From Parabacteroides sp. PF5-9 (lineage in GTDB: Bacteria; Bacteroidota; Bacteroidia; Bacteroidales; Tannerellaceae): DNA of 64,000 nt. The notes under the pieces are model-generated. The model did no database searches, had not been told where the DNA came from, and saw nothing but the letters and a program-made list of their open reading frames with translations. The stretch lies in the NCBI RefSeq assembly GCF_029893105.1, contig NZ_JARXWG010000005.1:62001-126000 (forward strand). The letters run 5' to 3'. Both the position numbers and the translations under genes were made by a program. Shown here piece by piece: positions 1 through 64,000 of the stretch. How positions within the stretch are numbered: position 1 is the first letter of the stretch; each line of letters starts with the position of its first letter.

Positions 1-56
1 AAATGCTCAAACGCATAAACGCATGAGTGCTTAAACGCTTAAACATTCAATCATGC
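1..56. repeat. Period-8 iteron array upstream of traA
   Basis: The first 56 bases read as seven degenerate octamers in register, for example AAACGCAT at 9-16 and 17-24, AAACGCTT at 33-40 and AAACATTC at 41-48. The array may continue left of the window. It ends about 105 bp before the ParA-like gene, so a partition site or operator for that operon is a reasonable guess. The period is visible; the role is inferred. Confidence 0.55.
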
Positions 57-160
57 AAAACTGAATATGTGATTTATTGAGTGTGAAGACAGATACACAG
101 GCATACGTGCATTTGCAATAACATAAAATCAACTGATTGTATAATTAAAAATTCAAGAAC

Positions 161-913
161 ATGAAACAGCCTATTTATGTGGCATTCTCGACCCAAAAGG
201 GCGGAGCCGGAAAGACAACCCTTACTGTGCTGATAGCTTCCTATCTGCACTATGTGAAAGGAAAGAATGTAGCGGTAATCGACTGCGACTACCCGCAGCA
301 CTCCATTTTTGAAATGCGCGAGCGCGATTTTAAGATGGTGGATGAGGACGAATTTTATAAGGGTATGGCGTATGAGCAAGTTACCCGGTTAGAGGGCAAG
401 AAGTTTTACCCTATCGTGGAAAGTAACCCGCAGGAAGCTTTGAACGATGCGGACGAACTATGCGAAAAAGAAGAGTATGATTATATCTTTTTTGATCTGC
501 CCGGAACGCTCAACAATAAGGACTTAATCATAGCCCTTGCCAACATGGATTATATCATTGCCCCTATTGCTGCCGACCGGGTGGTAATGGAAAGTACCCT
601 TAACTATATGATCTCCGTAAGGGATAATATAGTGAGTACAGGAAAATCCAATATCAAAGCCATGTACCTGCTTTGGAATATGGTCGATGGCAGGGAAAAA
701 TCCGACCTGTACGAAGTTTACGAGGGAGTAATTAAAGAACTGGAATTTACCACCTTGAAAACCTTTATCCCGAACAGCCTGCGTTTCCGCCGGGAACAAT
801 CGGAAAGCCGCCGACCGTTGTTCCGTTCAACTCTTTTCCCTGTGGATAAAAGCCTTATCAAAGGCAGTAACATCGAAGAACTGTCGGACGAATTACTGGA
901 AATCCTAAAGTAA
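161..913 (+). CDS. traA: ParA-family ATPase, conjugative transposon TraA-like
   Basis: This is a 250-residue ParA/MinD-type ATPase. A deviant Walker A motif KGGAGKT sits at residues 13-19, followed by the IDCD segment near residue 41 and a Walker B-like DYIFFDLPG stretch near residue 110. It starts the tra operon: the next gene begins 7 bases after its stop. In CTnDOT-class elements the TraA position is held by such a ParA protein, which probably acts on DNA positioning or regulation rather than in the mating pore. A homologue at 32798-33583 shows the same motifs in a second, partial tra set. Substrate DNA site is unknown; the iterons at 1-56 are a candidate. Confidence 0.9.
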   Translation: MKQPIYVAFSTQKGGAGKTTLTVLIASYLHYVKGKNVAVIDCDYPQHSIFEMRERDFKMVDEDEFYKGMAYEQVTRLEGKKFYPIVESNPQEALNDADELCEKEEYDYIFFDLPGTLNNKDLIIALANMDYIIAPIAADRVVMESTLNYMISVRDNIVSTGKSNIKAMYLLWNMVDGREKSDLYEVYEGVIKELEFTTLKTFIPNSLRFRREQSESRRPLFRSTLFPVDKSLIKGSNIEELSDELLEILK

Positions 914-920
914 TGCGGCT

Positions 921-1391
921 ATGGCTAAAAGGATAGATACAAACGGGATAAACCCGGATTTAGTGATTAATAGTGCGAAGCCGAGTTATCGGGAAAAAGA
1001 CCTGAAACCTTACGACCCGTCAGCATCGGCTTCTACTCCCGAACCGGAAACAGTAGAGGAAATACCACAGGAGGAAATAATACCTCCTGTGGCTGAACCC
1101 GAAACGGTGAAAGGAAAAGAACGCGAGGAAAATAAACGGAAGCGCAAGGCACAACCGGAGGACTACGAGGCTCTTTTTATCCGAACAGCTCCCACTACCA
1201 CCCGTAGCGGAAAAGCAGTCTATATCCGAAAGGAGTTCCACGACCGTATTATGCGGATTGTGCAGAATATCGGATATAACGAAGTGTCGCTGTTCAGCTA
1301 CATAGATAATGTACTGGAGCATCATTTTAACACCTATCAGGATGACATTACGGAATTGTACCGTAAACGCCGTCCCGAAGATATATTTTAA
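921..1391 (+). CDS. DUF3408-family conjugative transposon protein
   Basis: The product has 156 residues. Its first half is a disordered, charged, Pro- and Glu-rich linker with an EENKRKRK basic patch. The second half (from about residue 85) carries the conserved block with YIRKEFHDRIMRIV and LFSYIDNVLEHHF, as in DUF3408 proteins of Bacteroidetes transposons. This fold resembles ribbon-helix-helix regulators, so DNA binding next to ParA is plausible but unproven. It lies between the ParA gene and the TraD-like gene with gaps of 7 and 3 bases. A paralogue is at 32301-32759, where it precedes rather than follows its ParA gene. Confidence 0.8.
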   Translation: MAKRIDTNGINPDLVINSAKPSYREKDLKPYDPSASASTPEPETVEEIPQEEIIPPVAEPETVKGKEREENKRKRKAQPEDYEALFIRTAPTTTRSGKAVYIRKEFHDRIMRIVQNIGYNEVSLFSYIDNVLEHHFNTYQDDITELYRKRRPEDIF

Positions 1392-1394
1392 GCT

Positions 1395-2135
1395 ATGGAA
1401 CGATATATCATTTCAGCCATCGTATTGTATGCATTGGTTGTCGCCGTTTACCTGCTCCGGGAACGGATGCAGAAACGAAAGAAAAATGCAGCGAAAAATC
1501 CCGGTTTCAATCCGTTTCTCTCCATCCCGAAAGAGGATATAATCGGCAAAAGTAAATTTGACCTTAGACAATCCCGGACAGAAGCTACCACGCTGATTCA
1601 TAACGAAAAACTGATTGAAAATGAGCCTATATTTGCTGATGAAAACAAAAAAGATACTCCGGTAACACTCCCTTTGGTTGAATCGGAAACAGTCTTGTCG
1701 GGTGAAAATATGACGGACGAAAATTCAAATGAAATCAATTTAGTAATTGAGAACACACCCCCCGAATTTGAGCCGGAAGATAACACGGAAGATATAGACG
1801 AAGAAGAAACAGAGGACGAAGATAACGAAGGGGTTGCCGGGGTTTCAATGGCTCTTGGACTTGGCTTTGACGATCTGGCGGGAATGGTGCGGACGGTAGA
1901 AACTGCCGATGCCGCAACATCCGAAGAAAAAGAAGAAGCCGGGCGGGTACTGGTTGAGATACGAAAGACCGAAATGTTCGATCAGGTCGCGGGTGATGAA
2001 CCGAAAAAGAAAGTAGTGTCCTCACTAATGGACGATTACTTCGCAGCCTTCCACCGAAAGAAACGGGAGGCGGGAGAGACGGACGAACCAGCGGTGAAAG
2101 CACCGAAAGATTTTAATGTACGCGGCTTTGCGTAA
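1395..2135 (+). CDS. TraD-like conjugative transposon protein, one membrane anchor
   Basis: The 246-residue product begins with a single membrane segment (about residues 5-22) and a basic stop-transfer RERMQKRKK. An IIGKSKFDL motif follows near residue 50, then an acidic, disordered middle with EDIDEEETEDEDNEG, and a structured end. The protein at 33586-34275 has the same layout and an IIGKTKFKL motif, so the two are homologues. In CTnDOT-like operons this position is annotated TraD. No enzymatic motif is visible. It is the last gene before a 148-base gap with a strong hairpin, so transcription into traE may be separately controlled. Confidence 0.7.
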   Translation: MERYIISAIVLYALVVAVYLLRERMQKRKKNAAKNPGFNPFLSIPKEDIIGKSKFDLRQSRTEATTLIHNEKLIENEPIFADENKKDTPVTLPLVESETVLSGENMTDENSNEINLVIENTPPEFEPEDNTEDIDEEETEDEDNEGVAGVSMALGLGFDDLAGMVRTVETADAATSEEKEEAGRVLVEIRKTEMFDQVAGDEPKKKVVSSLMDDYFAAFHRKKREAGETDEPAVKAPKDFNVRGFA

Positions 2136-2199
2136 GTTGTATAACAGTAAAAAACAAAGTAAGATGAAAGAACGGGATTACGGTTAGCTACGCTGCCAA

Positions 2200-2213
2200 C
2201 CACTAAAAGATCA
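2200..2213 (+). promoter_or_regulatory. Recurrent leader motif CCACTAAAARATCA, copy 1
   Basis: The 14-mer CCACTAAAAGATCA occurs here, 70 bases before traE. Close copies lie directly before the start codons at 5478 and 9983 and at 28710-28723 ahead of the RteC-like gene. It looks like a shared A-rich translation leader of these elements. Confidence 0.4.
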
Positions 2214-2236
2214 AGTTAAACAAATTATTCATTTCC

Positions 2237-2266
2237 GGTACAGGGGACTATTCCACCCCCTGTACC
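2237..2266 (+). promoter_or_regulatory. Strong hairpin in the traD-traE gap
   Basis: GGTACAGGGG (2237-2246) pairs perfectly with CCCCTGTACC (2257-2266) around a 10-base loop. No T-run follows, so it is not a classical terminator. It may be an attenuator, a processing site, or an mRNA stabiliser at the 5' end of the traE segment, which starts 17 bases later. Confidence 0.55.
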
Positions 2267-2283
2267 ATTAATCAAAAAATCGT

Positions 2284-2586
2284 ATGACAAAGAAAAAAAT
2301 TCTTATGTCGGCAGCATTTATTTTCGCTGCCGTATCATCCGCCTTTGCACAGGGCAACGGTATCGGGGGTATCACCGAAGCTACCAATATGGTAACATCG
2401 TATTTCGATCCCGGCACAAAATTGATTTACGCCATTGGTGCAGTAGTAGGTCTTATCGGCGGAATCAAAGTCTATAACAAGTTCTCTTCAGGCGACCCCG
2501 ATACCTCGAAAACCGCCGCCTCGTGGTTCGGTGCGTGTATTTTCCTGATTGTCGCCGCCACTATCCTACGCTCTTTCTTCCTGTAA
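2284..2586 (+). CDS. traE: TraE, DUF4134 membrane protein
   Basis: The 100-residue product starts with a cleavable signal (MTKKKILMSAAFIFAAVSSAFAQ). Two hydrophobic segments follow, at about residues 40-60 and 80-98. Size, signal and a GTKLIYAIGAVVGLIGGIKVYNK-like region cut into parts (GAVVGLIGGIKVY) match DUF4134/TraE. The layout resembles VirB2-type pilin subunits, which also have a signal and two membrane helices, so it may form the pilus or channel core; this role is inferred from size and position ahead of the VirB3/VirB4-like genes. It opens the continuous TraE-to-TraQ block. Confidence 0.88.
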   Translation: MTKKKILMSAAFIFAAVSSAFAQGNGIGGITEATNMVTSYFDPGTKLIYAIGAVVGLIGGIKVYNKFSSGDPDTSKTAASWFGACIFLIVAATILRSFFL

Positions 2587-2609
2587 TCCATTTCAAAACA
2601 ACATACGAA

Positions 2610-2945
2610 ATGGAGCATAACATTAATAAAGGCATAGGCAAGAGCGTGGAATTTAAGGGTTTGAAAAGTCAGTATCTATTCATCTTTGCGGGTGGGCTAT
2701 TGGCTGTATTCGTAGTCTTTGTGATTATGTATATGGCAGGTGTAGACCAGTGGGTCTGTATCGGCTTTGGCGTTATCGCCGCCTCCGCTCTGGTGTGGCT
2801 GACTTTCAACCTGAATGCGAAATACGGGGAGTATGGGCTTATGAAACTGCTTGCCAAACGGCAACACCCGCGCTACCTGATAAACCGCAAAAATTCCCGC
2901 CGCTTGTTCCAACGTTCAAAAAAGAAGGAGGTGCGCGATGCGTAA
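2610..2945 (+). CDS. traF: TraF, DUF4133 inner-membrane protein
   Basis: The start chosen is the ATG at 2610, 23 bases after the traE stop; the reading frame extends upstream only through traE sequence. The 111-residue product has two adjacent membrane segments (about residues 22-45 and 50-67) and a basic cytoplasmic tail ending in RSKKKE. This matches DUF4133/TraF, which occupies the VirB3 position next to the VirB4-type ATPase in Bacteroidetes transfer operons. The last 8 bases overlap the start of traG, indicating translational coupling. Confidence 0.88.
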   Translation: MEHNINKGIGKSVEFKGLKSQYLFIFAGGLLAVFVVFVIMYMAGVDQWVCIGFGVIAASALVWLTFNLNAKYGEYGLMKLLAKRQHPRYLINRKNSRRLFQRSKKKEVRDA

Positions 2946-5436
2946 TGTAATGAAAGCGGCTACCATCGAAAGCAAGTTCCCGCTGTTGGCTGTGGAACAC
3001 GATTGCATAATATCGAAAGATGCGGATATAACGGTAGCTTTCCGTGTCGATCTGCCGGAACTGTTCACCGTTACCGCCGTAGAATACGAAGCCATACACT
3101 CGGCTTGGGCGAAAGCGATTAAGGTTTTGCCTGATTATTCAATTATCCAAAAGCAGGACTGGTTCGTAAAGGAAACCTACAAACCCGAAACGGACAAGGA
3201 AGATATGAGCTTTTTGTCCCGCTCGTTTGAACGGCACTTTAACGAACGACCCTACCTGAATCATAGCTGTTTCCTGTTCCTGACAAAAACAACAAAGGAG
3301 CGTATGCGTATGCAGAGCAACTTTTCGAGCCTTTGTCGTGGGAACATTATACCTAAAGAGGTAAACAAGGACACGGCTACACGGTTTTTGGAGGCGGTCG
3401 GACAGTTCGAGCGCATCGTAAACGATTCGGGATTCGTAAGCCTTACCCGCCTGACTTCGGACGAGATTACAGGAACGGAAAGCGAACCGGGACTGGTGGA
3501 AAAATACTTTGCCCTCTCGCTGGACGATACGACCTGTCTGGAAGATATGGAACTCGGAGCGGACGGGCTTCGCATCGGAGCAAAAAAAGTATGCCTGCAT
3601 ACGATTTCCGATGTGGAGGACTTGCCCGGAACGGTCGGAACGGATATGCGCTATGAAAAGCTATCCACCGACCGGAGCGACTGCCGATTATCGTTCGCCG
3701 CACCTGTAGGGCTGCTGCTCTCGTGCGACCATGTATATAACCAGTACATTTTTCTGGACGATTCGGCGGAGAACCTGCGGAAGTTTGAAAAGTCTGCCCG
3801 CAATATGCAATCCTTATCCCGCTATTCACGCGGGAATCAGATTAATAAGGAATGGATAGACAAGTACCTGAACGAAGCACATTCGTTCGGGCTTACCTCT
3901 GTCCGGGCGCATTTCAATGTAATGGCGTGGTCGGAAGACGCGGAGGAACTGAAACATATCCGTAACGATGTAGGTTCGCAGCTTGCCTTGATGGAATGTA
4001 AGCCGCGTCATAATACAACGGATGCGGCTACGCTCTATTGGGCGGCTATGCCGGGCAATGCGGGGGATTTTCCTTCGGAAGAAAGTTTCTATACGTTCAT
4101 CGAACCCGCGCTATGTTTTTTCACAGAGGAAACCAACTACCAAAGTTCGCTTTCGCCTTTCGGTATCAAGATGTGCGACCGTGTAAGCGGTAAACCCCTC
4201 CATGTGGATATATCGGATTTACCTATGAAGCAAGGGATAACCACCAACCGAAATAAATTCGTGTTGGGGCCATCCGGCAGCGGTAAATCCTTTTTCATGA
4301 ACCACCTCGTCCGCCAATATTGGGAACAGGGAACGCACGTTGTCTTGGTCGATACGGGTAATTCCTATCAAGGGCTTTGTGAAATGGTGCGCAGGAAAAC
4401 CAAAGGTCAGGACGGAATTTATTTCACCTATACCGAGGAAAATCCTATCTCTTTTAATCCTTTCTACACGGACGATTACAAGTTTGATGTAGAGAAAAAA
4501 GACAGCATCAAAACATTGCTGCTGACCCTCTGGAAGTCCGAAGATGACAAGGTGAGTAAAACGGAATCCGGTGAACTTGGAAGTGCGGTATCGGCGTATA
4601 TCGAGCGGATCAGGGCAGACCGGAGTATCGTCCCGTCCTTTAATACATTCTACGAATATATGTTGGGCGACTACCGCCGGGAACTGGAAGAAAGGGAAAT
4701 CAAGGTAAGCCGGGAGGATTTTAACCTCGACAATATGCTTACCACCCTGCGCCAGTATTACCGGGGCGGGCGTTTCGACTTCCTCTTGAACTCCGAACAG
4801 AACATTGACCTATTGAATAAGAGTTTTATCGTCTTTGAAATTGATTCGATTAAGGAGAATAAGGAATTATTCCCTGTGGTCACAATCATTATTATGGACG
4901 CGTTTATTCAGAAAATGAGGCGGTTAAAGGGTGTCCGCAAGCAACTTATCGTAGAGGAAGCGTGGAAGGCTCTTTCTTCGGCGAACATGGCTGAATACCT
5001 GAAATATATGTACAAAACAGTCAGGAAATATTTCGGAGAAGCCATAGTCGTAACGCAGGAGGTGGACGATATTATCGCTTCACCCATCGTCAAAGAGGCG
5101 ATTATCAATAACTCCGACTGCAAAATCCTCTTAGATCAGCGAAAATTCATGAACCGCTTTGATGTGATCCAGTCGCTTTTAGGTCTGACCGACAAAGAGA
5201 AAGGGCAAATCCTGTCTATCAACATGGCGAACCATCCCGGCAGGTTTTATAAAGAAGTCTGGTTCGGGTTGGGTGGTGTTCAGTCGGCGGTTTATGCGAC
5301 AGAAGTTAGCGGCGAAGAATACCTGACATACACAACGGAGGAAACCGAAAAGATGGAAGTGTTCAAAAAAGCGGACGAACTCGGCGGGGACTATGAACTG
5401 GCGATTAAACAGATTGCCGAAAGTAAGCGCGGGTAA
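2938..5436 (+). CDS. traG: TraG, VirB4-like conjugation ATPase
   Basis: This 832-residue protein is the main ATPase of the mating apparatus. Walker A GPSGSGKS is at residues 444-451 and a Walker B LIVEEAW is near 670-676. Arg- and Gln-rich motifs follow (VVTQEVDDI, ILLDQRKF). The N-terminal 400 residues are the VirB4-type CagE-like domain. It should sit at the inner membrane with TraF. The start at 2938 has an unusually good ribosome site (AAGGAGGTGCGC just before ATG), and the same 12-mer precedes the gene at 5693. Length is typical for TraG of this class and no damage is seen. Confidence 0.95.
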   Translation: MRNVMKAATIESKFPLLAVEHDCIISKDADITVAFRVDLPELFTVTAVEYEAIHSAWAKAIKVLPDYSIIQKQDWFVKETYKPETDKEDMSFLSRSFERHFNERPYLNHSCFLFLTKTTKERMRMQSNFSSLCRGNIIPKEVNKDTATRFLEAVGQFERIVNDSGFVSLTRLTSDEITGTESEPGLVEKYFALSLDDTTCLEDMELGADGLRIGAKKVCLHTISDVEDLPGTVGTDMRYEKLSTDRSDCRLSFAAPVGLLLSCDHVYNQYIFLDDSAENLRKFEKSARNMQSLSRYSRGNQINKEWIDKYLNEAHSFGLTSVRAHFNVMAWSEDAEELKHIRNDVGSQLALMECKPRHNTTDAATLYWAAMPGNAGDFPSEESFYTFIEPALCFFTEETNYQSSLSPFGIKMCDRVSGKPLHVDISDLPMKQGITTNRNKFVLGPSGSGKSFFMNHLVRQYWEQGTHVVLVDTGNSYQGLCEMVRRKTKGQDGIYFTYTEENPISFNPFYTDDYKFDVEKKDSIKTLLLTLWKSEDDKVSKTESGELGSAVSAYIERIRADRSIVPSFNTFYEYMLGDYRRELEEREIKVSREDFNLDNMLTTLRQYYRGGRFDFLLNSEQNIDLLNKSFIVFEIDSIKENKELFPVVTIIIMDAFIQKMRRLKGVRKQLIVEEAWKALSSANMAEYLKYMYKTVRKYFGEAIVVTQEVDDIIASPIVKEAIINNSDCKILLDQRKFMNRFDVIQSLLGLTDKEKGQILSINMANHPGRFYKEVWFGLGGVQSAVYATEVSGEEYLTYTTEETEKMEVFKKADELGGDYELAIKQIAESKRG

Positions 5437-5477
5437 TTATCAACCGGGGCGGTTAGCCCCACAACCACTAAAAGATC

Positions 5478-5681
5478 ATGTTAAAAAGATTTAGTAACGA
5501 GCAACTGGAAAAGTTGCTGCTCCACACGGTAGGAATAAACAGTGTCCTTACCGAAGTCCTGCTCGAACAAGCAGAAAGAGAAAAAGAAGCGGAGGTCATA
5601 GGCATTAATGCCCATATTGACATCCTTGTTATTGACCCTGCAAGCCTGCTGAGAAAAGAGGCTAAGGAAGCGAAAAAGTAA
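5478..5681 (+). CDS. Small conserved-looking tra-operon protein, function unknown
   Basis: A 67-residue product with no membrane segment or signal, mostly helical and charged (LLEQAEREKEAEVIG). The start codon directly follows the leader motif CCACTAAAAGATC. It sits between traG and the DUF3876 gene and ends 11 bases before the latter. I do not recognise the family. Position, start signal and absence of competing frames on this strand support it as real. Confidence 0.6.
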   Translation: MLKRFSNEQLEKLLLHTVGINSVLTEVLLEQAEREKEAEVIGINAHIDILVIDPASLLRKEAKEAKK

Positions 5682-5692
5682 GGAGGTGCGCC

Positions 5693-6007
5693 ATGTTCAG
5701 CAAATGTAATGCAGCCGACCCTTGCGCCGCACATCAGGATTTTCACCTGTGGGAGATTACGGGACGTTGGGTAAGCCCGGACGGTGCGCCTGCGGTAACT
5801 GTTTACCGCAACACTTCCCGCAAGCGGGGAGGCATCCGTGTAGAACTTACATACAACAACCCGCAGGTAGTCTGTGATTGTACGATGTACTGTGTGTTCG
5901 GTCTGTATTACATAGACCTGTACGGGCGTATCGGAATAGCCTACGACCGGGAGCGAGAGGTACTCTTGCTTTCCGCTTTCGGTGAATATATCCGGGAAGA
6001 GGAGTAG
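5693..6007 (+). CDS. DUF3876-like conjugative transposon protein
   Basis: The 104-residue protein has no signal or membrane segment. It contains ITGRWVSPDGAPAVTVYRN and an ICYDRE-like end (RIGIAYDREREVL), typical of the small DUF3876 proteins found between TraG and TraI. A textbook ribosome site (AAGGAGGTG) lies 6 bases before the ATG. The family has no known activity; its fold seems to be beta-rich and may act as an accessory or lipocalin-like factor. Family assignment is from memory of sequence patterns. Confidence 0.65.
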   Translation: MFSKCNAADPCAAHQDFHLWEITGRWVSPDGAPAVTVYRNTSRKRGGIRVELTYNNPQVVCDCTMYCVFGLYYIDLYGRIGIAYDREREVLLLSAFGEYIREEE

Positions 6008-6059
6008 CCCGAAGGTTACTCCTTCAACCCAAGTAAATAACAATTAAAAAAATATAGCA

Positions 6060-6680
6060 ATGAAAAAGATTCTTTTAAGCCTTTTGGTTTGTATGGGGCT
6101 ATGCACCTATCAGGCAAAAGCGCAATGGGCGGTCATCGACCCCTCGAACCTTGCTCAAAATATACTGACGGTTTCCAAAACAGCGACAACGGCAACCAAT
6201 GTAATCAACTCGTTCAAAGAAATGCAGAAGATTTATAGTCAGGGTAAGGAGTATTACGACAAATTACAATCGGTGCATAATCTTATCAAGGATGCCCGAA
6301 AGGTAAAGGAAACGGTAGAGCTGGTCAGCGAAATATCGCAGATATATTCGACCAACTTCAATAAGATGCTGACGGATAATAATTTCTCCCATTCGGAACT
6401 GGAAGCCATATCTAACGGATATTCCAAATTACTGAAAGAGAGCGGAAACCTGCTGTCGGATATAAAAAATATCGTTTCGGCTTCCAACGGGCTTTCTATG
6501 ACCGATGCCGAGCGAATGGCAATCATAGACCAGATACATACTAAAATGGTGCAACATCGCAACCTTGTGAGTTACTTTTCCAAGAAAAGTATCTCCGTTT
6601 CGTTTATCCGCAGTCAGGAAAAGGGTGATATGGAGCATGTACGCGCCCTGTATGGTGATCCATCTGAAAGATACTGGTAA
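6060..6680 (+). CDS. traI: TraI, DUF4141 periplasmic protein
   Basis: The 206-residue product has a signal peptide ending in YQAKAQ (cleavage about residue 21). A long helical, coiled-coil-rich body follows (residues 45-150). This is the pattern of DUF4141/TraI, which resembles VirB5-like secreted factors encoded between the VirB4 and VirB6 homologues. It ends three bases before traJ. A role at the pilus tip or channel is inferred from position only. Confidence 0.85.
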   Translation: MKKILLSLLVCMGLCTYQAKAQWAVIDPSNLAQNILTVSKTATTATNVINSFKEMQKIYSQGKEYYDKLQSVHNLIKDARKVKETVELVSEISQIYSTNFNKMLTDNNFSHSELEAISNGYSKLLKESGNLLSDIKNIVSASNGLSMTDAERMAIIDQIHTKMVQHRNLVSYFSKKSISVSFIRSQEKGDMEHVRALYGDPSERYW

Positions 6681-6683
6681 GCC

Positions 6684-7682
6684 ATGATGTTGTTAGCAAT
6701 AGATTTTGAGAACCTGCATCAGCTTCTACGGAATCTGTATCAGGAAATGATGCCCCTTTGTGGCGACATGATTGGTGTCGCCAAAGGGATAGCGGGTTTA
6801 GGTGCATTGTTTTATGTGGCTTCCCGCGTATGGCAAGCCCTCTCACGGGCAGAACCGATAGACGTATATCCGTTGTTACGTCCGTTTGCGATTGGCTTGT
6901 GTATTATGTTCTTCCCAACAATCGTACTTGGCACAATCAACGCCGTTATGTCGCCTGTGGTAAAAGGAACGCATACCATACTGGAATCGCAGATAGAAGA
7001 TGTGCAGGCATTACAGGCAGAGAAAGACCAACTCGAATACGATGCACGGGTACGCGAGGGTAAAGCATGGCTGGTCGATGATGAGGTGTACGACCAGAAA
7101 ATGGAAGAGTTGGGTGTTTTTGATGCGGCAGAGATTATCGGAATGTGGGCTGAACGCACATGGTACGATATGAAAATGTGGTTCCGGCAGTTAGTCCGGG
7201 ATTTCTTTGAACTGCTGTTCAATGCCGCTGCCCTTACGATTGACACGTTACGCACCTTTTTCTTAGTGGTATTGTCAATCTTGGGGCCGCTGGCATTTGC
7301 CCTCTCTGTTTATGACGGTTTCCAATCCACGCTTACCAACTGGCTTTCACGGTATATCTCGGTGTACCTGTGGTTACCCATTGCCGACCTCTTTTCAGCG
7401 GTGCTGTCTAAGATTCAGGCACTCATGCTGCAAATGGATATAGGTCTGCTCAAAGACCCGTCATACGTGCCGGATGGCAGTAACGGTGTGTATATCATCT
7501 TTTTGATTATAGGCATTATCGGGTACTTCTCAATTCCGACCGTTGCAGGCTGGGTCATTCAAGCCGGAGGCGGTAGCGGTACACGCGGAGTAAACACGGC
7601 GGCAAGTAAAGGGGCTGCAATGGCAGGAGGCGTAGCCGGAGCCGCTGCGGGCAACGTGGCCGGACGCTTATTAGGTAAATAA
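6684..7682 (+). CDS. traJ: TraJ, VirB6-like polytopic membrane protein
   Basis: This 332-residue protein has several membrane segments: near residues 35-55, 65-90, 175-215, 225-245 and 265-290. A charged region with EIIGMWAERTWYDMKMWF lies between them. The last 40 residues are a Gly/Ala-rich tail (AAMAGGVAGAAAGNVAGR). These features fit TraJ, the VirB6-type inner-membrane channel component. It follows traI by 3 bases and precedes traK by 20. Confidence 0.92.
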   Translation: MMLLAIDFENLHQLLRNLYQEMMPLCGDMIGVAKGIAGLGALFYVASRVWQALSRAEPIDVYPLLRPFAIGLCIMFFPTIVLGTINAVMSPVVKGTHTILESQIEDVQALQAEKDQLEYDARVREGKAWLVDDEVYDQKMEELGVFDAAEIIGMWAERTWYDMKMWFRQLVRDFFELLFNAAALTIDTLRTFFLVVLSILGPLAFALSVYDGFQSTLTNWLSRYISVYLWLPIADLFSAVLSKIQALMLQMDIGLLKDPSYVPDGSNGVYIIFLIIGIIGYFSIPTVAGWVIQAGGGSGTRGVNTAASKGAAMAGGVAGAAAGNVAGRLLGK

Positions 7683-7702
7683 TAAAAAACACTCAAAAAA
7701 TT

Positions 7703-8326
7703 ATGGAGTTCAAAAGTTTAAAGAATATAGAAACATCATTCAAACAGATACGCCTTTTTGGCATCGTGTTTCTGGTGTTGTGCGCCGCCATTACGGGTTA
7801 TTCCGTATGGTCGTCGTACAGCTTTGCCGAAGCGCAACGCCAGCGTATCTATGTGTTGGACGGGGGCAAGTCCTTAATGCTTGCCCTCTCGCAAGACCTT
7901 TCGCAGAACCGTCCCGTTGAAGCGCGGGAACACGTTAAGCGGTTTCACGAATTGTTCTTCACGCTCTCACCCGACAAAAAAGCCATTGAAAGCAATGTAA
8001 ACAGGGCGTTGTTCCTTGTCGATAAAAGTGCTTTCAAATACTATCAGGACATGGCGGAAAAAGGGTATTATAACCGTATCGTATCGGGCAATATCAACCA
8101 GATCGTGCAAGTGGACAGTATAGCCTGCAACTTCGATGTGTACCCCTATACGGCGGTAACATACGCCCGGCAAATGATCCTCCGGCAGTCGAACATGACT
8201 GAACGCAGTCTGATTACCCGCTGCAACCTGATTAACTCGGTACGCTCGGACAATAACCCTCACGGTTTCACTATGGAGAAATTCGAGATCGTGGAAAACC
8301 GGGACATCCGGGTAACGGAAAGGTAG
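7703..8326 (+). CDS. traK: TraK, VirB8-like inner-membrane protein
   Basis: The 207-residue product begins MEFKSLKNIETSFKQIR, has one membrane segment at about residues 18-37, and a periplasmic domain with FHELFFTLSPD and a late LITRCNLINSVRSDNNPHGF motif. It matches TraK of CTnDOT-class elements, which corresponds to VirB8, the periplasmic scaffold joining inner and outer parts of the transfer channel. It precedes traL by 7 bases. Confidence 0.92.
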   Translation: MEFKSLKNIETSFKQIRLFGIVFLVLCAAITGYSVWSSYSFAEAQRQRIYVLDGGKSLMLALSQDLSQNRPVEAREHVKRFHELFFTLSPDKKAIESNVNRALFLVDKSAFKYYQDMAEKGYYNRIVSGNINQIVQVDSIACNFDVYPYTAVTYARQMILRQSNMTERSLITRCNLINSVRSDNNPHGFTMEKFEIVENRDIRVTER

Positions 8327-8333
8327 GTGTGGT

Positions 8334-8621
8334 ATGATACGGAAAATCATTCAACGTGTAAACGAGTGGTTGGAAGACCGCTTGCGAAGTATTGTCAGAC
8401 CTCTAAGCCCTGATGCACGGGTAATCGTAATCGTTACGATGCTAATAGTATTCAGCGGGCTGTCTATCTACATGACTGTTTCTTCCATTTACAATTTAGG
8501 TAAAGACAAAGGACAGGAATTGCAGATAGAGCAGATAGAAACCCTGAAACTGCAACAGCAGCAAAGGGATAGTATTAACAATCAAAACAGATTTTATAAT
8601 GGAACAGGAGAATTTGAATAG
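8334..8621 (+). CDS. traL: TraL, DUF3989 small membrane protein
   Basis: The 95-residue protein has one clear membrane segment (about residues 32-52) after a basic, amphipathic start, and a Gln-rich helical tail. Size, position and the LSPDARVIVIVTML stretch are those of TraL/DUF3989. Its last 23 bases overlap the start of traM, so the two are translationally coupled. Its biochemical role is not known. Confidence 0.85.
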   Translation: MIRKIIQRVNEWLEDRLRSIVRPLSPDARVIVIVTMLIVFSGLSIYMTVSSIYNLGKDKGQELQIEQIETLKLQQQQRDSINNQNRFYNGTGEFE

Positions 8622-9963
8622 AGGAACGCCACCGCCGGAAACGGCGGCTGTTCCCGAAGTGCAACCATCCACACCGGAAGCGAAGAAAGAACCTCAAAAG
8701 CCGCCAAAAAAAGAACTTTCGATGGCAGAGAGGCAGAAGCGTAAAAAGATGCTGATAATGCCGCTGTTCTTCCTGATTTTCGGTGGTGTCATGTGGCTGA
8801 TTTTCGCACCATCGGACAATGACGATAAAAATATTATCGGGCAATCGGGCTTTAACGCCGAACTGCCGATACCCAAAGACGAGGGCATTGTCGGGGATAA
8901 GCGCGATGCCTACGAGCGGGAAGCTATGCAGCAAAAGGAACAGGAACGGATGCGCTCTTTGCAGGATTTTTCAACTATGTTCGACCGGAACGAAGAACAA
9001 AAGCCGGAAGAATCCAAACAGCCGGAGTATTACGAAAATCCGTCTGTACGGCAATCAAAACCTGTAAATAACCTGCAAGCCTCCGCAAATGCCTATCAGG
9101 ACATAAATAAGCAGTTGGGAGAATGGTACGAAGAACCTGCCGGGAAGAGCGCACAGGAACTCGCTGTCGAGGAACGTATGAATGAACTCGAACGCAAACT
9201 GGAAGAAGCCGAAGCACGGAAAGCCGCTGAGGACGAACAAACGGCACTACTGGAAAAATCCTATGCGATGGCGGCGAGGTATATGCCGCCACAGACGGGG
9301 CACGACGAAAACAGCAATGCTGCTCCCTCTACGAAAGACAAGGTAAATGTTCAACCTGTAAAGCAGGTGCGGCACAATGTAGTTTCGCTACTGGCCGCGC
9401 CGATGTCGGACGATGAGTTTATAGAATCGTTCAGCCAGCCCCGCAATATGGGATTTTTCACTGCCGCCGGAAACGAGGGAGTGAAAGATAAAAACAGCAT
9501 CCGTGCCTGTGTAAACCAGACCGTAACACTGACAAGCGGACGGGAGGTACAAATCAGGCTGTTAGAACCGATGCAGGCAGGAAATATCCTTATCCCTGCA
9601 AACAGCCTTATCACAGGCTCATGCAAAATTGCGGGTGAACGGCTCGATATAGCGATTAACTCCATTCAGTACGCCGGAAACATTATTCCAGTTGAAATAT
9701 CGGTGTACGACACGGACGGTCAGCGGGGTATTTTCATTCCCAATTCGGACGAAGTAAAAGCGGTGAAAGAAGTTGCCTCTACACTGGCATCGTCAGCCGG
9801 GACAAGCATTATGATTTCGGACGATGCGGGTTCGCAGCTTGCCGCCGATATGGGAAAGGGACTGATACAGGGAGCATCGCAGTATGTGAGCAAGAAAATG
9901 AGCGTGGTTAAGGTTACGCTGAAAGCGAACCACCGCTTACTGCTCCTGCCTAAAGAGAATTAA
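8599..9963 (+). CDS. traM: TraM, VirB10-like envelope-spanning protein
   Basis: The 454-residue protein has a Pro- and Lys-rich cytoplasmic start, a single membrane segment near residues 50-70, a long Glu-rich periplasmic coiled coil (about residues 105-225) and a compact conserved C-terminal domain. The latter includes VNQTVTLTSGREVQIRL and NILIPANSLITGSC, typical of VirB10/TraM. It should link the inner-membrane ATPases to the outer-membrane TraN ring. It overlaps traL and ends 46 bases before traN. Confidence 0.93.
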   Translation: MEQENLNRGTPPPETAAVPEVQPSTPEAKKEPQKPPKKELSMAERQKRKKMLIMPLFFLIFGGVMWLIFAPSDNDDKNIIGQSGFNAELPIPKDEGIVGDKRDAYEREAMQQKEQERMRSLQDFSTMFDRNEEQKPEESKQPEYYENPSVRQSKPVNNLQASANAYQDINKQLGEWYEEPAGKSAQELAVEERMNELERKLEEAEARKAAEDEQTALLEKSYAMAARYMPPQTGHDENSNAAPSTKDKVNVQPVKQVRHNVVSLLAAPMSDDEFIESFSQPRNMGFFTAAGNEGVKDKNSIRACVNQTVTLTSGREVQIRLLEPMQAGNILIPANSLITGSCKIAGERLDIAINSIQYAGNIIPVEISVYDTDGQRGIFIPNSDEVKAVKEVASTLASSAGTSIMISDDAGSQLAADMGKGLIQGASQYVSKKMSVVKVTLKANHRLLLLPKEN

Positions 9964-10009
9964 TAACACCACTAAAAAATCAATGTTTAACGAATTAAAA
10001 ATTAAAAGT

Positions 10010-10963
10010 ATGAAACGAATCTTTTTGATGCTCACCCTTGCGGTGAGCGTATTTACAGTGAGCGCACAGGAAGTAACCGAAGAAACGGCTACCGTAACAC
10101 AGACCAAGCCCACAACAGGCGACTACTATCAGGGCTTTACCCGCCCGCTGACCTTTGACCGGATGATACCGCCTTATGCGTTGGAAGTAACATTCAATAA
10201 AACCGTTCACGTTATTTTCCCTGCACCGATCAGGTATGTCGATTTAGGGTCGGCAGATCTTCTCGCGGCGAAAGCGGACGGAACGGAAAACGTGTTGAGA
10301 GTGAAGGCATCTTTGCGGGATTTCAGCCGGGAGAGTAATCTGTCCGTCATTACAGAAGATGGAAATTACTATACGTTCAATGTAAAATATGCGGACGAAC
10401 CCGTCAAGCTGTCCGTTGAAATGACCGACTTCCTGCACGATGGGGAGGCGATGAACCGTCCGAACAATGCCCTTGCCGTCTATATGCAGGAGTTGGGGCA
10501 GGAATCGCCCTTACTTGTCAAGCTGATTATGCAGTCCATCTACAAAAACAATGACAGGGAAATTAAGCATTTAGGCAGTAAGCGTTTCGGCATACAGCAC
10601 ACGCTCAAAGGAGTTTATACCCATAACGGGCTGTTGTATTTCCACCTGCAACTGAAAAACTCGTCCAATGTGCCGTTCAATATAGATTTTATCACGTTCA
10701 AAATCGTGGATAAGAAAGTAGCCAAGCGTACCGCTATTCAGGAACAGGTGATCTGGCCACTCCGCGCCTATAATAATTTGATGGTAATAGGCGGTAAACG
10801 CACGGAGCGAATGATTTTCACCCTGCCGAAATTTACGATACCCGATGATAAAATGCTTGTTATCGAACTGAATGAGCAGGAGGGCGGTCGCCATCAGCGG
10901 TTCACGGTCGATAATGCCGATCTGGTGCGGGCAAAGGTTATTAACGAACTGAAAGTGAAATAA
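10010..10963 (+). CDS. traN: TraN, VirB9-like periplasmic/outer-membrane protein
   Basis: I chose the ATG at 10010 because it directly begins a signal peptide (MKRIFLMLTLAVSVFTVSAQ); an in-frame ATG at 9983 adds nine residues and directly follows the leader motif CCACTAAAAAATC, so it is a real alternative. The 317-residue product is beta-rich, with LEVTFNKTVHVIFPAPIRYVD typical of TraN. It is the VirB9 counterpart that pairs with TraM in the outer core complex. Confidence 0.92.
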   Translation: MKRIFLMLTLAVSVFTVSAQEVTEETATVTQTKPTTGDYYQGFTRPLTFDRMIPPYALEVTFNKTVHVIFPAPIRYVDLGSADLLAAKADGTENVLRVKASLRDFSRESNLSVITEDGNYYTFNVKYADEPVKLSVEMTDFLHDGEAMNRPNNALAVYMQELGQESPLLVKLIMQSIYKNNDREIKHLGSKRFGIQHTLKGVYTHNGLLYFHLQLKNSSNVPFNIDFITFKIVDKKVAKRTAIQEQVIWPLRAYNNLMVIGGKRTERMIFTLPKFTIPDDKMLVIELNEQEGGRHQRFTVDNADLVRAKVINELKVK

Positions 10964-11004
10964 AAGTCGCAGACTTTTTTATTAACACATAGACGATAAA
11001 AATC

Positions 11005-11586
11005 ATGAATAGAATAATAGTGTTAGTGGTTGTGCTGTGCTTCGCCCTTTCGGGCGTGGCACACGCACAACGTCAGCTACCGGGTATGCGGGGCATACAG
11101 GTAACAGGCGGAATGGTGGACGGTATATATTCGTCCGCATTGGATAATGAAGCCGGATATTACTTCGGTATAGCGATGGCGACCTATGCGAAAAAAGGGA
11201 ATAAGTGGGTGTTTGCTGCGGAGTTTATGGAACGGTACTACCCGTACCGGACGATCCGCATTCCGGTTTCGCAATTTACCGCTGAAGGCGGTTACTATCT
11301 GAAAATTCTGTCTGATCCGTCAAAGACCTTTTTGCTCTCGTTGGGAGGCTCTGCCCTTGTAGGCTATGAAACATCGAATTGGGGTGAAAAGACCTTGTAC
11401 GATGGTTCTACGCTCCGGCACAAAGACGCATTTATTTACGGCGGGGCTATCACACTGGAACTGGAAACCTATCTGAACGACCGTATTGTATTGCTCCTGA
11501 CAGGGCGTGAACGCATCCTTTGGGGCAACTCTACGGGGCATTTTCATACGCAGTTCGGTATTGGGCTGAAATTTATAATCAACTAA
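11005..11586 (+). CDS. traO: TraO, outer-membrane beta-barrel-like protein
   Basis: The 193-residue product has a signal peptide ending in GVAHAQ. The body alternates short beta segments with Gly and aromatic girdle residues (GYYFGIAMATYAKKGNKWVFAAEF) and ends in an aromatic/hydrophobic strand (FGIGLKFIIN), as outer-membrane barrels do. It matches TraO in size and order. It is encoded 41 bases after traN. Confidence 0.9.
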   Translation: MNRIIVLVVVLCFALSGVAHAQRQLPGMRGIQVTGGMVDGIYSSALDNEAGYYFGIAMATYAKKGNKWVFAAEFMERYYPYRTIRIPVSQFTAEGGYYLKILSDPSKTFLLSLGGSALVGYETSNWGEKTLYDGSTLRHKDAFIYGGAITLELETYLNDRIVLLLTGRERILWGNSTGHFHTQFGIGLKFIIN

Positions 11587-11599
11587 AAAACAAAATACG

Positions 11600-12055
11600 A
11601 TGAAAAAAATAAAGAGTTTTTTCGGGATAACAGCCGGGCTGGTAGCGATAATGCTACAGGTCTTAGCCTGTAACGACGATATGGATATTAATAAGGTTTA
11701 CCCATTTGATCTGGTTTGTATGCCGGTTCAGAAAAAAATCGTTCAGGGCGAGGTGGCGGAAATCCGTTGCCAGATCGTAAAGGAAGGAGATTATCAGGAC
11801 ACCAAGTTTTTTATCCGCTACTTTCAGCCTGACGGCGTGGGCGAACTTCGACTGGACGATGGGCGGGTATTGCTGCCAAACGACCTTTACCCGTTGAAAA
11901 AAGAAATGTTCCGAATGTATTATACTTCGCATTGTACCGACCAACAGGTAATAGATGTGTATATCGAAGATAATCACGGACAGGTGATACAAAAAACTTT
12001 CTCGTTTCAGAATGACAAGGGAGAGGACGAAACGGAAGATGATGATAATTTGTAG
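11600..12055 (+). CDS. traQ: TraQ, DUF3872 lipoprotein-like protein
   Basis: The 151-residue product starts with a hydrophobic segment ending in LQVLAC, a lipobox-like cysteine at about residue 24, so it is probably a lipoprotein. The rest is an Ig-like beta-rich domain with EVAEIRCQIVKEGDY and FFIRYFQPDGVGEL, as in DUF3872/TraQ. Its acidic tail (DDE-rich) is the operon end. In CTnDOT a CHC2-type primase gene, TraP, lies between TraO and TraQ; here only 13 bases separate them, so TraP is absent from the expected place. Confidence 0.85.
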   Translation: MKKIKSFFGITAGLVAIMLQVLACNDDMDINKVYPFDLVCMPVQKKIVQGEVAEIRCQIVKEGDYQDTKFFIRYFQPDGVGELRLDDGRVLLPNDLYPLKKEMFRMYYTSHCTDQQVIDVYIEDNHGQVIQKTFSFQNDKGEDETEDDDNL

Positions 12056-12157
12056 CTATATCGTGTTCAACGTCCTTTGCTGGCTATGTATAACCCGGTC
12101 GTTGATGAATGCCCCGACAGACGTAGAGCTGTGGGGAGAGGAAATAGACTAATAGGA

Positions 12158-12183
12158 AAGCACCCGGAGTATTTCGGGTGCTT
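12158..12183 (+). terminator. Hairpin after the tra operon
   Basis: AAGCACCCG (12158-12166) pairs with CGGGTGCTT (12175-12183), with one extra base near the loop. A weak T-rich stretch follows. It is 100 bases after traQ and 20 bases before the peptidase gene, so it probably ends or attenuates the tra transcript. Confidence 0.55.
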
Positions 12184-12202
12184 ACTTTCATTCAAACAGA
12201 CT

Positions 12203-12796
12203 ATGAAATATATACTAATATTCTTTATCACCTTGTCGTATTTACCCGCATCAGGGCAGCCGGGCGATTCACTAAACAGGAAACCGGAGATAGGAAAATG
12301 TATGGAGCAGGCTCATTCCGTATCGGAATTTCAGAGGGTAGCGGATTCGTTGCAAATGAGCATTGACGAGCTATGCGACTATCCTGTGATTTTTCCGATT
12401 AAGAAGTCACAGCGTATTTCATCGGGCTTCGGTATGCGGTATCATCCAATTTACAGGGTGCGGAAATTCCATACAGGGATTGATATATCAAGCACGAAAG
12501 GTATTCCCGTGTATGCCACAGGTAACGGTATGGTAATTCGTAAGGGGTATTGTTCGGGGTATGGAAACTTTGTAGAAATTCAACACGCAGGCGGTTTTCG
12601 TTCATTTTATGCTCATTTAAGTAGGACAATGGTAAATGTAGGCGATTCGGTAGAGATAGCCCGACAAATTGCTTGTGTGGGTAATACCGGAATATCAACA
12701 GGTAGCCATCTACATTATGAGGTAAGGAAAGGAAAACGCTACCTGAATCCGACCGGATGGTGCTATTGTTTGTTTGAAATATTGAAAAACAAGTGA
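12203..12796 (+). CDS. M23-family peptidoglycan peptidase
   Basis: The start at 12203 gives a 197-residue exported protein with a signal peptide (MKYILIFFITLSYLPASGQ). A longer frame from 12077 is unlikely because it would run through the upstream hairpin. The M23/LytM domain is complete: GFGMRYHP, FHTGIDIS (H and D zinc ligands) and the HLHYEV end motif. It should cut cell-wall cross-links and open a path for the transfer channel, the role that lysozyme-like enzymes play in related elements. Confidence 0.9.
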   Translation: MKYILIFFITLSYLPASGQPGDSLNRKPEIGKCMEQAHSVSEFQRVADSLQMSIDELCDYPVIFPIKKSQRISSGFGMRYHPIYRVRKFHTGIDISSTKGIPVYATGNGMVIRKGYCSGYGNFVEIQHAGGFRSFYAHLSRTMVNVGDSVEIARQIACVGNTGISTGSHLHYEVRKGKRYLNPTGWCYCLFEILKNK

Positions 12797-12861
12797 TTAT
12801 ACTTTGTGCTGTTTTGAAAATATGTATATTTACAACCATCTTAAATAAAAATCAGGGCATT

Positions 12862-13314
12862 ATGAACTATATCGAATCAAATTTACAACCCGGAGAAGAG
12901 ATAAAATATGTTGCAAAGCTGCACTTCTTCCTGTTTCTGCAACCGATAATACTACTGCTTATTGGGGCTTTACTTGCTTCAAGTCCTAAAGAAATATCAG
13001 CTATGACCCACTATGCTGGGTTGCTGATTTTGTTTTTCGGGATTGTGTCGCTTGTACAAAGGCTACTTGTAAAAATAGGTTCGGCTTACGCCGTAACTAA
13101 TAAACGGGTGGTTCTTAAAACAGGTGTTATCAGTCGCAGGGCGGTAGATTTGGTACTGGCAAAGTGTGAGGGTCTGCACATAAAACAGAGTATTTTAGGC
13201 AGGATGTTCAACTTTGGAACGATTACGGTTACTACCGGAGGTGTTACAAGTTCATATCCGTTTATAGCTGATCCGCTCGCTTTCAGAAGGGAAATTAATA
13301 CACAGATAGGGTAG
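12862..13314 (+). CDS. YdbS-like PH-domain (bPH2) membrane protein
   Basis: The ATG at 12862 gives 150 residues; the upstream 23 codons of the frame look non-coding. Two adjacent membrane segments (about residues 22-42 and 50-70) are followed by a bacterial PH domain with YAVTNKRVVLKTGVISRRAVDLVLAKCEGLHIKQ. This is the bPH2 pattern. It is a single gene between the peptidase and a bidirectional terminator. Its job in the element is unknown. Confidence 0.82.
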   Translation: MNYIESNLQPGEEIKYVAKLHFFLFLQPIILLLIGALLASSPKEISAMTHYAGLLILFFGIVSLVQRLLVKIGSAYAVTNKRVVLKTGVISRRAVDLVLAKCEGLHIKQSILGRMFNFGTITVTTGGVTSSYPFIADPLAFRREINTQIG

Positions 13315-13321
13315 CAAAATA

Positions 13322-13353
13322 AAAAATCCGATGGAAACGATCATCGGATTTTT
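13322..13353. terminator. Bidirectional terminator
   Basis: A perfect 12-bp stem (13322-13333 with 13342-13353, core AATCCGATG/CATCGGATT) with an 8-base loop, an A-run before and a T-run after. It serves the converging PH-domain and cation-efflux genes. Confidence 0.85.
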
Positions 13354-13368
13354 ATTATATCAAAGTAT

Positions 13369-14163
13369 TTAGCGAGATAGCTTAAGGATTCTTATTGCCC
13401 CTCTGATAACAATTAAAAATATAATAACCCCAATAATCAAGTCTGGAATATTATTATTGAACCACCAAACAAGTAATCCGGCTACAATGACCCCCACGTT
13501 TATTATAACATCATTTGCCGAAAAAATTATGCTCGCTCGCATATGAGCATCTTTACTTTGAGTTCTATGCAATAACCACAAACAAATAGAATTAGCAATC
13601 AGGGCGAGCATGGAAATTCCAATCATCGCCTGAAAATTAGGCATCATTTCAAGACCGAGGAATCGGCGTATAACCTCCGATAAGCCAACAAGAGCGAGTA
13701 AAATTTGTAAAACTCCACTTAGTAATGCTACTTTCTTTTTACGTGAAACAATAGCACCGACAACTAACAAACTCATACCATAAACTAAAGCGTCAGCCAA
13801 CATATCGAGACTATCGGCAATCAAGCCCATAGATTTGGAGAATATCCCGGTTATCATTTCGATTAGGAAGAAACCAAAATTAATAGCAAGGACTACCCAA
13901 AGAACTTTCCTTTGCGTTGAATCTTCATCGGTCGATATAAGAGTTTCTACCTCTTTCGAATGGGTAAGGTGCGAACCAAGATTAAGGGAGGCTAATTCAT
14001 TTGCGATTTTCTCTGAATCGCCATTGTGAAAAACGTTTAGCGTTCGTTCTGCGAGATTAAATTCCAATTTAAGAATAGAACTATCATCCTGCAATTTCAT
14101 CCGTATTAAGTTTTCCTCACACGGACAATCCATTTTATCAACTCGAAATGTAATTTGTTTCAT
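13369..14163 (-). CDS. Cation-efflux (CDF-like) transporter with N-terminal metal-binding domain
   Basis: The start at 14163 gives 264 residues beginning MKQITFRVDKMDCPCEENLIR, an HMA-like ferredoxin fold with an unusual CPC pair in the metal loop (residues about 12-16). From residue 80 come about six membrane segments with the CDF signature region SKSMGLIADSLDMLADALVYG, holding paired Asp residues for metal transport. It should export a divalent metal; which one is not readable. A -7 box (TAAATTTG) ends only five bases before this ATG, so the mRNA may be nearly leaderless. It is the only minus-strand gene between the tra and RIT parts. Confidence 0.82.
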   Translation of the reverse strand: MKQITFRVDKMDCPCEENLIRMKLQDDSSILKLEFNLAERTLNVFHNGDSEKIANELASLNLGSHLTHSKEVETLISTDEDSTQRKVLWVVLAINFGFFLIEMITGIFSKSMGLIADSLDMLADALVYGMSLLVVGAIVSRKKKVALLSGVLQILLALVGLSEVIRRFLGLEMMPNFQAMIGISMLALIANSICLWLLHRTQSKDAHMRASIIFSANDVIINVGVIVAGLLVWWFNNNIPDLIIGVIIFLIVIRGAIRILKLSR

Positions 14164-14168
14164 AGCTG

Positions 14169-14176
14169 CAAATTTA
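14169..14176 (-). promoter_or_regulatory. -7 box for the cation-efflux gene
   Basis: TAAATTTG on the minus strand fits the Bacteroidetes TAnnTTTG box. Its distance to the ATG at 14163 implies a leaderless or near-leaderless transcript. Confidence 0.45.
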
Positions 14177-14277
14177 CACACATTTCTTCTAATAGATATT
14201 ATTATACAGCGATAAATGACAAACAAGCTGCAATGTCGGCTTTTTGCTTCTTTTATCCAAATGTTTGGATAAAGTAA

Positions 14278-14300
14278 CTTATCAAAACTTATTTATTATC
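14278..14300 (+). repeat. RIT left inverted end
   Basis: Starts CTTATCAAAACTTATTTATT and is the exact reverse complement of 17725-17747. Confidence 0.9.
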
Positions 14301-14398
14301 AAAACTTTACCTATAATAAGTTGTAATATACGCATATAGCTGTTGCGAGTTTGGATAAAAATTGCATATTGTCCATTTCATTAAAATCATATAGTGTT

Positions 14399-15628
14399 AT
14401 GGACATGTCAAATCTTAAACTCAAACAACATTTGTTGATGGATTATTTATCCAAAGTAGGTTACTGCGCCAATAAACGGCGTAGTATTGAAAAATGTATC
14501 GAACTGGTTCTGATTAAAGGTAGCTCTTCCAGTATTACCTCTTATGAAGATTTATTTTTTCAAGAAGTGAAAGAGCAAGGCTATACTCCCGAAGATTATC
14601 GTTTTAAGTCCCTAAGAACGAACCTAGGGCAACTGAAAAATTTTGATTTATACGATAAATATCCTGATGGCAATTACACTGGATTTATTTACACTACAAA
14701 TGGCTTTGATAATCTCAATGACTATTACAAATCATTGGCTATATACCATTTAGAGAATGGTACGCGTAACGGAAAACGCAAAAACACAGTTAGGGTAGAG
14801 TATCTTTCAGCAATTCTATTTTACAAACATTTTCAAGATAATGGAGCGGAAGTATTGGAAAAAGCTACATCTAAAATGATTTGTTCTTTTTTTCATGATG
14901 GTGTTAAGCAAATCAGAGGGGTTGGTTATTTAGGTCATATAAGAGCATTAATGAAAACTCTTAAATTGCGTGAACCAAAAGTGGCTGATTATATACTCAA
15001 CTTTTTACCCAAAATACCAAAGGCATACAAAAATTTGGAATTTCTTTCAAAAGATGAATCTGACCGTATTCGGAAGTGTCTTGAAAATCCTGACAATACA
15101 TTGTCCTTAAAAGAGCGTACAATAGGATGGCTTTTGTATTTTTATGGACTGCGAGGCGCTGACATAACGGCTATGTGTTTTGACAATATAGATTGGAGAA
15201 AAGACATGATCACTCTAATTCAATCAAAAACAGATTATCCTCTTACATTGCCTTTAAATGCAGTTACAGGAAATTCTCTTTTTGATTATATCACTACCGA
15301 AAGGGCTGAATCTGATATTAAAACGATATTTGTCCCCCAGAAAAATCCAAATGCACCATACAAGAAGATTGCTTATATTGTCCAGAAAATCTTCAGATGT
15401 GCGCATGTCAGAGATAAAGGAGGAAGCAAAGGAGTCCGTCTTTTTCGCCATCATTTTGTGACTTATCTCCTTTCGTGTGGCGTTGAATGTTCAGTCGTGT
15501 CATCTCTGACCGGACACATATCTCCCGAGTCTCTCAAGTTTTATGCAGATGCCGACTATGAGCATCTCAAGGAATGCTCTCTTGATATATCTTCTTACAT
15601 CGTACCCTCTAATCTTTTCGACTTATGA
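14399..15628 (+). CDS. RIT recombinase 1, tyrosine site-specific recombinase
   Basis: The ATG at 14399 gives 409 residues; a TTG at 14351 would add 16 but lies inside the inner end repeat. The N-terminal half is a core-binding domain. The catalytic domain shows the Arg I region YFYGLRGADITAM, a box II RLFRHHFVTYLL, the STLTGH-like SSLTGHIS and the nucleophile region LKFYADADY. It is the first of the trio and ends in ATGA shared with recombinase 2. In RIT elements all three proteins are thought to act together. Confidence 0.88.
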   Translation: MDMSNLKLKQHLLMDYLSKVGYCANKRRSIEKCIELVLIKGSSSSITSYEDLFFQEVKEQGYTPEDYRFKSLRTNLGQLKNFDLYDKYPDGNYTGFIYTTNGFDNLNDYYKSLAIYHLENGTRNGKRKNTVRVEYLSAILFYKHFQDNGAEVLEKATSKMICSFFHDGVKQIRGVGYLGHIRALMKTLKLREPKVADYILNFLPKIPKAYKNLEFLSKDESDRIRKCLENPDNTLSLKERTIGWLLYFYGLRGADITAMCFDNIDWRKDMITLIQSKTDYPLTLPLNAVTGNSLFDYITTERAESDIKTIFVPQKNPNAPYKKIAYIVQKIFRCAHVRDKGGSKGVRLFRHHFVTYLLSCGVECSVVSSLTGHISPESLKFYADADYEHLKECSLDISSYIVPSNLFDL

Positions 15629-16605
15629 CATATCCATTCAAATCCAAACTATCTTCAAAGTTTGAAGAATTTGCAGCTATTTGCATTGCGTCCGGTCGAT
15701 GGAATAAGACCTATGACTACAACCTGCATCACTTCGACAAATACATCGCAGCTAACTACCCCTCTTGTGAAAAATTGACAATGGAGATGCTGGACTGGTG
15801 CAAACGCAGAGAAACGGAAAGGAACAATACTTGTATATCAAGGACTACACCTGTCCGAAACTTCCTTAAATATGCTAACAAGAAAGGCTGGTCAACCTTA
15901 AATCCTTTGCCTTTGCCCACTTTTGAAGCCAGCTCTTATATGCCACACTTTTTTACACAGGGCGAACTTTCTGCATTTTTTAAGGAATGTGACTCTTATG
16001 TAATACGATCATATCAAGAACACAGACAAATAACCACCTTATTGAATCGATTACAACTTCCTGTTTACTTTCGTATGCTATACAGCTCTGGGATGCGTAC
16101 ATGTGAAGTCCGGTGGCTAAAATGTTCTAATGTCAATTTCAAGTCTGGCGTCGTAAAAATCATAAAATCTAAAAGTATAGATGAACATAACATTGTTCTT
16201 CATGATTCTATGTTACAATTACTTCAACATTACAACCAAGCTATGGAGAAAGTTATGCCTAATCGGATTTATCTTTTTCCTGATAAGAATGATGAACCGC
16301 ATAGGGTACGTTGGGGATGCACTTTCTTTAGAAAGATATGGTCTAAAGTTAGCAATGAAAAGGCTGTTGAATATGATTTACGCAGTTTGTATGCCGTCTC
16401 CAATATTTCTAAATGGGAAAATCATGGATACGAATTGAGCGGCAAACTCTTGTTCCTTTCCCGTAGCATGGGGCACAGAAATATACAAAGTACTTTTGGC
16501 TATTTTCATCTTACCCCGATGCTTACGGATAAACTTAAATGCAATTGCTCTAAAAAATTTAGTGAATTATTACCTCAAAAGCCAGAATATAATGAAAACA
16601 TCTAA
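15625..16605 (+). CDS. RIT recombinase 2, tyrosine site-specific recombinase
   Basis: The product has 326 residues and overlaps recombinase 1 by four bases. The catalytic domain shows YSSGMRTCEVRWLKC (Arg I), SRSMGHRNIQST and the tyrosine segment FGYFHLTPML. Box II reads YDLRSLYAVSN, where the usual first histidine is replaced by tyrosine, so its chemistry may be weaker or need a partner. Its 3' end overlaps recombinase 3 by 14 bases. Confidence 0.85.
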   Translation: MTYPFKSKLSSKFEEFAAICIASGRWNKTYDYNLHHFDKYIAANYPSCEKLTMEMLDWCKRRETERNNTCISRTTPVRNFLKYANKKGWSTLNPLPLPTFEASSYMPHFFTQGELSAFFKECDSYVIRSYQEHRQITTLLNRLQLPVYFRMLYSSGMRTCEVRWLKCSNVNFKSGVVKIIKSKSIDEHNIVLHDSMLQLLQHYNQAMEKVMPNRIYLFPDKNDEPHRVRWGCTFFRKIWSKVSNEKAVEYDLRSLYAVSNISKWENHGYELSGKLLFLSRSMGHRNIQSTFGYFHLTPMLTDKLKCNCSKKFSELLPQKPEYNENI

Positions 16606-17653
16606 ATCAAGTGGCGCATTAGCCACTCAAAATCGTAAAATGGCAAAATTGATTTATGACTGGCACACCATATATGTGCCATCCGTAAAAACAACAAGTG
16701 AACACACATTACGTTCTTACAAACTGTCATTGTCCCTATTTCTCAGATACCTACAGTTAGAAAGAGGCATTACATCGTTAACCCTTACTCCGGAATGTTT
16801 CTCTGTTGAAGTCTTAACGCAATGGCAGATATGGTTGAAAAAAGAGCGACACGTCAGTGCAACAACTTGCAATATAAGAATGGCTGCTATTAAAAATCTG
16901 ACAAAATATATTAGTGGTCAGATGCCGGAGTATGCTTATATTTATATGGCAGTTTCGGAGTTTATAAAACCAATGCGGAAGGTAAAACGCATTGTACATG
17001 CTATGACACGGGATGCGGTAAAGGCTATTTTTGCAGTACCTGATACAACTACGAAAATAGGTTTACGGGATTTGACTCTAATGATGCTCAGCTATGGGGT
17101 TGCAGCGCGTCTGAACGAAATACTCTCTTTGACAGTCAAAGACATAGTACTTGACAACGTTAAAGACCCATATGTAATATTATGTGGAAAAGGAGGTGGT
17201 TTCAGGTCAATCTACTTGCATGATGACCTTGTCGAATGGTTAAGACTGTACCTTAGAGTTTTTCATGGCGATAAACCCAATAAAGATGCTTTATTGTTCT
17301 ATTCTCCATGCAAAGGATGTATGGGGAAATTGACACAACCGGCAATAGCGAAACGTCTCAGGTTGTATGCAGCCAAAGCACATGAAGCATGTCCTGATGT
17401 GCCTCTGGATCTACACAGCCACCTTTGGAGGCATAGTATGGCTACCCATTGGCGAGAAGATAATATCAATATTGTTGAGATAAAAGAACTTTTAGGACAT
17501 CGTAATCTCTCTACCACTATGATATACGAGGATGTAACTGAAGAACAGAAGAAAAAGGCGATTGATACACTGGAAGACACTATTACTAAATCTCAAGAAA
17601 AAAAATGGGGAAAGTTAGAAAATATGGAACTTCTTACTCTTGTAGGGCTTTAG
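16592..17653 (+). CDS. RIT recombinase 3, tyrosine site-specific recombinase
   Basis: The start at 16592 (353 residues) is chosen because it lies just upstream of the recombinase 2 stop, the coupling used by RIT trios. It has a SAM-like N-terminal core-binding domain, an Arg I region SYGVAARLNEILSL, a textbook box II HSHLWRHSMATH, LLGHRNLSTT and the tyrosine in MIYEDVT. It is the most canonical recombinase of the three. The stop is 72 bases before the right inverted end. Confidence 0.9.
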   Translation: MKTSKSSGALATQNRKMAKLIYDWHTIYVPSVKTTSEHTLRSYKLSLSLFLRYLQLERGITSLTLTPECFSVEVLTQWQIWLKKERHVSATTCNIRMAAIKNLTKYISGQMPEYAYIYMAVSEFIKPMRKVKRIVHAMTRDAVKAIFAVPDTTTKIGLRDLTLMMLSYGVAARLNEILSLTVKDIVLDNVKDPYVILCGKGGGFRSIYLHDDLVEWLRLYLRVFHGDKPNKDALLFYSPCKGCMGKLTQPAIAKRLRLYAAKAHEACPDVPLDLHSHLWRHSMATHWREDNINIVEIKELLGHRNLSTTMIYEDVTEEQKKKAIDTLEDTITKSQEKKWGKLENMELLTLVGL

Positions 17654-17724
17654 CCAATAAAATATTATCCAAACTATTATTTTGTAATATTCTGTTATAC
17701 AATAATATTGCAATGAATGGTTTG

Positions 17725-17747
17725 GATAATAAATAAGTTTTGATAAG
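17725..17747 (+). repeat. RIT right inverted end
   Basis: Reverse complement of 14278-14300 without mismatch; ends GTTTTGATAAG at 17747. Confidence 0.9.
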
Positions 17748-17854
17748 CTTCTTTTTCTCCCGCATAAAGCCCTGCTAATGGCTCATGGAAAAAGAAGTCC
17801 GGGCAAAGTTTCCCCTGCCCGGATGTAAATTCTTAAAATCGTTGTCAAAGGCAT

Positions 17855-18082
17855 TTACAGCCCGTTCTCGACCATATATCGCAGTTTCCCAGCTACCCAC
17901 TCAATAGAGGCTTTTCGTGGGTAATGAAACGTCCTGCGGGCGATATTCTCAATAATGACAACCTCCTGCCGGAGTTGTACCGAATTACATTGCGGGTCTA
18001 TCTCGTGCAAAAGTTCCTCCAGTTCGTAATAATCCTGCTGTGTGGCAATAATAGGATTCCCGACATATGTGTCTATTCTCAT
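17855..18082 (-). CDS. Small element-borne protein, function unknown
   Basis: A 75-residue product with no signal or membrane segment, containing YYELEELLHEIDPQ and a basic WVAGKLRYMVENGL end. It overlaps the stop of the gene at 18079-18261 by the ATGA tetranucleotide, so the two are co-translated. I do not recognise the family; such paired small genes near ParB are common in Bacteroidales transposons. Confidence 0.6.
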   Translation of the reverse strand: MRIDTYVGNPIIATQQDYYELEELLHEIDPQCNSVQLRQEVVIIENIARRTFHYPRKASIEWVAGKLRYMVENGL

Positions 18083-18261
18083 ACCTCCCCGAATTTATCC
18101 GTTTCACACTCAATTATAACGACTTCTGCATCGTGGGTATATAAGCCATTTTCTTTGGCGTGATCTATCGCCAATGCCTCGGAGGTGAACACGCCGAAAA
18201 ATACACGGCTTGCCTTTGTTCGGTGTATATCTGTTTGGAACAATACAAATACTTTCATCAT
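18079..18261 (-). CDS. Small element-borne protein, function unknown
   Basis: A 60-residue product beginning MMKVFVLFQTDIHRTKASRVFFGVFTS-like (start could also be the second Met at 18258). It alternates beta and helix segments, with no signal. It is the first gene of a two-gene minus-strand unit with 17855-18082, 51 bases downstream of the parB stop. Confidence 0.58.
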   Translation of the reverse strand: MMKVFVLFQTDIHRTKASRVFFGVFTSEALAIDHAKENGLYTHDAEVVIIECETDKFGEV

Positions 18262-18312
18262 TGGGTAATTTATAGGAGCGGAATTTCTCCCGCTCCTTGT
18301 TAATAATTTAGT

Positions 18313-20289
18313 TTATACCGCTACTGCCTCCGCTTTAGGTTGTGCTTTGGATACGGTAACAATCAGCACCTTATCCGCTTGCGGTGTCGGTGTCGCTTCT
18401 TTCTTCTCCGATTGGGTCGCTTTGGGCTGTTCCTTACCTTTCGGCTTGGCGGTTTCCGACTTCGGGGCGGTGGTGTTCACTCCTTTTTTGACGGCTTTTT
18501 CGGCTGTTTTAGGGGCTTTCTCCGTCTTGGTGCTCTGCTCTGCCTTTTTCGCTTTGGCATCAGCTTTCGCTTTCTTTTCAGCCTTTTTCAGCCCTGCGAT
18601 ACGTTCGTCCAATCGGGCGTTTCTCTTGCCGTAATCCTCTTTATGAGTGGTTACAATTTCCTCCGTCTTTTCGGGTAGGTGCTGTTTTGAAAACGCCAAC
18701 AGCATACTGCCTTTTTCATCGCCTACGGTTCTTGTGCCGTCCGTTAGGTGGCTATATAGGTAATCACGGCGTACAACGGTTTTCTGCTCCTCTGTCAGCG
18801 AAGATGCGATTTTGAGTTTCTTCTCGTCCGTCAGATAGCCGTAATAATCGTTTTCTTTCAGTCCTACGGCTTTGTAGTTATGACGGCGTAATTTGGTAAG
18901 CATAAAGAAATACATTGCCGTTTCTTCATCGGTGGTAAATGCCGACTGTGGTATCTGTTCCGTGCGCAAAAGTTCCTTTAAGCCCTCGGCGGTCTTTTCG
19001 TCTGCTAATTCGTTGTTACGCTTTTTCTTGGCGGTAAGGTCAACGATTAACTGCTCGTTGCTCTTGGTGTCTTTGGTGGCTACCTCTTTGTAGTACATTC
19101 TTACGTTACTATCGCCGATTTTAGCGTACACACGGATTTTGCCCTGTTCTTTCAGTTCTTCAAGGTGCGCTGTCTGTTTGGTGTACTTTTCCTGCTCCTT
19201 GCCGTATTTTTCCTGTGCCTTGTTGTAATCTTCGGGCTTTTTATACTCGGAGGCTTGCGGTTCGGTCGGGGCTGTGGGGTATGAATTAAGGTTATACGTT
19301 TGCACGTTCTTAAACTCATAACCGCCCTTTTTGATTATCGTTGTTGCCTCGTTGTCGTGGCTGTACTGTTCGCCGACAAATGTAAGTTTAGGGTCGGCAA
19401 GGGCTACGGCTTGCGCCTGTTCTACAAGGTATGCCGTTTGCTTATCCGATAAACATTTTTTGTTGGTACACTTGCCACAATCGCCACCCTCGGCGAATAG
19501 GTCAAAATTGCTCGAATTGTGAATGCATTTCAGACATCCCGTTTTGTCGAAACTGTAATTATCAAGGTTGTTCGTATAACAGTTCCGTATCTTGCCCTCC
19601 AACGCATTTGCGGAGATATTGCACCATTCGCCTGTGCCGTCCTTGCCTAAACGGTCGTTCAAAATATCCTCCTGTATCTTCTTGTCGTACTTGCTAATAA
19701 CTATCCCTGCCGATGCGGTCAGTTTGCCCTCTTTTATAAGGTTGGCAATTCCTTTGATAAGGTCGCAAAGTTTCAGCGTATGATAGATGCTTTTCTCACT
19801 CTTGCCGAATTGTACGGCGAGGCTTGCGATGTCGTACCGCTTTGTGTCGATAAGGCGTTTATAAGCCTCTGCCGCCTCCATTGGTAGCACGTCCTCTCGC
19901 TGTAAGTTCTCGGAGATTGAAAGGTCATACGCCTGTTCGTCTGTTACCTCCCGAACGATGCAAGGAATTTCGGAAAGTTTAAGCATACGACAGGCACGGA
20001 AACGGCGTTCCCCGCAAATGATTTCATAATGTTCGCCTTTCTCCCCCTTGCAGCATACTGTAATGGGTTGTATTAGTCCATGAACGGAAATACTTTGCGC
20101 CAACTCTTTTAATGCCTCTTGGTCGAATGTTTTCCGGGCGTTGTAATTGCTCGGCTCTATCAAGTCCGATGCGATATTTACGGCTTTGTGCTGTCTGTTG
20201 TCGGGTGTGCGTACCACTACTGCGGTTACTACTTCGTTTACTTTTTCTGCTATTGCTACGGCTGTGCCGTTGTTCTTAATTGCTGTCAT
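18313..20289 (-). CDS. Large ParB/Spo0J-family protein
   Basis: At 658 residues this is about twice a chromosomal ParB. Residues about 40-130 form the ParB N-terminal nucleotide-binding domain with GLIQPITV, the CTP-site motif GERRFRA and ISENLQREDV. An HTH segment follows (LAVQFGKSEKSIYHTLKL). Around residues 245-285 is a Cys cluster (CLKC, CGKC and KKCL) that could bind zinc. The last 90 residues are a Lys/Ala/Pro/Thr-rich low-complexity tail. It likely binds element DNA in partition or regulation. It heads a minus-strand group with the membrane protein at 20301-20540. Confidence 0.88.
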   Translation of the reverse strand: MTAIKNNGTAVAIAEKVNEVVTAVVVRTPDNRQHKAVNIASDLIEPSNYNARKTFDQEALKELAQSISVHGLIQPITVCCKGEKGEHYEIICGERRFRACRMLKLSEIPCIVREVTDEQAYDLSISENLQREDVLPMEAAEAYKRLIDTKRYDIASLAVQFGKSEKSIYHTLKLCDLIKGIANLIKEGKLTASAGIVISKYDKKIQEDILNDRLGKDGTGEWCNISANALEGKIRNCYTNNLDNYSFDKTGCLKCIHNSSNFDLFAEGGDCGKCTNKKCLSDKQTAYLVEQAQAVALADPKLTFVGEQYSHDNEATTIIKKGGYEFKNVQTYNLNSYPTAPTEPQASEYKKPEDYNKAQEKYGKEQEKYTKQTAHLEELKEQGKIRVYAKIGDSNVRMYYKEVATKDTKSNEQLIVDLTAKKKRNNELADEKTAEGLKELLRTEQIPQSAFTTDEETAMYFFMLTKLRRHNYKAVGLKENDYYGYLTDEKKLKIASSLTEEQKTVVRRDYLYSHLTDGTRTVGDEKGSMLLAFSKQHLPEKTEEIVTTHKEDYGKRNARLDERIAGLKKAEKKAKADAKAKKAEQSTKTEKAPKTAEKAVKKGVNTTAPKSETAKPKGKEQPKATQSEKKEATPTPQADKVLIVTVSKAQPKAEAVAV

Positions 20290-20300
20290 GATGTTGTTAT

Positions 20301-20540
20301 TTAAAAGATTAAACCTATTATCAGTATTATAATGATTGCCAAAACGAGCAAGGAAACAAGACAGGACAAAACCCCTTTAATGATTACCCACGCTAAATAA
20401 ATCCCTGCGACAACCATCACGAACGACCAACCCCAAAGGGCAAAACCCGCTACCGCAAAAGCTATTTTCAAAATCGAACCTATGCTGATTGGAAGGTTTG
20501 AGAATCGTTGTTTCCTGTTTTTTTCTGCTGTTCGTATCAT
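20301..20540 (-). CDS. Small two-helix membrane protein
   Basis: The 79-residue product has a basic start (MIRTAEKNRKQRF) and hydrophobic segments at about residues 24-50 and 55-79, with little else. It ends 11 bases before the parB start on the same strand, so co-transcription is likely. No family recognised. Confidence 0.6.
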   Translation of the reverse strand: MIRTAEKNRKQRFSNLPISIGSILKIAFAVAGFALWGWSFVMVVAGIYLAWVIIKGVLSCLVSLLVLAIIIILIIGLIF

Positions 20541-20583
20541 AATTCTGACTTTTTTTTAAAACGCTATGCCGTATCGGAGCCGG

Positions 20584-20874
20584 TTATGAGTGATCGAGTT
20601 TCAGGGGCAGAGAAAGGTAGTGTTTAGCCGATGCAAGTTTTTCGGGAATAAATACGCTCGCCGGAACGGAAAGAGGAAGATTTTTCACGAAACCGAAGGC
20701 TCGAACTTGATTCGGCGTAAAGAACACGGAAATACTTTCGCGCATGAAATCGAACACTTCATCGGCTAAGTCGGCATTCCCGCTAAAAGAGGAAGAAATT
20801 ATAAGATACGGGCAGTAGAAAAAATCCCCTTTTACTCCCGGATAGTCTGAATAGGGAGTATAAAAAAGCGGCAT
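20584..20874 (-). CDS. Possible small protein
   Basis: A 96-residue frame with an ATG start and plausible, mixed composition (GDFFYCPYLIISSSFSGN, FFTPNQVRAFGFVKNL). It is in line with the two upstream-oriented genes. No signal, membrane segment or known domain is visible, so it may be spurious. Confidence 0.4.
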   Translation of the reverse strand: MPLFYTPYSDYPGVKGDFFYCPYLIISSSFSGNADLADEVFDFMRESISVFFTPNQVRAFGFVKNLPLSVPASVFIPEKLASAKHYLSLPLKLDHS

Positions 20875-21025
20875 ATTTGACTGCCGCCGGAATCAGTTTG
20901 CACTTTAGGTATAGACAAGTGCAGACGAAAGCTACCTGCCCGTAAGGGATTGATATATGGTGTTTTTTAATGACTTACCTTTGTTTTCCCGTAATCGTAG
21001 TATTAACGATTAAAAGTAAAATGAT

Positions 21026-21304
21026 ATGGAAATAGTCAATATAGAAGCAGGTACATTCGAGGCTATGATGGAACGCTTTGAAGCCTTTACGCAAAAGGTG
21101 GAATCGCTGTGCGGTCAGCATCATAAAGATAAAATGCTGAAAGACTGGTTGGATAATCAGGATGTATGCTTAATTCTGAATATCAGTCCCCGGACATTAC
21201 AGACTTTACGAGATACAGGGAAACTGGCATACACCCAGATACACCGGAAAATGTACTATAAGCCGGAAGATGTGGAGAAAGTCATTAACAGCTTAAAACC
21301 GTAA
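21026..21304 (+). CDS. Helix-turn-helix excisionase-like protein 1
   Basis: The 92-residue protein has an N-terminal helical segment and a winged HTH of the MerR/excisionase type with WLDNQDVCLILNISPRTLQTLRDTGKLAYTQ cut as DVCLILNISPRTLQ and a YYKPEDVEKVI wing. Such proteins next to integrase genes act as directionality or regulatory factors. It is followed after 6 bases by a second copy of the same fold. Confidence 0.8.
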   Translation: MEIVNIEAGTFEAMMERFEAFTQKVESLCGQHHKDKMLKDWLDNQDVCLILNISPRTLQTLRDTGKLAYTQIHRKMYYKPEDVEKVINSLKP

Positions 21305-21310
21305 GTGATT

Positions 21311-21607
21311 ATGAGTAGTGAGATTATAACAAAAGATCATGAGCGAATAAAGACGTTTTTTAGCTCGCTTGACAGGATGTTAGACAAAATCGAAATTGCT
21401 CTGACGGACTACAAACCGATGCTGAACGGGGAAAGGTTTCTGACCGATGTACAGGTGGCGGAAAGGTTAAAAGTGAGCCGCCGGGCATTACAGGAGTATC
21501 GCGCTAAAGGAAAAATCCCGTATATTCAGTTCGGAGGAAAAACCCTGTACAGGGAATCCGATATTCAAAAGATACTGGAAAAGAACTATCGCAAAGCATG
21601 GGATTAA
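21311..21607 (+). CDS. Helix-turn-helix excisionase-like protein 2
   Basis: The ATG at 21311 gives 98 residues; a GTG at 21305 could add two. It has the same architecture as the preceding gene: a helical start, then LTDVQVAERLKVSRRALQEYR and a LYRESDIQKIL wing. A third member is at 29590-29922 in the neighbouring element. Tandem pairs of this type are a hallmark of CTnDOT-class excision modules. A terminator follows 32 bases after the stop. Confidence 0.8.
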   Translation: MSSEIITKDHERIKTFFSSLDRMLDKIEIALTDYKPMLNGERFLTDVQVAERLKVSRRALQEYRAKGKIPYIQFGGKTLYRESDIQKILEKNYRKAWD

Positions 21608-21638
21608 CCCTTTATCAGTCTGCCTCGCCTATTAATTT

Positions 21639-21669
21639 TAGCCCCGAAATCGCTTTGATTCCGGGGCTT
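21639..21669. terminator. Terminator between HTH pair and integrase
   Basis: AGCCCCGAA pairs with TTCCGGGGCT with one bulged base, loop of about 10. It separates the converging HTH and integrase genes. Confidence 0.7.
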
Positions 21670-21683
21670 AAAATTGAATGACC

Positions 21684-22871
21684 TCATATTGCCTTTCTCC
21701 GTTCTATCAATCTATCCATATCCTCCGAAATCTTATCATCGGTTACTTTAGCATAGGTTTGAGTGCTTGTAATATTCGTATGCCCCATCATTTTGCTGAT
21801 ACTCTCGATAGGAATACCAGCCGAAAGTAAAAGTGTCCCAAACGAATGGCGACTTTGATGATAGCTTAGATTGCCTTTTACTCCGGCAAGGAAGCCTATT
21901 TCGTTAATACAGTACCATAACTGGTCGCGGTTGGGTAATGGGAAAACAGGCTTGGTATCATCCGTTGTATTATATAGCGATAAAATCTGTTCGGCTACCG
22001 GATGCAGAGGGATAAAGGCTTCAACATCGGTCTTTTTACGGTTGATTTTTATATAACGCCGTCCATCGGCTGTTTTTCCTATATGGTGGGGATATAACCC
22101 TTTTATATCAGCATAAGCAAGTGCGGTAAAAGTGGAAAAAATAAATGCTCTGCGAGTTAATTCCTGCCATTTGTCGGGCATGGGTCTTTCCATAATCGTT
22201 TTCAACTCGTTTCTGCTGATATGATGCAACTTTGGAGCAGCTTTCTTTTCATACGGCACATCGGCAATCGGATTAAACCGAAGTATCTCCCTATCAACAG
22301 CAATGTAAATAAGCCGATTCAGCCAAGTAAAGCAATGGTTGATATGTCCCGGACTGTAACCTTTGCCCTTTAAATAGAGTTTATACCCCTCTCCGAACTC
22401 TTCGGCAATGTCTGTAAAGGCAATATCTTTCAGCTTCCGGGTAAGAAGGAATCCACGCAGGTTACTTTGAGAAACCTTAGATTGACGATAGCTGGAAGTT
22501 GAGTTGATTTCTAATGAACGCAACCTCAACCGCTCACGCTCTTCTTCTCCGGCTTCCAATAACATTATCGGAACAGAATTTACTTCGGTAATCGTATTTT
22601 TAAGCAATTCTGCACTGATAACGCCCTGCTCTTTGAGGATTTTTTCATAGGTCTGTTCAATCCGCCCACGAAAGGCTATCAGTTCATTGTTCGCCCTTTC
22701 TTCTTTAATCCCGCCTTTGTTACTGTTCCAATTACAGGGATTACAAAAGATGCCTGTCGAAATAACTGTTTGCTTGTTATCAACTGTAATGCGACACATA
22801 ACAGCCGTTGTTCCGTCTGCCTTTATTTTGTTCTTATTGATATAGAATAATATTTTGAATGTACTACGCAT
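21684..22871 (-). CDS. IntDOT-type tyrosine integrase 1
   Basis: The 395-residue protein begins with an arm-binding domain (FKILFYINKNKIKADG), then a core-binding domain and a catalytic domain. Box II is YHQSRHSFGTLLL, followed by KMMGHTNI and the tyrosine in TQTYAKV. At Arg I the sequence reads FTALAYADIKG, with alanine where most tyrosine recombinases have arginine; the same loss is known for IntDOT. It forms a pair with the gene at 22892-24118, 20 bases upstream. Which of the two catalyses integration of element A cannot be told. Confidence 0.9.
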   Translation of the reverse strand: MRSTFKILFYINKNKIKADGTTAVMCRITVDNKQTVISTGIFCNPCNWNSNKGGIKEERANNELIAFRGRIEQTYEKILKEQGVISAELLKNTITEVNSVPIMLLEAGEEERERLRLRSLEINSTSSYRQSKVSQSNLRGFLLTRKLKDIAFTDIAEEFGEGYKLYLKGKGYSPGHINHCFTWLNRLIYIAVDREILRFNPIADVPYEKKAAPKLHHISRNELKTIMERPMPDKWQELTRRAFIFSTFTALAYADIKGLYPHHIGKTADGRRYIKINRKKTDVEAFIPLHPVAEQILSLYNTTDDTKPVFPLPNRDQLWYCINEIGFLAGVKGNLSYHQSRHSFGTLLLSAGIPIESISKMMGHTNITSTQTYAKVTDDKISEDMDRLIERRKAI

Positions 22872-22891
22872 GATATTTCTATTTTAATTGG

Positions 22892-24118
22892 TTACAGAAC
22901 TAATTTTAAATCTTGGGTTGCTTCGATATACTTATCCATATCCTCAAAGAGTTTCTTCGGGGTAACACGGGCATATATCTGTGTGGTCTTTATATCCGAA
23001 TGACCGAGCATTTTGGAAACGGTTTCGATAGGTACGCCAGCTTCGAGCGTAATTAAACTCGAAAACGAGTGTCGCCCCATGTGATAGGTCAGCACCGGAA
23101 TATCGAGCATTTGACGTATGCTTTGTAGATTCCATTTGAGCGTGTTGTACTCCATCTTAGGGAACAATGTCTGTCTTGACTTGTTCCTGTATTTTTCGAT
23201 AAGTTCAATAGCTTCGGGAAGCAATTTTACCCGGCAAAGTTTACCGTTCTTGCCTCGCTGATATTTGAGCCACAGGTCACCTGCATCATCTTTAGACAGG
23301 TTTTCGTTTGTAATGGCTACTACATCGACATAGGCAGTCCCTGTATAGCAGGCGAAAAGAAACATATCGCGGGTGGTATTGTGCGACCATCGGTGTTCTT
23401 CAATCTCCAAATCCCGTATTTTCTCAAACTCTTCACGGCTAAGGGTTCTCGGAGGGTTCTCTTTCTGCTTTAGCAAGGGATAGTTCGCAAAGTAGTGTTT
23501 ATCGGAATATCCTTCTTTAAAGGCTATCCGGCAAATCTTTTTCAGTAGTGCCAGATAGTGGCGTGCGGTTTCCACACTCAACCCTTTATCAAGAATTATA
23601 TAATCCTGAAATTCCCGTATAAACTGCTCGTTAAGCTGGCTGAACGCAAGGTCTGACGAGTTGGAGTTTTTCTTGATAAATTCTGTCAATCGCTTGCGGG
23701 TATAAAGATAGTTCGGCAGGGTGCGGTGTGATACATCTATACCGACACGCGCTTTTACTTCTTCGATATGGCGGTCGAAAAGCCGCATCAAAGTCATTTG
23801 TGTTGCCATCCCACCCTGAAACAGATTTTTCACGGCTTCGGCATCGAAAGGCTGTTTTCGTTCAATGAGTGTGTCGTAAGCCTCATTGACGGCAAGAAGC
23901 AATTTATCCAACTTTGCGTTGGTTGCCACTGCCTCGTGGCTTTTCCCGTCCAGACGGCTCGCGCGTGGATTCCACAGAGAGGGGGTACAGGAGAGTTTGG
24001 AACTGAACTGCGCCATCGACTGGCCGACAGTGATACGCCCCATGATCGGGGTCTTGCCCGACTTGTCGGGAGAACTCTTTTTCAGGTAGAGTAACACCTT
24101 GAATTTTTCTTGTTTCAT
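22892..24118 (-). CDS. IntDOT-type tyrosine integrase 2
   Basis: I chose the ATG at 24118 (408 residues, MKQEKFKVLLYLKKSS); the frame's earlier Met at 24163 overlaps the -7 box. Arm-binding, core-binding and catalytic domains are present. Arg I is again missing (CYTGTAYVDVVAI), box II is YHMGRHSFSSLI, then KMLGHSDI and the tyrosine in TQIYARV. It is transcribed toward integrase 1 on the same strand. Its promoter region holds an 11-bp hairpin and marks the likely end of element A. Confidence 0.9.
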   Translation of the reverse strand: MKQEKFKVLLYLKKSSPDKSGKTPIMGRITVGQSMAQFSSKLSCTPSLWNPRASRLDGKSHEAVATNAKLDKLLLAVNEAYDTLIERKQPFDAEAVKNLFQGGMATQMTLMRLFDRHIEEVKARVGIDVSHRTLPNYLYTRKRLTEFIKKNSNSSDLAFSQLNEQFIREFQDYIILDKGLSVETARHYLALLKKICRIAFKEGYSDKHYFANYPLLKQKENPPRTLSREEFEKIRDLEIEEHRWSHNTTRDMFLFACYTGTAYVDVVAITNENLSKDDAGDLWLKYQRGKNGKLCRVKLLPEAIELIEKYRNKSRQTLFPKMEYNTLKWNLQSIRQMLDIPVLTYHMGRHSFSSLITLEAGVPIETVSKMLGHSDIKTTQIYARVTPKKLFEDMDKYIEATQDLKLVL

Positions 24119-24138
24119 AACACTTATAATTTTATGGG

Positions 24139-24169
24139 CTTTGCTGTCAATTTCTGACAGCAAAGTTAC
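24139..24169 (-). promoter_or_regulatory. Integrase promoter with leader hairpin and att-like core
   Basis: CTTTGCTGTCA (24139-24149) pairs perfectly with TGACAGCAAAG (24155-24165). On the minus strand 24160-24169 reads GTAACTTTGC. This contains a -7 box (TAACTTTG) and also fits the CTnDOT att core pattern GTAnnTTTGC. The two readings cannot be separated here. The rest of 24170-24430 shows no ORF; I see no other clear structure in it. Confidence 0.45.
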
Positions 24170-24434
24170 CAGTTATACAAGTGCTCTTGATTACGCAAAA
24201 TACTGTATGTCAGCACAAAAGAATCGATATTGAAATTCTTCGGTCTGCTGTTAGTTACCTATTTTTATTCGGTAACTGGCAAGCTAACGATTTGGTAACT
24301 GAAATACTGTGTAAATCTGCTTCGGTTTGAATATTTCAGTTTACCGCAAATCTTCACAAATCAACTCATTTCAAACGTGTTAGCTATTCTACTTCTTATC
24401 TCTTCTAACCCTTGCTTTTCTGCTTTTTATCCAT

Positions 24435-24632
24435 ATGGCCCGCCACAGCTTCGGAACGATTATGCTGACCAAGGGCGTTTCTATTGAAAGTGTTTCAAAG
24501 ATGTTAGGACATACAAACATCACTACCACACAGATTTATGCGAAAGTTCTGAATCAAAAAATATTCACAGAAGTGAATAAGGTGAGAGGGGAACTGGATA
24601 GCTTGGCTAAGTATTATAAACAACGAAAATAA
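24435..24632 (+). pseudogene. C-terminal remnant of a third tyrosine integrase
   Basis: Homology to an integrase begins abruptly at the histidine codon at 24432. It covers the box II RHSFGT, KMLGHTNI and tyrosine segment TTQIYAKV, then the natural C-terminus. Everything N-terminal, including the arm and core-binding domains, is missing; the in-frame sequence upstream (LLFI-like) is unrelated. It is closest in pattern to the integrases beside it but is on the opposite strand. It appears to be what is left of element B's integrase after element A inserted. Confidence 0.8.
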
Positions 24633-24727
24633 TTTCTAAAACTGAAATTCATTCCCCAAATAATGAAGTTCATCAGAAAATCAGGAGATTTACCCTGAAT
24701 CTCCTGCAAAAAATCTATTTTTGAGCT

Positions 24728-25753
24728 ATGGTTAAGAATAAAAAAGTAAATATAAAACATGCTCTTATTTTTCTGTTTGCCACACTGCTTTACGCTTTGT
24801 GTCAAATGCTTTTCAGTGCTATTCTGATGAAAGAAGATTTAGGGGATAAATTTCTGATTCAGTTACTATCCCACTATATCGTAATCTTTACCATGTGTAT
24901 CGCAGATTACATATTATTACTATTCCTGAATAAGTATATACCTTATTCCAAAAACGTACTATTCCGTATCATAGCGGACTTTGTGGGGGTAATCGTAATA
25001 TGCCTGATTGTATTAGGTATGTTCAATTACCTGATATACGATATACTTCTTATCTCAAAAGATGGGCTGCCTTCTTTTCTTGTCAAATTTGCATTTGGAA
25101 TGACAAACAATATTCCGATCCTGTTGGCATTTGAACTGATCCACTACTTCCAGTCCGAACAAAAAGCCATCGCCGATTCCGAAAAAGCAAAACGTGAAGC
25201 ATTGCTGTTCGAGCATGAAACGCTGAGGGCACAGATAAACCCACATTTTCTGTTTAACTCTCTGAATGTGTTATCGTCATTAATCTATATGAATCCGGAC
25301 AATGCGAATAAGTTTACCAAAGCCTTATCAAAGACCTACCGGTATGTGCTTTCTTTGAATAGGCGACCAATGGTTTCTGTTGAAGAAGATTTGGATGCGC
25401 TGGAATCGTATATCTTTTTGATGGAAATGCGGTTTGAGAACTCTTTTACTTTCACGGTAAACAAAACGTGCGCCAGTGAAAAGAAGATGATTATCCCACT
25501 TACCTTGCAACTGTTGATAGAAAACGTATTCAAACATAATGTAGCAACCGAAGAAATGCCATTGGATATAAAAGTTGCTATCGAAAATGAATACATTACG
25601 GTTGAGAACAATATCCAACCCTCGAATGATGTGGATAAAGGCGGAATTGGGCTGAAATACCTAACGAAGCAATATAAAATGTATGCCAAAGATGTAGTAG
25701 TCGAGCATACACCCCAACTATTTATTGTAAAAATCCCCTATATACAGCAATGA
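24728..25753 (+). CDS. LytS-type sensor histidine kinase
   Basis: The 341-residue protein has four or five membrane segments in residues 12-135 and a His_kinase-type (PF06580) core. The phospho-accepting H173 lies in INPHFLFNSLNVL. The ATP-binding part includes LTLQLLIENVFKHN (N box) and a GGIGLKYL G box near the end. It has no extracellular sensor domain, so it probably senses within the membrane. Its stop overlaps the regulator gene by four bases (ATGA). It belongs to the cargo of element B with the regulator and two downstream envelope genes. Confidence 0.93.
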   Translation: MVKNKKVNIKHALIFLFATLLYALCQMLFSAILMKEDLGDKFLIQLLSHYIVIFTMCIADYILLLFLNKYIPYSKNVLFRIIADFVGVIVICLIVLGMFNYLIYDILLISKDGLPSFLVKFAFGMTNNIPILLAFELIHYFQSEQKAIADSEKAKREALLFEHETLRAQINPHFLFNSLNVLSSLIYMNPDNANKFTKALSKTYRYVLSLNRRPMVSVEEDLDALESYIFLMEMRFENSFTFTVNKTCASEKKMIIPLTLQLLIENVFKHNVATEEMPLDIKVAIENEYITVENNIQPSNDVDKGGIGLKYLTKQYKMYAKDVVVEHTPQLFIVKIPYIQQ

Positions 25754-26505
25754 AGTACCTGATAGTAGAAGATGAGCGATTTGCATACGAAGAATTAAAA
25801 CGTATGTTGACAAATTTACGTCCCGATTATTTGTTAGAAAAGCGGACGAAAACAGTCATAGATACCATTGCGTTTCTGAAAACTTCTGCTGTCGATCTGA
25901 TTTTGTTGGATATACGGCTTGCAGATGGCAACTGCTTCGAGATATTCAACTATGTAGAAGTTTCTACACCTGTGATATTTACCACTGCTTATGATGAACA
26001 TGCTATCAAAGCATTTAAGTTGAATAGTATTGATTACCTGTTAAAACCTTTTAATGAAAAGGAATTAGAGGCGGCATTAGTCAAGTTTGAGAATATCTTC
26101 CATAATAATTCTCATAAAACTGATCCTAAGAATTTTGAGCAGATATTAGCTGCCAAAAATAAAAATCGTTTTCTCATTTCGAAAGGGGAAAACTATCATT
26201 ATATAGAAACGGCGGATATTGCTCATTTTTACAGTGAGGAAGGAGTTGTATTCCTGCACACATTTCAAAATAAACGATATATCATTAATTACACCTTAGA
26301 CCAGTTGGAACAGCAACTTGACAGCCGTTTGTTTTTTCGCGTATCGCGTAATTGCATTGGTAATGTGAAATCAATCGAAAATGTAGCTAAATACTTCAAC
26401 AGTCGTTTGAAACTCTCCTTTTCTCCCGCATGTCCTCACGAAGTGCTTGTCAGCCGTGTGCGTGTACCCGACTTCCTGAAATGGATGGACGGGATTTTGG
26501 AATAG
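25750..26505 (+). CDS. LytTR-family response regulator
   Basis: The 251-residue protein has a receiver domain (acidic E7-D8, phosphorylated D54 in ILLDIRLAD, T near 78, K near 97 in YLLKPF) and a LytTR DNA-binding domain from about residue 150 (FYSEEGVVFLHT, FFRVSRNCIGNVKSI). It is the partner of the kinase it overlaps. A terminator lies 26 bases after its stop, and the outer-membrane gene starts about 170 bases later, so that gene may be its target rather than part of its transcript. Confidence 0.94.
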   Translation: MKYLIVEDERFAYEELKRMLTNLRPDYLLEKRTKTVIDTIAFLKTSAVDLILLDIRLADGNCFEIFNYVEVSTPVIFTTAYDEHAIKAFKLNSIDYLLKPFNEKELEAALVKFENIFHNNSHKTDPKNFEQILAAKNKNRFLISKGENYHYIETADIAHFYSEEGVVFLHTFQNKRYIINYTLDQLEQQLDSRLFFRVSRNCIGNVKSIENVAKYFNSRLKLSFSPACPHEVLVSRVRVPDFLKWMDGILE

Positions 26506-26530
26506 TCCTCATATTTTTTTCTTTTTATAC

Positions 26531-26559
26531 AGGGTATGGAAAATTCCATGCCCTTTTTT
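26531..26559 (+). terminator. Terminator after lytTR regulator
   Basis: AGGGTATGGA pairs with TCCATGCCCT (one G-T wobble) around a four-base loop, followed by a T-run to 26559. Confidence 0.85.
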
Positions 26560-26674
26560 CTGCATTCCACTTTACCGATTCTGAACTCCATGGTTATTGG
26601 CTTTTGGTATTACTCCATTCATCGTTCTTTTGCTAAGAAATAAAGTGAGTATAAACTAAATAAATGTAGAAATC

Positions 26675-27592
26675 ATGAAGTTAACATCATTGTTCTTTGT
26701 AGTATTGGGAACTCTTCTATGTCTGGAAGGGAAAGCACAACAATTATCATTCAAAACCGAATATCTCGGAAATTCAGGTTATTATTTTCTACCACCGGGT
26801 GAAAAGCCAAGAGAACGGATTGGCGATGCCAAAGGCTCCGCCGTTGTCTATCAAGGAGCATTCAACATGCCTCTATCCGTGAAACTGAATGAGAACAATC
26901 GTCCAACTGCATGGGGTATTGGTCTTGGCGGGTCGTACACTTCGTTGAACAACAAAAATTTCACGGATCACATGGTTTCCGAAATCATGAATTTACAAGT
27001 AGGACTTTACCACTTACGACCGTTAAACGACAAATGGTCGATGCGGGCAAGTGCGGGCGTGGCGGTACTCGCTCCTTCCGCAGACCTTTCTAAAATCAGG
27101 TTCAAGCACGTACTTGGAAGCGGAGGAATTATCTTCATCCGCCACCTGAAACCAAACCTGTCTATTGGAGGCGGTGTGGCTATCAATAGTTCATTGGGCT
27201 ATCCGATGATATTTCCTGCCGTGTATCTTAATTGGGAACTTGATGGGAAGTTCGATGTGAATGTAGAGCTGGTTGAAGGTTTAGACGTATCAGCAGGTTA
27301 TAGTTTCAACGATTGGTTTAAACTATCGTATGCTTTAGAAATGAACGGACAAGCAGCTTTGTTGGAAAAGGATGGCAAAGATGTCATATTCTCCCATCAA
27401 TACATCACTACAGGATTTCGTCCCGAAATAAAAATCAGTAACGTATTATCCATAACTGCTATGGCAGGACTAAACCTGTACCGCCCGGCTTCCTACAGCG
27501 ACAGAACTCTAAAAGGAGTCTTTGCAACGGATAACGACTATTATTTTCAAGCCTCACCCTATTTATCTGTCGGACTAACCGTAAATTTTTGA
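26675..27592 (+). CDS. Outer-membrane beta-barrel protein, DUF6268-like
   Basis: The 305-residue product has a signal peptide ending in LEGKAQ. Alternating strands with Gly and aromatic residues run through the whole body and it ends in a strand with a terminal Phe (LSVGLTVNF), the outer-membrane insertion signal. The pattern fits the DUF6268 group of Bacteroidetes barrels; that label is from memory. It lies between the LytTR pair and an acyltransferase gene, suggesting a regulated envelope cassette. Confidence 0.75.
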   Translation: MKLTSLFFVVLGTLLCLEGKAQQLSFKTEYLGNSGYYFLPPGEKPRERIGDAKGSAVVYQGAFNMPLSVKLNENNRPTAWGIGLGGSYTSLNNKNFTDHMVSEIMNLQVGLYHLRPLNDKWSMRASAGVAVLAPSADLSKIRFKHVLGSGGIIFIRHLKPNLSIGGGVAINSSLGYPMIFPAVYLNWELDGKFDVNVELVEGLDVSAGYSFNDWFKLSYALEMNGQAALLEKDGKDVIFSHQYITTGFRPEIKISNVLSITAMAGLNLYRPASYSDRTLKGVFATDNDYYFQASPYLSVGLTVNF

Positions 27593-27772
27593 CGAGCCGA
27601 CTTCTTAGGAATTATACTCATGAATGAATTATCAAAAGAGAGTCTTTTCTTCCTGTTGACTCAATTCTCACAAGTAGTATTTGTGCTTATAGTGGTTGTA
27701 ATCACTTCAATGCAATTATCAACAGAAGAAAAACCAGTGAGTAGCTATCACAATAATCTATATATCTTAAAA

Positions 27773-28642
27773 ATGAAACAAATATTACAAATCATTGCTT
27801 GCAAAGGTATTTATGGTATTGTCTATATCATAAGCTTACTGCCAATGACATTCTTATATGCAATAGCATCCGTCACATTTTTTCTCGCTTATCATATTGT
27901 CGGATATAGAAAAACAGTCGTAATCCAAAACATCTCACGTTCTTTTCCCGATATGAAATACGGAGAAATCCGCTGTGTAGTAAAGAAATTCTATACCTGC
28001 TTTACCGCCTACTTTGCCGAAATACTTAAAAGCATATCTGCTCCGGCAGAGGTTCTTGATAAGAAGATAACGTTTGAAAATTTGGAACTTATAAACAGGT
28101 ACATGGACACCGGACGGAATGTTATTGCTTGTCTGGGGCATTGTGGAAATTGGGAAATGCTGAACTTTATGCCCTATAAACTTCTCCACGATATATATGC
28201 CGTTTATAAACCTCTGCGATCTGGCATAATGAACAGATTGATGATTAAACTCCGGTCGCGGTTCGGTATGAAGCTGATACCCGACAAATCGGTTACACGT
28301 CATATTCTGACAAAGAAATCATCATCTGCTGTTTACTTATTTCTGGCCGATCAATGCCCTCGGATAAAAGAAGATAAATACAAATTTGAATTACTGAATC
28401 AGGAAACTTATATTTTTTCAGGTATGGAGAAACTGGCACGTATAAGTCGGTCGGCAGTCATCTACCTTCATATTACTCAGCTATCAAAAGGAAATTATAA
28501 AGTAACGTGTATTCCCATATGCTCCGATGCAGAGCCTACGAATGAAGGAGAAATAAGCCAAAAATATGTTGATTTACTGGCGGAAAATATCAAGGAAGAG
28601 CCATACGGCTGGTTATGGACACATAAAAGATGGAAAAGATAA
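27773..28642 (+). CDS. LpxL/HtrB-type lysophospholipid acyltransferase
   Basis: The ATG at 27773 gives 289 residues and a natural membrane-anchored start (MKQILQIIACKGIYGIVYIISLL). The frame extends back to 27620, but the extra 51 residues look unlike the family. The catalytic HX4E motif is GHCGNWE near residue 125, followed by a KPLRSG-like acceptor site and FLADQCPR. The family transfers acyl chains to lipid A precursors or to aryl polyene and ornithine lipids. It is 180 bases downstream of the outer-membrane gene. It ends with TKRW-like basic residues as family members do. Confidence 0.85.
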   Translation: MKQILQIIACKGIYGIVYIISLLPMTFLYAIASVTFFLAYHIVGYRKTVVIQNISRSFPDMKYGEIRCVVKKFYTCFTAYFAEILKSISAPAEVLDKKITFENLELINRYMDTGRNVIACLGHCGNWEMLNFMPYKLLHDIYAVYKPLRSGIMNRLMIKLRSRFGMKLIPDKSVTRHILTKKSSSAVYLFLADQCPRIKEDKYKFELLNQETYIFSGMEKLARISRSAVIYLHITQLSKGNYKVTCIPICSDAEPTNEGEISQKYVDLLAENIKEEPYGWLWTHKRWKR

Positions 28643-28709
28643 AACAATGATCTGACAATAATCTCAAAAAAATATAATTATGGACAGTTCTTAAAAATTA
28701 AAACGAAAG

Positions 28710-28723
28710 CCACTAAAAAATCA
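28710..28723 (+). promoter_or_regulatory. Recurrent leader motif CCACTAAAARATCA, copy 4
   Basis: CCACTAAAAAATCA, 74 bases before the RteC-like start. It matches the copies in element A at 2200, 5465 and 9969. Confidence 0.35.
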
Positions 28724-28796
28724 AGGATAGACTTAGCAATTGACTTATGATATCGTATGAACTTTCTTTTGATTACATCTTAAAAAACAATTGTAT

Positions 28797-29439
28797 ATGA
28801 AAGAATTATTCGACACGAAGTTATTCAGTCTATTGTCTGAAGCTTCAACAGTAACAAACCGTGAAATACAGAATGCCTATGGGCACTTTATGGAACAAAT
28901 AGAATCTATTGGTCAATTCGAAACTGATTTCTCGAAAATCTTTCGATTATTGACTTATTCTCGTATAGAGCTTAAAACATTACAAACACAAATTTTATAC
29001 GAGCAGGGAAAAAAATGCGCTCAAAAATCTCTATATCCAAAAAGCAATATGGTTCCTTGAATCTGAAATTGAGTTATTAAAACTCAAAATTCACTCCCCG
29101 CAATCACTTCAACAATCAATTGAGCAGACATTTAAATCTACTTTATCACTCATACCTAAATTTCCGAATCTGGGAATAATGGGCATGACAGAATTACTCA
29201 CTTCTATAGAATTGTTAGGCGGTATTGATGAAGCAGGTAAAAATCCTTCAAAAATAGCATTTGCCAATGTTTTTGAACAGAGTTTTGGATTCAGTTTCAA
29301 TGATATTTATGATTGCCAAAGAGAACTTTTCAAACGAAAGCCTTATAATCTGACTAAAACACTTGATGCCTTAAAAGCAGTCCTTGTCAAAGAATATAAT
29401 AAACGAAAAACTCAAAGAGATAAAGATGAAAAAAGATAA
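28797..29439 (+). pseudogene. RteC-like regulator interrupted by a frameshift
   Basis: The first frame runs from the ATG at 28797 to a stop at about 29060. A second frame continues through FLESEIELLKLKIHSP and NVFEQSFGFSFNDIYDCQ to a natural end at 29439. The two join if one A is removed from the run of seven at 29009-29015. The C-terminal LTKTLDALK region recalls RteC-family regulators, which control excision and transfer in CTnDOT elements; this identification is tentative. The change may be a mutation, a sequencing error in a homopolymer, or programmed slippage. Confidence 0.65.
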
Positions 29440-29476
29440 TTCTGTAATCAGCTGATATACTATTTCTTATGAATTC

Positions 29477-29514
29477 AAAATAGAGGGCCTATACCAGATA
29501 CCTCTATTTTTATT
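29477..29514 (+). terminator. Terminator after the RteC-like gene
   Basis: AAAATAGAGG pairs perfectly with CCTCTATTTT across a 14-base loop, then TATT. Clear Rho-independent form. Confidence 0.85.
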
Positions 29515-29589
29515 ACCTCATTCTACCGAGCTTTGCCATACCAATGCATTGGAATTAATTGAGTTATTAATTTCAAAACAAGTAAAATC

Positions 29590-29922
29590 ATGTATATCAA
29601 TAACGAAGATTTTGAAAAATGGATGCAGAAGCTATCCAAGAAATTGAATGAAATCGGTCAAGGCTTAAAATCACTGATTAACACAAGCGAAGTATTCAGC
29701 GAAGAGGAAAAACTGTTGGATAACCAAGACTTGGCATTTCTCCTGAAAGTATCGTATAGAACGCTCCAACGGTATAGGACAAGTAAGAAATTACCCTATT
29801 TCATGATCGCTCACAAAACCTACTACCGCACTTCCGATGTACGGGAATTTGTCCGTAGCCACATGGATTTCCATACTTGGCAGGAATTTGAGAAACAGAC
29901 GGATTCCAGCAAAAGTACCTAA
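29590..29922 (+). CDS. Helix-turn-helix excisionase-like protein 3
   Basis: The 110-residue protein has a helical N-terminal half and the MerR/excisionase-type HTH with DNQDLAFLLKVSYRTLQRYR and a YYRTSDVREFV wing. It is the same family as 21026-21304 and 21311-21607 but in element B. In its own element it sits between a regulator remnant and the mobilization genes. It may act as a recombination directionality factor or transcription regulator. Confidence 0.8.
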   Translation: MYINNEDFEKWMQKLSKKLNEIGQGLKSLINTSEVFSEEEKLLDNQDLAFLLKVSYRTLQRYRTSKKLPYFMIAHKTYYRTSDVREFVRSHMDFHTWQEFEKQTDSSKST

Positions 29923-30048
29923 GTTTCACACAGAACTCTCTCCAACAAATATTTTTCTTTTCGAACGTCCCCTCACCAACCCCTGGGGGACTTTGAAAAG
30001 GAAAATATTTCATTTAAAATCTGAATCTTGGATATTTCATTGATGAGT

Positions 30049-31329
30049 TTATATCTGCCTACCCGGTTTTCGTCTTTTTGCTTTCCGCTGCCGTTGCTTT
30101 TCTTCATATTCTTTCTCTTTAGCAAAAGCGATGTCTTCATAATTATCACCCTGCGGCTCTATATCGAAGATACCGAACAGACTTGAAGCAGCATCCATAA
30201 CACCAGACATATTTAGGGATTGAGAAGATGACTTTTCCACTTGAGATTTGTGATTGACTTGTTGTTCCGGTCTTTCTTCTTTCACTGGAGAGTCTTTGAA
30301 TAAATCCTGAAACTGATTGGCAGAAAACTCTTTCCCTAAGCGCGAACCGTTAAGAATAGCCTGATTCTTGTAGTCGATAAATGTAACTCCATAAATGCGT
30401 CCTTGTTCGTTTTGTCGGAAAATGGCACCGATATTTTTCTCTTTCAACAGCAACTTAAAATCATCTATATTATTAGCATCTTTCATCGCTTTGGCAATTA
30501 TCGGACGAAGGCTTTCCCTTACCCTATTTTTCTCGATAGCTGATTTGGAGTGCTCAAAATGCTTTTGCATTGCATCATAGCCGACCAATTTACCAAACTT
30601 GGAGGATTTAACCGGCACACCGATTTTATCTCCTTTGTCATCTATTACAGAATAAATCAATCCCTGATAGGGCTTGCCTTTATATTCGCCTTTTACTTCT
30701 TCCACCGTTATATTGAACTGCTCCAATAGTGTCCGGTATTCTCCGAATGACTGAAAATAGAAATGGCTCATTACCGATTTAGCGATATTACCCATCTGAT
30801 GTTTTATATCTCCCGCTTTATAGTCTATCTTCTTTGTCGGGGTATCACTTTCACGCTGTCCTTTCCTTAGCGGAATAAGATTAAACTCTTGTTCCAGTTC
30901 CTTGCATATTTTCATGGAACGGGCAACTTCATAGCTATCGTTTATCTTCTTGCCGGTTTCATCAATCCGTAAGGAAACGATATGTGCGTGTGTACGATCT
31001 ATATCTGAATGTTTAAAAACAATATAAGGTTGATTCCCATACCCAAGTTTCTCCATATAACTTTGAGCAAGTTCTGATAGTTGCTCATCCGATAGTTTAT
31101 CTTTCGGGTCAGGATTGAGTGAAGCATGGAATACGACCTTTTCAGTTCTGTTGTTTATCGCCAGATAAGGATAGAACGAATCCATACAATCATGAATAGA
31201 GAATTTTCCGTCAGGAGAGTTAAACATCTTCTGGCTGTATAATACATCTGCCTGATTGTCTTTCACCTTGATTTTGTTATAGGCTAATACCCCGAAAACG
31301 GATTTACCCGAACTTATTTTGGCAAGCAT
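30049..31329 (-). CDS. MobB-like relaxase
   Basis: The 426-residue protein starts MLAKISSGKS and has a candidate catalytic Tyr at residue 17 (VLAYNK). The HUH-like metal site is HSDIDRTHAHIV (H107, H114, H116). These match the MobB/MobA relaxases (PF03432) of Bacteroides elements, which nick oriT and lead the strand into the recipient. The C-terminal third is Lys/Arg-rich (KQRQRKAKRRKPG). It overlaps the MobC-like gene by 16 bases. A VirD4-type coupling protein gene normally follows here; none is present. Confidence 0.88.
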   Translation of the reverse strand: MLAKISSGKSVFGVLAYNKIKVKDNQADVLYSQKMFNSPDGKFSIHDCMDSFYPYLAINNRTEKVVFHASLNPDPKDKLSDEQLSELAQSYMEKLGYGNQPYIVFKHSDIDRTHAHIVSLRIDETGKKINDSYEVARSMKICKELEQEFNLIPLRKGQRESDTPTKKIDYKAGDIKHQMGNIAKSVMSHFYFQSFGEYRTLLEQFNITVEEVKGEYKGKPYQGLIYSVIDDKGDKIGVPVKSSKFGKLVGYDAMQKHFEHSKSAIEKNRVRESLRPIIAKAMKDANNIDDFKLLLKEKNIGAIFRQNEQGRIYGVTFIDYKNQAILNGSRLGKEFSANQFQDLFKDSPVKEERPEQQVNHKSQVEKSSSQSLNMSGVMDAASSLFGIFDIEPQGDNYEDIAFAKEKEYEEKQRQRKAKRRKPGRQI

Positions 31330-31760
31330 CTTTCCCGGATTTGAGTGTATAAATCTTCTATCTGGCTTTTTAACAGGATAAAATCTAGTGTTGTTTTCTC
31401 GATAATTCTCATCATTGAACGGGCTTTTTCTTCCCCTAAATTCCGAATCAAGACTTGAAAGGCTTGGTTATAATTGCTCTTTATCGCCCGAAACTGCGCA
31501 AAGAATTGGGACAACAACATTGCAAAATCCATTGTCGGTTTATTTATCGAAACGATTTTTACCGGATTATTCAGGATACAATCCAGTATAAACTGGGACT
31601 TACTTTTATGTCCCGACTTACAGAACAAGGATAGAAACCGTTCGTTATCTTTGTTATTCAGGCGTATCATAGGGCGGTAAGTCTGCTTATCTGCTTTAGG
31701 TTTACGCCCTCTTTTCTTTTTGAGCCGTCCTGCTCCATTATTAACATGTTCCATGTTCAT
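31314..31760 (-). CDS. MobC-like relaxosome accessory protein
   Basis: The 148-residue protein has a basic start (KKKRGRKPKADKQ), a ribbon-helix-helix-like segment (YRPMIRLNNKDNERFLSLF) and a helical remainder. This is the pattern of Bacteroides MobA/MobC accessory proteins that bind oriT and recruit the relaxase. Start at 31760 or the second Met at 31754. Its 5' end faces the hairpin-rich candidate oriT, as expected. Confidence 0.8.
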   Translation of the reverse strand: MNMEHVNNGAGRLKKKRGRKPKADKQTYRPMIRLNNKDNERFLSLFCKSGHKSKSQFILDCILNNPVKIVSINKPTMDFAMLLSQFFAQFRAIKSNYNQAFQVLIRNLGEEKARSMMRIIEKTTLDFILLKSQIEDLYTQIRERCLPK

Positions 31761-31799
31761 TAATCTTGAATTTATTCTTTAAAAGGTTCGACTTGGGAG

Positions 31800-31926
31800 A
31801 ACCGCCCCCAACTTGCGAGTTTGGGCAAGAAATGTTTTTGGAGGAAGAAAATGGAATTTTTCGCTGACAAAAACACTTCTTGCTATTGTCTGACGACAAT
31901 AAAATCCGCCGGCATTGGCGGACATT
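31800..31926. other. Candidate oriT
   Basis: The gap between the divergent MobC-like and DUF3408 genes holds four inverted repeats: CCCAAC/GTTTGGG at 31807-31825; a 16-bp near-perfect pair (31825-31840 and 31868-31883, one mismatch); TATTGTC/GACAATA at 31884-31901; TCCGCC/GGCGGA at 31905-31922. Position and structure fit an origin of transfer recognised by the adjacent relaxase. The nick site is not identifiable. From 31927 to 32300 there is an untranslated stretch without further clear structure. Confidence 0.5.
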
Positions 31927-32300
31927 AATAGGAGCCGGAACGGTTATTCATTTATCGGGAGTTTTAAATCATAGATAACTCCCGGCTTTTCATTCCCGCC
32001 CAACAAAGATAGGGGATGAACTTCGCTTATACACAACAGAATAAGCGGACAGAAACGGTCAGTCAGTGCCACTTATACTTGATTCCAAAATCAGCTTTCT
32101 TTTATCGTTTTCTTTGTGGCATGAAAGCAAAAATGCAAGTCAGGATACAAGAAAAATTGTCTGTTTGCCTATTTGGCGATCAGTATGCAGATAGACAGAT
32201 GTGCGAATGTTCAAGTAATCAGAAACAGATACCTGAATAGCTGATTAAATGAATAAAAGAAGAATTGTATAAATGTGGGTAATCATAAAATCATTCATAT

Positions 32301-32759
32301 ATGGAAGAAGATAATCAAGTAAACAAAAAAGCAGGTGTGAAGATAGACACAAGTGCATTTATCCGTCAAGTCGCGGTTGCAGGCAGCACTGAAGAAATGC
32401 CTAAATCGACACAGGCAGAAAATCAGTTGGAAGTTGCCGGATACAAAACGAACACAGAACCGGAAATCTCCATTGAAGAAAAAACAAAAGAACCGCCCAA
32501 AAAGAAGCGGGGACAATCGGTAGATTATGAATCGGTATTTCTTTCCCGTAATGAACTTCGTAATCGGCAGGGATTGTATATCGACAAAGACAACTACGAA
32601 GTTCTTCAAACCCTTGTCCGCTCAATACGCAATGAACGGATTAGCGTCAGCGGATTGGTTGATAACATCATCAGCCATCATATCGAACTCTATGAAGATG
32701 AAATCAATCGTATCTACGAAGAGAACATCAAAAGGCCCATAAAAAGGAGCGGTAAGTAA
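32301..32759 (+). CDS. DUF3408-family protein, second set
   Basis: The 152-residue product has a disordered N-terminal half with KEPPKKKRGQS and a conserved C-terminal block with LYIDKDNYEVLQTLVRSI and SGLVDNIISHHIELY, homologous to 921-1391. Here it precedes the ParA gene instead of following it, so this tra set has a different gene order. The ParA gene starts 38 bases later. Confidence 0.8.
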   Translation: MEEDNQVNKKAGVKIDTSAFIRQVAVAGSTEEMPKSTQAENQLEVAGYKTNTEPEISIEEKTKEPPKKKRGQSVDYESVFLSRNELRNRQGLYIDKDNYEVLQTLVRSIRNERISVSGLVDNIISHHIELYEDEINRIYEENIKRPIKRSGK

Positions 32760-32797
32760 TTCATTTCAGAAACAGTATAAACTAAAAAAAGAGCATC

Positions 32798-33583
32798 ATG
32801 AGCAATTCAGAGAATCAAAAGCAAACAAGACCTGTGTATCTATCTTTCTGTACACAAAAAGGAGGAGCAGGCAAATCCGTCTTCACAACTTTAGTAGCCA
32901 GTTATCTGTATTATTTGAAAAACTATAATGTGGCTGTTATTGATTGCGACTTCCCACAATGGAGCATCCAGAAGATGCGGAGGCGGGAAGCGGAACAATT
33001 ACAAACTAATGCTTTTTATCAAAGGAAAGCGGAAACCCTGTTCACGAAATTAGGTAAACCGACTTATCCTATCGTTCCGACCGAACCGGAACAAGCTCTG
33101 ACAAGAGCAAAGGATTTTTTGGAAAACGAATCCGAAAAATACGATGTAGTATTATTCGACTTGCCGGGAACAGTAAACAATGAAAATGTAGTTGAGATAT
33201 TCTTTCAGATGGATTACCTGTTTGTTCCGATAACCACTTCTCGGATTAATATGGAAAGTACCCTACCATTTATCATTTCTATTAACGAGATGATAACCAT
33301 GAATCCGCAAGTTAGATTGAAGGGTATCTATCCGTTCTGGAACAGAGTAACGAATCGGGAAAGAAAAGAACTATTCAATTATTACGAAGAAGCTATTTTA
33401 GGATTAGGTATTTCCATTATGGAGAACCGCATCCCGCAAAGTGTCCGTTATGACAGAGAACAATCCATTGAGGGGAATGACTATCTGTTCCTCTCTACAA
33501 TATTCCCTCCTGATAAACCATTACTAAATGGCAGCAATTTGGATTTACTGATTGAGGAAATTATCAGAATAATCAATCTGTAA
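32798..33583 (+). CDS. ParA-family ATPase, second TraA-like copy
   Basis: The 261-residue protein has the deviant Walker A KGGAGKS at residues 21-27 and a Walker B-like VVLFDLPGTVNNENV. It is clearly homologous to the protein at 161-913 but diverged, so the two belong to different elements. It is followed by its TraD-like gene 2 bases later. A function in element maintenance or transfer regulation is inferred. Confidence 0.88.
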   Translation: MSNSENQKQTRPVYLSFCTQKGGAGKSVFTTLVASYLYYLKNYNVAVIDCDFPQWSIQKMRRREAEQLQTNAFYQRKAETLFTKLGKPTYPIVPTEPEQALTRAKDFLENESEKYDVVLFDLPGTVNNENVVEIFFQMDYLFVPITTSRINMESTLPFIISINEMITMNPQVRLKGIYPFWNRVTNRERKELFNYYEEAILGLGISIMENRIPQSVRYDREQSIEGNDYLFLSTIFPPDKPLLNGSNLDLLIEEIIRIINL

Positions 33584-33585
33584 AT

Positions 33586-34275
33586 ATGGAAGCGGAAAAG
33601 ATTAAAGCAATTCTATTGGCGACGGCATGTTTCTTTATGGCATGCCTGAACCTTTGGAATATCTTTAAAGATTGGTTTGATAAGAAGTGTCAATCAAGGC
33701 AGGAGGGTAATGACAAGAAGAAACGCTTGTCAACCAAAGAAGCGATACCGGATATTATCGGAAAAACGAAGTTTAAACTGAACTCAGATAATATCCCTAA
33801 GCAGACACAACCGGAACCAATAGAACCCGAAAACCCATTGAAAAAGGAAATCGCCGAATTGAAGGAACTGGTATTACAACAATCCAAGATGATAGAAGAG
33901 AATAAACCTTTTATGTCTGTCCCGTTGGAGAAAAAAGAACCTTCCGATATTGATCCGGACACGATAGATGAGGAAACGATTCCGGTTCTGACGGAAAAGG
34001 GACGGTCGCAATTCAGCACAGGAACAACACTTGATGAATTTGAATTGGTGGTCAAAACACTAAAAGGCAAACCAATCACAAAAGAAGAAGAAACGCGAGT
34101 CGAACAGATCATTCCCAAAATTGAAGGTACTGATATTTACAACCAATTTACCAAACAGATTCATGGTGCTGAGGAACGGGCAATGACGATCCTGAATAGG
34201 ATTGAGGATAACAAACAAGCTATGTCTAGCAATGAAGCTGACAATTTTGATTACAGGAAATTTGTTAGAGAATAA
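33586..34275 (+). CDS. TraD-like protein, second set
   Basis: The 229-residue protein has one membrane segment (about residues 8-27), the IIGKTKFKL motif near residue 60, an acidic/Gln-rich middle with a helical coiled-coil stretch, and a C-terminal domain with YNQFTKQIHGAEERAMTIL. It matches the TraD-like protein at 1395-2135. It is the last recognisable tra gene here: no TraE follows, and the sequence turns into the AT-rich cassette after about 34,300. Confidence 0.75.
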   Translation: MEAEKIKAILLATACFFMACLNLWNIFKDWFDKKCQSRQEGNDKKKRLSTKEAIPDIIGKTKFKLNSDNIPKQTQPEPIEPENPLKKEIAELKELVLQQSKMIEENKPFMSVPLEKKEPSDIDPDTIDEETIPVLTEKGRSQFSTGTTLDEFELVVKTLKGKPITKEEETRVEQIIPKIEGTDIYNQFTKQIHGAEERAMTILNRIEDNKQAMSSNEADNFDYRKFVRE

Positions 34276-34474
34276 AAAAATGGGAATACTGGATAAAAAA
34301 ATCAATGAATATCAGTTCTTTCTTTTAATTTCTATGGGGTGGTTGTGGAATATCCATATCTCATCTCGAACCTTACAGGGCGGGTGGGATACAAGCAAAT
34401 ACCGTTTATTCAGATTAAAGAGAAGATCCTGTATGAAGAGTCGGAGCTTTAAAAATGGTTATAAAGCTCGATTT

Positions 34475-34505
34475 ATTCTGGTAAGTAGGAATGACTTACC
34501 AGAAT
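34475..34505. terminator. Strong hairpin before the methyltransferase cassette
   Basis: A 12-bp perfect stem (ATTCTGGTAAGT with its complement, 34475-34486 and 34494-34505) with a 7-base loop and a short T-run. A smaller stem (GAGCTTTA/TAAAGCTC) lies at 34444-34469. They probably isolate the downstream operon from the tra transcript. Confidence 0.65.
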
Positions 34506-34533
34506 TTCATGTGCTCAAATCAATTTATATAAT

Positions 34534-34541
34534 TATATTTG
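34534..34541 (+). promoter_or_regulatory. -7 box for the methyltransferase operon
   Basis: TATATTTG fits TAnnTTTG and lies 20 bases before the ATG at 34561. No clear -33 TTTG box is seen. Confidence 0.5.
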
Positions 34542-34560
34542 CATTTAAATATAGAAGAGT

Positions 34561-35835
34561 ATGATAGTAACGATGAATGATATACATCTTATAGACTTCA
34601 ACGCTATTCCGATTGATAATTTTTGGAATATAGGAGAAGAAAAAGAAAATAAAATGCATCGGATACATGCTTACCCTGCAAAATTTCCTGCTTTCATAAC
34701 AACTAAAGCACTTCAATATGTAAACGAACGAGGAGGGAGTATAGAGGTAATTGCAGATGTCTTTTGCGGCTGTGGAACAACGGCTTACGAGGCTACTCGT
34801 AATCAAAAAAACTTCTGGGGCTGTGATATTAATCCTGTAGCAACGCTAATCGCCAGAACAAAAAGTCGAAATTACGACCAACGAATTTTAGATATTTATT
34901 ATCAAAAAATACTAGATAGATTCAGTAAATTAAATGTTACCAACATAGGGGCTGTTAATGACCGGATTAAGTATTGGTTTAAAGACGAGCAAATTTCAGA
35001 TTTATTAAAATTGAAATCTGCAATTTATTATAGCGTTAGACGAATAGAATATAGAGATTTTTTCCTATGTGCTTTTTCAAACATTCTTAAACCAACATCT
35101 ATATGGTTAACGAAATCAATTAAACCGACCATTGATAAAGCTAAAAACCCTGCGAATGTTTTGACATCATTTTCCTCGCAATATTCTTTAATGAGAAAAG
35201 CTAATATGGAAAATTTAGTAGATAAATCATTAAATATAAATATTGAAAACATTAATTTTTTAGAGAAAGAGATTCATCATCCTTTTGCAGACTTGATTGT
35301 TACTAGCCCCCCGTATGTTACATCATATGAATATGCAGATTTGCATCAGTTGTCAACTCTTTGGTTAGGGTATACTGATGATTTTCGATCATTTAGGGAT
35401 GGAACGATAGGTAGTCTTTATCATAATTCAAATTTTGAAGAAGATAGTAAATTATTAAATACAACTGCGACAAAAGTTGTTTCTCAACTATACAAAGTGG
35501 ATAAAGGAAAAGCCAAGTCTGCTGCAAAATACTATGTAGACATGCAAAAATGTATACAAAAGACGTTTGATTTGTTAAATATGAATGGATATGCGCTTTT
35601 TGTCATAGGTGATACGGAATATAAATCTGTTCGTATAGATAATGCAAAACACCTTGTTGAAAGTATGATAAATTACGGATATACAGAAATTGAAGTAACA
35701 AGGAGGAAAATATCAAACAAAATATTATCTCCATATAGAGATGAGAATGGAAAATTTACTTCAAATTCAAATAGTAGAAAAGTATATGCCGAAGAGTTTA
35801 TTGTAATAGGAAAAAAGGGGAATAGTTATGCCTAA
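34561..35835 (+). CDS. DNA methyltransferase (N4-cytosine/N6-adenine type)
   Basis: The 424-residue protein has a HRIHAYPAKF motif at residues 33-42, the SAM-binding motif DVFCGCGTT at 66-74 and the catalytic TSPPY at 248-252. Motif I precedes motif IV with about 175 residues between, leaving room for a target-recognition part. The TSPPY form is most typical of amino-methylases acting on cytosine N4, but adenine N6 is possible. It is the first gene of a three-gene operon and overlaps the GHKL gene by 8 bases. No restriction nuclease lies beside it, so it may mark self DNA for the downstream sensor pair. Confidence 0.88.
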   Translation: MIVTMNDIHLIDFNAIPIDNFWNIGEEKENKMHRIHAYPAKFPAFITTKALQYVNERGGSIEVIADVFCGCGTTAYEATRNQKNFWGCDINPVATLIARTKSRNYDQRILDIYYQKILDRFSKLNVTNIGAVNDRIKYWFKDEQISDLLKLKSAIYYSVRRIEYRDFFLCAFSNILKPTSIWLTKSIKPTIDKAKNPANVLTSFSSQYSLMRKANMENLVDKSLNINIENINFLEKEIHHPFADLIVTSPPYVTSYEYADLHQLSTLWLGYTDDFRSFRDGTIGSLYHNSNFEEDSKLLNTTATKVVSQLYKVDKGKAKSAAKYYVDMQKCIQKTFDLLNMNGYALFVIGDTEYKSVRIDNAKHLVESMINYGYTEIEVTRRKISNKILSPYRDENGKFTSNSNSRKVYAEEFIVIGKKGNSYA

Positions 35836-38077
35836 GAAAACTTTAAAAATAAGACCTTATGCTCGTTTGCTTACAATGCTGGGAGAGCAATTGATAAAAA
35901 ATGAACAGATTGCTTTGGCTGAATTAATTAAAAATGCTTATGATGCTGATGCTGATTGGGTAAAAGTTAGCTTTGTTGATTTTTTAGAAAAAAATAACAA
36001 ATTAGTGGTATCTGATAATTCAAAAATCATTATAGAGGATAATGGTAGTGGAATGACTTTGGATACAATTGAAAAAAGTTGGATGAATCCTGCAACTCCG
36101 AATAAAAAGGCAGCAACAGGCAAAGAGAAGAGAACCCCTTTAAAGAATAGAGTTATACAAGGAGAAAAAGGAATAGGGCGCTTTGCTATCCTAAAGTTAG
36201 GACGTAAAATTGCTATAACAACTCGAATAGAAGATGGTAAAGATGAATATATAATTGATTATGATTTATCTGTTTACGATGATGACTTTTTGACGATTGA
36301 TGGAAAGGAAAAAGAACTTTATATTGATGATATCTCTATAAATGTATATTCTGAACCTGCGACACAAATTGTAGATAGAGTTGTAACTCTTAATAACCAA
36401 AAATTTACCGAAAACGCTAAAGGTACTAGAATTGAGATTTCCAATTTAAAAGGAGAATGGGATAGAAAAAAAATAGAAGAAGTCAGTAAAGAATCTCAAA
36501 AACTACAATCTATTTTTGATAAAATTTTTGGAAAACAATCTGTAGACAAGTTTGAAATTGGGTTTGAAATAAATAATGAACGTGTGTCAGCTTCGGATAG
36601 AACCATTGAAGAATTATCTAATCTACTACAACACAACTCAGTTCTAAAAATCACAGAGGGGAAATATAAGGAAAAGGAAAGATGCTTTGAATTTTATATT
36701 AATAATAATCCTTTCAAACTAATATTGGAGGACGCTGCTATAGCTGGATTGTCTATTTTTAAAGAGCATTTTGTAAGTAATGATTTATTTAATAATCCAA
36801 TAATTAAAAATAGTTCTTGTGGAAATTTTAGTTTCAATTTTTTTATTTTCGATTTTCAGGCAAATAAGGATTCTATATACTATTTAGACAGTAAAGAAAA
36901 AGAGTTGGTTAAAGAACATCGAATCTACTTATATAGAGATAAGATTCGTGTTGCTCCCTATGGAGACCCCGATGATGATTGGGTTGGCACGGATAAAAAA
37001 AGAGCTCTTGCTCGTTCTGGGGATTACTTAAGCAACGACCAAGTAGTTGGATTTGTAGATATAACAAAAAAAGATAATCCAAGACTAAAAGACAAAACTA
37101 ATCGTGAAGGATTAATTGAGGATGGTAGTGCTACAAAAGATTTTATTGTTCTTTTGCAAACGTTTTTGCGTTATACCCGACTACATCCTTATGCTCAATA
37201 TAAGAATCAGTTGGAGCAAGTAGAACAACAAAAAATGAATAAATTACGTGTGGTTGATTCTAAATTTGAAGTACTCCGAAATAGTATTGGAAACAATACA
37301 ATGGCATTACAAGCATATAATGATGTCGTAAAATCGTACAAAATAGAACAAGATTTCTATAAAAAACAACTTGATACAACTACTGATTTAGCTGGTGTCG
37401 GGCTCTCTGTAGAAACTGCTTCTCATGATATTATGATGATGCTAGAAAAAGGTATGGAGGCCATTGATAATTTAATCAAAGATATTGATGGAGACATACT
37501 TACAGAAAAAGAAATATCAGAAGAACTTTTAAAAATAAGAGGTATATTCTCTTTTGTTGACACCCAGATGAAAGATATACAATTGTTGTTTAAATCTTCA
37601 AAACAAAGACGAAGATCTATTCGAGTAAGTGATATCTTAGACAAAGTTATAACTATTTACAAACGAACTTTGCAACGAGAGCATATTGAATTAAGTGTTG
37701 ATAAAAAAGGGAGTCCTGTAAATGCAAAATGTACAGACGCAATTCTTTTACAACTACTTATAAACCTTTTCGATAATGCAGTTTATTGGCTGTCTGTTGT
37801 GAATATTCCTATTAAGAAAATATGTGTTACATTGGATGGAGAGAATCAGCAACTTATATTTTCTGATAATGGACCAGGTATTCGAGAAGATGATAAACCA
37901 TACATTTTTGAAGCCTTTTATTCAGGCAAAGAAGAGGGACGAGGGTTAGGTTTATATATTGCGAAACAATTACTTACTAGACTTGGATATTCTATTGATT
38001 TGGCAGATATTCCTGCAGAAAATATCTTAGAAGGGGCAAACTTTGTTGTAAACTTTATAAAATCGGACGAAATATGA
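35828..38077 (+). CDS. Dual-GHKL ATPase/histidine kinase-like protein
   Basis: The 749-residue protein has two GHKL modules. The first, at residues 1-130, is Hsp90/MutL-like: E32 and N36 in ALAELIKNAYDADA, D71 in EDNGSGM and the lid GEKGIG at 112-117. A middle domain (about 150-480) follows. A kinase half starts near 500: a candidate phospho-acceptor H533 in ETASHDIMMM, an N box INLFDNAVYW with N650, SDNGPGI and GRGLGLYIA. No membrane segment is seen, so it is cytosolic. It overlaps the methylase by 8 bases and the receiver gene by 4. The pairing with a receiver protein indicates phosphotransfer; the N-terminal module suggests a DNA- or protein-clamp sensor. Close to proteins of bacterial conflict systems, but no named system is recognised. 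Confidence 0.85.
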   Translation: MPKKTLKIRPYARLLTMLGEQLIKNEQIALAELIKNAYDADADWVKVSFVDFLEKNNKLVVSDNSKIIIEDNGSGMTLDTIEKSWMNPATPNKKAATGKEKRTPLKNRVIQGEKGIGRFAILKLGRKIAITTRIEDGKDEYIIDYDLSVYDDDFLTIDGKEKELYIDDISINVYSEPATQIVDRVVTLNNQKFTENAKGTRIEISNLKGEWDRKKIEEVSKESQKLQSIFDKIFGKQSVDKFEIGFEINNERVSASDRTIEELSNLLQHNSVLKITEGKYKEKERCFEFYINNNPFKLILEDAAIAGLSIFKEHFVSNDLFNNPIIKNSSCGNFSFNFFIFDFQANKDSIYYLDSKEKELVKEHRIYLYRDKIRVAPYGDPDDDWVGTDKKRALARSGDYLSNDQVVGFVDITKKDNPRLKDKTNREGLIEDGSATKDFIVLLQTFLRYTRLHPYAQYKNQLEQVEQQKMNKLRVVDSKFEVLRNSIGNNTMALQAYNDVVKSYKIEQDFYKKQLDTTTDLAGVGLSVETASHDIMMMLEKGMEAIDNLIKDIDGDILTEKEISEELLKIRGIFSFVDTQMKDIQLLFKSSKQRRRSIRVSDILDKVITIYKRTLQREHIELSVDKKGSPVNAKCTDAILLQLLINLFDNAVYWLSVVNIPIKKICVTLDGENQQLIFSDNGPGIREDDKPYIFEAFYSGKEEGRGLGLYIAKQLLTRLGYSIDLADIPAENILEGANFVVNFIKSDEI

Positions 38078-39396
38078 CAAATATAGACGAACTGTTTTCT
38101 GGGGTTTGTGTCATTGTAGATGATGCTTTTGGGAAAGAAGGGAGTACAGATAGTATTAAAGAAATAAAACAATCTATCGAAGAGAAGAATATCCCTATAC
38201 TTGTATATTCCGAATTGCCGATCATAGATCAAATAAAGCATTTTAAGAATCTTAGTTTTGTTGTGTTAGATTGGGACATTAACCCTATTGAAGAAGCAAC
38301 TAAACTCGAAGGCGTATCTTTGGGTGAAACAGCAAAAATCTCTCAAAAAAATGAAATTGTCGCATTTATTAAAGAGCTAAATGAACAAGCGTATATTCCT
38401 GTTTTTATTTTTAGTAATGAAGATGTTGTTACAATTAAAAGTTGTTTAACTGCAGAAAATCTTATAAATGAGGATAAGCCGAATAATATTTTTGTAAAAA
38501 GCAAAAGTGAGCTTCTTAATACTGCTGAGAATAAAAATGTTTTATTTGACGAAATTGAAAACTGGTTAAAAGCAACACCATCAATTTATGTCTTGAAGGA
38601 ATGGGAAAATGCAGTAAAATCTGCAAAAAGAGATTTGTTTTGGTCTTTTAATGATGTACATCATGAATGGCCTTCCACTCTTATTAAAGCATTTAAATTA
38701 GATGGAGCAGACACTAATCATGAACTAGGGACTTTGATCTTTAAAAATATCTCAGCCAGAACCACACCTATTGAATTCGATAGTTCAATTGTAGAATCAG
38801 CTTCTGGAAAGATCAGCAAAGAAGATATACGAAGAGTTTTAGAAAGGGAAAGATGCTTGACAGAACATCTGCCTGATAAACCATTCACAGGTTGTCTATT
38901 TAAAATACCACGACAAGAAAATGAAACTGAATTTGATTATTTTCTGAATATTCGCCCTGATTGTGATATTATTCGAGATAAGAATCCTCAACTATATTGC
39001 TTAAAAGGAAAAATTGCTGATGAAAGCAAAATAAACAGTAATGAAATTGATAGTATTATTTTCGCAAATGGGGAATTCAGGGAAAAAATCAATTCCGTTT
39101 ATATTGCATGCGTTGATGATGGAAAAATAATTGATTTCACATTAAGAAATATTCATATTAAAAAATGGAATGATATAAAAATAAATAGAATCGGAAGAAT
39201 ATTACCTCCTTATATTACAAGGATACAGCAAAAATATTCTTTTTATCTGCAGCGCCAAGCAATACCTGGACTTCCTGAGGAAATAATTTCTACAATAGCT
39301 ACAAGTGAAGTCGTCTCTACAGAATCAAAGATAAAAACTGATCTTAATCCACAGCCTATACGTCGTTGCATATTGCGAAAAAAAAACAAGGACTAA
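38074..39396 (+). CDS. Receiver-domain protein with unknown C-terminal effector
   Basis: The 440-residue protein starts with a full receiver set: D16-D17, phospho-acceptor D66 in VVLDWDINP, S114 in FIFSNED and K142 in NIFVKSK. It has a long insertion (residues 70-107) between strands. From about residue 165 comes a C-terminal region of no recognised family, containing CLFKIPR and an RPDCDII segment with Cys297, which might bind metal. No HTH or LytTR output is visible, so it is not an ordinary transcription regulator. It is the end of the methylase operon and the probable effector arm. Confidence 0.8.
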   Translation: MTNIDELFSGVCVIVDDAFGKEGSTDSIKEIKQSIEEKNIPILVYSELPIIDQIKHFKNLSFVVLDWDINPIEEATKLEGVSLGETAKISQKNEIVAFIKELNEQAYIPVFIFSNEDVVTIKSCLTAENLINEDKPNNIFVKSKSELLNTAENKNVLFDEIENWLKATPSIYVLKEWENAVKSAKRDLFWSFNDVHHEWPSTLIKAFKLDGADTNHELGTLIFKNISARTTPIEFDSSIVESASGKISKEDIRRVLERERCLTEHLPDKPFTGCLFKIPRQENETEFDYFLNIRPDCDIIRDKNPQLYCLKGKIADESKINSNEIDSIIFANGEFREKINSVYIACVDDGKIIDFTLRNIHIKKWNDIKINRIGRILPPYITRIQQKYSFYLQRQAIPGLPEEIISTIATSEVVSTESKIKTDLNPQPIRRCILRKKNKD

Positions 39397-39639
39397 TAAA
39401 AATCCTTCATCGGTAAAGCTTGCAAATTTTCGTTGTGATTATTTGGTTATTATTGATAAATTGAACTCCTAAAGCGAGCTCGTTTGCGAAAAAAACTACA
39501 AGATATTGGACTGTTAGTCAGGAGACGAGCTCCGAAAAGGAAATAAATATGAATTTTAACAATAAATCTGGATTACATTCCAAGAAAATGTAAATATTTT
39601 CGGATTAGAACGAAGGGTGTTCAAAGTCTCTTGTGGTTT

Positions 39640-39666
39640 GTCCGAAAAATTACATATAATTCGGAC
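39640..39666. other. Short inverted repeat between the cassette and AbiE
   Basis: GTCCGAA (39640-39646) and TTCGGAC (39660-39666) pair across 13 bases, just past the stop of the minus-strand AbiEii-like gene. It may be a weak terminator. The remainder of 39397-39639 shows no ORF or other clear signal. Confidence 0.35.
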
Positions 39667-39678
39667 ATATGAATCCTT

Positions 39679-40632
39679 TTATTTGTTATTCCTCATTTTC
39701 CAAACTGCCATCGGATGATTTTTAATTCGCTCTACAATTTCAGTATCTTCAAACAATAATTCCGGTCGATAAAAATTGTTGTTGAAGTTTTCAATAAACG
39801 ACTTTTCTTCTTCGGTAAATACCATCAATTTCATAAGAAACTCTTTCACTTCTACTTTTGCTGATTCAAAATCAAACCGTTCGCTTTTCTTAAGGACAGG
39901 AAGTAAAGAGCTTCTGATTTGTGCAAATTTCAGGTTGTCAATACTTTCAAAGCTATAGCTGTTTGATGGTTTATCACTTCCTCCTACAGCAAGATAGAAT
40001 AATATAATTTTGCGGAGTTTGTTTATGTCATCAGGATGGATGATATTATATTTCAGCATGTTGTGAATATCATACAAGTCCCGGGGAGCCGTTCGCTCAA
40101 TAAGAGCTTTAATTTTACTTCCAAATAATTCAAGGGTAGAAAGCGTTTTTACTTCAGAGTCAAATTGTAGAAAGTCTATATTCACTTTCTTTTCAACTAT
40201 TGGCAAGATATGATTTCGCAAAGAATAGTTTATTTCTACTTTCAGGTTATCTTTATTCCCTCCTGCGTTCTGGAAATAAAATACCCATGAATCAAGAGAA
40301 TGCGGACTTTTGGTATTAGGACTCAAAGCATATCCTAGTGTAAACATATAGTTCAGAAAATCCTGATTGATATTTTCCCGGATTGTCATCATTTCATCCC
40401 GTGAACACTCTTTGGTAAAATCCAAGTCAATATCAACCGATAAGCGTGGAAAATTAAAAACTGTCAGGTTAATTGCAGTTCCTCCTTTTAATGCTAAATG
40501 TTCGGCAAATAAAGGATTTTCATTTAAGTGTTTCAAGATATCACAAAGGCGGAACACTTTTTCCAGATTATCCCGGATAAAATCTGTACCGGAAGCGATT
40601 CTCTCCAAATCAGTTTTGCTATAATTATACAT
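39679..40632 (-). CDS. AbiEii-like nucleotidyltransferase toxin
   Basis: The 317-residue protein has the nucleotidyltransferase signature LKGGTAINL (GGT at 50-52) and SVDIDLDF (Asp67 and Asp69). A helical C-terminal half follows. This is the type IV toxin AbiEii/DUF1814 family, which blocks growth by modifying tRNA ends and can give phage abortive infection. It overlaps the partner gene by 8 bases. Both key aspartates and GGT are intact. Confidence 0.92.
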   Translation of the reverse strand: MYNYSKTDLERIASGTDFIRDNLEKVFRLCDILKHLNENPLFAEHLALKGGTAINLTVFNFPRLSVDIDLDFTKECSRDEMMTIRENINQDFLNYMFTLGYALSPNTKSPHSLDSWVFYFQNAGGNKDNLKVEINYSLRNHILPIVEKKVNIDFLQFDSEVKTLSTLELFGSKIKALIERTAPRDLYDIHNMLKYNIIHPDDINKLRKIILFYLAVGGSDKPSNSYSFESIDNLKFAQIRSSLLPVLKKSERFDFESAKVEVKEFLMKLMVFTEEEKSFIENFNNNFYRPELLFEDTEIVERIKNHPMAVWKMRNNK

Positions 40633-41392
40633 TGACGTTTCCTCCTTGTTCTAAAAATGAAAGAATGTTTTTAGGAGCGTAAAGCTTCCATTCATTAAAA
40701 TATACATTGGATTCCTGTTGATCTGTCAGATAACGGATACTTTTCCCAATCTTGGATTTACAAAAATCAAAGAAAGCATCACTTAATTTCATTTCCTTTT
40801 GAAAGTAGCCAAGAACAAATCCTGTCTTTTGATAAAGAATCTGTTTGCCGAATTGCTTCAAATAGTCTTGTAGTTTATTCTCATTAATATAAGTGATAAG
40901 GGCAAAACATTCTATCATTTCTTCCAGTCCTCCACTTCGGTCTATTTGATTAATACAGTCTAAAACAGTACGTTCCAAATCAGTTACTCTGATTAGTGTA
41001 TCAGCAGGAGGAATAATAACTCCGGCATCTGATTTCGATTCCGAATAAATATAACTAATCCCATCGTACTCAAAGTTGTTAAACCTCTCTTTGGATGAAA
41101 CCTGCATTTCATAAAATACCTGATGAGCCAGACCATGATATTCCAGTGCAGCATGATAGGATAGATAAGAAGAAGAGTTTATTTGACTGGCTATTTCATA
41201 CTTTGAAGCAGAACTGGTTTTTGTAGCTAAATCCGTTGCAACGTAGAGATCTCGTCTTACTTGTGATATTAACCCTTGCTGTTTATACCTTCGTAAAAGT
41301 TCTTTTGCTGTATTTTCGTCACTGGTCAATGCAACAATATCTTTTTTATGGAAGATTTTGAGCTTATGGAATTCTTCAATATATTTACTCAT
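40625..41392 (-). CDS. AbiEi-like antitoxin/repressor
   Basis: The 255-residue protein has an N-terminal winged-helix (KDIVALTSDENTAKELLRRYKQQGLISQVRRDLYVATD cut as TAKELLRRYKQQGLISQV) and the AbiEi C-terminal domain with YHAALEYHGLAHQ and TDLERTVLDCI. This is the partner of the nucleotidyltransferase it overlaps. In type IV pairs it represses its own promoter and counters the toxin. A -7 box lies about 30 bases upstream. Confidence 0.9.
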   Translation of the reverse strand: MSKYIEEFHKLKIFHKKDIVALTSDENTAKELLRRYKQQGLISQVRRDLYVATDLATKTSSASKYEIASQINSSSYLSYHAALEYHGLAHQVFYEMQVSSKERFNNFEYDGISYIYSESKSDAGVIIPPADTLIRVTDLERTVLDCINQIDRSGGLEEMIECFALITYINENKLQDYLKQFGKQILYQKTGFVLGYFQKEMKLSDAFFDFCKSKIGKSIRYLTDQQESNVYFNEWKLYAPKNILSFLEQGGNVNV

Positions 41393-41422
41393 GGCTCCAC
41401 CTTTGTTTTTTTATTTTACGCA

Positions 41423-41430
41423 CAAAGATA
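41423..41430 (-). promoter_or_regulatory. -7 box for the abiE operon
   Basis: TATCTTTG on the minus strand, 30 bases before the AbiEi start. An ATACATATTTTTATGTAT-like inverted repeat at about 41431-41446 lies just upstream and may be an operator. Confidence 0.6.
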
Positions 41431-41494
41431 CATAAAAATATGTATTATTGAGCAAAAAACAAAATAGTAATTAGGAAATTCACAAATTTATTTC

Positions 41495-41691
41495 TACCTT
41501 TGCCCTATCACTTAAAGAGGAAAAGTTCTCTTAAAAAATCACTCTAAAAACAGAGTGAGTAACGAGTGAGTAGAATACAATCTTCGATAGTTAAACGACT
41601 AACAGCATACGGGTTAGATAGGACACTCAAAATCCGTCAACGCCCACTTTAAAGAAAAAAGACTTACGATTTCTCGTAAGTCTTTTTTCTT
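41495..41691 (+). ncRNA. Promoter-to-terminator unit without an ORF
   Basis: A good -7 box (TACCTTTG, 41495-41502) starts this stretch and a perfect 18-bp terminator ends it. Between them no ORF is credible. The sequence contains direct repeats of GAGTGAGTA and a segment CACTCAAAATCCGTC that is faintly like a tRNA anticodon region but cannot be folded as one. It could be a small RNA, or the right attachment region of element B. Unknown. Confidence 0.35.
41652..41691. terminator. Perfect 18-bp bidirectional terminator
   Basis: 41652-41669 pairs with 41674-41691 (core GACTTACGA/TCGTAAGTC) around a TTTC loop, with A-run before and T-run after. It ends rsgA from the right and the unit above from the left. 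Confidence 0.9.
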
Positions 41692-41733
41692 TTATATGCT
41701 CATGCAATTTGCATGCAAGACAGGGAGATCCAT

Positions 41734-42786
41734 TTATTCTCTTTTATCCTTATAAAAGTTCTTTACCATCTTGGTAAATGACCTCTCTTGCTTCCGTTTC
41801 TCATATACAGAAGCTGTATAATGCCACGCTTCCCTGCGAAGTTTGAGGTAGTTCTCATATACACCACGCTCTATCTCACCATTCTCTACCGCTTCGATTA
41901 CGACACATCCTTTCTCGTTGACGTGCTGGCAGTCATTGAACCGACATTTACCTTCATAATCTGATATATCCAAGATTTCTGACAGGTTATCGACATTATC
42001 ATTTGTAACACCGAAAAGCTTTACGTCCGGAGTATCAATCAGTACACCTGAATTCGCCATTAAGACCATCTCCCGGCGGGTGGAGGTATGCCGACCTTTT
42101 CCGGTTGAATCACTAATTATACCTGTCTGCAACACTTCTTGTCCGCAAAGAGCATTGATTAAGGTACTTTTCCCAACACCCGACATGCCTGTAAAAACAA
42201 TGGTTTCTCCCTGAGAAATAAATGTTCGAAGTAGAGCGATACTTTCCTCCGATTCCATACTGGCATAAAAAACAGGTATCTTACCGGAAATATGTTTCAA
42301 GACCTTTTCTGTTTCTTCTCGATTGAAACCCAAATCCGTTTTAGTTAATACCAATACGGGTTGAATACCTTCGTCTGCGGTTTGCAACATGAAACGCTCG
42401 ATGCGGCGGACATTAAAGTTCTCATCCAGACTTTGCACAATGAAGGCCTTGTCGATAAACGAAGCAATAGCCTGCCTTTCTGAAACAGTTCCGCTTTTCA
42501 GCCGATAAAGTGTTTTTTGGCGGGGCAATAAATCAAGGACAATACCTTTGCCTGTATCGATAGGCTGAAAAATAATCCAGTCACCTGTGCATGGATATTC
42601 GGATGAACTCTTGCCATAGAGCATATTCCCGGCAAGTTCACAGGTGTAAAAGCCATCTTCGGCAACTACTTCGTAACAGGTTTTATGCGTAACTGTTACC
42701 CGTCCGTGCAGAAAGTCTTTGAAATTAGAATGTTGTTTTTGTTGGAATAGTCCTTCGTTCCAACCGTATAGTTGTAAGTTATTCAT
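41734..42786 (-). CDS. rsgA: Ribosome small-subunit GTPase A
   Basis: This 350-residue circularly permuted GTPase helps late 30S assembly. An OB-fold occupies the first 110 residues. The G motifs follow in permuted order: TKTD (G4), GMSGVGKSTLINAL (G1) and DTPD (G3). A zinc-binding block CRFNDCQHVNEKGC is near residue 285. All motifs are intact. It is the first chromosomal gene right of the element. Confidence 0.95.
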   Translation of the reverse strand: MNNLQLYGWNEGLFQQKQHSNFKDFLHGRVTVTHKTCYEVVAEDGFYTCELAGNMLYGKSSSEYPCTGDWIIFQPIDTGKGIVLDLLPRQKTLYRLKSGTVSERQAIASFIDKAFIVQSLDENFNVRRIERFMLQTADEGIQPVLVLTKTDLGFNREETEKVLKHISGKIPVFYASMESEESIALLRTFISQGETIVFTGMSGVGKSTLINALCGQEVLQTGIISDSTGKGRHTSTRREMVLMANSGVLIDTPDVKLFGVTNDNVDNLSEILDISDYEGKCRFNDCQHVNEKGCVVIEAVENGEIERGVYENYLKLRREAWHYTASVYEKRKQERSFTKMVKNFYKDKRE

Positions 42787-42914
42787 TGTATTTAATGTAT
42801 GATAATATACACAGAAGACATAATAATGCTTTCATGTTGTACGCAAATTAAAAACTGAAATTATAATAATGGAAAACCACTCCCGAAAAGAACTATTCGA
42901 GAGCAAACGAATGG

Positions 42915-42992
42915 ACAATCTGTACAGAACCGCACAGATTGTTTACTAAACCAAATCCTTCTTTGTAATTGTCATAGGAAGGCAAAGATACG
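42915..42992 (-). promoter_or_regulatory. rsgA promoter box and leader hairpin
   Basis: TATCTTTG on the minus strand (42985-42992) could start rsgA mRNA, giving a leader of about 190 bases. ACAATCTGT (42915-42923) pairs with ACAGATTGT (42934-42942) inside it. The rest of 42787-43073 has no gene. Confidence 0.4.
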
Positions 42993-43073
42993 ATATTTTT
43001 CTGTATCTGCCTCAAATGCACTACTTATAGGAAGAATCCCTATGTATAAAGGAGATGCTCTTTTATTTTTTCT

Positions 43074-43081
43074 ATCTTTGC
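43074..43081 (+). promoter_or_regulatory. -7 box for the GroES-like gene
   Basis: TATCTTTG fits the box and is 28 bases before the ATG at 43109. This supports 43109 rather than the earlier Met at 43055, which lies upstream of the box. Confidence 0.6.
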
Positions 43082-43108
43082 GTGCAGAGAGTTAAATCTA
43101 TAGAACAT

Positions 43109-43495
43109 ATGCAACTATCAATAAACCGCAAAGACATTGACAAATTTTTGATGATTGGCGATAAGGTATTGATCAAACCCTCCAATCCACAAAGTCGAAC
43201 CAAATCAGGCCTCTATCTCCCTCCTTCTGTCCAAGAAGGAGAAAAGATTCAATCCGGATATATCATAAAAGCCGGTCCGGGGTATCCACTTCCTTCACAA
43301 GCTGAAGAGCACGAGGTCTGGGAAAAGAAAAAAGATGAAGAGGTACACTATCTCCCCTTACAGGCGCATGAAGGAGATCTGGCTGTTTATTTGCAAAATG
43401 CAGCGTATGAAATAAACTTCAATGACGAGAAGTTTCTGATTGTACCCCATTCAGCGATCCTCATGCTTGTCCGGGATGAAGGATTGTTTGAATAA
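43109..43495 (+). CDS. GroES-like co-chaperonin-family protein
   Basis: The 128-residue product contains the GroES chaperonin-10 beta-barrel: FLMIGDKVLIKPSNPQSRTKSGLYLPPSVQEG and DLAVYLQNAAYEINFNDEKFLIVPHSAILMLV cut as GDKVLIKP and EKFLIVPHSAIL. It is larger than classical GroES (about 97 residues) by an insert near residue 60 with EHEVWEKKKDEE. The true GroES usually sits beside groEL; none is here. This is a Bacteroidetes variant of unknown client. Confidence 0.85.
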   Translation: MQLSINRKDIDKFLMIGDKVLIKPSNPQSRTKSGLYLPPSVQEGEKIQSGYIIKAGPGYPLPSQAEEHEVWEKKKDEEVHYLPLQAHEGDLAVYLQNAAYEINFNDEKFLIVPHSAILMLVRDEGLFE

Positions 43496-43540
43496 CGCCA
43501 TTTTATTTGTCAAATTATTTACAAATCCACTTTTTTGATA

Positions 43541-43548
43541 TACTTTTG
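43541..43548 (+). promoter_or_regulatory. -7 box for the nfnAB operon
   Basis: TACTTTTG fits TAnnTTTG and lies 42 bases before the ATG at 43590. Confidence 0.55.
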
Positions 43549-43589
43549 CAACCTAAAAGCAGCACAAACTATCAACAGCAGCGATTATA

Positions 43590-44381
43590 ATGAATAAAAT
43601 TGTAAGTAAAGAACAATTCTCCACCAATGTGTTTCAGTTGGAAGTGGAGGCGCCTTTGATTGCCCGTTCGCGTAAAGCCGGGCATTTTGTCATTGTAAAA
43701 GTAGGCGATAAGGGAGAACGTATTCCTTTAACTATTGCCGGGGCAGATATTGAAAAAGGCACTATCACTTTAGTGATTCAGGCCGTTGGCAATTCTTCAA
43801 AAAAAATATGTGAATTGGAAGTCGGTGACTATATCACTGATTTAGTGGGGCCGTTAGGTCAAGCGACACACATAGAAAAAGTCGGAACAGTGGTATGTGC
43901 CGGAGGAGGTGTTGGTGTGGCTCCACTTATGCCGATTGTAGAAGCATTCCATAAAGCGGGCAATAGAGTTATTGTCGTATTAGCCGCACGTACCAAAGAA
44001 CTCGTTATCCTGGAGGAACAGATGCGTGCCAACTCGGATGAAGTTATTGTCATGACAGACGATGGTTCTTACGGCACTAAAGGATTAGTGACCGATGGCA
44101 TAGAGAGCGTGATTAACCGAGAGCAAGTCGACTTATGTGTAACGATCGGTCCGGCTATTATGATGAAATTCGTTTCTGCTTTAACAAAGAAACATAACAT
44201 CCCGACTGTCGCTTCACTCAACACCATCATGGTTGACGGAACCGGCATGTGTGGTGCATGTCGTATTACCGTGGACGGAAAAACCAGATTCGTTTGTGTG
44301 GACGGACCGGAATTCAATGCGCATCAAGTCGATTTTGACGAAATGATTATGCGCTTGGGAGCCTATAAAGAAATGGAGTAA
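43590..44381 (+). CDS. NfnA/SudB-type FAD/NAD-binding reductase subunit
   Basis: The 263-residue protein is the small subunit of an electron-bifurcating ferredoxin-NADP oxidoreductase. It has an FAD-binding barrel (RSRKAGHFVIVKV, RIPLTIAG), an NAD-binding GGGVGVAPLMPI and a [2Fe-2S] Cys segment near the end (GTGMCGACRITVDGKTRFVCVDGP). It is followed after 15 bases by the large subunit. The same family is also called sulfide dehydrogenase or glutamate synthase-associated, so the exact partner use is not fixed. Confidence 0.9.
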   Translation: MNKIVSKEQFSTNVFQLEVEAPLIARSRKAGHFVIVKVGDKGERIPLTIAGADIEKGTITLVIQAVGNSSKKICELEVGDYITDLVGPLGQATHIEKVGTVVCAGGGVGVAPLMPIVEAFHKAGNRVIVVLAARTKELVILEEQMRANSDEVIVMTDDGSYGTKGLVTDGIESVINREQVDLCVTIGPAIMMKFVSALTKKHNIPTVASLNTIMVDGTGMCGACRITVDGKTRFVCVDGPEFNAHQVDFDEMIMRLGAYKEME

Positions 44382-44396
44382 AAATAACTTATAACG

Positions 44397-45875
44397 ATGA
44401 ATCAAGATAAAGAACTTTCAACTTCCGCCCGAAGGGCAGAGCCTTGGAGAGAAGAACTTCGGAAAAGCAAAAAAAATAAAGAACGCACGGATATCCCTCG
44501 TGTAAAAATGAACGAACTGGATGCGGAATACCGTAGTCGCGTTCGCAATGAAGAGGTCAATCTGGGATTAACTGCCGAACAGGCGATGCAGGAAGCGCAA
44601 CGTTGTCTCGACTGTCCGAATCCAACCTGTATGAATGGGTGTCCGGTCAATATAAATATCCCTACATTTATTAAATACATCGAAAAAGGCGAATTCCTTG
44701 AAGCGGCCAAAGTATTGAAAGAGACCAGTGCGCTTCCGGCTGTATGTGGACGTGTATGCCCACAGGAGAAACAGTGTGAACGAGAGTGCATCCATCTTAA
44801 AATGAAAAAAGAGCCTGTTGCCATCGGATATCTTGAACGTTTTGCGGCCGACTATGAGCGTGAAAGCGGAAACATATCCGTTCCGGAGATTGGAAAACCG
44901 AACGGAATAAAAATTGCCGTTGTCGGATCAGGGCCAGCCGGACTCTCTTTTGCCGGTGATATGATCAAGAAAGGATATGACGTCACCGTATTCGAGGCCT
45001 TGCATGAAATAGGTGGGGTATTAAAATACGGTATCCCCGAATTTCGTCTACCCAATGAAATCGTAGATGTCGAAATTGACGGATTACGCAAAATGGGTGT
45101 TCAGTTTATCTCCAATTGTATTGTTGGGAAAACAATCAGCTACGAAGACCTGCATGAAGAAGGGTTTAAAGGGATTTTCGTTGCAAGTGGAGCCGGGCTT
45201 CCGAATTTCATGAACATCCCGGGTGAAAATCTGGTCGGCGTAATGTCATCTAATGAATACCTGACTCGCGTGAATCTGATGGATGCTGCAAATCCGGAAA
45301 GTGACACGCCTGTGTGGCAAGGAAAAAACATCGCAGTTATTGGTGGAGGGAATACCGCAATGGACTCCGTTCGCACAGCCCGTCGCCTGGGAGCCGAACG
45401 CGCGATCATCGTCTACCGTCGTAGTGAAGAAGAGATGCCGGCACGCCTCGAAGAGGTCAAACATGCCAAAGAAGAAGGTATCGAATTTATGACTTTACAT
45501 AATCCGATCGAATACATTGGCGACGAACGTGGACGAGTCAAACAGATGCGTCTTCAAAAAATGGAGTTGGGAGAGCCTGATGCCTCCGGACGCCGTCGCC
45601 CTGTTGCTATTGAAGGTGCGATCGAGACGATTGATGTAGACGGAGTGATTGTCAGCGTCGGCGTATCTCCGAACCCACTTATCCCAAGTGCATTTCAAGG
45701 ACTGGAAGTCAGCAAATGGGGCACTATTATCGTCAACCAGGAGACGATGCAATCTGCCCTGTTGGATGTCTATGCCGGAGGAGATATTGTGCGCGGGGGA
45801 GCTACAGTCATTTTAGCCATGGGCGACGGCCGTAAAGCTGCCGCTTCCATGCATGAAACACTTCAAAAGAAATAA
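44397..45875 (+). CDS. NfnB/GltA-type flavin and iron-sulfur reductase subunit
   Basis: The 492-residue protein starts with two [4Fe-4S] Cys groups (CLDCPNPTCMNGCPVNI and CGRVCPQEKQCEREC), then a two-dinucleotide-binding-domain FAD/NADPH core: VVGSGPAGLSFAG, GGGNTAMDSVRTAR and AGGDIVRGGATVI. It is annotated gltA in many Bacteroidetes, but without the glutamate-synthase large subunit the pairing with the preceding reductase gene points to an NfnAB complex that balances NADH, NADPH and ferredoxin. Confidence 0.92.
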   Translation: MNQDKELSTSARRAEPWREELRKSKKNKERTDIPRVKMNELDAEYRSRVRNEEVNLGLTAEQAMQEAQRCLDCPNPTCMNGCPVNINIPTFIKYIEKGEFLEAAKVLKETSALPAVCGRVCPQEKQCERECIHLKMKKEPVAIGYLERFAADYERESGNISVPEIGKPNGIKIAVVGSGPAGLSFAGDMIKKGYDVTVFEALHEIGGVLKYGIPEFRLPNEIVDVEIDGLRKMGVQFISNCIVGKTISYEDLHEEGFKGIFVASGAGLPNFMNIPGENLVGVMSSNEYLTRVNLMDAANPESDTPVWQGKNIAVIGGGNTAMDSVRTARRLGAERAIIVYRRSEEEMPARLEEVKHAKEEGIEFMTLHNPIEYIGDERGRVKQMRLQKMELGEPDASGRRRPVAIEGAIETIDVDGVIVSVGVSPNPLIPSAFQGLEVSKWGTIIVNQETMQSALLDVYAGGDIVRGGATVILAMGDGRKAAASMHETLQKK

Positions 45876-45979
45876 TTAAACCAAAAAAAGTCAAAAAATA
45901 GACTTACCGAGTAGGGGTTTTTGTTCCGTTCTTTGTCTTTAGACAAACAAAATCAAGATTATCAACAAAACATATCGAT

Positions 45980-46135
45980 ATGAGAAGTAAAAAGAACGAA
46001 CAAAAACCGCTACGTTGGTTTTGGAATCAGCCCAAAGAAGGACAAAGTATTGAAGACTGTGAATCAATCGCAGAAATCTTACAGGCTGAATATAGAAAGC
46101 AAAAAGAGGCAAATGCCGGTCTGGCTCCTGCTTAA
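45980..46135 (+). CDS. Unannotated 51-residue small protein
   Basis: An ATG at 45980 opens a 52-codon frame ending at 46135: MRSKKNEQKPLRWFWNQP, then a helical KEGQSIEDCESIAEILQAEYRKQK region. It has a basic start, two Trp and no signal. The stop codon lies in a TTAA shared with the stop of the convergent gene at 46132. It is below usual length cut-offs. Codon use and composition look coding, but this rests on sequence reading only. Confidence 0.55.
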   Translation: MRSKKNEQKPLRWFWNQPKEGQSIEDCESIAEILQAEYRKQKEANAGLAPA

Positions 46136-47982
46136 AAGATAAGATCCAATAATTTCTGACCAGTTGTATCGAGGACTTGCAGTGATAGTTGATCGCCATA
46201 TTTTCGAAGCACCATAACAGTGGCACCTTCCAGACGTTGATTCCCCCCGATTACAACTGGGAAGTTATTCCCTTCCGAACCTTTCGGGTGATACATAAAA
46301 CGATGGGTATGCCCACTGATATTTACATCAAAGGGTATTTCCTTGAGTAACGGTCCCCATAAATCAGTACAAGGTCTATACGCATCACCATTCCCATACA
46401 ACGGGATATGGTTCAACAAGACACGCCGAGAGGCATTTTGAAATGCAGGTTGGCTGAACTCCTTCTGAAGGAAGTCCACCTGATCCTGCCTGAGTTGTGT
46501 AAAATCATTCAGACCATAATAGACCCATGTCGAGTCCGGTTTATCTTCTCCGCAGTCAAGCATAACAAAACGGGTATCGCCCCAACTGAACGCACCGTAT
46601 GTTTTATCGCCAACATAGTCAAACAGACTGCGAAGGCCAATCGAATAAGCGTCTCTTATTTCATGGTTCCCTCTCAAATAGAAAACAGGTACTTTATTGG
46701 CTCCCACCGCCTCGCACTGCATCGATAGATGAAAAAGCGCCTCTTCCTCCGTCTTTGGATCATCAATACAGTCACCATTGAAAACCACAAAGTCGTAAGG
46801 GATATCCTTTACCTGACGGCACAAAGCATTCAACGTCTCTTCTTGTTTGTGAAGATCATTAAAAATGATCGCAGTAAAATCTGTAGAATCTTGTGAAGGA
46901 AGTGTAAAGGAAGAAAACGGACTAACAGCTGTTTCTCCGAATTCCTTTTTATAGGCCTTGTACAGGGTTATTTCACGCGAACATACTCTATAATAATACG
47001 TTCTTCCTGCCTCTAAATCATTCAACCGTATCTTATTGTGCAAACCGTTGCAAATAACCTGTCCGTCGACCAACGTATGTACTTTCTGCAGATGCAACGT
47101 ATCTGTGCCAAACTCTACCCAGCTATATGTCGGAACCGTCGTCTGCCACATGATCGTGATGCCATTGCCTACAGGATTCTGCAAATAAGGCTGCGTATGA
47201 AAAATAGCGTCCTTTGCAGCTTTTAAACGAACTTCTGCCAATATCGGTCTGTGATCCGAAGCCAAAGGTTCATCCACCACCTGATTAAATAGCAATGTCG
47301 GAGTCGTTGCCGACTTCTTGTAAAAGCCGATATAATCAATACAGTTTTGCGGATCAGGCGAAGGGAAGGTCGGTTGTTCGGGATTAGTCAATAATCCGAA
47401 ATCTTCCGACATTTGCTGTATAAAAGGAGAATCGGGCCGGGCATTCAAATCTCCGGCAATAAAGAAAGGTTTAGCTGTTCCCATGGCTTCCCGGCGGATA
47501 AGATCAAGCGAATACATCCGGTCTTCCTCCGTCAGCGACAGATGCGTACAACCCAGAATATAGCGTTCGAACTCAACAATCAATAAAACACGCTGTTCCT
47601 CCCTGCCGGGGAGTTTGATCGTATAACTATTGAGCGGTTTCTCTTTACTCAACACCCCTACTCCATATTTCCCTCCGTCAAAATCGATGGCCGGACCATA
47701 AGTGCGATACATCAATACCCGCTCTGCCAATTCGCGTAAAACATCCGTTTGGCCACTACGAGCGGTCATACTATCCACCTCCTGAAGGGCTACAACAGTT
47801 GGTTCGGCTTGCATAATCACTTGAGCAACCCTGTCATAATCAACCCTTCCATCCATACCGCGTCCATTTCTGATGTTATAACTAAGTATACGCAAAGTAG
47901 CTGAATCATGCCCCGATCCCTGTTTGGCATTTACCGGAAAAACAGACAAGAGAGTAAACAGACAGAAAATAAAATATTTCAT
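46132..47982 (-). CDS. Secreted endonuclease/exonuclease/phosphatase-metallophosphoesterase fusion
   Basis: The 616-residue protein has a signal peptide ending in PVNAKQ. Residues 28-255 are an EEP domain with ILSYNIRNGRG, VVALQEVDS, GDLNARPDSP and SDHRPI. A fibronectin-like, purple acid phosphatase-type linker follows. The C-terminal part is a calcineurin-like phosphoesterase: IFNDLHKQ, NGDCIDDP, RGNHEIRD, NHIPLYG and SGHTHRF. The two enzyme halves in one periplasmic protein suggest coupled breakdown of phosphodiester compounds such as nucleic acids or phospholipid head groups; the substrate is unknown. A minus-strand -7 box lies 25 bases before the start. Confidence 0.9.
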   Translation of the reverse strand: MKYFIFCLFTLLSVFPVNAKQGSGHDSATLRILSYNIRNGRGMDGRVDYDRVAQVIMQAEPTVVALQEVDSMTARSGQTDVLRELAERVLMYRTYGPAIDFDGGKYGVGVLSKEKPLNSYTIKLPGREEQRVLLIVEFERYILGCTHLSLTEEDRMYSLDLIRREAMGTAKPFFIAGDLNARPDSPFIQQMSEDFGLLTNPEQPTFPSPDPQNCIDYIGFYKKSATTPTLLFNQVVDEPLASDHRPILAEVRLKAAKDAIFHTQPYLQNPVGNGITIMWQTTVPTYSWVEFGTDTLHLQKVHTLVDGQVICNGLHNKIRLNDLEAGRTYYYRVCSREITLYKAYKKEFGETAVSPFSSFTLPSQDSTDFTAIIFNDLHKQEETLNALCRQVKDIPYDFVVFNGDCIDDPKTEEEALFHLSMQCEAVGANKVPVFYLRGNHEIRDAYSIGLRSLFDYVGDKTYGAFSWGDTRFVMLDCGEDKPDSTWVYYGLNDFTQLRQDQVDFLQKEFSQPAFQNASRRVLLNHIPLYGNGDAYRPCTDLWGPLLKEIPFDVNISGHTHRFMYHPKGSEGNNFPVVIGGNQRLEGATVMVLRKYGDQLSLQVLDTTGQKLLDLIF

Positions 47983-48006
47983 GATTATCCTTTTTAGGTT
48001 GAATCA

Positions 48007-48014
48007 CAAAAGTA
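48007..48014 (-). promoter_or_regulatory. -7 box for the phosphoesterase fusion
   Basis: TACTTTTG on the minus strand, 25 bases upstream of the ATG at 47982. Confidence 0.55.
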
Positions 48015-48168
48015 ATCAATCGAACGAAAAACCATCTCAAGTTGAGCACAATTTGGGTATCTCTTTCATGCGTTTATATCTTTGTTGCGCTTTAAGTTTA
48101 TAAGATCAAGTACACAAAAAAACAAAACGTCCGATCGGTTTATTTGCAACTTCAGCAACACTTTTCTG

Positions 48169-48272
48169 TTAGAGGTACCTCTAAAATGATTTAGACGTAC
48201 CTCTAAATCGATTTACACCTACCTCTAAATTTATTTAGACGTACCTCTAACAAAAAACAGAGGTAGGTGTAA
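48169..48272. repeat. 22-bp periodic palindromic array 1
   Basis: TACCTCTAA occurs at 48176, 48198, 48220 and 48242, exactly 22 bp apart. The spacers contain TTTAGACG or TTACACC. Outer parts are inverted: TTAGAGGTACCTCTAA (48169-48184) is a perfect palindrome, and TTACACCTACCTCT (48213-48226) pairs with 48259-48272. The array can fold into strong hairpins. It lies in a 426-base gap between two minus-strand genes, whose remaining sequence shows nothing else clear. Confidence 0.85.
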
Positions 48273-48408
48273 CAAAAAAATAGACAACATGTCGCAAAAA
48301 AAAGGACTGAATAATGTTCTTATTCCTATAGGATGGTTAAAAAAACAGGTGGACTTTTTGGAAATCGGATAAGAGATCTGTTGCGGGTAAGATCGTATAA
48401 TAAGCGGA

Positions 48409-49338
48409 TTAGTGATCAGTAAACAGCCGTCCCTGATAAGTGTCCCTCTCTATGAGGCGTTTCTTGATTTTTGCTGTAAACTCATAGTTTTTGATTCCCC
48501 AATCAGGGGCAATCAACAGTTCTTTAGGCGATTGCGAGATAAATCGTTCGATCACCATAGAGGGGTTTAACCGTTCTATAAAATCGATTGCCAGATCAAC
48601 ATATTCATCTACGGAATAGAGTCGGAATTGTTCGGGATTATCTGCATATTCCCTGGCCATACGCGTGTGCCGGATTAACTGTAATTGATGTAATTTAATG
48701 GTATGGATAGGTAGTAGAGAAAGTTTTTCTGCATGCTGCAGGATCTCTTCCCTACTCTCTCCCGGCAATCCCAGAATCATATGTACTCCGGTATAAATAC
48801 CGCGATCGGCCGTTCGAGAAATAGCGGCTTCCGAATCGGCCATCGAATGGCCACGGTTTATCCGTTGTAATGTCCCATCCAACGTACTTTCCACACCGTA
48901 TTCTATCATCACAAACTTCTCCCGGGAGATCGCTTCAAAATAATCCAACAATTCATCCGGCATACAATCGGGACGGGTGCCTATGATTATCCCTTCTACG
49001 CCGGGAAAAGAGAGCGCTTCTTCGTATTTCTTTTTCAGTTCTTGTAACTCGCCATAAGTATTCGTATACGCCTGAAAATAGGCCAGATACCTCATCTCCG
49101 GATATTTCCGGGAAAAGAACGAAATTCCTTCTGTCAGCTGTATCGGTACAGGTTCTTTCACCTGGCAATAAAGCGGACTGAATGTCTGATTATTGCAATA
49201 GGTGCATCCGCCCGACCCTTTTGTACCGTCTCGATTCGGACAGGTAAATCCGGCGTCAATCGATATTTTCTGAACTTTAAACGGGAAAATACCTTTCAGA
49301 AAATCACTAAATTCATTATACCGTTTTCTCTGCTCCAT
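48409..49338 (-). CDS. TIGR01212-family radical SAM protein
   Basis: The 309-residue protein has a variant Cys cluster C-X11-C-X2-C in TCPNRDGTKGSGGCTYC and radical SAM core elements (YFQAYTNTYG, EYGVESTLDGTLQRINRGH). This is the YhcC family, which acts on tRNA or related targets; the exact substrate is not settled. A TATATTTG box on the minus strand (49343-49350) almost touches the ATG at 49338, so the transcript may be leaderless, or the true start lies slightly downstream. Confidence 0.9.
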   Translation of the reverse strand: MEQRKRYNEFSDFLKGIFPFKVQKISIDAGFTCPNRDGTKGSGGCTYCNNQTFSPLYCQVKEPVPIQLTEGISFFSRKYPEMRYLAYFQAYTNTYGELQELKKKYEEALSFPGVEGIIIGTRPDCMPDELLDYFEAISREKFVMIEYGVESTLDGTLQRINRGHSMADSEAAISRTADRGIYTGVHMILGLPGESREEILQHAEKLSLLPIHTIKLHQLQLIRHTRMAREYADNPEQFRLYSVDEYVDLAIDFIERLNPSMVIERFISQSPKELLIAPDWGIKNYEFTAKIKKRLIERDTYQGRLFTDH

Positions 49339-49365
49339 ATGACAAATATAATGACTTTTTTATGC

Positions 49366-49373
49366 TAACTTTG
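49366..49373 (+). promoter_or_regulatory. -7 box for the DPP IV gene
   Basis: TAACTTTG, 32 bases before the ATG at 49405. Confidence 0.6.
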
Positions 49374-49404
49374 TCCCTAAAACTGAAAAAAACGACTAAT
49401 ACGC

Positions 49405-51579
49405 ATGAAACACGTAGGCTTATCCCTGTTAGTACTACTGACTATAACAGGAAGTTTATTCGCACAAAACGGAACTAAACGTATTCAATTAAAAGAGATC
49501 ATCGATGGAAACTTCCGTCAGGTAACCGCTACCGGAGAAATGCGCTCTTTACCGGATGGTGAACATTACACGGCGATGAACCGTGAACGCAATATGATTA
49601 TCAAATATTCCTATCGCACAGGGAATCCGGTAGATACACTGTTTAACACCCAAAAGGCTCGGGAATGTACATTTGACTCTTTTGAAGGATATGAAATCAG
49701 CAGTACGGGTCATCGGATAATGATCTGGCGGGAGACGGAATATATCTATCGCCGCTCATGGAAAGCAACGGTATATGATTATGATGTGCGGCGTAATTTT
49801 GTAAAACCATTGACCGACCAACAGAAAAAAGTGATGATACCCACCTTTTCTCCCGACGGTCGTATGTGTGCCTATGTGATCGACAATAATATCTGGATTC
49901 GTAAATTTGACTTCGACACGGAGTTACAGGTCACCAAAGATGGCGAGTTCAACAAAATAATCAACGGAGTTACCGACTGGGTGTATGAAGAAGAATTTGC
50001 GGTGACCAATCTGATGGCTTGGTCGCCCGAGAGTGACTATTTGGCTTTTGTCCGTTTTGACGAATCTGAAGTGCGCGAATATTCCATGCAGATCTATGGT
50101 AACGGGGTATATCCGGGCTATTATAATTTCAAATACCCCAAAGCAGGAGAGAGCAACTCGCGCATCTCGCTTCATGCGTATGACATACAAACCAGAGATA
50201 CTAAAGAATTGAATGTGCCGATTGATGCCGACAGTTATATTCCACGTATCACCTTTACAAAAAACGTTGAACAACTGGCGATAATGACATTAAATCGTAA
50301 CCAGAATATCTTCAACATGTATTATGCCAATCCGAAAAGTGGAGTTTTCAGATTGATCCTCCGGGAAGAGAATAAAGCCTATATTGATTCCGACTGGTTT
50401 ACTTCCATACAGTTTACAAACGATGGCTTTACATATGTCAGCGAGCAAGACGGTTATGCACATATATATATGTATTCCCCAACCGGCGTGATGCAAAAAC
50501 AGGTAACTCAGGGGAACTGGGATGTCACCCGCTTCCTCGGTATGGATGAGGCTAACAAAACCATTTATTACCAATCAGCAGAAGAGAGTCCGCTTCGTCG
50601 CGCCATCTACAAAATAGACGCCAAGGGCAATAAAACAAAACTCTCTACACAGGAAGGGACAAACAGTGCTGTGTTTAGTGCGACTTATGCTTATTTCGTC
50701 AACAACTATTCCAATGCAAACACCCCAGCCAAAATCACAGTCCATGAGACGAAATCCAATAAATCATTACGTGTGCTTCAAGACAATGCGGCATTAATCG
50801 GCAGATTATCCGAATATACGTATCAGCCAAAAGAATTCATCAAAGTGGAAACAGCTTCCGGTTATGAGTTGAATGGCTGGATGGTCAAACCGGCCAATTT
50901 CAGCGAGACCAAAAAATATCCGGTACTGATGACCCAATACAGTGGACCAAACTCTCAACAGGTACTCGATCAATACAGTTTTGACTGGGAACAATATCTG
51001 GCTGCCAATGATATTATCGTCATTTGTGTAGACGGCCGTGGCACCGGAGCACGTGGTGAAGCGTTCCGCAAATGCACCTATCAACGGATGGGCGAGTTGG
51101 AATCGCGCGATCAGGTAGAAGCAGCACAGGCTTTAGGTCAATTACCTTATATCGACGAACGACGGTTTGCGATCTATGGCTGGAGTTTCGGAGGATACAA
51201 CACATTGATGTCTATGACTACCGGCAACAGTACGTTTAAAGCCGGTATTGCTGTGGCACCCGTAACGGATTGGAAATATTACGACACGGTCTACACCGAA
51301 CGTTTTATGCGTACACCTCAACAAAATTTCGAAGGATATGCCGCCACCTCTCCTTTGGCTAAAGCAAAAGATCTTCAGGGTAAGTTATTGTTGATCCATG
51401 GAACGGCTGATGATAATGTGCATTTCATGCAGTCGCTCGATTATGCGGAAGCACTGGTTCAGGCGGGTAAACAATTCGATATGCATATCTACAAAGATCG
51501 CGACCATGGTATCCGGGGAGGCAATACACGTTATCATCTCTATACAAAAATCTGTAATTTCTTATTTGAAAATCTGTAA
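49405..51579 (+). CDS. S9-family dipeptidyl peptidase IV
   Basis: The 724-residue protein is exported (MKHVGLSLLVLLTITGSLFAQ). An N-terminal beta-propeller of about 450 residues includes the Glu pair segment DWVYEEEFAV that binds the substrate amino end. The alpha/beta-hydrolase domain has GWSFGGYNTLM (nucleophile Ser), GTADDNVHF (Asp) and DRDHGIRGG (His). It cuts X-Pro dipeptides from peptides in the periplasm. Its stop and the start of lipA share one base (TAATG). Confidence 0.94.
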   Translation: MKHVGLSLLVLLTITGSLFAQNGTKRIQLKEIIDGNFRQVTATGEMRSLPDGEHYTAMNRERNMIIKYSYRTGNPVDTLFNTQKARECTFDSFEGYEISSTGHRIMIWRETEYIYRRSWKATVYDYDVRRNFVKPLTDQQKKVMIPTFSPDGRMCAYVIDNNIWIRKFDFDTELQVTKDGEFNKIINGVTDWVYEEEFAVTNLMAWSPESDYLAFVRFDESEVREYSMQIYGNGVYPGYYNFKYPKAGESNSRISLHAYDIQTRDTKELNVPIDADSYIPRITFTKNVEQLAIMTLNRNQNIFNMYYANPKSGVFRLILREENKAYIDSDWFTSIQFTNDGFTYVSEQDGYAHIYMYSPTGVMQKQVTQGNWDVTRFLGMDEANKTIYYQSAEESPLRRAIYKIDAKGNKTKLSTQEGTNSAVFSATYAYFVNNYSNANTPAKITVHETKSNKSLRVLQDNAALIGRLSEYTYQPKEFIKVETASGYELNGWMVKPANFSETKKYPVLMTQYSGPNSQQVLDQYSFDWEQYLAANDIIVICVDGRGTGARGEAFRKCTYQRMGELESRDQVEAAQALGQLPYIDERRFAIYGWSFGGYNTLMSMTTGNSTFKAGIAVAPVTDWKYYDTVYTERFMRTPQQNFEGYAATSPLAKAKDLQGKLLLIHGTADDNVHFMQSLDYAEALVQAGKQFDMHIYKDRDHGIRGGNTRYHLYTKICNFLFENL

Positions 51580-52424
51580 TGTCTCAACATGTGCGCAAAC
51601 CGGAATGGTTAAAAATCAGGCTCGGAGGAAACGAACAGTTCACCCGGACCAAAAGCATTGTGGAGTCACACTGTCTGCACACCATCTGTACCAGTGGTAA
51701 ATGTCCCAATATGGGCGAATGTTGGAGCAAAGGAACGGCCACCTTCATGATTGCCGGTGAAATATGCACCCGTTCCTGCCGGTTCTGCAATACGCAGACA
51801 GGGAAACCGCTACCCCTTGATCCGGAAGAGCCGCAACGAATAGCCGAAAGTATCCGTCTGATGAATTTGAAACATGCGGTCATTACTTCTGTCGACCGGG
51901 ATGATCTGCCGGATTTGGGTGCAACCCATTGGGCAACGACCATACGGGCAATCAGAACTGTTAATCCGCATACCACGATCGAAGTTCTTATTCCCGACTT
52001 TCAGGGTCGGTTAGACTTAGTTGATTTAATTATAGATGTACAACCGGAGATCATTTCCCATAATATGGAAACCGTCCGGCGTATTAGCCCTTCCATCCGT
52101 AGTGCTGCCAAATACGATGTCAGTTTATCCGTATTAAAACATATTGCCGATCATCCTATTTCAGCAAAAACGGGCTTAATGGTCGGATTAGGTGAAAGTG
52201 AAGAAGAAGTGTTTGATTTAATGGATGATACATTAAAATCAGGCGTGTCAATCTTAACGATCGGACAATACCTCCAACCTTCACGTAAAAACATCCCCGT
52301 AAAAGAATATATCACTCCCCAACAGTTTGATAAGTATAAAGTTATTGCACTGGAGAAAGGGTTTAAAATGGTAGAGAGTGCCCCTTTGGTTCGCTCCTCC
52401 TATCATGCCGAGAAGCATGTTTAG
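51579..52424 (+). CDS. lipA: Lipoyl synthase
   Basis: This radical SAM enzyme inserts two sulfurs into octanoyl groups on lipoyl proteins. The 281-residue product carries the auxiliary cluster motif CTSGKCPNMGEC (C-X4-C-X5-C) and the radical SAM motif CTRSCRFC (C-X3-C-X2-C). Both clusters and the GLGESEEEV region are intact. It is translationally coupled to the DPP IV gene, an arrangement without an obvious functional link. Confidence 0.96.
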   Translation: MSQHVRKPEWLKIRLGGNEQFTRTKSIVESHCLHTICTSGKCPNMGECWSKGTATFMIAGEICTRSCRFCNTQTGKPLPLDPEEPQRIAESIRLMNLKHAVITSVDRDDLPDLGATHWATTIRAIRTVNPHTTIEVLIPDFQGRLDLVDLIIDVQPEIISHNMETVRRISPSIRSAAKYDVSLSVLKHIADHPISAKTGLMVGLGESEEEVFDLMDDTLKSGVSILTIGQYLQPSRKNIPVKEYITPQQFDKYKVIALEKGFKMVESAPLVRSSYHAEKHV

Positions 52425-52487
52425 GCATGAACATTTAATCTATTCAGTTGTTATACATATGAGACGAAAGGAGAGAAAGAATAAGGG

Positions 52488-53645
52488 ATGAATAAAGTCA
52501 GCAAACGTTTAGATAACCAGGCAATAGGACTCGTTCCATTGTTATTGTTCATGTTTTTGGACAATTATATTTCGTATTTATTTTCATTGGCTATAGGTGC
52601 TGCTGCCTTCTTTGTTCTGACAGTGATGCTTTATCTTGTTTTGAAGAAAGACAAGATTTATCAGTTCATGTTATTGCCGGCTGCCGCCACATTAAGCCTA
52701 TATGCCTTATTTGTCATATCCCGCCTTGATCTGGTTCTCTTCTCCTATTCCCCCATTGTCATAGAAGTTTTATTAGTCGTTGTACTGGCTATAATCGGTT
52801 CGTTTAAACGCACCATTATCCGGCGTATCCGTCATTCTGCAAATCCGAAATACAGAAAATCGTTCATGCGGGCTACGATAAACGAATTCTATTTTCTGGT
52901 TCAAATCGTACAAAACCTATATACATTACATCTGTTTATCATTTTATTCTACAGTATCCTCCCCGATACGATGCAACATCCGGATATCGAACATTTTCTT
53001 TTCCGTCAGCTCGGCCTGATCATCGGAGTTGTTGTCATTATATACGAACAGATCAGGTTGACCATGATGCAGGGCAGTTTGAGAAAAGAGATGTGGCTGC
53101 CTGTTTTAAATAACGAAGGCAAAGTGATTGGTTGTATAGCCCGCTCCGTCAGCCGATCGCTTCCCCGAAAATATTATCATCCGATTGTACGGGTCGCTGT
53201 GATTTACGAAGGAAAACTATACCTATCCAAACGAAATAAAGAAGATTATATCTCTCCCGACACATTAGATTACCCCTTTCACCAATATGTGACATTCCGC
53301 CACAGTATCGACCAGACGATGAAAGAGACTATCGGCGAATTGATACAAGACAAACGTATCGCTCCGCATATGCTTATCCGTTACACCTATGAAGATGAGA
53401 AAGTGAAACATATGGTTTCTTTGTATACGATACGCCTCTGTTCGGAAGAACAATTAAAGGAGTTTAAATTCAGAGACGGAAAACTTTGGACAGCCAAACA
53501 GATTGAAGAAAATATCAACTCGGGAGTATTCAGCAAATACTTTGAAACAGAATTTCCCTATCTGCAAAACACCATATTATTCGCTGAAAATTTCTGTAAC
53601 AACCTCAATAAAAAGGACGAAGACGAGATAAAATCAGTTATTTAA
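52488..53645 (+). CDS. Membrane protein with degenerate Nudix-like domain
   Basis: The 385-residue protein has about six membrane segments in residues 15-185 (for example LIIGVVVIIYEQIRLTMM). A cytosolic domain from about 205 contains VRVAVIYEGKLYLSKRNKEDY and a Nudix-box-like SIDQTMKETIGELI. Compared with the Nudix consensus, the key Glu-rich catalytic positions are poorly kept, so hydrolase activity is doubtful. It may sense a nucleotide or pyrophosphate. It starts 63 bases after lipA. Family not further recognised. Confidence 0.6.
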   Translation: MNKVSKRLDNQAIGLVPLLLFMFLDNYISYLFSLAIGAAAFFVLTVMLYLVLKKDKIYQFMLLPAAATLSLYALFVISRLDLVLFSYSPIVIEVLLVVVLAIIGSFKRTIIRRIRHSANPKYRKSFMRATINEFYFLVQIVQNLYTLHLFIILFYSILPDTMQHPDIEHFLFRQLGLIIGVVVIIYEQIRLTMMQGSLRKEMWLPVLNNEGKVIGCIARSVSRSLPRKYYHPIVRVAVIYEGKLYLSKRNKEDYISPDTLDYPFHQYVTFRHSIDQTMKETIGELIQDKRIAPHMLIRYTYEDEKVKHMVSLYTIRLCSEEQLKEFKFRDGKLWTAKQIEENINSGVFSKYFETEFPYLQNTILFAENFCNNLNKKDEDEIKSVI

Positions 53646-53646
53646 A

Positions 53647-54141
53647 TTATCGGTTTCCCAATTCGATCACTTCCAAATCTTTGATCTGTGATCCATCAAT
53701 CGCAAAACGAATGAGCGTGCGAACCTGATGAAAACCACTCTTTCCTACAGCACCGGGATTCATATAAAGACAATTCAACGACTTATCGAACATAACTTTC
53801 AGAATATGCGAATGTCCTGTTATAAACAGATTGGGACGGGTATCATAAAGATCTTTTCGTATCTCCGGATTATATCGCCCCGGATAACCACCGATATGTG
53901 TCATCATCACCTTCACCTCTTCCGCATAAAAATGAAGAATTTTAGGATATTGCTGCCTGATTCCCTGCCCATCGATATTGCCATAAACCGCTCGTAAAGG
54001 TTTAATGGCAGCCAATCGTGCAGCCAGATGTGCCGAACCGATATCACCGGCATGCCATATTTCATCACAAGAGTCAAAATAAGTTTTGTATTTATCATCC
54101 CACCAGGCATGGGTATCCGAAAGAAGGCCTATCCGAAGCAT
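53647..54141 (-). CDS. YfcE/MJ0936-type metallophosphoesterase
   Basis: The ATG at 54141 gives 164 residues (MLRIGLLSDTHAWWDDKY); the longer frame to 54189 would run through the -7 box. Motifs are SDTH, HAGDIG, VYGNID, MTHIGG and TGHSH, the standard calcineurin-like set. It probably hydrolyses phosphodiesters. It converges with the membrane Nudix-like gene, leaving a single base between their stops. Confidence 0.92.
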   Translation of the reverse strand: MLRIGLLSDTHAWWDDKYKTYFDSCDEIWHAGDIGSAHLAARLAAIKPLRAVYGNIDGQGIRQQYPKILHFYAEEVKVMMTHIGGYPGRYNPEIRKDLYDTRPNLFITGHSHILKVMFDKSLNCLYMNPGAVGKSGFHQVRTLIRFAIDGSQIKDLEVIELGNR

Positions 54142-54162
54142 ATCAGTTTTATTCGTTTGATG

Positions 54163-54170
54163 CAAAGATA
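54163..54170 (-). promoter_or_regulatory. -7 box for the phosphoesterase gene
   Basis: TATCTTTG on the minus strand, 22 bases before the ATG at 54141, which supports that start. Confidence 0.6.
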
Positions 54171-54220
54171 AAATTAAATCATTCCACAATAAACAACGTC
54201 TCTATTTAGTTTTAAGTATA

Positions 54221-54228
54221 TATCTTTA
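54221..54228 (+). promoter_or_regulatory. -7 box for ppk1
   Basis: TATCTTTA is one base off TAnnTTTG and lies 22 bases before the ATG at 54250. Confidence 0.45.
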
Positions 54229-54249
54229 CCCTTTCAACGCACGCAAATA

Positions 54250-56322
54250 ATGATGGAGAATTTCTACAGATATTTTAAACGGGATATCAGTTGGTTATCA
54301 TTCAACTACAGAGTCTTGCTTGAAGCAGAAGATGATACGCTTCCAATCTATGAACGGATTCGTTTTTTATCTATTTATTCTTCTAACCTCGAAGAATTCT
54401 ATGAGATCCGTGTCGCCGAGCACCGGGGAGTGATCATGAAAAAGAACCTCTCCGAGGAAAGTGATCCGGAAGCTGAGAAGGTGCTTGCCGCTATCACCCA
54501 GGAAGTCAACCGACAGCAACGGGAATACTATCGCATCTTTTCGGAAAAGATCTTGCCCGATCTGAATAAACACAATATCTATCTGTATCAGGACAGTATA
54601 CCGGAAGAGTTTCATAAAATATATATTCAAAACTTCTTTAATGAAGAAGTCTTTCCTTTTCTGGCACCCGTTATGATACAAGCCGGAGATATCCGAACGT
54701 TTATCCGTGACCGACGGCTATACCTTGTGGTGCGAATGGTGAAAAAGAAAAACATAGACAAAAATGATTCGCCTGAATATCATTATGCCTTAATGAAAAT
54801 CCCTCATGCGAAAGTCCCTCGTTTCATAAACCTCCCCTCTCACAACGGACGGTTTTACATCATGTTTATTGATGATATTATCCGGGCCAACCTCTCTAGT
54901 ATATTCCCGGGCTATCAGATAGATAGTTGTTATAGCATTAAAATATCAAGAGATGCCGATATCTATCTGGATGATGAGAAAGTACCGGATATCGCAGAAA
55001 GTATCCGTCAGAAAGTCAACAAACGCAAAGTAGGAGATCTGAGCCGTTTTATGTACGATCAGGCGATGCCCGACGACTTTCTTGCTTTCATCTGTAACGC
55101 TTTCGGCATCGAAAAAGATGATCTGGTGGTAGGAGGACGTTACCTGAATCTACAGGACTTAAGCAAATTACCCAATCCGTCGGGTCAATCTTTAGAACAA
55201 CAAATCCCTGTTCCGATGCGCGTTCCTTTCCTGGACGAGATGAAATCGGTGATGAAAGCGATCAGGAAAAGAGATATCTTATTACATTTTCCGTATCAGT
55301 CGTTCGATTATCTATTGCGATTTATTATGGAAGCGGCTTTCGACCCTAAGGTCAAAGCGATCAAAATTACGCAATATCGTGTAGCCGAGAATTCTGCCGT
55401 AATTAATGCGTTGATCAGCGCTGCACAAAATGGGAAAAAGGTAACTGTTTTCGTCGAACTCAAAGCCCGTTTTGATGAAGAGAACAACCTCTATACAGCC
55501 GAGCGAATGAAACAGGCTGGCATTCGGATCATCTACAGTATCCCCGGATTAAAAGTGCATGCCAAAGTAGCCCTTATCCTGAGAAATGAAGAAGAAAACG
55601 GAAATAAAGGGAAAAACTATGCGTATTTGAGTACCGGAAATTTCAATGAAAAAACAGCCAAGATTTACTCAGATATGGCTCTCTTAACCAAAAACCCGGA
55701 TATCATTGCTGATATTCAAAAAGTGTTCACCACGCTGGAAGGTCATCCGACCGATGGACTATTCAAACATTTATTGGTCGCCCGTTTTAACATGGTATCC
55801 GAGCTCCAACGTATGATCCAGCAGGAAATCGAACATGTCCGGCAAGGACGAAAAGGACGGATTATACTGAAAATGAATGGGCTTCACGATCAAAAGATGA
55901 TCAACGCACTTTATCACGCCAGTGAAAACGGTGTGGAAATCGATCTGATTGTGCGTGGGATCTGTTGCCTGGTACCCAATCAACCTTATAGCCAAAATAT
56001 CAAAGTTACCCGGATCGTCGACCTGTTTCTGGAGCACGCCCGTGTCTGGTATTTTTATAATGACGGGAAAAAGGATCTGTACCTCACATCAGCCGACTGG
56101 ATGCGTCGTAACCTGAACAGGCGTATCGAGACAGCCTTTCCGATTCTCGACCAGACAATCAAAAAAAGGATTATCCATATCCTCGACCTTCAATTAAAAG
56201 ACAATGTGAAAGCCTGTTTTATTGATGAAGAATTGCATAACAACTTTAAACGAGATAACAATCCCGTCAAAACCCGTTCACAACTGGCTATTTACGACTA
56301 TTTAAAATCAGAGGAAATATAA
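54250..56322 (+). CDS. ppk1: Polyphosphate kinase 1
   Basis: The 690-residue enzyme makes polyphosphate from ATP. Its four domains are in order: an N-terminal helical part with RDISWLSFNYRVL and SSNLEEFYEIRV, a head domain, and two phospholipase D-like catalytic domains. The phospho-accepting histidine is H437 in GLKVHAKVALIL; the second one lies in the LEHARVWYF region. YLSTGNFNEKTA is intact. Length is normal. The 3' end overlaps the convergent RNA methylase gene by 15 bases. Confidence 0.96.
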   Translation: MMENFYRYFKRDISWLSFNYRVLLEAEDDTLPIYERIRFLSIYSSNLEEFYEIRVAEHRGVIMKKNLSEESDPEAEKVLAAITQEVNRQQREYYRIFSEKILPDLNKHNIYLYQDSIPEEFHKIYIQNFFNEEVFPFLAPVMIQAGDIRTFIRDRRLYLVVRMVKKKNIDKNDSPEYHYALMKIPHAKVPRFINLPSHNGRFYIMFIDDIIRANLSSIFPGYQIDSCYSIKISRDADIYLDDEKVPDIAESIRQKVNKRKVGDLSRFMYDQAMPDDFLAFICNAFGIEKDDLVVGGRYLNLQDLSKLPNPSGQSLEQQIPVPMRVPFLDEMKSVMKAIRKRDILLHFPYQSFDYLLRFIMEAAFDPKVKAIKITQYRVAENSAVINALISAAQNGKKVTVFVELKARFDEENNLYTAERMKQAGIRIIYSIPGLKVHAKVALILRNEEENGNKGKNYAYLSTGNFNEKTAKIYSDMALLTKNPDIIADIQKVFTTLEGHPTDGLFKHLLVARFNMVSELQRMIQQEIEHVRQGRKGRIILKMNGLHDQKMINALYHASENGVEIDLIVRGICCLVPNQPYSQNIKVTRIVDLFLEHARVWYFYNDGKKDLYLTSADWMRRNLNRRIETAFPILDQTIKKRIIHILDLQLKDNVKACFIDEELHNNFKRDNNPVKTRSQLAIYDYLKSEEI

Positions 56323-57687
56323 CGACGGGATCTTTTCCGGCAAATGTCCCGAACGTATCCGCCATTCCTGCGGATAAAGGTTGTTACTCCTGTTAACCAG
56401 ATGTTTGACAAAACCTAAAGGTTGTTGCTCGTAAGTCAATAAAACATATCCTTTTCCGATCTCTTCGGGCAAAACAACCGATTCTTTTCTCAAAAAACGG
56501 ATAGCCTGTTCCCATTCAAGCTCCTGAGAAGGGAAAGAGGATCGGTCAAAAGCCGTACTTAACGCCAATCCATGTATTGGCACACAATCTTTCCCTTTCA
56601 CCTCCCCCAGCGGTACACCCGCCGACACGATCTTTAAACGATCGGCCAATTGACTATAAATCTCCATAAAACCCGAAGGGATAGCGACTAACGCCTCTTT
56701 CCGGTTTTCGATCTGAAACCTGTCTGCATTCAATAGCCAATCCGTTATCCCGGAAGGGATAATCGTTTTATTCTTTGTCTTCCTGTTTTTATTTTTCCGA
56801 ACGGAAACCGGTCCGTCAGTTTTTTGCAAAACCGCCAGAAAGAAACCTTCTCCTCTGACTTTATGCGGAAAAAAGCGATAAACCGGATTGGCGTATTTGA
56901 GAGGTCCTGCCACCGCCCAATCCGAAGGAAAAGATACCGGAAGCACCTCTGCCCCCAACTCCTCCCGGATATACCGGATATTCTCTTCATTCTCTTCAAC
57001 ATTAAACGTACAGGTACTATAAACCAACAACCCGCCGGGTTTTAACGCTTCCCAGATATCATGGATAATCCTGCGCTGACGGGCAGCACATAAATCGACA
57101 TTGTTTACACTCCACTCTTTGATGCTCTCGGGGTCTTTACGGAACATCCCTTCACCCGAGCAAGGAAGATCTGCTACAATCAGATCGAATAGATGACTCA
57201 TTTCGCCGATCTCTGCCGGATCGTTATTCAGTACAATCGTATCGGGAGATCCCCATTTAGATATGTTTTCAGCAAGAATATAACTTCGGCTACGAATCAC
57301 TTCATTACTGACCAACAGGCTGTTTTCGGGTAAAAGTGCTGCCAGATGAGTCGATTTACCACCCGGGGCAGCACATAAGTCGAGACAAACAACAGGTTCG
57401 GTGATATAGGCGCGTATCACCTGTTCAAGAAACATAGAAGAAGCCTCCTGTACATAATATCCTCCGGCATGAAACAACGGATCAAAAGTAAAAGCCAAAC
57501 GTTCCGGTAGATAAAAACCTGTTTCACTCCACACCACTTTTTCCGATAAAGAGAACTCTTCAGATAGCTTATCTCTGTTCAAACGAATACTGACAGGAGA
57601 GTCTTCGTGTAAAGCATTTTCCAACGAATCATAATCGGCACCCAACAGCGCCTTGGTACGACGAATAAAATCAGGAGGAAGAATCAT
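56308..57687 (-). CDS. RsmF/RsmB-like rRNA cytosine-C5 methyltransferase
   Basis: I chose the ATG at 57687 (459 residues, MILPPDFIRRTKALLG); the open frame starts at a TTG at 57708. The SAM core has CLDLCAAPGGKSTHLA, the catalytic PCSGEGMF and YSTCTFNVEENE. A C-terminal domain with FLAVLQKT and a PUA-like end follows. This is the NOL1/NOP2/Sun group, closest to RsmF (m5C1407 of 16S) in size and Bacteroidetes annotations. Substrate position is inferred. It is divergent from the RsmI-like gene. Confidence 0.88.
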   Translation of the reverse strand: MILPPDFIRRTKALLGADYDSLENALHEDSPVSIRLNRDKLSEEFSLSEKVVWSETGFYLPERLAFTFDPLFHAGGYYVQEASSMFLEQVIRAYITEPVVCLDLCAAPGGKSTHLAALLPENSLLVSNEVIRSRSYILAENISKWGSPDTIVLNNDPAEIGEMSHLFDLIVADLPCSGEGMFRKDPESIKEWSVNNVDLCAARQRRIIHDIWEALKPGGLLVYSTCTFNVEENEENIRYIREELGAEVLPVSFPSDWAVAGPLKYANPVYRFFPHKVRGEGFFLAVLQKTDGPVSVRKNKNRKTKNKTIIPSGITDWLLNADRFQIENRKEALVAIPSGFMEIYSQLADRLKIVSAGVPLGEVKGKDCVPIHGLALSTAFDRSSFPSQELEWEQAIRFLRKESVVLPEEIGKGYVLLTYEQQPLGFVKHLVNRSNNLYPQEWRIRSGHLPEKIPSLYFL

Positions 57688-57714
57688 CTTTTCTGTTGTT
57701 TCAGGCAAAAATAC

Positions 57715-57722
57715 TACATTTG
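57715..57722 (+). promoter_or_regulatory. -7 box for the RsmI-like gene
   Basis: TACATTTG, 16 bases before the ATG at 57738. The upstream in-frame Met at 57696 lies before the box and is rejected. Confidence 0.55.
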
Positions 57723-57737
57723 CAGAAAAGTAACGGT

Positions 57738-58442
57738 ATGCAAGCTTCTCTTTTCCTTATCCCTGTCACTTTAGGGGATACCCCCCACCACAAAGTGCTT
57801 CCCGAATATAACAGGGAAATTATTCTGCAAATCAAACATTTTATTGTGGAGAATGTGCGCACAGCCCGGCGCTTCTTGAAAAAGACAGACCCATCTATTG
57901 TCATTGACGAACTGACTTTTTACGAATTAAATAAACACACTTCACCCGAACAGGTATCGGGTTATCTGAGCCCTCTGAGCAGAGGAGAGCATGTAGGTGT
58001 CATCTCAGAGGCCGGATGTCCGGCCATCGCGGATCCCGGCGCAGATGTCGTCGCGATTGCACAGAAGAAAAAATACCCTGTCGTGCCCCTTGTCGGCCCC
58101 TCCTCGCTCCTCCTTGCTTTAATGGCATCCGGTTTCAACGGACAAAGTTTTGCCTTTCATGGGTATTTGCCGATCGACCCCACCGAACGGGTGCAGATGA
58201 TCAAAAAACTGGAAGGGCGCATCTATTCGGAGAATCAGACACAGCTTTTCATTGAAACGCCTTATCGCAACAACAAACTGATAGAAGAGTTGATTCGAAC
58301 CTGCCGGCCGTCGACCAAATTATGTATCGCTTCCGATATCACTTGTGAAGAGGAGTACATCCAGACACGTCCGGTAAAAGATTGGACAAACAAAATCCCC
58401 GATCTGAATAAGAAACCGACCATTTTCCTCGTTTATAAATAA
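57738..58442 (+). CDS. RsmI-like SAM-dependent methyltransferase
   Basis: The 234-residue protein belongs to the tetrapyrrole-methylase fold. Motifs are FLIPVTLGDT, VISEAGCPAIADPGADVV, VVPLVGPSSLLLALMASG and FHGYLP. It is related to RsmI (2'-O-methylation of C1402 in 16S rRNA) but lacks its C-terminal HTH and has a shortened N-terminus; the family is common in Bacteroidetes. The acetyltransferase gene follows 16 bases after its stop. Confidence 0.85.
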   Translation: MQASLFLIPVTLGDTPHHKVLPEYNREIILQIKHFIVENVRTARRFLKKTDPSIVIDELTFYELNKHTSPEQVSGYLSPLSRGEHVGVISEAGCPAIADPGADVVAIAQKKKYPVVPLVGPSSLLLALMASGFNGQSFAFHGYLPIDPTERVQMIKKLEGRIYSENQTQLFIETPYRNNKLIEELIRTCRPSTKLCIASDITCEEEYIQTRPVKDWTNKIPDLNKKPTIFLVYK

Positions 58443-58457
58443 AAGACAATATAAACT

Positions 58458-59027
58458 ATGTATCAGGCACACGAAACAGCAGTGATCGATCCGGGATGTA
58501 AAATAGGAGATGGAACACGCATCTGGCACTTCACGCATATTATGACCGGTGCGGTAGTCGGCAATAACTGCAATATCGGTCAGAATGTTGTTGTCTCTCC
58601 CGAAGTGATTCTGGGGAATAATGTCAAAATACAAAATAATGTATCGGTATATACCGGTGTGATCTGTGAAGATGACGTATTTCTGGGACCCAGTTGCGTC
58701 TTTACCAATATACTGAACCCGCGCAGTGCAATCAGCCGGAAAGGAGAATATCTTCGGACCCATGTACGAAAAGGAGCATCGATCGGAGCAAATGCAACTA
58801 TCCTCTGCGGACATACGATCGGAGAATATGCTTTAATCGGAGCAGGATCGGTCGTCACCAAAGAGGTTCTGCCTTATGCGCTGGTTATCGGAAACCCGGC
58901 AAAACAGGTCGGCTGGGTCAGCGAAGCCGGCTACCGGTTAATATTCAATGAAGAGAACCTGGCCATCTGCCCCGAAACAGGCGAGCAATACCAACTAAAA
59001 GACAATACGATCATTAAATTAACGTGA
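58458..59027 (+). CDS. Left-handed beta-helix sugar N-acetyltransferase (WbpD/WlbB-like)
   Basis: The 189-residue protein is built of hexapeptide repeats (I-G-X4 units: [31 protein letters not shown]). A His-containing catalytic loop [19 protein letters not shown] and [12 protein letters not shown] match the WbpD/WlbB group, which acetylate 3-amino-sugar nucleotides for surface polysaccharide. The donor is probably acetyl-CoA. No other sugar genes are near, so the pathway is not shown. Confidence 0.88.
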
Positions 59028-59063
59028 ACTATACAACGTATAATCCTATGATTTAGATATTAA

Positions 59064-59903
59064 TCATTTAGCCATCTTCATCAATTCATCAATCACCGCC
59101 TGATCATATCCCATCTCCTGTGCCTTCTCAAAATCGTTTATAGCTGAAGCCTTTTCATATTGCGCCAGTTTGATTTTGCCTCGAAGCACGTATAGCGACG
59201 CTGATGGTTCACTCTCTGCAAAGGCTTTATTCACATCCGCCATCGCACGAGCATTCTTCCCCATCATAAAATAAAGATCCGCCCGCCCTTCGTACAACAA
59301 CCAGTCGCGAGGCTGCTCACTAATCAGATAGTTGTAAATCCGTTCACTATCCTCATAGTTCCCACGCATCTTTTCCAGGATCGCATGTCCCAACCGTCCA
59401 CGTATCGACCGTTCGTTAGCTTGCAACAGTTGATCAAAATCCGCCTCCGCAGCCAGAAAATCCTTCTTTTGTAAATATACCAATCCCCGATAATACAACG
59501 CTTCCTGATGATCAGGTTCGTACAGTAATAATAAGGTATAATCGGCCAACGCCTTATCCGTCTCACCCATCTCGACATACAACGAGGCTCGGTTCTCCAG
59601 TATGGTCGCGTTCTGAGGCTGCCGGCTCAGTGCTGCGGTATAGGATATAAGCGCCTCTGCCCTTTTCCCCTGTCGGCGCTGAATCGTTCCCAGATTTGTC
59701 AATAACGCATAATTAGTCGGATTACCCGGTTCATTACGCATCGCTGCCTTCAGGCTCTCTTCAGCCGAGAACCAGTCTTCCTGCTCTACAAAGGTATAAC
59801 TACGTTCTACCAGTTCCTCATACGTCTGTGCAAAACCGACCTGATGACCGCCCCCTAAAAAAACAACGATACAAAAACAATAGATCCAACGACTTCTTCT
59901 CAT
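59064..59903 (-). CDS. Secreted TPR-repeat protein
   Basis: I chose the ATG at 59903 (279 residues, MRRSRWIYCFCIVVFLGGGHQVGFAQ signal region) because the longer frame begins at a TTG inside the promoter box. About six TPR repeats follow (for example AEALISYTAALSRQPQNATI, ADYTLLLLYEPDHQEALYYRG). It should act as a scaffold in the envelope. No enzyme domain is present. Convergent with the acetyltransferase gene, 36 bases apart. Confidence 0.85.
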   Translation of the reverse strand: MRRSRWIYCFCIVVFLGGGHQVGFAQTYEELVERSYTFVEQEDWFSAEESLKAAMRNEPGNPTNYALLTNLGTIQRRQGKRAEALISYTAALSRQPQNATILENRASLYVEMGETDKALADYTLLLLYEPDHQEALYYRGLVYLQKKDFLAAEADFDQLLQANERSIRGRLGHAILEKMRGNYEDSERIYNYLISEQPRDWLLYEGRADLYFMMGKNARAMADVNKAFAESEPSASLYVLRGKIKLAQYEKASAINDFEKAQEMGYDQAVIDELMKMAK

Positions 59904-59924
59904 ATACTCTACGATAGTGTGGAG

Positions 59925-59932
59925 CAAAACTA
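59925..59932 (-). promoter_or_regulatory. -7 box for the TPR gene
   Basis: TAGTTTTG on the minus strand, 21 bases before the ATG at 59903. It overlaps the TTG at 59927, so that longer start is not used. Confidence 0.5.
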
Positions 59933-60082
59933 CATAATATTTTCACGCTTCTTCTTTGAGATAAAAGAACTTTATAGGTTGATACATTTAATTAACGCAA
60001 ATTTGAGAAAAAGTGAGAAAAACAGACGACTGTCATACTGCGAAAAACAGTTTTTGAAAAGTTCAAAAAAAAGAACAAAGCA

Positions 60083-60112
60083 TTTGCAGGTTTAAAATAA
60101 TTTGTACCTTTG
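60083..60112 (+). promoter_or_regulatory. tRNA-Pro promoter
   Basis: TTTG (60083-60086) and TACCTTTG (60105-60112) are spaced by 18 bases, matching the Bacteroidetes -33/-7 pair. The tRNA starts 15 bases after the -7 box. Confidence 0.75.
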
Positions 60113-60127
60113 CAACCGTATTAAAAA

Positions 60128-60200
60128 CGGGATGTAGCACAGTTGGTAGCGCGCCACGTTCGGGACGTGGAGGTCGGACGTTCGAGTCGTCTCATCCCGA
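60128..60200 (+). tRNA. tRNA-Pro (anticodon CGG)
   Basis: The 73-base gene has a 7-bp acceptor stem (CGGGATG with CATCCCG), an anticodon stem CCACG/CGTGG around TTCGGGA, so CGG, and a T arm with TTCGAGTC. CCA is not encoded. The discriminator is A60200. A promoter lies upstream and a terminator directly after. Confidence 0.95.
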
Positions 60201-60203
60201 CAG

Positions 60204-60238
60204 AAAGGATAAATAGATATGGTATTTATCCTTTTTTT
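60204..60238 (+). terminator. Terminator after tRNA-Pro
   Basis: AAAGGATAAAT pairs perfectly with ATTTATCCTTT around 9 bases, then a T-run to 60238. Confidence 0.88.
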
Positions 60239-60353
60239 ATGCCTTCAATTGTCGGAGTATTCTAATAATTCCGGAACCGATCTGTTTACCTCAATCGACC
60301 GTATCACCTCCCACTTTTATATGTATCCCTTCCTTTTTTTTGCCATACAATTA

Positions 60354-60443
60354 ATCGTCTACCAACTGTTAGACGATTCGGCCACAGTTGGTAGACGATA
60401 GTGAACCAATTGGTAGACGATAGTGACCCAACTGGTAGACGAT
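60354..60443. repeat. 22-bp periodic palindromic array 2
   Basis: GKTAGACGAT occurs at 60368, 60390, 60412 and 60434, exactly 22 bp apart, and an inverted copy opens the array: ATCGTCTACCAACTGT (60354-60369) pairs perfectly with 60384-60399. The spacer often reads AGTGAACCAATTG. Geometry equals array 1 at 48169-48272, except that the inverted copy is at the other end. From 60444 to 60972 no gene is seen; a small stem CTATACAT/ATGTATAG lies at 60503-60524 and long A/T runs follow. Confidence 0.85.
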
Positions 60444-60972
60444 TACCTCGTCAAGACAAAAAAAACAACAGATCCGAATCATTTAAAGAGGGGTTCTGCA
60501 TCCTATACATATATTAATGTATAGCCTTACACCTAAGTTTTTTCTGATAAAATAAATGTATCCTGACTTGTCCGACTTTGTCTGAAAAAAGAAAATCACT
60601 TTCCTCCGGATGGGATTTTTTATATAAGCAGATGGGAATCACAGCGGTATCGCACTTATTTGTTTTTTAGTGTTTCGAAGCCCCTCTTTTTTTTTAATTT
60701 TATAACAAAAAATATGTATTTTTTTTGTTGGTTTGAAAAAAAAACAGGATATTTGGCACAAGAATGAATGGAAAATACCACATAATAGCCTGTTTTTTAT
60801 GGGAGGATTTGACTTCTGCATAAGTCTGAGTTAATAGAAATACCGTTTCTTATTGGCTCTTTTTTATTTTACTTGAGCAGAAACAAGTCTTTTTTGTGTT
60901 GGTTCCATCTGTGAAATAAGTATGAAATATGTGTTTTATAAATCTAATATTAACCTTAAAATCTAAGAACGC

Positions 60973-63900
60973 ATGAGTAACGCGAATTTTTGGAAAAAAG
61001 TGTTTTTGGGAGCTACTTTGTTGCTGTTCTGCTCGGGAACGATCCTGGCAGTCGACAAAGGTCATGCTACTGTAAACGTAGTTGACGGCACTCAACAGGG
61101 CCGTACAGTTACTGTTGTAGTATCAGATGCGATGGGTCCTATTATCGGAGCCAACGTTATGGTCAAAGGTACCACCATCGGTAATATTACCGATATGGAC
61201 GGACGCGCTGTCATTGAAGGTGTGCCGGCCAACGCCACACTGGTAGTATCTTACATCGGTTATGTTGCCCGCGAGGTAGCAGCCGGAAATCAATCAAACA
61301 TCAATGTCACTTTATCAGAGGACACACAAGCCCTGGATGAAGTAGTTGTTGTGGGTTACGGTACACAAGCTAAGAAGGACATTACAGGTTCTGTAGCGGT
61401 GGTAAATACTGAAGACTTGCAGGAGATACCTGTGGCTACAGTTGCTGAAGCTTTACAAGGTAGAGCATCAGGGGTGTACATTCAAACATCAGGAGCTCCA
61501 GGAGCATCCACTTCTATTCGTATTCGTGGGGTTGGGTCAGTAAATGATGCAGCACCTCTAGTCGTTGTAGACGGTGTATCTGGTGCGCCTATGGAATCTG
61601 TGAATCCGAATGACATCGAATCATTACAGATTTTGAAAGATGCTTCTGCAACAGCTATTTATGGAGCAAAAGGTGCGAATGGTGTAATCATCATCACCAC
61701 CAAACAAGGTGATAAAGGTGGTCGCGTTCGCGTATCGTATGACGGATATGTGGGTACGTCTAAAATGGCGAACAGCGGATATGACGTATTGAATGGTTGG
61801 GAAGCGATGGAATTCGAAGCGTTAGGTATGGTGAACTTACGTGACGTAAGAGGTAAAACTCCTGCTGCTCACGCACAGTTCGGTGCATTAAATGACCAAG
61901 ATCAACTTACAATGCCTTATGCTATTAAACCGGCTGGTTATTCAAAAGATCAGATTATTTCTCAATACGGTAGCGTAGATGCATGGGTTGCAGGTTACAA
62001 ACCAAATGGAGGAAGTTCTTTTGCCCGTTCTGCTTATTACCAGATGTTGGAAGACGGTTATTCTGAAGCGGATGCCCGTAAAGGTACTGACTGGTACGAC
62101 TTGGTGACTCAAAGTGGATTTATTCAGGATCACCAGCTTTCTGTATTAGGTGGACATGATAAAGGCTCTTACTCTATGTCAGTTGGTTATTCAAGCCGTG
62201 AAGGTACATTGAAATCTTCTTTCTTTGACCGTTATTCACTGCGTGCAAACAGTACATTCAGTCCGAATAAATACATCACTATTGGTCAGAATACAAACCT
62301 TTCTGTTATGGAAATGGGTGGTGACCGTGGTAACGGTGGTGAAGGTTCTGTTTATGCAAAGACTTATACTATGCAGTCTTGGGTACCTGTATATAACGTA
62401 GGCGGTGATCTTGCCGGATCTCAGGCTACTAATGGTGGTCGTGACGTATCTTCTGTATATATCGCTTCAGAACAAGCTGGAAGCTTTAATAGAAACTTCA
62501 GAGGTCAATCTTCTGTATTTGCTGAAGTAAAACCAATTGATGGTTTAACAGTTAAAACTCAGTTTGCTGCTACACTTCGTGGTGAAAACTATGGTAACTT
62601 CTATCCGGTGACTATTATGCACAATAAAGAAGGCCGTGGAACAAACGAATATACCGAAAGAATGCGTTGGTGGTTTGGCTACCAGTGGACCAACACAATA
62701 GCTTATACAAAAAAGATCAATGAAGATCAGACAATAAGCGTTGTTGCCGGTACGGAAGCATTGAAAGAAAACTTAGGTCGTTGGATTGAAGGTAATCGTA
62801 AAAACTTTGACTTTGAAGATGACCCAAATATGTGGATTTTAAGTAATGGTGGAACAGCGAATATGTCTGCTACAGGTGAAATGAACTCATACACCACTAT
62901 GTTCGGATATTTCGGACGTGCTGACTATTCATATCAAGGTAAATACTTGGTTTCTGCTTCTATTCGTCGTGATGCTTCATCTCGTTTCTCTGAAAAGAAC
63001 CGTTGGGGTACATTCCCTTCTGTCTCTTTAGGATGGCGTATGTCTGACGAAGCGTTTATGGAATCTACCCGTTCTTGGTTAGATGATTTCAAATTGCGTG
63101 CAGGTTACGGAACAACTGGTAACTCTAGTATTGGTGCTTATAACTATGCGTTCCAGTATGGTACAGGTAATAACTATTGGTATTCTATTAATGGTTCTGA
63201 TGCAGGTGTTTATACCGGATACCATGTAACCAACTTAGGTGACGTGAATGCAAAATGGGAAACTGTTAAAACATTAAACCTTGGTTTTGATGCAACAGCA
63301 TTAAATAACAAGTTGACATTAAGTTTGGAATGGTACAACCGTGAAACCAGCGATATGTTGGTGGATGCAAACTGGTCGGCATTGGCAGGTAGCCCAACTA
63401 GACCTAGAGTAAATATCGGTAATATGCGTAACCGCGGTATCGACTTCAGCGTAGGTTATCGTGACAAAATCGGTGATTTGCGTTATAACATCAATGCAAA
63501 CCTTTCTACTTACAGAAATAAAATCACTAAATTAGGTGGTAGCGACTTGTTCGAAGGAACCCGTATCAGTAATATTTCGATTATGCGTGAAGGTCTTCCA
63601 ATGGCTCAGTTCTTTGGATATAAAGTAGTTGGTATTTATAAGAGCGAAGAAGATGTATTGAACTACAAAAACTCAAAAGGTCAAACAATCCTTCCTTACG
63701 GAGCTTCAAGTTTGGAATCTTTAGATCCGAGTCAATATATCGGTCGTTACAAAATGGCTGATATCGATGATGACGGAATGGTAGGTTCTGATGACCGTAC
63801 AGTGATTGGTAACCCGCATCCTGACTTCACTGGTGGTGTGAATATCTCTCTTCAGTATAAAAACTTCGACTTGAGCACATACCTGTATTTCTCTGTAGGT

Positions 63901-64000
63901 AACGACTTGTATAAGATGTTTGAATACTATACCCATTACGGTGCATTGCAGAGTAACTACTCCAAAGACCGTCGTGATAACTCATGGCATCCTGTAACTA
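60973..64000 (+). CDS. SusC/RagA TonB-dependent outer-membrane receptor (partial, runs off the right edge)
   Basis: The frame opens at the ATG at 60973 and stays open to the end of the window (at least 1,009 residues). It starts with a signal peptide (MSNANFWKKVFLGATLLLFC). A carboxypeptidase-like beta domain follows with IGANVMVKGTTIGNITDMDG. Then comes the plug domain: LDEVVVVGYGTQAKKDITG, IRIRGVGSVNDAAPLVVVDG and LKDASATAIYGAKGANGVIII. The remainder is beta-barrel. This protein imports a glycan or peptide bound by a SusD lipoprotein, which is expected just right of the window. The substrate cannot be read from sequence. Confidence 0.97.
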   Translation, partial: MSNANFWKKVFLGATLLLFCSGTILAVDKGHATVNVVDGTQQGRTVTVVVSDAMGPIIGANVMVKGTTIGNITDMDGRAVIEGVPANATLVVSYIGYVAREVAAGNQSNINVTLSEDTQALDEVVVVGYGTQAKKDITGSVAVVNTEDLQEIPVATVAEALQGRASGVYIQTSGAPGASTSIRIRGVGSVNDAAPLVVVDGVSGAPMESVNPNDIESLQILKDASATAIYGAKGANGVIIITTKQGDKGGRVRVSYDGYVGTSKMANSGYDVLNGWEAMEFEALGMVNLRDVRGKTPAAHAQFGALNDQDQLTMPYAIKPAGYSKDQIISQYGSVDAWVAGYKPNGGSSFARSAYYQMLEDGYSEADARKGTDWYDLVTQSGFIQDHQLSVLGGHDKGSYSMSVGYSSREGTLKSSFFDRYSLRANSTFSPNKYITIGQNTNLSVMEMGGDRGNGGEGSVYAKTYTMQSWVPVYNVGGDLAGSQATNGGRDVSSVYIASEQAGSFNRNFRGQSSVFAEVKPIDGLTVKTQFAATLRGENYGNFYPVTIMHNKEGRGTNEYTERMRWWFGYQWTNTIAYTKKINEDQTISVVAGTEALKENLGRWIEGNRKNFDFEDDPNMWILSNGGTANMSATGEMNSYTTMFGYFGRADYSYQGKYLVSASIRRDASSRFSEKNRWGTFPSVSLGWRMSDEAFMESTRSWLDDFKLRAGYGTTGNSSIGAYNYAFQYGTGNNYWYSINGSDAGVYTGYHVTNLGDVNAKWETVKTLNLGFDATALNNKLTLSLEWYNRETSDMLVDANWSALAGSPTRPRVNIGNMRNRGIDFSVGYRDKIGDLRYNINANLSTYRNKITKLGGSDLFEGTRISNISIMREGLPMAQFFGYKVVGIYKSEEDVLNYKNSKGQTILPYGASSLESLDPSQYIGRYKMADIDDDGMVGSDDRTVIGNPHPDFTGGVNISLQYKNFDLSTYLYFSVGNDLYKMFEYYTHYGALQSNYSKDRRDNSWHPVT

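Follow-up and report, generated by a model that had tools for sequence, protein, structure and literature searches.

The CTnDOT-type ICEs of Bacteroidales, with IntDOT-like recombinases and TraA-N transfer genes, are among the closest described systems to the element reported here. Other elements are known to seek the recombination machinery of mobile DNA, such as Tn5053/Tn402, the res-site hunters, which are transposons aiming at non-coding res sites. IME_oriT of Streptococcus targets the oriT of other ICEs (listed in PMC5704250), and Tn1806 nests, by experiment, in snf2 of ICESa2603-family ICEs (PMC12942858). In Prevotella intermedia OMA14, CTnPi2-a is reported to lie in an integrase gene that belongs to a degraded mobilisable transposon (PMC4755523); no integrase-targeting rule is described for it, as this is one case and the other copy lies in a tRNA gene (PMC4755523). 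In the open-access literature we found no element family that has the catalytic motif of tyrosine recombinases as its attachment site, the OMA14 case being the only mention we found of an element in an integrase gene.

We analyzed a stretch of 64,000 nucleotides from Parabacteroides sp. PF5-9 (hereafter the window; C5:62001-126000, C5 being a contig of the 3.69-Mb draft genome, which has 46 contigs and a Bacteroidales gene content). It contains most of a mobile element, B, and the right part of a second one, A. Element A is very probably a Bacteroidales ICE inserted site-specifically in box II of the integrase gene of B, and box II of tyrosine-recombinase genes very probably serves as attB for the whole clade of its terminal integrase, int2. 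We found no earlier description of such a rule beside the one isolated mention. Like CTnDOT-type ICEs, element A has tyrosine recombinases with arm, SAM_5 and catalytic domains (int1 and int2), a non-matching overlap at the crossover (6 of 6 pairs), and the Bacteroidetes genes for TraJ, TraM, TraN, a TraG ATPase and a coupling protein (T4CP), on account of which we consider it an ICE. By its genes we file it as a Bacteroidales ICE, and the target is what differs: unlike CTnDOT-type elements, A sits in a coding motif within the integrase genes of other elements and has two tandem integrases at its right end. We do not claim a likeness of this motif to the CTnDOT core site, since the geometry appears to differ. 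Element A resembles Tn5053/Tn402 in seeking the recombination machinery of other mobile elements and differs in that its target is the box II coding sequence and the recombinases found are tyrosine recombinases. Like IME_oriT, it aims at a conserved functional site in other conjugative elements, which for IME_oriT is oriT, not a recombinase gene, and lies in Firmicutes; with Tn1806 it shares the site-specific nesting of one ICE in another, there in snf2 and not in an integrase. CTnPi2-a, a single case, has in common with A its place in an integrase gene. Coordinates of all features are given in Table 1.

Table 1. Features of elements A and B. Plain numbers are positions in the window; C5 marks contig positions.
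Feature	Position	Strand	Remarks
Element B	C5:39125-103647		about 18.5 kb without A
Left copy of the 17-bp att repeat	C5:39125-39141		AATCCGTCAACGCCCAC
N-half of element B's integrase	C5:39432-40469	same as C-half	outside the window, 46 kb to the left
Element A, right part	1-24440		whole element about C5:40464-86440, about 46 kb
TraG, TraJ, TraM, TraN genes of element A	2938-10963
int1, second integrase of the pair	21684-22871	-	homologue in 72/80 named loci
int2, terminal integrase of element A	22892-24163	-	Arm-DNA-bind_5, SAM_5, Phage_integrase
Non-coding right end of element A	24164-24431		conserved GGTAAC-type hallmark near 24294-24303
attR junction of element A	24432-24446	+	element ends ...TTTATCCA; overlap about 24434-24440
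C-half of element B's split integrase	24432-24632	+	box II to stop codon
Box II (HMARH)	24432-24446	+	stop codon of the C-half at 24630-24632
Element B, remainder	24441-41647		integrase C-half, two-component genes, HTH, MobB relaxase, DNA methylase, AbiE pair
Relaxase of element B (Bacteroid_MobB)	30049-31329	-
Right att of element B	41631-41647		17-bp direct repeat of the tRNA-Val(TAC) 3' end, AATCCGTCAACGCCCAC

The original prediction held that an integrase C-terminus lies close to the integrase pair of element A, that it starts abruptly at 24432, and, as the simplest reading, that B's integrase gene was where A inserted. The fragment is real; 269 bases separate it from the annotated int2 start. 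Its frame translates as HMARHSFGTIMLTKGVSIESVSKMLGHTNITTTQIYAKVLNQKIFTEVNKVRGELDSLAKYYKQRK followed by a stop (first residues HMARHSFGTIMLTKGVSIESVSKMLGHTNITTTQIYAKV), the C-terminus of a tyrosine recombinase opening at box II without a proper start, and no integrase N-terminal sequence was seen upstream of 24432. At the DNA level, the match to intact copies of this integrase opens at 24440-24444, so the abrupt start was placed correctly to within the overlap of about 7 bases. A search of the same genome with the C-half returned 18 other integrase matches, and because all of them are weaker (top identity 62%), the fragment is not a copy of another integrase of this genome. It is 98% identical over 63 residues to the C-terminus of an intact integrase, L030, from genome G004.

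With L030 as the N-terminal query, the genome gave a single match, 95% identical over residues 1-346. This N-half ends in ...TTHCGRH followed by 7 residues and a stop, and lies beside the left end of A, where the original prediction had expected an integrase half ending at box II; the left flank is thus not unrelated chromosome. Joining the two flanks by script restored, again as expected, a full protein (407 aa, 95.3% identical to the L030 integrase), in which the N-half corresponds to residues 1-346 of L030 and the C-half to residues 345-407 by best alignment. The Pfam catalytic domain PF00589 is absent from the N-half alone and is found at 2e-18 in the joined protein; the N-half retains the arm-binding and core-binding domains and lacks the catalytic residues beyond box II. 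The L030 stretch provides the empty site, uninterrupted and beside the same tRNA-Val(TAC), and the intact integrase adjoins this tRNA-Val in two genomes other than the one studied. At the DNA level the left flank of A matches positions 52-1507 of the L030 stretch at 88% and the right flank matches from 1501 on at 86%. Set against the uninterrupted L030, the split gene therefore delimits element A (Table 1), and the comparison places A inside the integrase gene of B.

Among 23 homologues, the first invariant Met corresponds to residue 16 of int2, encoded by the ATG at 24118; this is the probable start, and for the same reason the TTG at 24163 is probably unused. Related elements share the right-end sequence 24164-24431 up to the junction, and at attR the host sequence runs from the CGC CAC (Arg-His) codons onward. 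As an ICE, element A would be expected to excise as a circle and transfer by conjugation; a search of the assembly for the circular junction did not find it. Within A, three tandem tyrosine recombinases at 14351-17653 (+) resemble the recombinase-in-trio (RIT) type and are possibly a third element. The left part of A, outside the window, carries cargo at C5:43084-50689. A single 1460-aa frame there encodes a CusA/CzcA-type efflux pump and, apparently fused to it, a TolC-like part; it is followed by frames for a membrane-fusion-like protein and for a metal-transporting P-type ATPase-like protein.

Element B, the host, looks like an IME in the 3' end of tRNA-Val(TAC), because it has a MobB relaxase and no Tra genes were seen in it. 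The tRNA gene lies immediately left of the start of the B integrase, and the right att sits just before rsgA, which is taken as chromosomal. The right end of B carries an AbiEii/AbiEi toxin-antitoxin (abortive infection) pair at 39679-41392. An apparent operon at 34561-39396, encoding a DNA methylase, a HATPase protein and a 440-aa protein, is possibly a defence system; PADLOC gave no match for the latter two proteins.

In a DNA search of 125 family genomes, right ends like that of A also ran into integrase C-termini elsewhere, and these differed in kind. A search for int2 relatives yielded 80 named loci in genera that include Parabacteroides, Bacteroides, Dysgonomonas, Tannerella, Porphyromonas, Alloprevotella, Phocaeicola and Barnesiella; the relatives placed in integrases by their flanks are spread across gut and oral Bacteroidales. 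C-halves were detected with a profile HMM built from intact integrase C-termini (E < 1e-3), used in place of a simple regular expression, which missed the real C-halves of L083, L092 and L036, where the later motif is TH and not GH. A C-half is present in 70 of the 80 named loci, nearly always from profile position 1-3, which is HxxRH, and 267-318 bases from the start of int2. As a control we ran the same scan on every integrase in the fetched loci with enough upstream DNA: 71 of the 83 integrases at least 55% identical to int2 are followed by a C-half starting from box II, versus 0 of the 90 below 55% (best hits of one scan, with loci of one species counted separately; a pattern, not a census), which excludes chance. 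The target C-halves fall into 36 groups when clustered at 75% identity, and the int2 tree requires 52 changes of target group; these counts and those for the 80 named loci have the same scope. The pattern thus points beyond a single nesting event to a rule for the whole int2 clade.

Left ends tell the same story. The left end of A has matches in 24 genomes, and at least nine loci have an integrase N-half ending in HxxRH, after which come a few residues coded by the element and a stop codon. Six elements had both ends on a single contig and could be paired; their joined proteins are full length and colinear with intact integrases. The clearest case is G033, whose N-half and C-half share their two best hits, ranked alike. 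An incomplete pair at G035:C9 was dropped as support: its halves do not look like one gene, the N-half reading HCGKH and the right side resembling a different, degraded recombinase. At one locus (L057, G113:C101, 17545-19457) the left end of a further A-like element interrupts an A-type int2 at box II, and the neighbouring right end carries an int2-type C-half; the A family has here inserted into its own kind.

In the aligned right junctions G.CA is invariant and GC is strong, which yields MGNCAYWCNTWYGC behind the box II codons, with CAY (or TAY) nine bases before it. The junctions fit an attB of CAY-NNNNNN-MGNCAYWCNTWYGC, that is, the codons H-xx-R-H-[TS]-[FY]-[AG]. Within subfamilies and among closely related right ends, identity on the element side reaches CA or TA and goes no further. 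Nearly every attL has AGR as its Arg codon, whereas attR may have any MGN, so AGRCAY appears to be supplied by the left end of the element. Between CA and AGRCAY, six or seven bases encode the two variable box II residues, and in 6 of 6 pairs attL and attR differ at 2-7 of the 9 positions of xxR; the overlap presumably need not match the target, as expected of a coupling sequence. In this genome attL has TGCGG (HCGRH, as in three relatives) and attR has ATGGCC (HMARH), possibly left over from an earlier host integrase. The right part of the site, MGNCAYWCNTWYGC, occurs 20 times in this genome, 8 times as an integrase box II, versus 12 occurrences of the reversed pattern as control. By contrast, 6 of the 6 sites with the full motif (CAY nine bases upstream) are integrase box II, so that the full site nearly defines box II and its right part alone does not.

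Members of the int2 clade without a C-half number 12 of 83, about 14%. Among the clade members compared by junction, those lacking a scored C-half are of several kinds: L133 and L167 have lost the right end, and L151 is a truncated integrase. L127, L186, L197 and L042 lie outside integrases, and each has the right-hand part of the motif at its junction (p 0.001-0.007, scored against 3265 windows); L087 has a degenerate candidate (p 0.04), the junctions of L148, L029 and L165 bear a weak likeness to the motif, and those of L145 and L152 bear none. In four more distant relatives of int2 (47-50% identity) the right end is of this type, but neither C-half nor motif is present.

These exceptions bear on the idea that the elements target more broadly and that insertions in integrases survive as the least harmful, by selection and not recognition. 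The short motif outside integrases and the clade members without a C-half favour it, and because MGNCAYWCNTWYGC alone is not rare, selection for harmless sites may add to recognition. Yet the position is nearly always exact to the codon, several non-integrase sites have the motif at their junction, and the element-side ends are constant. These three observations require sequence recognition, to which selection can only add, and we regard selection on its own as unlikely. A one-off nesting, in which low-specificity integration of A happened upon the B integrase, would suit the loose target choice common among Bacteroidales elements such as Tn4555 and Tn5520 (review PMC5704250). It is refuted by the difference between clade members and other integrases in the control scan and by the codon-exact box II start in 36 different target types, and is highly improbable.

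A DNA-inversion switch that swaps integrase C-termini would find a parallel in G113, with its int2 cut at box II and int2-type C-half at the right end; there, however, the cut int2 runs into another A-like left end, as in a nested or self-targeted insertion, and in the window int2 is intact, with gene order putting the N-half at a distance of 46 kb. We dropped phase-variable inversion when that left end was found; gene order refutes it for the window, and we consider it very unlikely. Integrase halves at the element ends are the hallmark of archaeal SSV-type suicidal integrases, in which attP lies inside int (PMC8371274), and the halves could accordingly be pieces of A's own integrase. Yet SSV-type integrases split their own gene, whereas A splits foreign ones and keeps its own: it has two complete integrases, the halves vary between elements and match intact foreign integrases (here L030), and the N-half lies outside on the left and the C-half outside on the right, the order of an interrupted gene. 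This explanation, dropped on gene order and refuted for this locus, is scarcely credible.

Under site-specific integration at box II, the integrase pair would excise A as a circle with the joint ...CA-overlap-AGRCAY..., and the circle would recombine with the box II codons of a resident integrase. The site CAY-NNNNNN-MGNCAYWCNTWYGC would most likely be recognised by int2, with or without int1. Strand exchange, and with it the predicted cleavage positions, would span about 6-7 non-matching bases, equal to the two variable motif residues, with the right end of A giving ...CA and its left end AGRCAY. The cut at box II precedes the remaining catalytic residues and would thereby lock the host element in place; as the N-half lacks the later catalytic residues and the C-half a proper start, B should not be capable of excision as long as A is in place. 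Precise excision would restore an H-xx-R-H integrase whichever copy of the overlap stays.

It is possible, and we put it tentatively, that the clade consists of integrase-hunting ICEs and IMEs that disarm their rivals, by cutting the active site, by locking, and through a dead N-half still binding att sites. Such disarming would be reversible on departure because the overlap falls on two tolerant codons, and genomes rich in mobile elements would then offer many landing sites. The landing site itself is the catalytic motif of an integration enzyme, in place of the usual tRNA genes, conserved housekeeping genes or loose AT-rich sites; inteins and homing introns likewise use conserved catalytic codons. 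Targeting of this kind provides a direct route to nested composite elements in Bacteroidales and makes interference between elements testable at a defined site. For annotation, an integrase C-half from HxxRH adjoining an integrase pair is a signature for locating both element ends, and many annotated integrase pseudogenes may be reversible interruptions and not decay.

Two further joints carry box II codons. At L124 (G492:C7, about 77620) an A-type right end meets a left end directly, with CATACTGCAAGGCAT (HTARH) linking the two and no integrase around them; the joint resembles one of tandem or attP type in which box II codons from a former host are retained. At L098 (G346:C1, about 1950545) an A-type left end follows CATCTTGCAAGGCAC (HLARH), and the surroundings are not those of an integrase; this may be a secondary site carrying overlap bases from the integrase of a former host.
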